Source: Bacillota bacterium (lineage in GTDB: Bacteria > Bacillota > Thermincolia > Thermincolales > UBA2595). Taken from it: a DNA stretch of 33,715 bases. The stretch is taken from contig JAJZQD010000020.1 of the NCBI GenBank assembly GCA_021847735.1, positions 1-33,715 on the forward strand, read 5' to 3'. This document shows positions 1-33,715 of the stretch, in pieces; within the stretch, counting starts at the first letter, position 1; every line of letters starts with the position of its first letter. The notes under the pieces are model-generated. The model saw nothing but the letters and a program-made list of their open reading frames with translations. It was not told where the DNA came from and searched no databases. Position numbers and translations under genes: made by a program.

Positions 1-171
1 CTTCCTCCTGAATCCATACTTCTTTTGCTAAATAATTCGACAAAAGAAGCTAAAAAACCTTTCGTATTTCAAGGTTTCATTATATTTTCAGGAAATCTTT
101 TTTGTTTTGGCCGGGGCCTCCATCGTCCCATAAGTAGCTGGGGTTGCCTGCCGAAATTTTGACCACAAATA

Positions 172-296
172 CAGGAAGTGGCAGATATTTTCCGGAAGGA
201 CGAGTCTGACATCCGCTTGTCGGCGATCCGCGTATGCGGGAGACGGTAACAAGCTGAGTTGTTGCCGTCCTGCAGGAATATATCTGCCGCTTCCTG
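172..296. ncRNA. Candidate structured RNA (unassigned family)
   Basis: Bases 172-193 pair with 275-296 over 22 positions with one G-T wobble (179/289) and one T-T mismatch (189/279). After a 4x4 internal loop the stem continues with GGACG (198-202) against CGTCC (266-270). Inside are GTCT/AGAC (204-207/241-244), a short CCGC-GTAT-GCGG hairpin (228-239) and GGTAACAA/TTGTTGCC (245-252/259-266, which competes for base 266). A terminator follows at 314-357, so a plus-strand transcript of about 190 nt is plausible. I do not recognise 6S, SRP, tmRNA or a known riboswitch core. A small inverted-repeat element is the main alternative. The strand is not proven. Confidence 0.45.
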
Positions 297-313
297 GGCT
301 TTCATGGACAAAA

Positions 314-357
314 AAAGAGGTGCCCTAGTTACTTATGGGACACCCCCTCTTTATTTT
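314..357 (+). terminator. Rho-independent terminator after the RNA fold
   Basis: AAAGAGG (314-320) pairs with CCTCTTT (346-352), and CCC (323-325) pairs with GGG (337-339) inside. The run ATTTTTT follows at 353-359. The polarity of the T tract points to plus-strand transcription from the structured region on its left. Confidence 0.6.
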
Positions 358-382
358 TTGCCGGCAGGAAATAACGGACGTT

Positions 383-430
383 TGTTATAATTAAATAAGT
401 ATCAGTAAACGGAACTTATTGGTTCCGTTT
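383..430 (+). promoter_or_regulatory. Extended -10 promoter and leader hairpin of the SIMPL gene
   Basis: TGTTATAAT at 383-391 fits an extended -10 (TGnTATAAT) without a convincing -35. A perfect 9-bp hairpin lies in the leader: AAACGGAAC (407-415) with GTTCCGTTT (422-430). No T tract follows, so it is more likely a transcript-stabilising or regulatory hairpin than a terminator. Confidence 0.4.
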
Positions 431-489
431 GCAGTCAAAAACCATAAGAGAGCCTAACCGAAAACAGAAGGTACTCAGGAGGTAGAAAA

Positions 490-1239
490 ATGAAAAAACA
501 CTATGGAAAACTTGTTTTCATCGGGATTGTGGCCCTATTGCTGATGACTTACGGGGCAGGTCTTAACGGAATCCCTGCCACAGCCAACCAGGACCCTGCC
601 AAAAGCAGTCTGAATGTAAGCGGTCAGGGGAAAGTCAGCGCTAAACCGGATATGGCTTATGTAACGGCAGGGGTTACTACTGACGCCAAAACTGCCAAAG
701 ATGCCCTGACAGAGAATAATCAGCTCATGGAAAAGGTCATCAATACTATAAAGGCTGAAGGAATATCGGATAACGATATTCAAACAAGCAGTTATAACCT
801 TTCCCCCAGATATGACTATATCAGTCAGAAAAACGGCGGGGGGAGGCAGGTACTGCTTGGTTACACGGCAACCAATGAGGTGCGGGTCACCGTGAGAAAT
901 ATCAACGCCGTTGGAAAAGTCCTTGATTCTGTGGTCAGCGCTGGAGCCAACCTGTCGGGGGGCATTTCCTTTACCCTGAGTGAAGGTAAAATGGAAAAGG
1001 CATATGCCGAAGCCTTGACCGCCGCCCTGAAAAACGCCGAGGGAAAAGCTCAAACCCTGGCCAAGGGACTTGGAGTGATTATTGGCCAGCCTAAAGAGGT
1101 GAGTGAAGGCGGCAGTAATCCACGACCGGTATACAATGAGGCATTTTACGACAAGGCGATGGCCGCCGCTCCGCAGGTTCCTGTTTCGCCCGGCCAAATG
1201 GAAATTAGTGCCGCGGTAAGCCTGCGATACGAATATTAA
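490..1239 (+). CDS. SIMPL domain (DUF541) exported protein
   Basis: This is a 249-residue protein with an N-terminal signal sequence or anchor (KK near the start, hydrophobic stretch at about residues 8-30), so it probably acts outside the membrane. The rest matches the SIMPL/DUF541 (YggE-like) family: a start resembling VSGQGKVSAKPDMAYVTAGV, a central helical region, a tyrosine-containing strand region and a C-terminal region ending in strands. The family is linked to stress tolerance and envelope integrity, but its molecular function is unclear. The start is supported by CAGGAGG, 8 bases upstream. It has its own terminator and appears monocistronic. Confidence 0.85.
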   Translation: MKKHYGKLVFIGIVALLLMTYGAGLNGIPATANQDPAKSSLNVSGQGKVSAKPDMAYVTAGVTTDAKTAKDALTENNQLMEKVINTIKAEGISDNDIQTSSYNLSPRYDYISQKNGGGRQVLLGYTATNEVRVTVRNINAVGKVLDSVVSAGANLSGGISFTLSEGKMEKAYAEALTAALKNAEGKAQTLAKGLGVIIGQPKEVSEGGSNPRPVYNEAFYDKAMAAAPQVPVSPGQMEISAAVSLRYEY

Positions 1240-1259
1240 CAACAAAAAAATTGAAAACA

Positions 1260-1303
1260 AAGTGACGAGTTGCTTTAACATAGGAACTCGTCACTTGTTT
1301 TTT
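1260..1303 (+). terminator. Terminator of the SIMPL gene
   Basis: AAGTGACGAGTT (1260-1271) pairs perfectly with AACTCGTCACTT (1285-1296). A T-rich run follows at 1298-1303. Confidence 0.9.
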
Positions 1304-1373
1304 GGGGGAAGGTGTTTTTTTCAGAATATGGAAGTATAATAGTTATTATAGGATTAAATAAGGAGGGATTTTG

Positions 1374-2171
1374 ATGGGTTACCTTGCTCTCGGACTTATT
1401 GTCATAATTGCTATGTTTGTCCTGATCATTCTGGCTTCAAGTTTTAAGGTGGTTAACGAGTGGGAACGCTTGGCTATTCTTAACCTGGGGAAATACAGCG
1501 GGCTTAAGGGGCCTGGGCTTATCATACTTATTCCGATTGTCCAGTCCATAGCCACCAGAATTGATATGAGGGTCCTTGCCAGTAGATTTCAGTCGGAAAC
1601 AACTTTGACGAAGGACGGGGTTGCCGTTACCGTTCAGGCCGTATTGTTCTGGAAGGTTATTGACCCGGAAAAGGCTACACTTGAAGTCAGTAATTACCGC
1701 CAGGCTGTTGAACTTGCTGCCCAAACATCTTTACGGGATGTTATCGGCCGAATGAAGCTGGAGATGATTCTCTCCAATTTGGAAGAACTTGACCTGACTC
1801 TTAAAGAATCTATCGGCCGCAAAGTTTTGCAGTGGGGTGTTGAGGCCAAGACGGTAGAAATCAGGGATGTTTCCATACCGGTCGAATTACAGGAAGTAAT
1901 GTCCCGGTCCGCCCAGGCCGACAGGGAAAAACAAGCTCGTATCATATACGGGGAAGCCGAAATAGAGGCAGCTAAAAAGTTTGTAGAAGCATCGCAAATA
2001 TATGCATCAAACCCGTCTGCCATCCAGTTAAGGGCTATGTCCATTATGTATGAGGCTGTAAAAAGTGATCAAAACACCGTGATTATTACCCCGTCTAACG
2101 TGGCTGATGCCCTGAATCCAACAGTTTTGGCCACGGCTTGGGCCAACCCGGCAAATATAAAGAAGGAATAA
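1374..2171 (+). CDS. Slipin / stomatin-like SPFH domain membrane protein
   Basis: This is a 265-residue SPFH protein. A single hydrophobic anchor covers about residues 2-24, then the stomatin-type region begins with VVNEWERLAILNLGKY and continues through PIVQSIATRIDMRV to a C-terminal helical segment rich in Ala, Glu and Lys (AQADREKQARIIYGEAE). Slipins form membrane-bound oligomers that organise microdomains and often pair with an NfeD protein; no NfeD gene lies beside it here. ATG at 1374 is preferred over TTG at 1371 because AGGAGGG (1361-1367) then has normal spacing. A TATAAT at 1335-1340 is the likely -10. A G/C-run hairpin terminates it. Confidence 0.92.
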   Translation: MGYLALGLIVIIAMFVLIILASSFKVVNEWERLAILNLGKYSGLKGPGLIILIPIVQSIATRIDMRVLASRFQSETTLTKDGVAVTVQAVLFWKVIDPEKATLEVSNYRQAVELAAQTSLRDVIGRMKLEMILSNLEELDLTLKESIGRKVLQWGVEAKTVEIRDVSIPVELQEVMSRSAQADREKQARIIYGEAEIEAAKKFVEASQIYASNPSAIQLRAMSIMYEAVKSDQNTVIITPSNVADALNPTVLATAWANPANIKKE

Positions 2172-2172
2172 G

Positions 2173-2200
2173 AAGGGGGGGGATACCCCCCTTTGCTCTT
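2173..2200 (+). terminator. Terminator of the slipin gene
   Basis: An A2G8 run (2173-2182) pairs with a C6T3 run (2186-2194) directly after the stop codon. Downstream is CTCTTTTC. Confidence 0.7.
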
Positions 2201-2207
2201 TTCACTG

Positions 2208-2236
2208 TTGGTATTTGTCCGAAAAGATATTATAAT
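2208..2236 (+). promoter_or_regulatory. Sigma-A-type promoter of mobA-fdhD-mobB
   Basis: TTGGTA (2208-2213) and a perfect TATAAT (2231-2236) are separated by 17 bases. The site lies just after the slipin terminator and about 60 bases before the mobA start, so it should drive the three-gene operon. Confidence 0.75.
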
Positions 2237-2296
2237 AGAATGAGCAGGTCAATACATAATCGAGTTCGGCAAGATACAGATGAAAAGGGGAGTCCT

Positions 2297-2905
2297 ATGT
2301 CTGGAGCGGCCGCTATTGTTTTGGCGGGGGGCAAAAGTACCCGGATGGGAAAAGATAAGGCCTTAATTGTGGTGCAAAAGGATAAGATGCTGGCAGGGGT
2401 AATCCGTTTATTATCCAAGGAGTTTTCCGAAATAATAATTTCCGCCAGTGACAACTTGTACGGGGAGTTGGGGCTAAAGACCGTGCCTGATATTTACCCG
2501 GGTCGCGGGCCATTAGGCGGCATTCACGCCGGACTACGGGCGTCAAGCTATGACGTAAATTTTGTGGTGGCCTGTGATATGCCCTTTATTAATACCAGAT
2601 TGGCTGCTTACATGGTTGATGCTGCCCCAGGGTACGACATTGTGGTCCCCAGGCTGGGGGATTATTACCAACCTCTGTTTGCGGTTTATACAAAGAATTG
2701 TTTGCCGGCGATAGAAAGGCAGTTAAACCAGGGCCGGAATAAAATAACCACATTTTATCCGGGAATGAAAACCAGGTTCGTGGAACCGGAGGAAATAGAA
2801 AAGTACGGTGACCCCAATGAGCTGTTTTTTAATGTAAACACGCCTGTTGATTTGGAAATGGCCAAGGGCATGGCCGGGAGGAAACTAGATGGATCCAAGG
2901 TTTAA
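2297..2905 (+). CDS. mobA: Molybdenum cofactor guanylyltransferase MobA
   Basis: MobA transfers GMP from GTP to molybdopterin to make Mo-guanine dinucleotide cofactor in the cytoplasm. The 202-residue product begins with the nucleotidyltransferase signature AAIVLAGGKSTRMGKDKAL and contains PDIYPGRGPLGGIHAGL and the metal-site region VVACDMPFI, all typical of MobA. The reading frame stays open upstream to 2138, but ATG 2297 fits the family start, has AGGGGAG just upstream and lies after a good promoter. Its end overlaps the fdhD start by 17 bases, so the two are translationally coupled. With fdhD and mobB it suggests maturation of a bis-MGD enzyme such as formate dehydrogenase. Confidence 0.92.
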   Translation: MSGAAAIVLAGGKSTRMGKDKALIVVQKDKMLAGVIRLLSKEFSEIIISASDNLYGELGLKTVPDIYPGRGPLGGIHAGLRASSYDVNFVVACDMPFINTRLAAYMVDAAPGYDIVVPRLGDYYQPLFAVYTKNCLPAIERQLNQGRNKITTFYPGMKTRFVEPEEIEKYGDPNELFFNVNTPVDLEMAKGMAGRKLDGSKV

Positions 2906-3671
2906 GTTGGTCCGAGCTTATAGAATCAAAGAAGGAGCCAGCGCGACTATTGAAGACCCTGTAACCTGTGAAACTCCCATAACCATTTATTATAACGACC
3001 AGGAACTGGTTACCCTGCTTTGTACTTTGGAGTATCTCGATGAACTGGCAGTAGGTTTTTTGCGTTCAGAGGGGTTCATTAGAGAAAAAGAAGATATCCG
3101 GGATATCAAAATTGACCCTGTAGCAGGGAGCGTAAGAGTTTCGGCCGGGGGCCCGGCTGCCGTCGCCCAGAACACTTTCCTTAAACGTTACCTTACCACC
3201 GGGTGTGGTAAAGGGACAAGCTTTTATCACCTTTCTGATGCGGTTTGTAAAAGGGTGGAAACAGGTTTTCAAATCAATTCCTCTCAGGTACTGAACCTGA
3301 TGATACAAGCCCAGCGCAGGTCAGAATTATTTAAGATGACCGGCGGCGTGCATAGTTCGGCAGTCTGCACAAAAGACAAAATACTCTTTTTCAGGGAAGA
3401 TATTGGCCGGCATAACACTGTTGACAAGTTAAGCGGCAGGTGTTTGTTTGATGGCGTGGACACCAAAGACAAGATACTTCTCACTACAGGGCGGATATCC
3501 TCGGAAATCCTTATCAAATCGGCTAAGCTTGGCATACCTTTGATTGCCTCCCGCTCCGCCCCAACAGACCTGGCTATCCGACATGCTGCCGAACTTGGGG
3601 TAACAATAGCGGCTTTTGTGCGCAACCAAAAAATGAATGTTTATACTTACCCGGAACGGGTAATTCCTTAG
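2889..3671 (+). CDS. fdhD: Formate dehydrogenase accessory sulfurtransferase FdhD
   Basis: FdhD passes sulfur from a cysteine desulfurase to the molybdenum cofactor of formate dehydrogenase. The 260-residue protein has family features: an N-terminal EDPVTCETPITIYYN strand region, LDELAVGFLRSEG, the sulfur-transfer loop TTGCGKG, the TGGVHSSAVC motif and FREDIGRHNTVDKL. The loop has a single cysteine (TGCGKG) rather than the CxxC seen in the E. coli protein. GGGAGG lies 8 bases before ATG 2889. It sits between mobA and mobB in one operon. The target formate dehydrogenase is not in this window. Confidence 0.95.
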   Translation: MDPRFKLVRAYRIKEGASATIEDPVTCETPITIYYNDQELVTLLCTLEYLDELAVGFLRSEGFIREKEDIRDIKIDPVAGSVRVSAGGPAAVAQNTFLKRYLTTGCGKGTSFYHLSDAVCKRVETGFQINSSQVLNLMIQAQRRSELFKMTGGVHSSAVCTKDKILFFREDIGRHNTVDKLSGRCLFDGVDTKDKILLTTGRISSEILIKSAKLGIPLIASRSAPTDLAIRHAAELGVTIAAFVRNQKMNVYTYPERVIP

Positions 3672-3679
3672 GGGGAAAA

Positions 3680-4180
3680 ATGATGATTCCGGTTATATCA
3701 GTGGTTGGCTACGCCAATTCCGGTAAAACAACTCTGTTGGTAAAACTTATTAAGGAGTTAAAAAAGAGGGGTTTTAAAGTAGCGACTATAAAACACCACC
3801 ATAATAACTTCGAGATAGATATCCCGGGAAAGGATACATGGAGACATGCCCAGGCTGGCGCTGATACGGTGGTCCTGGCGTCCCCGGGGAAAGTGGCAGT
3901 CATTGAACGGACCCAACGTGAAATGACTCTCGATGAAATTGCCGGCAAGATTACCGGGGTTGATCTGATTATTACTGAGGGTTTTAAAAAAGAACATAAG
4001 CCAAAAATTGAGGTTTTTCGGTCGGAAACGCACGATAAACTAATTACTCCTCCGGCGGAACTCCTGGCAGTGGTCAGTGATATTGATTTTGCTGATAGTC
4101 CCACTTTTGCCCTGGATGATGCTGTGGGCCTGGTTGATTTTTTATCAGGCAAGCTGTCCCTTCCCGCACCAAACTTGTAA
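3680..4180 (+). CDS. mobB: Molybdopterin-guanine dinucleotide biosynthesis protein MobB
   Basis: MobB is a GTP-binding P-loop protein that helps MobA in cofactor biosynthesis. The 166-residue product starts with PVISVVGYANSGKTTLLVKL, containing the Walker A motif, followed by KVATIKHHHNNFEID and the D/T-rich region DTWRHAQAGADTVVLASP, both typical of MobB. DLIITEGFKKEHKPKIEVFR is the conserved C-terminal family signature. It starts 8 bases after fdhD with GGGGG upstream (3671-3675) and closes the Mo-cofactor operon. No clear terminator follows. Confidence 0.94.
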   Translation: MMIPVISVVGYANSGKTTLLVKLIKELKKRGFKVATIKHHHNNFEIDIPGKDTWRHAQAGADTVVLASPGKVAVIERTQREMTLDEIAGKITGVDLIITEGFKKEHKPKIEVFRSETHDKLITPPAELLAVVSDIDFADSPTFALDDAVGLVDFLSGKLSLPAPNL

Positions 4181-4268
4181 GAAAGTTCTTGCCTTTTAGG
4201 GAAATCCGGCTTCAGTATAGATATAAACCAACGGGCGTACAATAAAAAAAACACCCGGAGGTAAAGAA

Positions 4269-4421
4269 TTGGCAAATTTCAAAAACAGGTTACGGCTTTT
4301 TGCCAGTGAACTCGTTCAGCTAAAGCTGAACATCGAAACTTCAGTGGGGGACTCTACCCCCACTGAAACAGAAAAGTGGAAACTCCACCTTATAGAAGGT
4401 GGAGTCTTGGAATTGGGATAA
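4269..4421 (+). CDS. Possible small ORF, TnpB C-terminal-tail-like
   Basis: A 50-codon frame opens with TTG 7 bases after CGGAGG. It reads through the whole repeat unit and stops at its end (TAA 4419-4421). The product ends with a stretch resembling TSVGDSTPTE followed by EGGVLELG. To me this resembles the variable tails seen at the C-terminus of IS605-family TnpB proteins, where coding sequence overlaps the omega-RNA scaffold. That family link is inference from memory of pattern. At the other repeat copy the same frame is preceded by a TAG stop (25876-25878), so translation is not conserved. Most likely a relic. Confidence 0.25.
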   Translation: MANFKNRLRLFASELVQLKLNIETSVGDSTPTETEKWKLHLIEGGVLELG

Positions 4422-4423
4422 AA
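4305..4423 (+). repeat. 119-bp three-hairpin repeat, copy 1 (IS605/omega-RNA-like)
   Basis: This copy matches 25879-25997 at 117 of 119 positions, without gaps. It contains TTCAGC-TAAA-GCTGAA, an 11-bp stem TTCAGTGGGGG/CCCCCACTGAA with a 6-base loop, and a 10-bp stem ACTCCACCTT/AAGGTGGAGT with loop ATAG. One of the two differences changes only the closing pair of the third hairpin and the other falls in a linker, so all stems remain. No transposase gene is nearby. Best guess is the right-end/omega-RNA part of an IS200/IS605-family element moved as a non-autonomous unit. Confidence 0.85.
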
Positions 4424-4541
4424 AGCCTCCTGGTAGCCAGCTTTGCGTCAGGTGCCACGCCAAAGGAATTGGTGTGTTGTAACAGACCGGACAGTGGTGG
4501 TTGGAGGGTGAACGGTCAGAGGTGTAAAGGGGAGGGAGAAA

Positions 4542-5222
4542 ATGAAAGAATACGGTGAATATCTTGCCAAAATTCCGCTGTTTAGGGATCTTTCCCACGA
4601 CGAGCTGCAGGCTATTGGCCGCTTGGCAAGGGTCAGGAACTACAAAAAGAGCATGCTGATTTTTATGGAGGGTGAACCCGGGGAAGCGCTTTATTTTGTA
4701 GTTTCCGGAAAGGTGAAAATTTCCAAGGCCACAGAAGACGGGAGGGAACAAATCCTCCATATCCTGCAGCCCGGGGATGTCTTTGCCGAAGTGGTGCTGA
4801 TTGACCGGGGACCGTATCCGGCCACGGCCGAGGTAATAGAAACAGGTCAAATCGGTTTATTGATGAATAACGATGTAGAAGACCTTATCCGGTCTAACGC
4901 GGAAATTGCCCTTAAACTACTTAGAATATTGAGTAGGAGGCTGCGGCTGGCCCAGACTCAGGTGAGGGACCTGGCCTTAAAGGACACTTACGGCAGGTTG
5001 GCTGGAATGCTTCTGATACTCGGAAAAGAACACGGCGCAGAAACTATAGACGGGGTGAAAATCGACCTTCCCCTGAGCCGGCAAGAACTGGCTAACCTAA
5101 TCGGCACAACCCGCGAAACCGTAACAAGGGTATTAGGAGATTTTAAAAAGTACAAGTGTATAGACTTAGAAAAGCAGGCAATCATAATCATTGATGAAAC
5201 CAAACTAAAAACATGGCTATAG
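4542..5222 (+). CDS. Crp/Fnr family transcriptional regulator
   Basis: This is a 226-residue regulator: an N-terminal cyclic-nucleotide-binding-type beta barrel (about residues 10-125, with GEPGEALYFVVSGKVKISK and ILQPGDVFAEV), a long dimer helix (RSNAEIALKLLRILSRRLRLAQTQV) and a C-terminal winged helix with LSRQELANLIGTTRETVTRVL. The only cysteine is near the C-terminus, so it cannot hold an Fnr-type [4Fe-4S] cluster. The cAMP-contacting Arg-Ser pair of CRP is not visible either (DRGPYPATAEV), so the effector is unknown. GGGGAGGGAG precedes the ATG. A terminator follows, and candidate operators lie upstream of the next gene. Confidence 0.93.
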   Translation: MKEYGEYLAKIPLFRDLSHDELQAIGRLARVRNYKKSMLIFMEGEPGEALYFVVSGKVKISKATEDGREQILHILQPGDVFAEVVLIDRGPYPATAEVIETGQIGLLMNNDVEDLIRSNAEIALKLLRILSRRLRLAQTQVRDLALKDTYGRLAGMLLILGKEHGAETIDGVKIDLPLSRQELANLIGTTRETVTRVLGDFKKYKCIDLEKQAIIIIDETKLKTWL

Positions 5223-5224
5223 TG

Positions 5225-5263
5225 AAAGGGATACTCCGTTACTACGGAGCTACACCCTTTTTT
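5225..5263 (+). terminator. Terminator of the Crp/Fnr gene
   Basis: AAAGGG (5225-5230) pairs with CCCTTT (5255-5260), and CTCCGT (5234-5239) pairs with ACGGAG (5244-5249) around a TACT loop. The run extends to TTTTTT at 5258-5263. Confidence 0.75.
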
Positions 5264-5292
5264 CATGTCCTCCCTCGGGGTGGGTTGAGTCT

Positions 5293-5348
5293 GTTACACT
5301 GGTGTGTGACCTATGTCATTGATTTCAATTAAATTTTTATGATATTAT
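5293..5348 (+). promoter_or_regulatory. Promoter of the moxR-VWA pair with Crp/Fnr-like palindromes
   Basis: TTGATT (5319-5324) and TATTAT (5343-5348) are spaced by 18 bases. Overlapping the -35 edge is TGAC-ctat-GTCA (5307-5318), which read as TGTGA-N6-TCATT matches the Crp-type TGTGA-N6-TCACA consensus at 8 of 10 positions. Immediately upstream is another palindrome, GTTACAC-tggt-GTGTGAC (5293-5310, one mismatch). The adjacent Crp/Fnr gene is an obvious candidate binder; that link is inference. Confidence 0.5.
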
Positions 5349-5406
5349 TGGTGTAGCCAAATTATTTACATTTATTCAAATACGATAAAATCCGGGAGGT
5401 ACAAAT

Positions 5407-6324
5407 ATGGAATTGACTGTTGAACAGCTAAAATCAGCCTTTGAACAACAGGGTTATATTGCGGATCAGGAAACCTTTGTAACGGTATATCTAGCCTTAA
5501 AACTGCAAAAACCCATGTTGGTTGAGGGGCCCCCCGGTGTAGGAAAAACCGAAATTGCCAAGGTCTTGGCAAGTGTATTCGACACAGAACTGATCAGATT
5601 GCAGTGTTATGAAGGACTTGACGAAAACAAGGCTTTATATGAATGGAACTACCAGAAGCAGTTAATTAAAATACAGCTTAGTCAGGTCAACCAAGCAAAC
5701 CAGTGCCAGATAGTGGAGGACAGCCTTTTCTCCGAGGAATACTTGTTGGAAAGGCCCTTACTGAAAGCCATCCGGGCAGAAAAAAGGCCGGTTTTGTTAA
5801 TTGACGAAATTGACAAGGTAGACCAGGAGTTCGAGGCTTTCTTGTTTGAGGTGCTTTCCGATTTTCAGGTCTCTATCCCGGAATGGGGTACCATTACCTC
5901 AAAACAGATACCCATTGTTGTATTGACTAGCAATGCCGAACGGGAGATTTCCGACGGTCTAAAGCGTCGGTGTGTTTACATTTACCTGGACTACCCGAGC
6001 GCCGACAAGGAGCTGCGCATTATCACTGCCAAGATACCGGACATCGGCCAGCGGCTTTCAATGGAAGTGGCCAGGGCCGTCAATTATATCAGGGAACGGT
6101 TGGAACTGAGGAAGAAGCCGTCTATTGCCGAAACCCTTGACTGGGCAAGGGCCTTGATTTCCCTTGATGCCGACAGGCTAACCCCTGAAGTAGTAAATCT
6201 TACTTTGAACCTAATATTTAAGAATAAAGACGATATTGACACTTTCCGCCAGAACCTGGGGCCGCAAGAACTTGTAGATTACCTGAATAACAACGGTACA
6301 GCCAGAAACGCCGGAAGGGGGTAA
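5407..6324 (+). CDS. MoxR-family AAA+ ATPase
   Basis: MoxR ATPases act as chaperone-like ATPases that assemble or activate metalloenzymes and complexes together with a VWA partner. The 305-residue protein has Walker A GPPGVGKT (41-48), Walker B LLIDEID (130-136; D133 and E134), a sensor-1 region VVLTSNAERE and an arginine segment GLKRRCVYIYLDYP. The C-terminal lid is helical (ETLDWARALISL). It matches the CoxD-like branch of MoxR. GGGAGG lies 9 bases before ATG 5407. Only 5 bases separate it from the VWA gene, the standard MoxR-VWA pair. The client complex cannot be told from this window. Confidence 0.93.
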   Translation: MELTVEQLKSAFEQQGYIADQETFVTVYLALKLQKPMLVEGPPGVGKTEIAKVLASVFDTELIRLQCYEGLDENKALYEWNYQKQLIKIQLSQVNQANQCQIVEDSLFSEEYLLERPLLKAIRAEKRPVLLIDEIDKVDQEFEAFLFEVLSDFQVSIPEWGTITSKQIPIVVLTSNAEREISDGLKRRCVYIYLDYPSADKELRIITAKIPDIGQRLSMEVARAVNYIRERLELRKKPSIAETLDWARALISLDADRLTPEVVNLTLNLIFKNKDDIDTFRQNLGPQELVDYLNNNGTARNAGRG

Positions 6325-6329
6325 CCTTA

Positions 6330-7706
6330 TTGAGGAACGGGAATTCCGACGGTGAGTTCATTGAAAACAACATTACCCGGTTTATCCACATTCTCCGCCA
6401 CTTGGGCCTTCGGATTAGCACAGCGGAAGCCGTAGACGCCGTGAATGCCTTGTCTATTGTGGATATCCTGGACCGCAGACAGGTGCAAACGGCTTTTCTG
6501 GCTACACTGGCCAAATCACCGGAAGACAGGGTAATACTTGATAAGGCATTTCAGGCCTACTTCACCTCTCCTGAGCAGAGGGAGGAAAGGTCTGTAAAAT
6601 ATAAGCAAATCAGGGAAGAAGAAGCCCGGGAAATTAGGTCCGTGGAAGACGAGTTAAAATACGAGTTGGAGGGCCCCGAACAAGAAGCAAAAGAAGTCAG
6701 TGTCCCTTTGAGCGAGGAAGAGAAAAAGATATATGCCAAACTGCCCGAAGACAAAAAGAAAAAACTCAGGGACTACCTCAAAAAGCCGTTTCAGTCCAAC
6801 CAGGTTAACAACCCTGAGCAGCTTATCAACAGTATGATAAAGAGTTCCATGAATTACTGGAAATACTATCTTAAATTCCAGGGAGACGGCCCGCCGGAAG
6901 TGGATTATACCGGGGAAGAGAACACCGACGAAATCCTGCGGGAAGTGGTGGAAGCTCTCAGGGACGAGGAAAAGCTTCTTTACCAGGATATTCAGAAGAT
7001 AACAGATACAGATATGCCAACTGCAGCCGCATTAATTGCTAAACTGTCCCGCAGACTGGCTACCAGGATTTCCCGGCGATACCGCCGCAGTAAAAAGAGA
7101 CAGCGTCCGGACCTGAGAAGAACCATCAGATACAACATCCGGTACGGTGGGACGATGTTTACTTTAAAATACAAAACCAAGAAGATTCAGAAGCCTAAAA
7201 TATTATTGATTTGCGATGTTTCGGGCTCTATGGCCAAGTACGCCGGGTTTGTGCTGCAGTTTATGTATGGTTTATCCAGCGTCACTGAGCAGATAGAAAG
7301 TTTCATCTTTTCCGAAGATGTAGAACGGATTACCGACGAATTGAACAAAACCCGGCCATTTGAGACAACCATGGCGGAAATAATTAATCTTAGCGAAGGG
7401 TGGGGCCGGGGGACGGATTTTAACAAAGCCCTGGCTGAGATAAAGGGCACATATAAAAGAATATTGACAAAAGAGACATTTGTAATTATAGTCAGTGATA
7501 CCCGGACTCTCAACATTGAAAAAGCGGCGGCGGGGCTGCAGGATATGCAAAAGAGGGTCAAGGATATTATCTGGCTCAACACACTGCCCAAGAAAATTTG
7601 GCCTGATACCAGAAGCGTTTTAGTGTTCCGCCGCTATTGCAGGATGTTCGAGTGTAATACGCTGGCTCATCTCGACAAAATAATGCGCGGTGAAATGATG
7701 AGATAG
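6330..7706 (+). CDS. CoxE-like VWA domain protein, MoxR partner
   Basis: This 458-residue protein is the usual partner of a MoxR ATPase. The N-terminus (about 1-100) is helical, the middle is a very charged Glu/Lys/Arg-rich helical region (about 95-270), and the C-terminus is a von Willebrand factor A domain. The domain starts at ILLICDVSGSMAKYAG with a complete MIDAS DxSxS motif (D296, S298, S300), followed by GWGRGTDFNKAL and FVIIVSDTRT. The TTG start at 6330 is supported by AAGGGGG upstream and close coupling to moxR. CoxE-type proteins help mature molybdenum hydroxylases such as CO dehydrogenase, but none is seen nearby, so the target is unknown. Confidence 0.9.
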   Translation: MRNGNSDGEFIENNITRFIHILRHLGLRISTAEAVDAVNALSIVDILDRRQVQTAFLATLAKSPEDRVILDKAFQAYFTSPEQREERSVKYKQIREEEAREIRSVEDELKYELEGPEQEAKEVSVPLSEEEKKIYAKLPEDKKKKLRDYLKKPFQSNQVNNPEQLINSMIKSSMNYWKYYLKFQGDGPPEVDYTGEENTDEILREVVEALRDEEKLLYQDIQKITDTDMPTAAALIAKLSRRLATRISRRYRRSKKRQRPDLRRTIRYNIRYGGTMFTLKYKTKKIQKPKILLICDVSGSMAKYAGFVLQFMYGLSSVTEQIESFIFSEDVERITDELNKTRPFETTMAEIINLSEGWGRGTDFNKALAEIKGTYKRILTKETFVIIVSDTRTLNIEKAAAGLQDMQKRVKDIIWLNTLPKKIWPDTRSVLVFRRYCRMFECNTLAHLDKIMRGEMMR

Positions 7707-7740
7707 ATTATAAATACTTCATCACAGGAGGCACCAAATA

Positions 7741-8463
7741 ATGAAAAAGAACCCGGCTACAGTGGACATAATTGCCTTCGGGGCACATCCCGACGATGTT
7801 GAGATAGGTGCCGGCGGTTTGTTGGCCAAAGAGGCGGCTTTAGGTTATAAAATAGGTATTGTTGATTTGACCAGGGGTGAGATGGGTTCACGGGGAACAG
7901 CGGAAATCAGGGCAGGGGAAGCCGACAGAGCAGCCCAGATTTTGGGCGCGGTTTGGAGATTAAATATGGAGATGCCCGATGGGGAAGTTTCTGCTGACCC
8001 GGAAAGCGTAATGAAGGTAGCAAGAGTTATCCGTACTTACAGGCCTTCAATTATCATTGCCCCTTACTGGGACGACCGCCACCCGGACCATGCCAAGGCC
8101 AGCCAGTTGATATCGGAGGCCCATTTTAAGGCCGGCCTGAAAAAACTCGAGCCCGAGCTGGGTGCCTTCAGGCCGAAAACAATTTTATATTACTTTTTAA
8201 ACAGAATGGACAGCTATTCTTTTGTTGTTGATGTTTCAAAACACTACGCCAAAAAACAGGAAGCCATAAATGCCCATCATTCCCAATTTGGGGAGGTAGG
8301 GTTAAAGCCTTTGGCCGTTCTTGGTGTAAAAGCGCCCCTGCAGTTTATCGAAAGTAGGGACAGGTTTCAGGGTGCACAGATAGGAGTGGCATACGGTGAG
8401 GCTTTCCTGGTGAGGACCCCTGTTCCGGTTAAAGACCCAATGATGATTTGGGGGTCCGAATAA
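7741..8463 (+). CDS. bshB1: Bacillithiol biosynthesis deacetylase BshB1
   Basis: BshB1 removes the acetyl group from GlcNAc-malate, the second step of bacillithiol synthesis in the cytoplasm. The 240-residue protein is a LmbE-like zinc deacetylase: the metal and catalytic motif AHPDDVEIG (His16, Asp19), the strongly conserved DLTRGEMGSRGT, RLNMEMPDGEV and DDRHPDHAKAS with the third zinc ligand, and NAHHSQF near the C-terminus. ACAGGAGG lies before ATG 7741. bshA follows after 52 bases, which supports this subfamily over other LmbE deacetylases. The cysteine-adding enzyme bshC is not in the window. Confidence 0.93.
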   Translation: MKKNPATVDIIAFGAHPDDVEIGAGGLLAKEAALGYKIGIVDLTRGEMGSRGTAEIRAGEADRAAQILGAVWRLNMEMPDGEVSADPESVMKVARVIRTYRPSIIIAPYWDDRHPDHAKASQLISEAHFKAGLKKLEPELGAFRPKTILYYFLNRMDSYSFVVDVSKHYAKKQEAINAHHSQFGEVGLKPLAVLGVKAPLQFIESRDRFQGAQIGVAYGEAFLVRTPVPVKDPMMIWGSE

Positions 8464-8515
8464 CCCCGGGGTTGAGTTTAGAGGCTTATTACGGTTAATA
8501 TTTGGGGGGGCTGAC

Positions 8516-9646
8516 ATGCGCATCGGAATTATCTGTTATCCGTCATATGGTGGCAGCGGCGTAATAGCAACGGAACTGGGTAAAAGGCTTGCCTTAAGAG
8601 GGAACGAGGTTCACTTCATTTCTTACGACCGGCCCTTCAAACTGGACATGTTTCATCAGAACATTTACTACCATGAAGTAGAAGTCCTTGATTACCCGTT
8701 GTTTAAATTCCCGCCCTATATGTTAGCCTTGGCCAGCAAAATAGCGGAAGTTAGCAAGTGGGCCGACCTGGATCTCATTCACGTACATTATGCTGTTCCC
8801 CATGCCGTCAGCGCCTTTTTGGCCAAACAACTTGTTAAAGACAAACACCTCCCTATTGTAACTACCCTGCACGGCACCGATATTACTGTTGTTGGGCACG
8901 AACCGCAGTTTTATGATATTACCAGGTTCAGTATTGAAGTAAGCGACATGGTCACCGCGGTTTCACAGTCCTTAAAAGATGAAACCACACGCATCTTTAA
9001 GACAACCAAAGAAATCCAAGTTATATATAATTTTATTGACCCCCAGGAGTACCACCGGGTGGAAGTGCCTGACCTAAAAAAGAGGTACGCTGGAACCAAT
9101 GAAAAAATTCTTATCCATATCTCAAATTTCCGTCCTGTCAAGAGGTTAAAAGATGTAGTTGATGTATTTGAAAGGGTGAACAGGGATATCCCCAGCCGTT
9201 TGTTAATGGTGGGCGATGGTCCTGAAGGTCCCGCTGTGCACCGCCATATCTTGTCCAGGGGGTTGGAAGATAAAGTACACTTTTTAGGTAAGCAGGAGCG
9301 GGTAGTGGAACTGTTATCTGTTTCAGACCTCTGCCTATTAACATCGGAAAAGGAGAGTTTTGGTTTAGTAGCCCTCGAGGCAATGGCATGCGGGGTGCCG
9401 GTGATTGCGTCAACTGCCGGCGGATTGCCGGAAATCGTTAAAGATGGAATTACCGGCTATCTACTACCGATAGGTAATGTAGAGGCCATGGCATACAAGG
9501 CTGTTAAGGTGTTGACGAATCCTGCTTTGTGGTCTCAAATGTCGGAGAACGGAGTTAGACATGCCCACAATAATTTTCATATTGACCAGATTGTGCAAGA
9601 ATATGAGAAGTGCTACCAGGTAATAACAAAAAAACAGGCATATTAA
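8516..9646 (+). CDS. bshA: N-acetyl-alpha-D-glucosaminyl L-malate synthase BshA
   Basis: BshA is a GT4 glycosyltransferase that joins GlcNAc from UDP-GlcNAc to L-malate, the first step of bacillithiol synthesis. The 376-residue length fits the family. The N-terminus has YPSYGGSGVIATELGKRLA and HFISYDRPFKLD, followed by DLIHVHYAVPHAVSA and TTLHGTDITVVG. The C-terminal donor-binding lobe has ISNFRPVKRLKDV, MVGDGPE and SEKESFGLVALEAMACGVP with the GT4 E-x7-E motif. The ATG at 8516 is preceded by a GGGGGGG run. Together with bshB1 it makes the first two pathway steps; a PerR-type regulator follows. Confidence 0.95.
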   Translation: MRIGIICYPSYGGSGVIATELGKRLALRGNEVHFISYDRPFKLDMFHQNIYYHEVEVLDYPLFKFPPYMLALASKIAEVSKWADLDLIHVHYAVPHAVSAFLAKQLVKDKHLPIVTTLHGTDITVVGHEPQFYDITRFSIEVSDMVTAVSQSLKDETTRIFKTTKEIQVIYNFIDPQEYHRVEVPDLKKRYAGTNEKILIHISNFRPVKRLKDVVDVFERVNRDIPSRLLMVGDGPEGPAVHRHILSRGLEDKVHFLGKQERVVELLSVSDLCLLTSEKESFGLVALEAMACGVPVIASTAGGLPEIVKDGITGYLLPIGNVEAMAYKAVKVLTNPALWSQMSENGVRHAHNNFHIDQIVQEYEKCYQVITKKQAY

Positions 9647-9688
9647 GCCATATTGTTTACATTTACAAGAAAAACAGGTAAGTATAGG

Positions 9689-9735
9689 TTGACGCCTGCG
9701 TAAAAACAAGATATACTATTGTTAGTACTTAGTAT
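9689..9735 (+). promoter_or_regulatory. perR promoter with overlapping inverted repeat
   Basis: TTGACG (9689-9694) and TATACT (9712-9717) are spaced by exactly 17 bases, a strong sigma-A promoter. An inverted repeat ATACTA-N11-TAGTAT (9713-9718 and 9730-9735) covers the -10 and the expected start of transcription. Its placement fits a repressor site, possibly for the Fur/PerR product itself, although it does not match the PerR-box consensus closely. A Spo0A-box-like TTCGACA lies downstream at 9772-9778. Confidence 0.6.
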
Positions 9736-9823
9736 TGTTTATGTGAAAAATGGCTTAAAAAGATTGAATATTTCGACATCTATGGATGAGGCCGCTTTTT
9801 TAAATGAAGAAAGGTGAGATGGA

Positions 9824-10213
9824 ATGGCCAAAGCTACTAGGATGACCAAACAAAAAAAGGTGATACTTGACATTTTGCGGAGTAATGTATGCCACCCCTC
9901 AGCTGACTGGGTTTACGAACAGGCCAGAAAAATGGTGCCCGATATCAGTCTGGGAACGGTCTACCGCAATTTAAGCGTGCTGAGGGATATGGGTGAGATT
10001 CTTGAATTAAATTATGGCAGTACATATAGCCGATATGACGGGAACCCGGAGAACCACTACCATTTCTTTTGCGAAAAATGCAACCAACTCTTTGATGTGA
10101 CAATTCCTGTTTACCAGGGATTGGACAAAATGGTCCAGGATACAACCGGGTTTGAGGTAAAGCACCACAGAATGGAATTCTACGGGTTATGTGAAGGCTG
10201 CAGACTAACTTAA
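9824..10213 (+). CDS. perR: Fur-family peroxide regulator, PerR type
   Basis: This 129-residue DNA-binding repressor has a winged helix (HPSADWVYEQ, ISLGTVYRNLSVLRDMGEI) and a C-terminal dimer domain. Two CxxC pairs (C83/C86 and C123/C126) form the structural zinc site. The regulatory metal ligands of B. subtilis PerR (H37, D85, H91, H93, D104) align with H24, D72, H78, H80 and D91 here. The Asp at the last position, rather than Glu, is the mark of PerR over Fur. The start follows GAAAGGTGAGATGG. Its place after the bacillithiol genes suggests an oxidative-stress block, but it has its own promoter. Confidence 0.88.
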   Translation: MAKATRMTKQKKVILDILRSNVCHPSADWVYEQARKMVPDISLGTVYRNLSVLRDMGEILELNYGSTYSRYDGNPENHYHFFCEKCNQLFDVTIPVYQGLDKMVQDTTGFEVKHHRMEFYGLCEGCRLT

Positions 10214-10291
10214 CCTAAAATAAGGGAAATCCATCCGGCGCTTAGCCCGCGGCAGCTCGAAACTTTAATTTAAATTTTAGCCTGAAATTAA

Positions 10292-10325
10292 AAAACCAAG
10301 TGTTGAAACAGTTACACTTGGTTTT
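10292..10325. terminator. Bidirectional terminator between perR and the hydrolase gene
   Basis: AAAACCAAGTGT (10292-10303) pairs perfectly with ACACTTGGTTTT (10314-10325). A and T runs on both sides let it work for both convergent genes. Confidence 0.85.
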
Positions 10326-10361
10326 AACTATTATGATTATTAGTACTACTTAGATAGAAGA

Positions 10362-11045
10362 TTATAACTCAAAGGTATCACCGGGATTTAAAATTGTCAC
10401 CGGGATACCTGTTTCAGTTTCTACAGCATTTTTGAATTCCCTGGGATCTTGGGAAATAATATCCCAGGTGTTATAGTGGGTAGGAATTACGTGTTTGGGA
10501 TTAAGAAGTTTGACTGCTTCCAAGGCATCTTCCGGTCCCATCGTATAGTTATCGCCGATTGGCAGGATAACCAGGTCAATGGGATGCAGTCTGGCTATAA
10601 GGGTCATGTCCCCGAAGATGCCGGTATCACCGGTGTAATAGATAGTTTTCCCTTCTGAGAAAATGAGAAAACCACACGGCTGACCCAGGTATTCGATGGG
10701 GTTTGAGCCGATTGAACTGCCGTGAAGAGCATGAGTCATTTTAACCGAAAACTTCCCGAAATCGTGTTTGCCGCCAATGTACATAGCATGGGTTTTGGCA
10801 CCCCTCAACCCGCTGTAACGGGCCACTTCGCTGATAGTTATGATCGTGGCATCATTTCGTTTGGCGATTTCTATGGCATCACCAAAGTGGTCGGTGTGAC
10901 CGTGGGTCACTAACACCCAGTTTGTTTTGACCTCGGTTGAATTTACGACAGCTTGGGGGTTATCATTCAAATAAGGGTCAATAATCAGGGCGGTGTCCCC
11001 AATCTGTAGGGTGAAGCAGGCATGGCCCAAAAATTTCAAAAACAC
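10362..11045 (-). CDS. Metal-dependent hydrolase, UPF0173 (metallo-beta-lactamase fold)
   Basis: This 227-residue protein belongs to the UPF0173/YtkL-like branch of the metallo-beta-lactamase superfamily. It starts with FLKFLGHACFTLQIGDTALIIDPYL, then has the binuclear metal motif THGHTDHFGD, later TGDTGIFGDM and IPTHYNTWD, each with expected metal ligands. The physiological substrate is not established. The start is GTG, preceded on the minus strand by AGAAGGTGA. It is convergent with perR and divergent from the PAP2 gene. Confidence 0.9.
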   Translation of the reverse strand: MFLKFLGHACFTLQIGDTALIIDPYLNDNPQAVVNSTEVKTNWVLVTHGHTDHFGDAIEIAKRNDATIITISEVARYSGLRGAKTHAMYIGGKHDFGKFSVKMTHALHGSSIGSNPIEYLGQPCGFLIFSEGKTIYYTGDTGIFGDMTLIARLHPIDLVILPIGDNYTMGPEDALEAVKLLNPKHVIPTHYNTWDIISQDPREFKNAVETETGIPVTILNPGDTFEL

Positions 11046-11216
11046 AGAATCACCTTCTCTCTGTAAGTTAATCTTAGATTACCAGTATTTTTGATTGTTG
11101 GCAAGCTGTCCAAACTCCATATATTACCATGCCTAAACGGTTGCAGATGGCAAAGATGTAGGCTAATATTTTGTTGTGGGTAAATTTCCGTTATCTATTT
11201 ATTGGGAGGATTAATA

Positions 11217-12047
11217 ATGTATAACAGTGTCCTTCAAATGGCTGTGGTGTTTGCTGCAACCGCCATTGCATATATTAGTATAATAGAAGGAAACCCTTTG
11301 CCTGTATTACGCAAGATATTATCGGAAAAAACCTTTGCTGTTTACCTTGTTATTATGTTTGGGGTTATAGGTATTGACGTGATAGAGCTTAACCTTGAAC
11401 GGGTATTAAAATCCTCTGTGACTTGGGATTTTACCATCCCAATATTCCGTCTCGAGGGTGGTCTGACGGAGGTGTTGCAAAAGGTTTTCCATAACGAACT
11501 GCTGACACACCTGACTGTATTTTTTTACGTGTTTGTTTTTCCTGTTCTGGTGTGGGTGGCAATGGCCGTGTTTAACAGGCACGGTAATAAAAATATGCTA
11601 AAAAAACTCCTGCTGGTCTTTGTTCTCAACTATGTTATCGCACTTCCCTTTTACCTGCTGTTTCCGGTAAATGAGGCCTGGTACAGCGGAACAGGTGTTG
11701 AACTCCTGATAAGGAGTGTTTACCCCGCTTTTGAAACCCAGTACAGGAGCCTAAGCGGGTTGAATAACTGTTTTCCCAGCCTGCATACCTCACTATCTAT
11801 TTCCGTAGCCCTGTTGTCTATTCACTCAGGTTACAAAAGACTGGCCTTGGTGATGTCGGCTAGTTCTGCTGTAATTGTGTTCTCGACCCTCTATCTTGGT
11901 ATTCACTGGTTTGCCGATGTAACTGGCGGTATGGTGGCTGCAATGGTAGCAGTAAACTTCGCCATAGTATGGGTTGACGGTACTGTACCGGTTATTGCCA
12001 GGCTTAGGCAGGTTTTAAACATACTTAACAAACAGGGCGAAATGTAA
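11217..12047 (+). CDS. PAP2-superfamily membrane phosphatase/transferase
   Basis: This 276-residue integral membrane protein has about six hydrophobic segments. It carries PAP2 motif 2 as CFPSLHTS and motif 3 as TLYLGIHWFADVTGG, with the two catalytic histidines. LLIRSVYPAFETQYRSLSG precedes motif 2. This spacing resembles the PAP2_3 / inositolphosphotransferase-like branch rather than the classical undecaprenyl pyrophosphate phosphatases. The likely role is lipid phosphate or head-group chemistry at the outer membrane face; the substrate is unknown. ATG 11217 is chosen over an upstream TTG (11202) because GGGAGGA (11204-11210) gives good spacing. Confidence 0.85.
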   Translation: MYNSVLQMAVVFAATAIAYISIIEGNPLPVLRKILSEKTFAVYLVIMFGVIGIDVIELNLERVLKSSVTWDFTIPIFRLEGGLTEVLQKVFHNELLTHLTVFFYVFVFPVLVWVAMAVFNRHGNKNMLKKLLLVFVLNYVIALPFYLLFPVNEAWYSGTGVELLIRSVYPAFETQYRSLSGLNNCFPSLHTSLSISVALLSIHSGYKRLALVMSASSAVIVFSTLYLGIHWFADVTGGMVAAMVAVNFAIVWVDGTVPVIARLRQVLNILNKQGEM

Positions 12048-12092
12048 AACTATTTTTGGAATTACCTGGGATGCAAAGGACATTGTATTAAG

Positions 12093-12130
12093 GGCCGGAT
12101 AGCTGTTGACAGCTTCTGGCCGTTCTTTTA
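12093..12130 (+). terminator. Terminator of the PAP2 gene
   Basis: CCGGA-t-AGCTGT (12095-12106) pairs with ACAGCT-t-TCTGG (12109-12120) with one wobble and one T-T mismatch. TTCTTTT follows. Confidence 0.65.
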
Positions 12131-12150
12131 AGTCTTGACTAAAATAGTAG

Positions 12151-13092
12151 AACGGGAAGGTACTTGGTGATTCCCTCGAAAACGGCAAATTGACGGAAAA
12201 ACAGCTGTTTGACACCGGCTATCAGGTAATTCCTGGTACTAACCCGCCAAAATACCATACCAAGTATGATTCATATACTGATACCAATCTAAGAGTACTC
12301 GAGGATTCCTTTTTAAAGGATAATGTTGTGGTATATGCCGTGGCTGTCGATATTAACGGTTATTTACCAACCCATAACACCAAGTATTCAATCCCCGGGG
12401 GAGGATTAAATTACGACCGTTCAAAACGCGTGTTCAAAGATGAAGTTGGTTTAGCGGCGGCCATGAACAGGATGATTTTTTCCGGTATGTTCCTGACACT
12501 TGTGCTTGTCGTTTTGGCTATCTATATTTCCAACCGGATTTCTAACCGGGTGAAGCTTATTGCGGAAGAAGCCAACCGGGTTGCCGGTGGTGACTTAACT
12601 CCAAGCAACCTGGCTTTGGATTCCAAGGATGAGGTTGGCAACCTTAGCAGGTCCTTTAACAACATGGTCTCAAAACTGCGGGACCTGGCCGAAAAATCCC
12701 AATATTCTGCCCGCTTGATTGACAACTACACCCGTGATTTACTTCGGAGCACAGAAAATGTATCGCTAAGCGCAAACACCGTGACATCGAAGATGATTCT
12801 AGTCTCTGACTCTATGAAAAAGATGGAGGACAGTACGGGACGGGTGGCGCAAACCACTCAAAATGTATTGGAAGACCTTTCGGTGGCGGCAGTTTCTTCC
12901 CAAAAGTTTTTGGATAATATGGAGGACAGTAAACAGGCCATGTCTGTTGCTCATAATGTGGTTCAGGACCTGGAATTTCAGGTAGATAAAGTGGGACAGT
13001 TCATTCTTGTTAAACGATTTACGGAAGTTGCCGGGACCCTGGAACACGTGGTCGGCGAATTGCAGGAAACCCTTGATACCATCAAACTATAG
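12151..13092 (+). pseudogene. Degraded methyl-accepting chemotaxis protein gene
   Basis: The frame from a TAG at 12148-12150 to a TAG at 13090-13092 encodes part of a chemoreceptor. It opens inside a sensor domain (VLGDSLENGKLTEKQLF, then PGTNPPKYHTKYDSYTD and VAVDINGYLPTHNTKYS). It then has one membrane segment (FSGMFLTLVLVVLAIYIS), a HAMP domain and a coiled coil. There is no first membrane helix and no ribosome site; the only usable start is TTG 12190. The sensor appears to jump from EVGLAA straight to the membrane helix, losing part of the family's usual sequence. The conserved hairpin tip that contacts CheA/CheW (normally EAARAGE…GFAVVA) is missing after VDKVGQF. These losses point to decay. 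Confidence 0.8.
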
Positions 13093-13243
13093 AGACACGA
13101 CCCCCAAAACCTCGTAAAGTATTTCGTATTAATACTAATAAAGGGATTGGACAAAACTAACGGTATATTTTACGAAAGGCGAAATTCCCGCACTCTTCTC
13201 CAGAACATTGTTGCTACAGGGGAAGCGTTTTTAGGGGGGTTGG

Positions 13244-14218
13244 ATGATGGACGGGTTATTACTCAAAGGCGGTATCATAGTTTTCTTTATAGCCCTTGTA
13301 ATCATTCTTATTAAAATGCTTGCAATCAAGGGGTGGGCATTTAGGTATCTGGTAGGCACGGCGGTTGTGACGATTGCCTTATTCATCTTCGGAGGGTTTG
13401 TTACCCGCAATACCGTTACCAATCTAACGGCTGCTAACGGAATCCGGCAGGCCGACGGGTCAGATAAATTACTGGCCGAAAACCGGGCTTACGGTGATGG
13501 ACTAATTGCCTTGAGTAGGAAGGACTATACCAAAGCTATGGATTTATTTACCCAGGTTTCTCCCGACGACCAAAATTACAGGGATGCCCGGGCTAAGCTC
13601 CAACAGGCCAAACTGGAGTACGCTAACCAGTTGTTAGTTGAGGGAAAAGACAAACTTAGAGCCGGGGACTTTACATCAGCTGTTAAGCTTTTCAATTTGG
13701 CTTTAACCTACAACTCGAATTTAGAGGAAGGAAAGGCCTTAAAACAGCAGGCCCAGGCCAAAATCGAGGCCATGCTTGAAAAACTTGCTGCTAAAAAAGC
13801 CGCCGCAGAATTGGCCCAGGCCAAAAAACGAATAGGTCAGTGGGAATTTGGTTCCGGGTCGATAGGTATTGCAGTAGGACAAACCAAGGTGTCTTCAACA
13901 GTCATTACAACCTACGGGTTTGATTACGATTCTCGCGGTAGTGAAGACAGTCAGTATTTGTGGTTGCTGATATCTGCTTTAAATAATGGGAATTCTACTG
14001 TAAGTGTTAACCCGGACGATTTTACCCTGGTTGCTATTGATGGGTACCGGGTTACCCGTAATGAAGCCACATTTTCACAAAAATATTTTAAGGCAAAAGA
14101 TTTGGCGGCCAAGAATACAAACGAAGGCTGGATAATATTCTTTGTTCCCAAAGGCAGCCGGTATACTCTTCAGTACTATGGCCCTTCAGGGTCAGTAAAC
14201 AAGGTAATTGTTTTATAA
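13244..14218 (+). CDS. Membrane-anchored TPR-like protein with C-terminal beta domain
   Basis: The function of this 324-residue protein is not recognised. Two hydrophobic segments lie near the N-terminus (about residues 5-24 and 31-50). Next come helical TPR-like repeats (YGDGLIALSRKDYTKAMDLF and NQLLVEGKDKLRAGDFTSAV) and an Ala/Lys/Gln-rich coiled coil (about 165-200). The C-terminal part (about 205-324) is beta-rich with LWLLISALNNGNSTVSVNPDDF and GWIIFFVPKGS, which resembles the DUF4352/telokin-like lipoprotein fold. The orientation suggests an extracytoplasmic domain. The ribosome site AGGGGGG lies before ATG 13244. It stands alone between a pseudogene and a convergent small gene. Confidence 0.75.
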   Translation: MMDGLLLKGGIIVFFIALVIILIKMLAIKGWAFRYLVGTAVVTIALFIFGGFVTRNTVTNLTAANGIRQADGSDKLLAENRAYGDGLIALSRKDYTKAMDLFTQVSPDDQNYRDARAKLQQAKLEYANQLLVEGKDKLRAGDFTSAVKLFNLALTYNSNLEEGKALKQQAQAKIEAMLEKLAAKKAAAELAQAKKRIGQWEFGSGSIGIAVGQTKVSSTVITTYGFDYDSRGSEDSQYLWLLISALNNGNSTVSVNPDDFTLVAIDGYRVTRNEATFSQKYFKAKDLAAKNTNEGWIIFFVPKGSRYTLQYYGPSGSVNKVIVL

Positions 14219-14261
14219 TGAATTTATTGTCTCACCAGCGGGGAGGCTGTAGGTACCCGTT

Positions 14262-14582
14262 TTAACGGTCTTCATTTAGCCTGAAAAAACCCAGAAGAAC
14301 CCTGTAAGGACCTGGAGTCCCATATGGGACAAAAGCTACCCTGTCTCCGGGTTTTACCCACCCTTCTGCCAGGGGTTTAGCACAGCCGTTTATAAAAACG
14401 GCTTCTATTTTTTCCAAGGGCAGGTCCATCATTTTAGCCAGTTCACTGGCAGTGCATTCTTCACCCAGTTCATAAAAGTAGGGGAACGACCATTGTCGTT
14501 CATCAAAGACCTTTTTGAGGAAATTGAAGGCTCTAACTTCTACCAGGTTTTGGTTTTCGCTATTGATAGGCTTTTCCACCAT
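14262..14582 (-). CDS. Small MoaD/ThiS-like (beta-grasp) protein
   Basis: This 106-residue protein has an N-terminal helical part (FNFLKKVFDERQWSFPYFYEL) followed by a sequence like the ThiS/MoaD or Mut7-C ubiquitin fold: TASELAKMMDLPLEKIEAVFINGCAKPLAEGWVKPGDRVAFVPYGTPGPY. That is the typical strand-helix-strand pattern with NG and PGDRVAFVP. It does not end in Gly-Gly, so it should not be a normal sulfur carrier; the tail is RVLLGFFRLNEDR. The start is well supported by GGGAGGG 7 bases upstream on the minus strand. It may bind a partner by its fold only. A role in Mo-cofactor work is not shown. Confidence 0.7.
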   Translation of the reverse strand: MVEKPINSENQNLVEVRAFNFLKKVFDERQWSFPYFYELGEECTASELAKMMDLPLEKIEAVFINGCAKPLAEGWVKPGDRVAFVPYGTPGPYRVLLGFFRLNEDR

Positions 14583-14740
14583 TTAAAATCCCTCCCGAAA
14601 ATAAAGCGTTTAATAACAGTTTATCATAAAGAGGAAATTGGAGGGAATATATTGTTTTCTTCAAAGAATGTCGAAAAAAGTCGAAAAGTTTGAATAAATA
14701 TAACAAGGAAAATTTGCCGGGATGGAGAACGTATAAAGAG

Positions 14741-14834
14741 ACAAAAACATAATAGGCAAACCTCGCGAAAGCGAGGGGCGCAAAGCCGTGGGTCTAAGGT
14801 GAGTTCACTATGATTGCCAGGTTGCCGCTGATAT
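14741..14834 (+). promoter_or_regulatory. Cyclic di-GMP-I (GEMM-I) riboswitch aptamer
   Basis: The conserved GEMM-I features appear in order. ATAGGCAAACC is followed by the hairpin CCTCGC-GAAA-GCGAGG with a GNRA loop (14761-14776), then GGCGCAAAGCC and GTGGGTCTAAGG, then a short GTGA/TCAC stem (14800-14809), then TGATTGCCAGGTTGCCG. GGCAA at the 5' side and TTGCC at the 3' side close the aptamer. The family is known to bind c-di-GMP. It lies upstream of an EAL-HDOD gene with an intrinsic terminator between, so it probably controls transcription termination. Confidence 0.92.
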
Positions 14835-14835
14835 G

Positions 14836-14868
14836 TAGACCCTTACCCCAGGCAAAGGGTTTTTTTAT
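14836..14868 (+). terminator. Riboswitch-controlled terminator
   Basis: ACCCTT (14839-14844) pairs with AAGGGT (14855-14860), followed by a seven-T run from 14860. TAGACCC (14836-14842) is exactly complementary to GGGTCTA (14790-14796) inside the aptamer, so the terminator's 5' strand can also pair with the aptamer. The two pairings exclude each other. Confidence 0.8.
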
Positions 14869-14930
14869 TTGACCAATTAATGCCCATCATGAAGTTCTAA
14901 TTGGGGGCTGACATCATAGGAGGTGCCGGA

Positions 14931-16148
14931 ATGGAAGTTTTTGTAGCCCGCCAGCCAATTTTTAATAGGCAGCAAAAAGTCTACGGATATGAACTGTTGT
15001 ACCGGCTGGGGATGGATAACTTTTACAATAATCCAGCAGGGGACGGAGATAGGGCCACATCGGAGGTCATTGCCAACAGCTTTCTTTTAATTGGTTTGGA
15101 TGCCCTGACGGGTGGCAAAAGAGCCTTTATTAATTTTACCGAGAATTTGCTGAAGAATGAGGTTGCCACGATCTTGCCGAAAGAAGTTGTGGCCATAGAA
15201 ATCCTTGAAAACATAGAGGTCGATGACAAGGTCGTCAATGCTTGCATAAAGTTGAAAAAGCTAGGGTATCCGCTCGTTTTAGATGACTTCGTTCTGGATG
15301 AGAGGTTTAAACCTCTGGTTGAATTGGCTGATATCATAAAAATCGATTTTATGGAATGTGACATCAGAGAAAAGATGGATGTTATTCGAAGATTCGGCTC
15401 CGCGGGAGTACAGCTTTTGGCTGAGAAAGTGGAAACTACGGAAATGTTTAAAGAGGCCTTTGAAATGGGGTACTCATATTTTCAGGGTTACTTTTTCAGC
15501 AGGCCTATCATTCTTACAGGGCAGGACATCCCCGGTTATAAGATTAACTACCTGCAGGCCCTGGAGGAAGTTAACCGGCCCGAAATGGACTTTGACAGGC
15601 TTGAGGGAATTATTAAACGGGATGTGTCTCTATCCTATAAACTTTTAAAATACATTAACTCAGCCGCTTTTGGCTTTAGAAGTAAGATAGATTCGATTAA
15701 ACATGCACTGGTTCTTCTTGGTATTCAGGAAATCAAAAATTGGGTGAGCCTGATTATATTGAGAGGCATGGGGGAAGATAAACCAGACGAGATAACGACC
15801 AGCTCAATTCTGAGGGCCAAGTTCAGCGAACTGATTGCCCCCAAAGTGGGCCTCCAGGAACGGTCTTCCGATCTTTTTTTGATGGGCATGTTTTCCATGA
15901 TAGATGCCTTGATTAGCCGGCCCATGACCGACATCCTTGACGAACTGCCCATTGCCGAAGACATCAAGAGGGCTTTGTTGGGGAAGGAATGCCGTTACCG
16001 GGATCTTTACGAGTTGATTTTGGCTTACGAAAAAGGTAATTGGGAGGAATTCTCGGCCTTGGCTACCAGAATTAAGCTGGACGAAGCTGAGGTTCCCAAA
16101 ATTTATCTCCAGTCACTGGCCTGGGCAAATCAGGTTATGCAGTTGTAG
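14931..16148 (+). CDS. EAL-HDOD signalling protein
   Basis: This 405-residue protein has an N-terminal EAL-type domain (about 1-200) and a C-terminal HDOD domain (about 205-400), the YuxH-like architecture. EAL-type motifs are YGYELLYR, FINFTEN, VAIEILENI, LVLDDF, IIKIDF, LAEKVET and YFQGYFFSRP. The loop normally reading DFGTGYSSL is replaced by DDFVLDERF, so phosphodiesterase activity is doubtful. The HDOD part has YKLLKYINSAAFGFRSKIDSIKHALVLLG. ATG 14931 is chosen because AGGAGG (14918-14923) lies 7 bases upstream. Control by the c-di-GMP riboswitch suggests it senses or feeds back on the second messenger. Its output partner is unknown. Confidence 0.9.
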   Translation: MEVFVARQPIFNRQQKVYGYELLYRLGMDNFYNNPAGDGDRATSEVIANSFLLIGLDALTGGKRAFINFTENLLKNEVATILPKEVVAIEILENIEVDDKVVNACIKLKKLGYPLVLDDFVLDERFKPLVELADIIKIDFMECDIREKMDVIRRFGSAGVQLLAEKVETTEMFKEAFEMGYSYFQGYFFSRPIILTGQDIPGYKINYLQALEEVNRPEMDFDRLEGIIKRDVSLSYKLLKYINSAAFGFRSKIDSIKHALVLLGIQEIKNWVSLIILRGMGEDKPDEITTSSILRAKFSELIAPKVGLQERSSDLFLMGMFSMIDALISRPMTDILDELPIAEDIKRALLGKECRYRDLYELILAYEKGNWEEFSALATRIKLDEAEVPKIYLQSLAWANQVMQL

Positions 16149-16175
16149 CACTTATGCGGACACGGTAACGTACAA

Positions 16176-16206
16176 AAGGCAGGAAGGGTAAAACCCCTCC
16201 TGCCTT
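16176..16206 (+). terminator. Hairpin terminator after the EAL-HDOD gene
   Basis: AAGGCAGGA then GGG pairs with CCC then TCCTGCCTT around a TAAAA loop, with one bulged base on each side. The downstream run is AAATATT, with few T residues, so termination may be weak. Confidence 0.6.
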
Positions 16207-16251
16207 AAATATTACATATTTTATACAAAATAAATGGCAAGAGGAGGAAAA

Positions 16252-16281
16252 ATGCAAATTGTGTTGAATTTACACGAGTAA
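16252..16281 (+). CDS. Possible 9-residue leader peptide
   Basis: ATG 16252 opens a frame of nine codons (MQIVLNLHE) ending in TAA. It is preceded by GAGGAGG (16241-16247) at ideal spacing, a much better site than the one before the PilZ gene downstream. It could be a translated leader that affects the PilZ gene, or chance. No homology can be judged for such a short sequence. Confidence 0.25.
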   Translation: MQIVLNLHE

Positions 16282-16367
16282 AACCAGCATGAATTTGCCG
16301 AATAGAAGGAAATTTGTGGTCTTCTGTAGAAATTTAATTTACATGCCAAAGCCAGTCAGGAAAGGAA

Positions 16368-16772
16368 ATGCCAGGTGATGGTACAGTGAGGAATGTCTCG
16401 TTAGAAAAAAGAAAGTTTTTACGATTAGAGATTAATAAGAAAGCTACCTGCAAGTTTCTGGGGGGTGACGGGACGCGGTTTAACCTTTTGGCAATGTTGG
16501 AGGTAGATACTCAAATCGTTAATTTAAGTGTTAGCGGGGCCTGTGTTGCATATGAGTGTAGTATTAGCGCCGGCGCCGTTCAGAAAAACGGAATAGTCCT
16601 ACTGGAAATTCCTTTTGAAGAGGAACCTTTCAGTGTTAACGGAAGAGTGGCCTGGTGCGAAAAAACTGAGACGGGAATTAAAGCCGGGCTGCAATTTGAA
16701 GTCGTAGATGAAGAGGATAGACAAAAATTATTAAGGTTCCTAAATGGCGAACTGAGGTTTGCAAAGGCTTAA
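16368..16772 (+). CDS. PilZ domain protein, probable c-di-GMP receptor
   Basis: This 134-residue protein carries the PilZ c-di-GMP binding signature: RxxxR as RKFLR (R15 and R19) and the second motif (D/N)xSxxG as NLSVSG. The rest fits the beta-barrel, including FSVNGRVAWCEKTETGIKAGLQF. It may act as a single-domain receptor that changes a partner protein when c-di-GMP rises. Its location right after the riboswitch-controlled EAL-HDOD gene supports a shared signalling role. The start ATG has AGGAAAGG upstream. A perfect hairpin follows the gene. Confidence 0.9.
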   Translation: MPGDGTVRNVSLEKRKFLRLEINKKATCKFLGGDGTRFNLLAMLEVDTQIVNLSVSGACVAYECSISAGAVQKNGIVLLEIPFEEEPFSVNGRVAWCEKTETGIKAGLQFEVVDEEDRQKLLRFLNGELRFAKA

Positions 16773-16797
16773 TTTTTTACGATGAACATTAATATGA

Positions 16798-16825
16798 AAG
16801 GGTTTGCCTTCTTAGGCAAACCCTT
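16798..16825 (+). terminator. Terminator-like hairpin after the PilZ gene
   Basis: AAGGGTTTGCC (16798-16808) pairs perfectly with GGCAAACCCTT (16815-16825) around TTCTTA. Only a few T residues follow. Confidence 0.65.
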
Positions 16826-16842
16826 CAGTTTCAGAGGAGCAC

Positions 16843-16875
16843 AAAACACCTTCCACACCGGAAGGTGTTTTAATT
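16843..16875 (+). terminator. Second terminator before dnaE
   Basis: AAAACACCTTCC (16843-16854) pairs perfectly with GGAAGGTGTTTT (16860-16871) and is followed by AATTT. The two hairpins in tandem isolate the PilZ gene from dnaE. Confidence 0.75.
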
Positions 16876-16971
16876 TGGTATTGAAGGTTACATAAACTCC
16901 CGCCCTTTTGAAGGAAATACTAGCGGCAAAGCGAATCTATATGCTAAAGCTGTGATTACGGAGGCCGCATC

Positions 16972-19900
16972 ATGTCCACCGACTTTGTCCATCTCCACGT
17001 TCATACGGAATATAGCCTGCTTGACGGCGCGGCTCGCATCAAAGACCTGGTTGCGGCCGCTGCCGCAAAAGGCATGAAGGCCCTGGCCATTACTGACCAT
17101 GGGTCTATGTTTGGTGTGGTCGATTTTTATAAAGCGGCCAACAAGGCTGGAATCAAGCCGATTCTGGGATGTGAGGTTTATGTGGCCCCACGGACCATGG
17201 ATGACCGGGAACCAGGCAAGGATGACGCTAACTACCATCTGGTCCTGCTGGCGGAAAATGAAATAGGTTACCGGAACCTCCTGTACATAGTGTCTGAGGC
17301 CTACACCCGCGGCTTCTATTACAAGCCCCGGACCGATAAGGATACCCTTAGGCAGTATAGCAAGGGCCTGATTGCCCTAAGCGCTTGCCTCGGCGGGGAA
17401 GTCGCTAATGCCATCATAAACCGGCAGTTTGACCGGGCCGGGGAATTAGCCGGGGAATATGAAGATATCTTTGGCCGCGGCAATTTTTATCTGGAATTGC
17501 AGGAACATGGTTTGGCGGAGCAGGCCGGGGTTAACCGGGAACTTGTCAAGATAAGCAGGGAAAAGGGGATACCCCTAGTAGTAACCAATGACCTGCATTA
17601 CGTAAAAAAGGAAGATGCCGAGGTCCAGGACGTCCTATTATGTATTGGCACTGGCCGGACTGTAGATGACAAAGACAGAATGGAATTTGGGACCCAGGAG
17701 TTTTATTTAAAAGACGCCGCTGAAATGCACCTACTCTTTGGGGAACATCCCGAGGCTATGGCGAATACTGTGGAAATTGCGGAAAGGTGCAACATTAAAC
17801 TGGATTTTGACAAGACATACCTGCCAGACTACCACATCCCCGGGGGTCATACTGTTGAATCATATTTACGGGAAATCTGCCTTGCCGGACTGGCAAAGCG
17901 ATACCCCGCCGCCAGCCCTGAGGTACGGGAGCGGCTGGAATACGAACTTAAGGTAATCAACGATATGGGATTTCCTGGATATTTTCTGATAGTATGGGAT
18001 TTTGTCAGGTTTGCCCGGGAAAACGATATCCTTGTGGGCCCGGGCCGGGGCAGCGCCGCCGGCAGCCTGGTGGCTTATGTACTGGGGATAACTAATGTAG
18101 ATCCTCTTAGATACGACCTGCTCTTTGAACGCTTCCTCAATCCGGAACGGATAAGTATGCCGGATATTGATATAGACTTTTGTTATGAAAAGCGTGAGCA
18201 GGTAATTCATTACGTCATTAACCGTTATGGCGCTGATCGGGTGGCCCAGATTATTACCTTCGGAACGATGGCTGCCCGTGCCGCCATCAGAGATGTGGGC
18301 CGGGCTTTGAACATGCCTTATGCCGAGGTGGACCGGGTCGCCAAGCTGATCCCGGCCGAACTGGGCATGACCCTTGACAAGGCCTTGGAAAATGGGAGTG
18401 AATTGCGTCAGTTATATGATATTGACCCGGGAGTGCAAAAACTCCTGGATATGGCCAGGGCTATCGAAGGCATGCCAAGACACGCTTCAACCCACGCCGC
18501 CGGTGTAGTTATCGGTAAGGAGCCCCTGACCACCTTTCTACCCCTTTACCGGTCGTCAGATGGGGTGGTGGCCACCCAGTTTCCCAAAGACACCGTCGAG
18601 GAAATAGGCCTGTTGAAGATGGATTTGCTGGGACTTAGGACCCTTACAGTCGTCGGTGATGCTGTTGATATAATCAGACAGACTACAGGACAGGAAACTG
18701 ACATCGAAAACATCCCGTTGGATGATACCGCCACTTTTGAAATGCTGGGACGGGGGGATGCCATTGGCGTGTTCCAGTTAGAAAGTTCGGGCATGCGGGC
18801 TATTCTGAGGGAATTGAAGCCCGAAGTTTTTGAAGACATTATAGCTCTGGTGGCCCTATACCGTCCCGGGCCCCTTGGGAGCGGGATGGTAGAGGACTTT
18901 ATCAAACGTAAACACGGGCAGAGTCCGATAACCTATCTGCACCCATCTCTCCAGCCCATTTTGCGTGAAACCTACGGGGTTATTTTGTACCAGGAACAAG
19001 TTATGCGCATTGCCAGTGATTTGGCTGGGTTCACTATGGGAGAAGCCGACTTGCTGCGCCGGGCCATGGGCAAAAAGAAGCCGGAGGTTATTGCCGGACT
19101 CCGCAGCCAGTTTGTGGATGGGGCCGGGAGCAAAGGGGTGGCTTCTGACACGGCGGGTCAGATTTTTGACCTGATGGAGTATTTTGCGGGTTACGGCTTC
19201 AACAAGAGTCACAGCACCGCCTATGCCCTAGTGTCGTATCAGACTGCCTACCTCAAGGCAAACTACCCGGTGGCCTTCATGGCTGCCCTGTTAACGAGTG
19301 TCATGGATTCCAGCGATAAAATAGCCCAGTATATTGAAGAATGCCGTAAAGCCGGCATAGAAGTGATTCCCCCGGATGTTAACGAGAGCTTGGTCAATTT
19401 CACAGTGGTGGGTGGCCGAATCAGGTTTGGCCTGGCGGCTGTGAAAAACGTAGGCCGGGGTGCCATCGAAAATATTATTGAAGCCCGTAAAAAAGAAGGA
19501 CATTTTAAAACATTCCAGGATTTCTGCGACCGTGTTGACAGCCGCCAGGTGTCCAAAAGGGTGCTGGAAAGTCTCATCAAAGGGGGGGCCGCGGATTCCC
19601 TGGGCGGCAACCGGGCCCAACTGCTTGCAGCCCTGGACAATGTTGTGGAGTCAGCCCAAAAAAAGCAGAAAGACAAGGAAAACGGCCAGATTTCCCTTTT
19701 TGACTTGGGGGGGGGCGATGCCTCCTTAACTCCGAGTGAAATCCCCCTGCCTGATGTACCGGAATTTCCCCAAAAAGAGCTGCTAACCATGGAAAAAGAA
19801 ATATTAGGGCTGTATATCAGTGGTCATCCCTTGAGGGAATATGAGGATATGCTCAAAGAAAAAGTCTCCCACAGTACGGCCCAGCTAACCGAGCTAAGTG

Positions 19901-20406
19901 ACGAAACACCGGTGGTGGTTGGCGGTATTATCTCCGGGATGCGCAAAATTATCACCCGTTCCGGCGAACCCATGGTGTTTATGATGCTGGAAGACCTGTT
20001 AGGTTCCGTGGAAGTCATTGTTTTCCCCCGGGTGTTCCGTGAGAATGCCTCCCTCATTAAGCCGGATGCCCCTATTCTGGTTAGGGGCAGGGTTAATTTC
20101 AATACCAGGGATGAGCAGGTTAAGGTTATAGCGGAAACTATTATGAGCCTGGATAACGTGAGAAAGGAAAGCGGAACCGCGGCCAGCCTGTTTATCAAAG
20201 TGCCTGAACGGGATGGGGCCAGATGCTTCCAGGCAATCCAGGGTATCCTGCTTCGGCATCGTGGCAATGTCCCTGTCTGCCTTTACTTCGAGTCTACTAA
20301 GAAGGGTATCCAGACAAAGCGGGATTGGTGGGTTAACCTGGAATCCGGTGTAGTGGATGAACTTGCCGGCCTTGTTGGGGAAGCCGGTGTGTATGTCAAA
20401 GAATGA
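16972..20406 (+). CDS. dnaE: DNA polymerase III subunit alpha DnaE
   Basis: This is the replicative polymerase catalytic subunit, 1144 residues, a normal DnaE length. The N-terminal PHP domain begins FVHLHVHTEYSLLDGAARI and contains ITDHGSMFGVVDF. The polymerase palm has PDIDIDF with catalytic D398 and D400, and KMDLLGLRTLT with the third Asp at 551. GPGRGSAAGSLVAY precedes the palm. Further on are ALYRPGPLGSGM, YQEQVMRIA and GYGFNKSHSTAYALVSYQTAYLKA. A helix-hairpin-helix region, an OB fold (TPVVVGGIISGMRKI) and a C-terminal region complete it. GGAGG before ATG 16972 supports the start. It precedes mtrB and the acc-pfkA-pyk genes as in other Firmicutes. Confidence 0.97.
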   Translation: MSTDFVHLHVHTEYSLLDGAARIKDLVAAAAAKGMKALAITDHGSMFGVVDFYKAANKAGIKPILGCEVYVAPRTMDDREPGKDDANYHLVLLAENEIGYRNLLYIVSEAYTRGFYYKPRTDKDTLRQYSKGLIALSACLGGEVANAIINRQFDRAGELAGEYEDIFGRGNFYLELQEHGLAEQAGVNRELVKISREKGIPLVVTNDLHYVKKEDAEVQDVLLCIGTGRTVDDKDRMEFGTQEFYLKDAAEMHLLFGEHPEAMANTVEIAERCNIKLDFDKTYLPDYHIPGGHTVESYLREICLAGLAKRYPAASPEVRERLEYELKVINDMGFPGYFLIVWDFVRFARENDILVGPGRGSAAGSLVAYVLGITNVDPLRYDLLFERFLNPERISMPDIDIDFCYEKREQVIHYVINRYGADRVAQIITFGTMAARAAIRDVGRALNMPYAEVDRVAKLIPAELGMTLDKALENGSELRQLYDIDPGVQKLLDMARAIEGMPRHASTHAAGVVIGKEPLTTFLPLYRSSDGVVATQFPKDTVEEIGLLKMDLLGLRTLTVVGDAVDIIRQTTGQETDIENIPLDDTATFEMLGRGDAIGVFQLESSGMRAILRELKPEVFEDIIALVALYRPGPLGSGMVEDFIKRKHGQSPITYLHPSLQPILRETYGVILYQEQVMRIASDLAGFTMGEADLLRRAMGKKKPEVIAGLRSQFVDGAGSKGVASDTAGQIFDLMEYFAGYGFNKSHSTAYALVSYQTAYLKANYPVAFMAALLTSVMDSSDKIAQYIEECRKAGIEVIPPDVNESLVNFTVVGGRIRFGLAAVKNVGRGAIENIIEARKKEGHFKTFQDFCDRVDSRQVSKRVLESLIKGGAADSLGGNRAQLLAALDNVVESAQKKQKDKENGQISLFDLGGGDASLTPSEIPLPDVPEFPQKELLTMEKEILGLYISGHPLREYEDMLKEKVSHSTAQLTELSDETPVVVGGIISGMRKIITRSGEPMVFMMLEDLLGSVEVIVFPRVFRENASLIKPDAPILVRGRVNFNTRDEQVKVIAETIMSLDNVRKESGTAASLFIKVPERDGARCFQAIQGILLRHRGNVPVCLYFESTKKGIQTKRDWWVNLESGVVDELAGLVGEAGVYVKE

Positions 20407-20441
20407 CCCTAAAACCGTGGTTTTGGCGGGGTAGGGATTCC

Positions 20442-20470
20442 TTGCATATTACCGTAAATTATGGTATTAT
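20442..20470 (+). promoter_or_regulatory. Promoter of mtrB
   Basis: TTGCAT (20442-20447) and TATTAT (20465-20470) are spaced by 17 bases, ending 36 bases before the mtrB start codon. Confidence 0.6.
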
Positions 20471-20506
20471 AACGTTGCTTACAGCAATATAAACGAGGTG
20501 GTAACC

Positions 20507-20734
20507 GTGAAAGACGAATTGATTACTGGTGAATATATTGTGATTAAAGCCCTGGAAAACGGGGTTAACATCATCGGGCTGACCCGGGGGCTGGATACCA
20601 AATTTCATCACACTGAAAAACTTGATAAGGGAGAAGTAATGATAGCACAGTTTACAGAACATACCTCAGCCATGAAGATTAGAGGAAAAGCCCAAATATT
20701 TACTAAACATGGACAGTGCGAGTCAGGATTATAA
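20507..20734 (+). CDS. mtrB: Tryptophan RNA-binding attenuator protein TRAP (MtrB)
   Basis: TRAP forms an 11-subunit ring that, with bound tryptophan, wraps G/UAG repeats in trp leader RNAs to cause termination or block translation. The 75-residue product equals the length of B. subtilis MtrB. It keeps long identical stretches such as [20 protein letters not shown] and [20 protein letters not shown], including the RNA-contacting Lys and Arg of KLDKGE and KIRGK. The GTG at 20507 is preferred because GAGGTGG (20495-20501) lies just upstream and the length then fits; an in-frame GTG at 20498 overlaps that site. No trp genes are in the window, so it acts in trans. Confidence 0.96.
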
Positions 20735-20744
20735 GCTGACGATT

Positions 20745-20778
20745 ATCCAGGGTAAAGCCTTTGCTCTGGATTTTATTT
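20745..20778 (+). terminator. Terminator of mtrB
   Basis: ATCCAG (20745-20750) pairs with CTGGAT (20766-20771), with a possible inner AAAG/CTTT pairing. TTTATTTG follows. Confidence 0.65.
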
Positions 20779-20878
20779 GCTTTAGTTTAAAAATAAAGGA
20801 ATATAGACAATACTAGTCGAAAAGACTATTGTATCGAATGCGCCAGCGCTTAAGATTAGCGAGATGGGGGGCTGTGAC

Positions 20879-21076
20879 ATGTGGACAGTGGTGTATATTG
20901 CACCCAGCAGATTGGTAGCGGAATCACTGCAAAATGTTCTTAGCAGTGAAGGACTGTTGGTCATGTTGCGTACCATTGGGATACCGCATGTTGGCGACTC
21001 AAGCGCCGTAGAAATTCTGGTGCCCGAATCCGAAGTTGATGAGGCCATGGAAATTCTCAATAGCAATGTAAGATAA
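20879..21076 (+). CDS. DUF2007-like small protein
   Basis: This 65-residue protein reads MWTVVYIAPSRLVAESLQNVL and ends EILVPESEVDEAMEIL. The pattern resembles the DUF2007/putative signal-transducing family: one strand, a helix with an AESLQNVLSSEG-like motif, a strand with GLLVML, and a C-terminal VPESE helix. No biochemical role is established. ATG 20879 is chosen over ATG 20864 because the GGGGGG run (20866-20871) then acts as the ribosome site. It lies just upstream of accD, so it may be co-transcribed with the acetyl-CoA carboxylase genes. Confidence 0.7.
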   Translation: MWTVVYIAPSRLVAESLQNVLSSEGLLVMLRTIGIPHVGDSSAVEILVPESEVDEAMEILNSNVR

Positions 21077-21149
21077 GGGGCGTGGCAAATACCCCGGCTG
21101 ATTAACCTGTTTTACCGCATGGATGGAGAGATGAGGTGCAAAACCTGAT

Positions 21150-22010
21150 ATGTTAAAAGACTTGTTTCGTAAGCCAAAGTATGTCACGGTGCATGCAGAC
21201 ACCGTAAAAAAGGACATACCTGAGGGTTTATGGCAAAAGTGTCCTACCTGTAATGAAATTTTATATAGTAAGGAACTTGAAAAAACACTGAAAACATGTA
21301 ATAAATGTGGGTATCATTTCAGAATGAGCGCCCGCGAACGAATTAATATCACTGTTGATGAAGGCAGCTTTCTGGAACTGGAAGCTGACTTGGCGTCTGC
21401 CAACCCGCTCGGTTTTGTCGATTACCCCGATAAAATTGCCAAAGCCCAGGAGGCTACCCACATAAAAGATGCGATTGTAATTGGGGAAGCTGCTATTGGT
21501 GGCAACCCTGTTGTTATTGGGGTTATGGACGCCAATTTTGTTATGGGCAGTATGGGCTCGGTTGTAGGTGAAAAGGTCACCCGGGCCATTGAAAAAGCCA
21601 TAGAAAAGAGAGTTCCGCTGATTATTTTCTCTGCTTCGGGTGGGGCTAGAATGCAGGAAGGGATAGTATCCCTTATGCAGATGGCTAAAACGTGTGGAGC
21701 CCTGGCAAAGTTGAATGAGGCCGGGCTTTTGTATATCACGGTCCTTACCGATCCTACTACCGGCGGAGTGACAGCAAGCTTTGCTTCTATGGGCGACGTA
21801 GCTCTTGCTGAACCGGGCGCCCTAATAGGTTTTACAGGGTCCAGGGTTATTGAACAGACGATTAAACAGAAACTTCCCGACGGTTTCCAGACCGCCGAGT
21901 TTTTGCTGAACCACGGGTTTGTCGACATGGTTATACCCAGGCAGCAGTTGAGAAGTACTTTAGAGGCCCTGTTAGAACTACATTCCACCGGAGGAACCGA
22001 AAATGCCTAA
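21150..22010 (+). CDS. accD: Acetyl-CoA carboxylase carboxyltransferase subunit beta
   Basis: AccD with AccA transfers CO2 from carboxybiotin to acetyl-CoA, the first step of fatty acid synthesis. The 286-residue protein has the N-terminal zinc finger (C31, C34, C50, C53 in KCPTCNEIL and TCNKCGYHF), then the crotonase-like core with [20 protein letters not shown] and [17 protein letters not shown], where the oxyanion loops lie. The C-terminus is [23 protein letters not shown]. Its last codons overlap accA by 8 bases, so the two subunits are translationally coupled. Confidence 0.97.
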
Positions 22011-22962
22011 CATGTTGTTGGATTTTGAAAAACCCCTGGCCGAACTTGAAACTAAAATAGATGAATTGATAAAATTCAGTAAAGACAAGGGCATCGACCT
22101 TTCAGAAGAGATAAAGACATTACAGGCGAAGGCAGAAACCCTTAAGAGGGATATTTACGGTAATTTAAGTCCGTGGCAGCGAATTACCATAGCCAGGCAT
22201 CCCGAACGCCCAGGGACTGTAGACTACATAAAAATGCTCTTTGAGGGTTTTATGGAAATGCACGGAGACCGGCATTTCGGAGACGACCCGGCCATTATCG
22301 GTGGCATAGCTAAGTTTTACGGCGAGCCGGTCACTGTCATAGGCCATGTCAAAGGCAAAGACACGAAAGAGAATATCGCCAGGAATTTCGGGTACGCTCA
22401 CCCGGAGGGTTACAGAAAGGCTTTAAGGCTAATGGAACAGGCCGAAAAGTTCGGCCGTCCTGTGCTGACCTTTGTTGATACACCGGGGGCTTACTGTGGT
22501 ATTGGAGCGGAAGAGCGGGGTCAGGCCTGGGCCATTGCAGAAAACTTGACCAGGATGTCGAAAATCCATGTGCCGGTAATTGCCACAGTCATTGGGGAAG
22601 GTGGTAGCGGCGGCGCTTTGGCCATTGCAGTAGGTGATTATATTTTAATGCTGGAAAACGCCGTTTATGCTATAAGCACCCCAGAGACTTTTGCTTCTAT
22701 ACTTTGGAAGGATTCCTCCAAAGCGCAGGATGCCGCGGCGATCATGAAAATGACTGCCCGCGACCTGGAAGAGCTCCAAGTAATAGATGAAATCATCCCG
22801 GAACCTTTAGGCGGCGCTCAGAAAAATCCCCAAGAGGCGGCTAGAACGCTGGGTAAGAGCCTGCAGAAGGCCCTGAATTCTTTGAAGAAACTGCCGCCCG
22901 AAAAGTTACTGGAAAAAAGATACGAAAAATTCCGCAGCATAGGACAGTTTATTTCCGGATAA
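22003..22962 (+). CDS. accA: Acetyl-CoA carboxylase carboxyltransferase subunit alpha
   Basis: AccA is the partner of AccD in the carboxyltransferase tetramer. The 319-residue protein starts with a helical region ([20 protein letters not shown]), followed by the conserved [79 protein letters not shown] and [17 protein letters not shown]. All key motifs are intact. ATG 22003 lies 8 bases after GGAGG (21990-21994), inside the end of accD. A strong hairpin ends the transcript before pfkA. Confidence 0.97.
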
Positions 22963-23021
22963 AATACATATGAATACGATTCCATAAGGGCTTGCTCTAG
23001 ATTAACTCAACATCAAAGTAG

Positions 23022-23057
23022 AGGGTCTGACCGTTTTCGGAAAACGTCAGACCCTTT
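23022..23057 (+). terminator. Terminator of accDA
   Basis: AGGGTCTGA-c (23022-23031) pairs with TCAGACCCT (23047-23055), with an inner CGTTTTC/GAAAACG pairing (23032-23046). TTT ends it, with A/T-rich sequence further on. Confidence 0.8.
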
Positions 23058-23090
23058 AGCCTTTAAGATTCATTGGTTAACCGGCCATAA

Positions 23091-24077
<987 letters not shown>

Positions 24078-24121
24078 ACTGTTGCGATATTAAGTACTCT
24101 TGTTTGGGGAGGTGGTTATCA

Positions 24122-25873
24122 GTGCGTCGTACAAAAATAGTCTGTACTATCGGGCCCGCCAGTGACTCGGTGGGAACCCTGAAATCCATAATTACTGGCG
24201 GGATGAATGTAGCCAGGCTAAATTTCTCCCACGGTACCCATGAAGAACATGCCAAGAGGGTTCAGATGATTCGGCAGGCTGCCGGCGAACTTGGGTCTGT
24301 TATCGGGATAATGCTTGACACCAAAGGCCCAGAAATAAGGACCGGACTGCTCGACAAAGAAAAAACCTCCCTTATTGCCGGAAACAACATAGTGTTAACC
24401 ACTGATGATATTAAAGGAACCGCTGAGCGAATTTCTATAAGTTACAAGGGTTTACCCGGTGACGTCAAAACCGGTTCCAGAATTCTTCTGGCTGATGGGC
24501 TGGTGGAACTTAAGGTGCTGTCAGTTGAAGGGCCCGAGATACTTTGCCGCATTGTAAACGGCGGGGAGATCGGAAGTCAAAAGAATGTTAACCTACCCGG
24601 TGTGGTTCTTAACCTCCCGGCGATTACAGATAAAGATGTAGATGATATTAGATTTGCCGTGGAAAAAGGCTTTGACTTTATCGCTGCATCGTTTGTCAGG
24701 ACTGCAGCTGATGTGCTGGCTGTCAGGGGAGTACTGGAGGAAAACGGTTCCAATATCGAGATTATCGCTAAAATAGAAAACCACCAGGGTGTGGAAAACA
24801 TTAACGGAATCCTTAAGGTGGCTGATGGGATTATGGTGGCCCGGGGTGACCTCGGGGTTGAGATTCCCACGGAAGAGGTTCCTATCACCCAGAAGATGAT
24901 TATTCAAAAATGCAACCGGGTGGGTAAGCCTGTTATCACTGCTACCCAAATGCTTGAATCAATGATAAACAATCCCCGCCCGACCAGGGCGGAAGCTACC
25001 GATGTGGCTAATGCCATATTTGACGGAACAGATGCCATAATGCTGTCAGGTGAAACGGCGGCCGGCAAATACCCTGTCGAGGCAGTGACGATAATGGACA
25101 AAATTGCCGTCCGTACCGAGAGAGCGCTTGGCTTTGAGGAACTACTTGGCAGAAAAGAAATTTCCCCCTCGCGAACAGTCACAGATGCTATCAGCCATGC
25201 TACCTGCACAACGGCCCTGGACCTTGGTGCCACTGCAATTATCACGTCCACCAAATCCGGTCATACAGCACGGATGGTTTCCAAATACCGTCCCAAAGCC
25301 CGCATCATTGCCGTAACACCTAAAATGGATGTGGTCCGTAAGCTATCGCTGGTTTGGGGCGTTATGCCGCTGCTCGTGTCAGAGACCCGTAACACTGACG
25401 ATATGATTGCCGGTGCAATCAAAACAGCACTGTCAGCTGACCTTATCAAATGTGGTGACCTGGTAGTGATAACTGCCGGTATTCCGGTGGGTGTGCCAGG
25501 GACAACCAACCTGTTGAAAGTGCACATCGTCGGGGATGTGGTGGCCAGAGGTACCGGTATCGGGGCAAGGCCCGTAACCGGCATAGTTAAGGTGGTGCGA
25601 ACAGCTAAAGAGGCAAATGAAAACATAGTGGACGGTGATATCCTTGTCACTTTATCCACAGACAAGGATTTTGTCCCTGCCATGGAAAAAGCCGCTGCTG
25701 TGATTACAGAAGCAGGCGGATTGACCTCTCACGCCGCGATTGTGGGACTCAACATCGGAATTCCGGTGGTGGTAGGCGTTGACGGTGCGACATCAATGCT
25801 GGAAACCGGTATTACCGTAACAGTTGACGGGGCAAGGGGACTGGTATACCGGGGAGCTACAAGGGTATTGTAA
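24122..25873 (+). CDS. pyk: Pyruvate kinase with C-terminal PEP-utilising domain
   Basis: Pyk converts PEP and ADP to pyruvate and ATP. The 583-residue protein is the long Bacillus-type form. The catalytic barrel has CTIGPAS, MNVARLNFSHG, MLDTKGPEIRTG, IAKIENHQGVENI, MVARGDLGVEIP and ITATQMLESMI. The C-terminal extra domain (about 475-583) matches the PEP-utilising mobile domain, with DGDILVTLSTDKDFV and GGLTSHAAIVGL, including a TSHAA histidine motif. GTG 24122 is chosen because GGGGAGG (24106-24112) gives normal spacing; an upstream in-frame TTG at 24104 would sit on the ribosome site. A repeat element lies directly downstream. Confidence 0.96.
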   Translation: MRRTKIVCTIGPASDSVGTLKSIITGGMNVARLNFSHGTHEEHAKRVQMIRQAAGELGSVIGIMLDTKGPEIRTGLLDKEKTSLIAGNNIVLTTDDIKGTAERISISYKGLPGDVKTGSRILLADGLVELKVLSVEGPEILCRIVNGGEIGSQKNVNLPGVVLNLPAITDKDVDDIRFAVEKGFDFIAASFVRTAADVLAVRGVLEENGSNIEIIAKIENHQGVENINGILKVADGIMVARGDLGVEIPTEEVPITQKMIIQKCNRVGKPVITATQMLESMINNPRPTRAEATDVANAIFDGTDAIMLSGETAAGKYPVEAVTIMDKIAVRTERALGFEELLGRKEISPSRTVTDAISHATCTTALDLGATAIITSTKSGHTARMVSKYRPKARIIAVTPKMDVVRKLSLVWGVMPLLVSETRNTDDMIAGAIKTALSADLIKCGDLVVITAGIPVGVPGTTNLLKVHIVGDVVARGTGIGARPVTGIVKVVRTAKEANENIVDGDILVTLSTDKDFVPAMEKAAAVITEAGGLTSHAAIVGLNIGIPVVVGVDGATSMLETGITVTVDGARGLVYRGATRVL

Positions 25874-25878
25874 ACTAG

Positions 25879-25997
25879 AGTGAACTCGTTCAGCTAAAGC
25901 TGAACATCGAAACTTCAGTGGGGGACTCTACCCCCACTGAAGCAGAAAAGTGGAAACTCCACCTAATAGAAGGTGGAGTCTTGGAATTGGGATAAAA
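25879..25997 (+). repeat. 119-bp three-hairpin repeat, copy 2 (IS605/omega-RNA-like)
   Basis: Same unit and orientation as 4305-4423, differing at two positions: GAAGCAG here for GAAACAG, and CCTAATAG for CCTTATAG. All three hairpins are kept. It starts 5 bases after the pyk stop codon and ends 18 bases before the terminator that probably belongs to pyk, so it appears to have inserted into the pyk 3' untranslated region. No transposase or TnpB gene is present in the window. Confidence 0.85.
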
Positions 25998-26015
25998 GAG
26001 ATTTCAAGAAGTAAC

Positions 26016-26045
26016 AAGCCCCATTCCAAGAGGGGCTTTTTTTTT
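26016..26045 (+). terminator. Terminator, probably of pyk
   Basis: AAGCCCC (26016-26022) pairs with GGGGCTT (26032-26038), followed by a nine-T run to 26045. The repeat unit lies between it and the pyk stop codon. Confidence 0.85.
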
Positions 26046-26789
26046 GCCCAAATCAAAGAAGCTGCCTTTTTTCCCAGTAACTATTTCCAACAAATTCTGC
26101 GCACCCCCCTAGCCAAGAAAACCGTGTCAATAAAGAAATATTTTGTGCAGCTATAGGCAGGGGGATTCTAGGCGGCACTGAATTTGAATAAAATTGATGA
26201 CGAAACATGCCCAGGTTTGTAAAAAAAGGAAAAAATGTTTTTGTAATAGACTGCCACTTTCAACATTGTTTTTAAAACATTGTTGATAGAATGGATAATG
26301 AGAGCCACTATTATGTTTTATTGGAAGAGGGCCGTTCTCTTGCTAACAACTTTTCCGGATAGTCCTACGACAATCAAATAACTTTCTTAAGGAATTTGTC
26401 GAATAGCAAAGATTTTTCCTTTAGTAGAAACTGTAAGTTGGTTCAAATTTTATAAAAGGGTCAATAAAATATATCTGAACAAATATCGACATTACAAAGG
26501 TTGACTTTGTGAAATTAATGTCAATTAACAACAAAAAATTGTGCCTTTTGGCAGAAGAAAAATTTATTGTTATTTAATTATTTGTTTTTAGGTGACTCAT
26601 ATTTGACGATTTCGACAACGGTAATCATTATAATTAAAATCGAGATACAAGAAAATCTGGTTCGGAAGCAGCAACCGAAAGATAAATATTCGGAAACCTG
26701 TGAAATAAGTCACATAATAAAGGACTTTTATTTTAAAGATGAGTGAAGGCGGGCCCGTACAGAAACAAGTTAGCGACAAGGAGGGCCAA
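26046..26789. promoter_or_regulatory. AT-rich upstream region of the cytochrome cluster
   Basis: These 744 bases contain no convincing gene. They hold a 27-base near-perfect palindrome (26260-26286), two exact Spo0A-box matches (TGTCGAA 26397-26403 and TTCGACA 26611-26617) and an inverted repeat GACATTA-CAAAG / CTTTG…TAATGTC (26488-26522). A TATAAT at 26629-26634 has a TTGACG at 26603-26608, but 20 bases apart, which suggests an activator-dependent promoter or a different -35. The AAGGAGGG ribosome site (26778-26785) closes the region. The many sites suggest complex regulation; the regulators are not proven. Confidence 0.55.
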
Positions 26790-27989
26790 ATGAGTTACAA
26801 TAACAATCCAATTAAAGGCAAGAAAAAACTGCTGACTACTTTTTTGATGTCTTTGTGGTTAGTTCCATTAACAATTTACGGAGGGATAAAGGTTGTCGAT
26901 TACCCTGGTCGATGTGCGCTATGCCATTCGATGAAGCCCGAGTATTATACATGGCAGGCGTCAACCCACGGTAAGGCTGAGGTGAGCTGCGTGTCGTGCC
27001 ATTCTCCCCAGGGAATCAGTAATATAATCAAAGACAAACTAAGGAGCTTTAAGCAGATATATTACACGGTGACAAATAATTACACATCTCCTATTAGAAT
27101 AATTTATACCGTTCAGGACGGCGCATGTGAACGGTGCCATGATATGAACAAACGGCTAATATCTCCTTCCAAAGCCCCGGATTTGAAAGTACCCCACAAA
27201 GTACATAAAGAAGCAGGCATTTTATGTTCTAAGTGCCATGCCGGGACAGCCCACGGTAATATTCCAGACCGCAAAGTTAGCTATGCGGCCGATTACAAGA
27301 AATGGAATGAGCTGTTGGGCAAATCTATGATGAGCGATCCCCGGTATGTCAGGCCTCAAATGGAGACTTGCATGCGCTGCCACACTTTGCGCAAGGCTAC
27401 CCTGAAGTGTAAGAGCTGCCATCCCAGCGGTAAACTGCCTGCTACCCACAAAAACAGTGATTTCCGGAATAGAAGCCATGGGATGATGGCCAAACAGGGG
27501 CTGGAAGAATGTAATTCGTGTCATGGTTCTATGTCTGACAAGCCGGTTGAGGTTTTTAAAGAACCGGAGGTATTTAAACAGTTTCTCAACGAAGAAGTGC
27601 CAAAAAAACAACCTTCTCCTTTAATACCTTATGCGAGGGGCAATAGTTTCTGCCGGAATTGCCACGCCAAACGCCCACCAAGCCACATCGTGCCTGGCTA
27701 TAAACAGTCCCATGGTGAATCTGCCAGCAAAGACAAGACCCGTTGTGCCGTATGTCATGATAATAATGCGGTATCGGGGACAACAGGAGCCAAGCCGGTC
27801 AGTGCGTATGGCGAAACAGTGACTCTCGTGGGCTGCAGTTCCTGCCACCCAAGCAGTCACTCTGATTCTGTCCAGTGGCAGAAGGGATACCACCCCTATC
27901 CTATTCCAACCCCCCCGAGATTAACCAGGTCGTGCTACTCATGCCACGATGAAACGAAGTGTGGTAAGTGTCACGACGTGTTAAAATAG
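26790..27989 (+). CDS. 12-haem c-type cytochrome, NapC/NirT-like, membrane anchored
   Basis: This 399-residue protein has one N-terminal membrane helix (about 13-33) followed directly by CALCHSMKPEYYTW (first haem Cys at C42) and CVSCHSPQG (C67), like NapC/NirT quinol dehydrogenases. Twelve CXXCH motifs are present, the last at C391 near the C-terminus. The probable role is to oxidise membrane quinol and pass electrons outward. ATG 26790 is chosen for AAGGAGGG just upstream; an in-frame ATG at 26739 has only a distant weak site. The NapC-like start extended by about ten further haems is unlike the usual 4-haem form. It heads a cluster of electron-transfer genes. Confidence 0.9.
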   Translation: MSYNNNPIKGKKKLLTTFLMSLWLVPLTIYGGIKVVDYPGRCALCHSMKPEYYTWQASTHGKAEVSCVSCHSPQGISNIIKDKLRSFKQIYYTVTNNYTSPIRIIYTVQDGACERCHDMNKRLISPSKAPDLKVPHKVHKEAGILCSKCHAGTAHGNIPDRKVSYAADYKKWNELLGKSMMSDPRYVRPQMETCMRCHTLRKATLKCKSCHPSGKLPATHKNSDFRNRSHGMMAKQGLEECNSCHGSMSDKPVEVFKEPEVFKQFLNEEVPKKQPSPLIPYARGNSFCRNCHAKRPPSHIVPGYKQSHGESASKDKTRCAVCHDNNAVSGTTGAKPVSAYGETVTLVGCSSCHPSSHSDSVQWQKGYHPYPIPTPPRLTRSCYSCHDETKCGKCHDVLK

Positions 27990-28026
27990 ATAATTTTTAA
28001 AATAAGCAGACAGGAGGACGAGCAAA

Positions 28027-28707
28027 ATGTCGGTTACCAATACGGAAGTTAAACACGTTCGAAACGCAGTTTCTTCAGGCGGAAGGAAAAGAGACTATTT
28101 TAAGCTTTGGGAAGCAAGCCTATTAATTCTTTTGACAGTGGTAATAAGCATAAGCTCATGGTATACGGTGGGTAAGATGTTCTTTTGGAGTGGACTTGAT
28201 CAGAAAAGGGTTAAACAACAGTTGGAGTTCCTGTCCAAAAAGGTTGAAGCCGAACCCAAAAACCTGGAATACCGGGTTGGCCTTGGATATACCTACTTCT
28301 TAAACGGAGACAATGAAAATGCCACAAAACAACTCAACCAGGTTCTGGAAATCGATAAGAATTATTACGACGGCCACTACAACCTGGGACTTGTTTTAAA
28401 AGATGAGGGAAAACTTGACGATGCTTTGGAACACTTCCAAAAATGTGTAGAGATATCTCCCAAGGACTACAAGGGATTTCTCCAAAAGGGCGTTACCTAT
28501 AGGAAGATGAAGATGTACAAAGAGGCCGTTGAATCTTTAAATCGTGCTAATCTTCTTATGCCAGGGAGGGCGGATACCATTTATGAAATAGGTATGGTTG
28601 CCGAAGACAAGGGAGACAAAACCATTGCTGCCGGGATATACAAAGAAGCTTTACGGTATGACCCTATGTTTAAAGATGCCTTGGAGGCTCTGAAACGAGT
28701 ACAGTGA
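28027..28707 (+). CDS. Membrane-anchored TPR protein
   Basis: In this 226-residue protein a charged N-terminus is followed by one membrane helix (about 30-50, LLILLTVVISISSWYTV), then about four TPR repeats: YRVGLGYTYFLNGDNENATKQL, GHYNLGLVLKDEGKLDDALEHF, GFLQKGVTYRKMKMYKEAVESL and YEIGMVAEDKGDKTIAAGIY (each shown within its repeat). The TPR part probably faces outside and may hold partner proteins or help assemble the cytochromes. The AGGAGGACGAG ribosome site supports ATG 28027. It lies 37 bases after the 12-haem gene, so it is very likely in the same operon. No enzymatic motif is seen. Confidence 0.88.
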   Translation: MSVTNTEVKHVRNAVSSGGRKRDYFKLWEASLLILLTVVISISSWYTVGKMFFWSGLDQKRVKQQLEFLSKKVEAEPKNLEYRVGLGYTYFLNGDNENATKQLNQVLEIDKNYYDGHYNLGLVLKDEGKLDDALEHFQKCVEISPKDYKGFLQKGVTYRKMKMYKEAVESLNRANLLMPGRADTIYEIGMVAEDKGDKTIAAGIYKEALRYDPMFKDALEALKRVQ

Positions 28708-28778
28708 AAACAAGATAAGTCCATCAAACTGCAAAGTTGACGAGCGGACCTTAAAAACAGGACTGAAACGGAGTTGAT

Positions 28779-29783
28779 TTGACAATGGAAGAAAGGGTTA
28801 ACCCGAAATGGACATTTAGAAAGAAAAATGTTTACAATCTCATGGCAGTGATATTTCTGGCCATCTCAACAGCCTTCGGGTATATGTTTTATACTGACAC
28901 AGACGTAACATCAATACCAAATAAGGTTAATCCCGCTGGTCCCCCTACCTTCAGCAGAATGCTGTACGGGGGATTCGGTGAAGAAGCCCTGGTCAAAGGA
29001 ATGGATGTTAGTGTAATTGGTGATAACATTTATGTTACAGACGCAAAAAGCAAGAGGGTGCAGGTCTTTAACCCGGACGGGACTCTGCGGCTTAGGTTTG
29101 GCACGGAGGGAAATAAACCGGGTGAATTCAATTTTCCATACGGTATTGCAGGTGACAGCAAGAATAACGTATATGTAGTGGATTTATACAATGGATGTAT
29201 TTCTGTCCATGACAGCAACGGAAAATTTCTCAGGTACTTTGCCGAGAAGGACCCCAAGGAAATGGTTATTGACAGTCCGGGTGGGCTTAGAATAGTCGAT
29301 GATAAGTTATATGTGACTGAAATTAAAAGAGGAAAAATCTATGTGTTCGACCTCACCGGTAAAAAGCTGCTGGAAGTCGGAAAACCCGGGATAATGCCCG
29401 GGGAATTACGTTCCCCCAATGCAGTAACTGCCGACGCTGAAGGCAATATCTATGTGACTGATACAGGTAACCAGCGAATCCAGATTTATGATAAAACAGG
29501 GAAGTTCATAAGAAGCATAAACGGCAGCAAGGATGGGAAGGGGACGTCCTCCCTGGTTAACCCCCGCGGCATCGCTCTTGATTCACGGGGGAACATCTTA
29601 GTGGTAAGCAACCTGACACATTTTGTTTTCGCCTTTGACAAGGAGGGGAACGAGATATACACCTTCGGCGGCAACGGTGGGGCCACTTACCAATTTAGCC
29701 TGCCAAACGGCCTTTGTATTGATAAAAATGGCAGTATATATGTGACAGACACCGCTAACCAGCGGGTGGCAATTTATGATTAA
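28779..29783 (+). CDS. Membrane-anchored NHL-repeat beta-propeller protein
   Basis: This 334-residue protein has a membrane helix near the N-terminus (about 18-40) and then about six NHL-type repeats (about 65-334). They show the typical pattern of FPYGIAGDSKNNVYVVD, SPNAVTADAEGNIYVTDTGN, NPRGIALDSRGNILVVS and LPNGLCIDKNGSIYVTDTAN followed by QRVAIYD or QRIQIYD. A six-bladed propeller outside the membrane is expected. Such proteins often accompany multihaem cytochromes as docking or scaffold partners. TTG 28779 is 6 bases after CGGAG; ATG 28785 is an alternative start. No cysteine haem motif is present. Confidence 0.88.
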   Translation: MTMEERVNPKWTFRKKNVYNLMAVIFLAISTAFGYMFYTDTDVTSIPNKVNPAGPPTFSRMLYGGFGEEALVKGMDVSVIGDNIYVTDAKSKRVQVFNPDGTLRLRFGTEGNKPGEFNFPYGIAGDSKNNVYVVDLYNGCISVHDSNGKFLRYFAEKDPKEMVIDSPGGLRIVDDKLYVTEIKRGKIYVFDLTGKKLLEVGKPGIMPGELRSPNAVTADAEGNIYVTDTGNQRIQIYDKTGKFIRSINGSKDGKGTSSLVNPRGIALDSRGNILVVSNLTHFVFAFDKEGNEIYTFGGNGGATYQFSLPNGLCIDKNGSIYVTDTANQRVAIYD

Positions 29784-29895
29784 AGGTTAGGGCTGACCTC
29801 CCGACCGAAGTTTATGAAGAAAGGAGGGTAGGGGTAAAGTGTAGACCCGGTTGGGTGGGTATAAACCTAGACATTACTAATAGGAGGGGAGATTC

Positions 29896-31557
29896 ATGCG
29901 TAAATTATTCGTAGTATTGTTCACCCTGATTTTCCTAGTGGGCATTACTACAGCCGCTTATGCCGCCAGTGGACAACTGAATGGTGCGCCGCAAACCTTG
30001 GGCGCGAGCGACTACAACCCCTATCCGGGCTATGAATTTGTTCCCGGTTATGGCGACTCAATGGACAACGATCTGGAATATTACAATGCCAACAACTCTG
30101 GTGAAGGCGTTAGTACAAACAACGGAACCACTCTTGGTACTGTAATAAAGTCTGACAACATGAAAGACACTGCTGCCAGTGCCGTATACTCGGTACAAAG
30201 AACCCATGGCGAATACAAGAACAACACCAACTCCTGCGCCAGCTGCCACCAGACTCACACCGCAGCAGCAGCAGGCCTGTTGATTAAAGACAGTGTATTC
30301 ACCACTTGTTCCGCCTGTCATGACGGAACCCTCGGGTTCTACAACGTATTTACCCCGTCATCTGCCGGTACCTTCGGCGGAACCAAAGCCGGTAATGCTT
30401 CCGTACACATGGCTGACGGAACCTTTGAGCAGAAGTATGCTCCCGGTGGTAACCTAACCCTGACCGGTTCAGACAATGGCGGCTGGACTGAAATGTTTGA
30501 CTGTGCTTCCTGCCATGCTCCGCACGGTTCTTACAGTGACCGTCTGCTCCACTACAACCCCAACGACATGGCCAACACCTCTATTGCCAACAAAGGTCAG
30601 AAACTTGTCGACAATACTGTTGTTGATGTCCTTCCCGATCCTGCCACAGCCACTGTTGATTTAGTTGTGTACAGGACCACAGCCGGCACTGCAGGGATTG
30701 ACGCAGCTTTAGAGACCGGCACTACCCCGGTTATTGTTGTCATGAAGCTGACATCGACTGAAGACAGAACTGTTTATCCTCCTGTAACCACCAAATCATG
30801 GGTAAGAGATACAACCCCATGGCTCTATGGCTACAAATTTGACGAGTATCATTTTGGACGCCAGTATAACAGCGTATTTTACAACGATACACTCCCGGTT
30901 GACCAGGCTGTTTACTACAACAAGCAAATGACCAAGATAGTTATCAACTACGGTCAAGCCTACGCTAAGACTGGTGGCACTGCCGCCCAAGCTAACATTG
31001 GCGATATCGCCAACGCCAACAGGGCTGACGTCGCCCGCGTATATGTAACGAAGCTTGGCAATACCAAATATCCCATCACCCCGGTTGCGGGCGCTCCTGT
31101 TGGTTACGCCGTATTTAAGGTTAACCCGAATGTTTACGACGAAACCGGAATGGGCGTACCCATTGGCAAGTACTGCGGCGCATGCCATACCGACTACAGG
31201 GCCGCTTCCGGTGGCAATACCGGTATGTACACAGTGGCATACCGCCATACCACCGATAATGATAACTACACCTGTCTGAAGTGCCACTTTGCACACGGTA
31301 CTGACGTAACTGTTATGGCTGATGCCAAGGATCAGACTGTTGCATCCCTGACACTTACCGTTGGTGAAGAAATGGCCAAGGCTTACATGCTGGATAAGAA
31401 CCCGTCCTCCGCACTGAAGAGATACACCAACATGGCTGTATGCTGGAAGTGCCACACCTCTTCTAAGTCTGAAGAGCTGAGAAACAACAAATACTATTGG
31501 GACAACTGGAAACCCAATAATGCTGGCCTTGTTCCTGAAGGACCTACTAACTGGTAA
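29896..31557 (+). CDS. Secreted 6-haem c-type cytochrome
   Basis: This 553-residue protein has a clear signal peptide (MRKLFVVLFTLIFLVGITTAAYA, cleavage near AYA-AS). Six CXXCH motifs have their first Cys at 114, 138, 203, 427, 460 and 516; several sit in the doubled-CXXCH pattern (CASCHQTHT, CSACHDGT, CASCHAPHG). About 220 residues (208-426) without haem motifs lie between the third and fourth, rich in Tyr, Thr and Val, and may form a separate beta-type domain. Codon use favours AAC over AAT (about 31 to 11 by my hand count), suggesting high expression. GAGGGGAG lies before ATG. The likely role is electron transfer at the cell surface or wall. Confidence 0.88.
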   Translation: MRKLFVVLFTLIFLVGITTAAYAASGQLNGAPQTLGASDYNPYPGYEFVPGYGDSMDNDLEYYNANNSGEGVSTNNGTTLGTVIKSDNMKDTAASAVYSVQRTHGEYKNNTNSCASCHQTHTAAAAGLLIKDSVFTTCSACHDGTLGFYNVFTPSSAGTFGGTKAGNASVHMADGTFEQKYAPGGNLTLTGSDNGGWTEMFDCASCHAPHGSYSDRLLHYNPNDMANTSIANKGQKLVDNTVVDVLPDPATATVDLVVYRTTAGTAGIDAALETGTTPVIVVMKLTSTEDRTVYPPVTTKSWVRDTTPWLYGYKFDEYHFGRQYNSVFYNDTLPVDQAVYYNKQMTKIVINYGQAYAKTGGTAAQANIGDIANANRADVARVYVTKLGNTKYPITPVAGAPVGYAVFKVNPNVYDETGMGVPIGKYCGACHTDYRAASGGNTGMYTVAYRHTTDNDNYTCLKCHFAHGTDVTVMADAKDQTVASLTLTVGEEMAKAYMLDKNPSSALKRYTNMAVCWKCHTSSKSEELRNNKYYWDNWKPNNAGLVPEGPTNW

Positions 31558-31567
31558 GTAAAAAAAT

Positions 31568-31594
31568 AGCTAACAAAATCGCCTTTTGTTAGCT
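31568..31594 (+). terminator. Hairpin after the 6-haem gene
   Basis: AGCTAACAAAA (31568-31578) pairs perfectly with TTTTGTTAGCT (31584-31594). No T tract follows, so it may stabilise the 3' end of the message rather than terminate. Confidence 0.55.
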
Positions 31595-31617
31595 CATGAA
31601 AAGTAATACCTAATTTG

Positions 31618-31666
31618 GCTAAGGTATTATGCCTGGCATAATACCTTAGCTCCTTCTATATTTTTT
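31618..31666 (+). terminator. Perfect 16-bp hairpin terminator
   Basis: Bases 31618-31633 pair perfectly with 31635-31650 (arms start GCTAAGGTATT and end AATACCTTAGC), followed by a T-rich run TCCTTCTATATTTTTTTC. AATACCTA (31606-31613) could instead pair with TAAGGTATT (31620-31628), giving an alternative structure. Confidence 0.8.
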
Positions 31667-31732
31667 TCTTATCTTAATTCTAATCCAAAAATTCGGCTCC
31701 TGTCAACATTTCGTCCAAAAAGGGGGATCTAT

Positions 31733-33613
31733 ATGAAGCTGCGGAAACATTTCGCCCTGCGGCATTGGATATTGGTTATTTCAGTGATATTGATAACCCT
31801 GTTGGCCGGATCCCCGGTAATCAAGTACTGCATTGCGTTGGCAGCGGGTACAACCCCTTCCATTTCCAGTCCGGCTCAGGGACAAGCTTTAAATACATCA
31901 TCTGTTCTGATAACCGGTATAGCTGATGTGAATTCTTCGGTTGATGTTTACATAGATAATGTTTTGTCCGGGACAACTGTGGCCGCCGGTGACGGCAGTT
32001 GGTCCTTTTCCACAGGTACCCTGGCGGAAGCGGCTCATAATGTTTACGCCACTACCCTCGGTTCATCCGGGGAAACTCTAACTTCTACAACTGTTAATTT
32101 TCAAATTGACTTGACTCCGCCCGTGGTAAGTATTACTAAGCCGGTAGACAACTCCTATGTTAACCTTCCTGAGATCCAAGGGGTAACCGAGCCGGAAGCA
32201 GTGGTAACAATCTCAGTTTACGGTAAGCAGAACAAGGTTACCGCCGACCTGTTTGGAAATTGGTCTTATTTTGATCCGGGCCTTCCGGAAGGAACTAACA
32301 GTGTCACGGTAACGGCAGTTGACAAAGCGGGGAATGTGGGAAACCCTTCCACTCGCACCTTTACGTTGGATATGACACGTCCGGTAGTTCTGCCCGATTT
32401 ATTTCCGGGTGACGATATGACCAATGTCCCTGTTAGTATCTCAGCCTATGTTTTTATTCGGGAAAAATCACCTATTGACCCGACCGCCTTTCAGTCAGCA
32501 ATTCGCCTTACGGAATTTGTGAGCGATACGGTTTACAGGACGGTGAACGGGACAGTTTATAACTCCGTATATACAAACGTTTACGGTGAACAAATTTACA
32601 GGCTGAAATTTAAGCCTGAAACACTGTTAAGAATCAGTGCCAGGTACAGGGTTGAGGTTAATCCCCTGTTATCTGACCCCGCCGGCAATCTGGTAATGCC
32701 AAGGAACTGGACTTTTACGACGGTTGGCGATGTATACGGCGAGAACCCCCATGGCAACTATATAAATAATGTCAATACATGTGTTAACTGCCATAAGCCG
32801 CATACGGCAACAGATTCGAAGCTTGTCCGGCCGCCCGGCTCTCCGTTAAAGTCTATGGATAACTACTGCAATGCCTGCCATGATGGGACATCTGCTCCTT
32901 TTGTCAGCAACTGGTCAATGCCTTATTTACACAATGTTCAGGTCAGCATTGACAGTGTTATAGGCAGCGGTTCCTGTACCGCCTGTCACAATCCACACTT
33001 AACATGGGTGCCTGAAAATCCTAATCTCCTCCAGGACTACTACTTATATCTCCACAACGACCCAACCAACCCTTACCTGCCCAACAGTAGTGAACAGGAA
33101 TTATGTGAGAGCTGCCATGAAGGAACGATAAAAGACGACCCCAGAGTGAATTACATTAGGTATCAATACAAAAAAAGCAATATCACGACCGGAGTGCCGG
33201 AAGACTATAGCCTGTGTCTTCGCTGCCATGACGGGGGCAAAGCAGTTAATATAGCAGTCTATTATAGTGGGCCGTCCGGACATTTCCTTATTCCGCTGGA
33301 CGGCAGTCCCATCAATGGTTACATGCCTTGCGCCGATTGCCACGAAACCCATGGCTCGGAGAACATTAAGTTGCTCAAAAATAAACTGGGACACAACAAA
33401 GTGCAGGCTTTTAAAGCAGGGAGTTTATGGGACACTGATACAGAACGGCGTTTTTGCACCGGTTGTCATAATGGACTAACCGAACTATACGGAATTACTG
33501 TGAAATTCGATGCCACCATCCCTGGACATGAAACCGGAAACCCTGATCAATGCAGCAGGTGCCACGGGGGGTCAACGGTTGCCGCGGCCCATGCACCCGT
33601 TGTTCCGAAGTAG
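31733..33613 (+). CDS. Secreted 8-haem cytochrome with Ig-like and Big_5-type domains
   Basis: This is a 626-residue protein. An N-terminal hydrophobic segment (about 12-38) acts as signal or anchor. Two Ig-like domains follow (about 43-125 and 127-214, with SPAQGQALNTSSVLITGIAD and TVTAVDKAGNVGNPSTRTFTL), then an SbsA-like/Big_5-type domain (about 215-330, from MTRPVVLPDLFPGDD). The C-terminal part (350-611) has eight CXXCH motifs: CVNCH at C350, CNACHDG, CTACHNPH, CESCHEG, CLRCHDG, CADCHETHG, CTGCHNG and CSRCH at C607. The architecture suggests a wall-attached spacer carrying a haem wire outward. AAGGGGG lies before ATG. A strong terminator separates it from the 6-haem gene. Confidence 0.88.
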   Translation: MKLRKHFALRHWILVISVILITLLAGSPVIKYCIALAAGTTPSISSPAQGQALNTSSVLITGIADVNSSVDVYIDNVLSGTTVAAGDGSWSFSTGTLAEAAHNVYATTLGSSGETLTSTTVNFQIDLTPPVVSITKPVDNSYVNLPEIQGVTEPEAVVTISVYGKQNKVTADLFGNWSYFDPGLPEGTNSVTVTAVDKAGNVGNPSTRTFTLDMTRPVVLPDLFPGDDMTNVPVSISAYVFIREKSPIDPTAFQSAIRLTEFVSDTVYRTVNGTVYNSVYTNVYGEQIYRLKFKPETLLRISARYRVEVNPLLSDPAGNLVMPRNWTFTTVGDVYGENPHGNYINNVNTCVNCHKPHTATDSKLVRPPGSPLKSMDNYCNACHDGTSAPFVSNWSMPYLHNVQVSIDSVIGSGSCTACHNPHLTWVPENPNLLQDYYLYLHNDPTNPYLPNSSEQELCESCHEGTIKDDPRVNYIRYQYKKSNITTGVPEDYSLCLRCHDGGKAVNIAVYYSGPSGHFLIPLDGSPINGYMPCADCHETHGSENIKLLKNKLGHNKVQAFKAGSLWDTDTERRFCTGCHNGLTELYGITVKFDATIPGHETGNPDQCSRCHGGSTVAAAHAPVVPK

Positions 33614-33715
33614 TTCGGTCCACCAAGAAGTTTGCCTTTTGGAATACAGAAACAGCAAACCGTGATAAAAAACATTAATTAGTAATTGGACGAATATTAT
33701 ATAATGAGATCGGAA
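33614..33715. other. Right edge, no gene seen
   Basis: These 102 bases after the 8-haem gene hold no gene. TATAAT at 33700-33705 might be the -10 of a gene beyond the window, but no good -35 is seen at the right distance. Confidence 0.4.

Follow-up and report, generated by a model that had tools for sequence, protein, structure and literature searches.

A candidate trans-wall electron-transfer gene set in a Thermincolales genome, paralogous to and divergent from the ImdcA-CwcA cluster of Thermincola

Gram-positive cytochrome conduits are a known kind of system, and the closest described example is the pathway of Thermincola, made up of ImdcA, PdcA, CwcA and OcwA, in which CwcA, a wall protein with six haems, has been modelled on the filament protein OmcS at an identity of 18% (PMC7911101). 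OmcS presents 12 histidine ligands, one of them supplied by the neighbouring molecule (PMC6584659). How electrons pass over the 20-80 nm of a peptidoglycan wall is an open question. To our knowledge, the wire proposed for CwcA is a model that no structure has yet confirmed, and what cytochrome filaments do in the living cell is also a matter of dispute (PMC11077965).

The cluster that runs from ImdcA (TherJR_1117/Tfer_0070) to CwcA (TherJR_1122/Tfer_0075) contains genes for NapC-type multihaem, TPR, NHL and secreted hexahaem proteins, and these recur in the same order in the DNA analysed here, a stretch of 33,715 nucleotides (the window) that represents the entire contig C50 of an assembly of 2.18 Mb and 62% completeness, whose nearest genomes are Thermincola-family MAGs. 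Five collinear open reading frames, genes A to E (Table 1), hold 12, 0, 0, 6 and 8 CXXCH motifs, respectively, with a sum of 26. Over the entire window, a scan for TGY-N6-TGY-CAY finds 30 motifs, where random sequence of the same composition is expected to give 1.7 and the shuffle maximum is 8. The Pfam matches of the set include NapC/NirT, TPR, NHL, Paired_CXXCH and Ig-like domains; A, B and C each have one TM-like segment near the N-terminus, and D and E have signal-peptide-like N-termini. The open reading frame list, the motif scan and Pfam agree with an earlier note on this DNA as regards the five same-direction genes, their haem motifs and their NapC-like, TPR, NHL and Ig-like domains, and the membrane helices and signal peptides that it described are also found. 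Its start for gene A is preferred to that of the longer reading frame because aaggaggg lies directly before this ATG and the relatives of gene A begin there as well. Since the contig ends 102 bases past gene E, the set may be truncated.

Table 1. Features of the A-E gene set and its flanks, in window positions
Feature	Position	Strand	Description
Likely pyruvate kinase terminator	26020..26048	+	aagcccc/ggggctt stem followed by a T-run, read from the sequence
Gene A	26790..27989	+	Membrane-anchored 12-haem cytochrome with NapC/NrfH-type N-terminus and C-terminal multihaem extension; longer reading frame from 26739
Gene B	28027..28707	+	TPR protein with one N-terminal TM-like segment
Gene C	28785..29783	+	NHL beta-propeller protein with one N-terminal TM-like segment; alternative start TTG at 28779
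Gene D	29896..31557	+	Secreted hexahaem cytochrome, probably of CwcA/OmcS type; haems 3 and 4 separated by a beta insert; candidate subunit of a filament
His121 of D (CASCHQTH)	30256..30258	+	Aligned with OmcS His16; invariant in 53/53; predicted ligand to a haem in the adjoining subunit
Hairpins between D and E	31568..31669	+	The second, 31617-31651, is followed by a T-run; terminator-like
Gene E	31733..33613	+	Secreted octahaem cytochrome with N-terminal Ig-like domains

On its upstream side, the set is likely separated from the pyruvate kinase gene by a terminator whose stem is absent from the list of the hairpin scan, which admits loops of at most 8. The Rfam search of the window for riboswitches gave a single hit, a c-di-GMP-I riboswitch that lies 12 kb from the set, at 14745-14829, and the ANTAR response regulator encoded upstream of gene A in two relatives has no equivalent in the window. 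Within the set, the strong terminator-like hairpin between D and E means that membership of a single operon is not certain for gene E; it may favour the output of D over that of E, as expected for a structural subunit.

Gene A shares the TM anchor, the CXXCHxM haem 1 and the N-terminal four-haem region with the NrfH/NapC/NirT quinol dehydrogenases, the first two being features that NapC/NrfH enzymes require, whereas its eight further haems and the lack of an NrfA or NapAB partner nearby set it apart from them. The NapC-like assignment made in the earlier note is borne out by a profile match to NrfH (E=6.2e-16) and by the methionine of the haem-1 motif (Met65), invariant in all rows aligned. 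Ten non-motif histidines are conserved at a level of at least 95%; the AlphaFold model, based on 21 rows, has a mean pLDDT of 55. The product of gene A may oxidise menaquinol, to judge from these sequence features, and a menaquinone-pathway gene is present in the genome.

Between A and C, in the window as in relatives, sits gene B, which matches TPR families of Pfam, shows weak similarity to the TPR region of CcmH/CycH and has its TM-like window at residue 30. TPR domains also have a part in the handling of apocytochromes by other maturation systems. Gene C, which also has a TM-like window, matches the Pfam NHL family (E=8e-31), and its position upstream of the hexahaem gene is conserved in relatives. 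Several loci of the source genome, and of relatives, repeat the TPR-NHL-hexahaem triad. Gallionella and Desulfovibrio ferrophilus likewise have NHL genes next to those for extracellular cytochromes. The Uet set of Gallionella and Tenderiales resembles the window in that its NHL-repeat proteins (UetHI) are encoded with an extracellular cytochrome, the tetrahaem UetA, and differs in its Gram-negative host, its porin and its PPIase, with no TPR protein named in the passage that describes it (PMC10734462). In the A-E set, no porin-like gene is found, as Mtr/Pcc conduits would need, B and C being TPR and NHL proteins.

The hexahaem protein encoded by D is the candidate for the wire. In 53 relatives all 12 haem-ligand histidines are invariant, six of them within the motifs and exactly six outside (precursor positions 104, 121, 171, 210, 451 and 467), that is, one distal histidine per haem. 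Six collinear CXXCH motifs and 12 histidine ligands are likewise found in the OmcS filament of Geobacter sulfurreducens (PDB 6EF8/6NEF), and alignment of the two proteins pairs H121 with H16, H171 with H110, H210 with H147 and H467 with H335. We take His16 to be the OmcS ligand given in trans to the haem of the neighbour, so that D would also share the trans-ligand position. The relationship is nonetheless distant; D has a Gram-positive host, its third and fourth haems are set apart by a beta insert, and its polymer is a predicted one.

The strength of this kinship differs among the hexahaem subfamilies. Used on their own, the CwcA-type paralogues yield a profile that matches OmcS at E=1.9e-19, and the addition of three D proteins gives E=2e-20 over a span covering all six haems, with the real OmcS scoring above 1000 of 1000 shuffles in which motifs and histidines were kept. 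Profiles made only of D proteins match weakly (19.7 and 28.6 bits), yet above all 1000 shuffles, while that of the compact Neobacillus form alone does not rise above its own. MtrA reaches E-values similar to those of OmcS, by way of scattered motif-level matches, and hhalign joins D with the short hexahaem type (E=2.8e-32) over haems 1-3 only. Because the D-only matches are weak, the compact form fails against its shuffles and MtrA is comparable, D can be called a likely, not a proved, member of the OmcS family, the link appearing strong where the short paralogues are concerned and weaker for the subfamily to which D itself belongs. D thus likely belongs with the wall-embedded CwcA of Thermincola and with OmcS, a kinship that the earlier note, right about a secreted six-haem cytochrome, had missed. 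The AlphaFold model of mature D (53 rows, mean pLDDT 55) leaves the haem core unmodelled and exceeds a pLDDT of 90 mainly in the beta domain that follows haem 3 and precedes haem 4 (mature residues of about 210-290), which is absent from the aligned OmcS. Foldseek of this model against the PDB found no significant fold match, and single-sequence PDB searches with D and E returned motif-level matches only.

Gene E carries Big_13 and other Ig-like domains (Pfam) together with eight non-motif histidines conserved at a level of at least 95%. With one conserved distal histidine per haem, all eight haems can be bis-histidine ligated and none need be open for catalysis. An OmcZ-like identity was considered for this protein and dropped, since the profile search gave no OmcZ match.

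Regarding the relation to the published cluster, a Thermincola ferriacetica MAG contains a run of 10-haem, 12-haem, 17-haem, TPR, NHL and 6-haem genes whose number fits Tfer_0070 to Tfer_0075 and whose 10-haem protein begins with MGIRD, matching what is reported for ImdcA. The source genome also holds a counterpart of this ImdcA-to-CwcA run, split over contigs C101 and C93, and the window set is therefore a second, divergent paralogue copy and not the published Thermincola cluster. The window hexahaem was also considered as CwcA itself, an identity rejected because the CwcA counterpart is a separate protein of 372 aa, encoded on another piece of the source genome (L052:3483-4601). Compared with the published cluster, the window set is without the 10-haem ImdcA and the 17-haem genes and adds an octahaem Ig cytochrome, and its hexahaem, which carries a beta insert, is 553 aa long as against about 370 aa. 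As no 10-haem gene lies upstream of A within the window, the set is not an ImdcA-CwcA cluster in the strict sense. The earlier note had cited the outward electron carriers of Thermincola, correctly as to kind, and had overlooked the published cluster and the paralogue status of the set.

The A-B-C-D-E order is the same in five relatives (G001, G004, G005, G008 and G009) and is split over two contigs in a sixth (G006). In the same five, E is followed by a gene for a cytochrome of 1200-1280 aa and 10-13 haems; Ig-like domains were found in the one that was tested. E and this large cytochrome are separated by an M23 peptidase gene in G001 and G005, which fits passage through the wall. A wider scan, with one genome per species, yielded 54 named loci, carried by Thermincola/Thermincolaceae, Desulfosporosinus and Bacillaceae such as Neobacillus, Mesobacillus and Evansella. 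The 12-haem, TPR, NHL and 6-haem genes are contiguous on one strand in 50 of them, so that the conserved-neighbourhood check named beforehand came out in favour of the gene set; the octahaem gene follows D in 36/54, and a 10-haem NapC-type gene precedes A in 40/54. Within the genus Neobacillus, 46 of 62 genomes hold a relative of D, which in 32 of them matches the window type over its full length; three of the others, on inspection, showed the same operon, in which one to three hexahaem genes are compact ones of 370-420 aa. Horizontal transfer is suggested by the tree of D proteins, where two Desulfosporosinus sequences nest within Bacillaceae next to Mesobacillus subterraneus (97/96, 100/99). 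A literature search on Neobacillus multihaem cytochromes found no paper, an absence in the literature searched that is not proof of novelty.

Taken as extracellular electron transfer, the set appears well supported by its anatomy and conservation, and we consider it probable that A-E form a trans-wall module with D as wire, B and C as assembly proteins and an outward flow. The A protein would oxidise menaquinol at its NrfH-like membrane end and pass the electrons along its 12 haems. D would be exported via Sec and matured by System II (ResB/CcsA), whose genes adjoin the paralogue clusters, while the membrane-anchored B and C would hold or deliver it for haem attachment or assembly at the membrane. 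The D subunits could then stack head to tail, with His121 reaching a haem of the next subunit, as an OmcS/CwcA-like wire across the peptidoglycan, and the Ig-tethered E would serve as an outer relay or docking cytochrome. Of the earlier proposals, the path from quinol to the outside keeps its anchors in the NrfH-type N-terminus, the bis-histidine cytochromes outside the membrane and the conserved neighbourhood, with quinol oxidation and the wall path being presumed; similarly, the TPR and NHL proteins are constant associates of the hexahaem, and their assembly or docking role is conjectural. With respect to direction, NrfH-type quinol dehydrogenases usually run outward and Thermincola respires electrodes and Fe(III), which makes it very unlikely that the same conduit runs inward for electron uptake from minerals, metals or partner cells, even if the sequence does not fix the direction and NHL proteins accompany the Uet electron-uptake cytochromes of Gallionella (PMC10734462).

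Polymerisation of D is the step for which another account exists, in which D and E stay monomers in the wall or at the surface and hand electrons on by diffusion or contact, as has been proposed for OmhA of Carboxydothermus, which is loosely bound and may shuttle (PMC7829351). The weak OmcS similarity of D alone and the lack of polymer evidence from AlphaFold are in line with it; the invariance of the histidine aligned with OmcS His16 and of the five other distal histidines, the tandem compact D copies in Neobacillus and the insolubility of CwcA produced in E. coli, in which the authors of that work saw agreement with polymers (PMC7911101), make it unlikely. The least probable reading, and a very improbable one, is that of a respiratory reductase whose catalytic protein would be E or D and whose acceptor would be soluble, such as nitrite or a different oxyanion. 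A does resemble NrfH, OcwA of Thermincola reduces nitrite (PMC7096707) and E weakly matches octahaem nitrite reductase (E=0.003), but a conserved distal histidine for every haem in D and E leaves no open catalytic iron, and the NrfA family has no match near the cut-off.

Beyond the known kind of conduit, the new elements are a divergent paralogue, a constant TPR-NHL-hexahaem core, the beta insert and the spread to soil Bacillaceae. Tentatively, the set may represent a mobile, dedicated trans-wall wire of Gram-positive bacteria, found also in ordinary facultative soil Bacillaceae, with the TPR and NHL proteins as a platform for an OmcS-like polymer. The operon would offer a second, compact version of the wire with constant TPR and NHL partners, in cultured and genetically testable soil Bacillaceae, where the recurrent triad points to candidate assembly factors and the invariant histidine would give a one-residue handle on polymerisation.

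Within the same genome, the TPR-NHL-hexahaem triad recurs at locus L054, where another NHL gene and an ORF of 2017 aa with 25 haem motifs come after it; one ResB/CcsA pair lies upstream of the triad region, and a putative pair resembling ResB/CcsA is located downstream. The ORF adjoining the CwcA-type cluster (2411 aa) carries 67 CXXCH motifs, which is among the largest multihaem counts, examples with 58 and 69 haems having been described (PMC7096707).

Elements related to c-di-GMP, together with putative genes for molybdenum cofactor use whose likeness was judged by eye, are listed below. The tandem riboswitches of HGW-Firmicutes-14, located ~1.5 kb 5' of gene A (the 12-haem NapC/NrfH-type gene), were not seen at the five further loci searched.

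Coordinates of features in the window and at related loci
Feature	Location	Remark
MobA-, FdhD-, MobB-like genes	window 2138-4180	putative
c-di-GMP-I riboswitch	window 14745-14829	81.5 bits; immediately 5' of EAL-HDOD gene
EAL-HDOD gene	window 14901-16148	
PilZ gene	window 16368-16772	near riboswitch and EAL-HDOD gene
Tandem c-di-GMP-I-GGC riboswitches	L061 5224-5301, 5380-5457	
67-CXXCH ORF	L052 (C93) 6957-14192	
Triad locus L054	C16:1-20000	

The Desulfosporosinus loci (L064, L067, L076 and L096) present, 3' of the gene for the secreted hexahaem cytochrome D, an additional NHL gene together with a further multihaem gene, which is compact (6-7 haems). Two D proteins from these loci cluster with Mesobacillus, which suggests transfer between classes.
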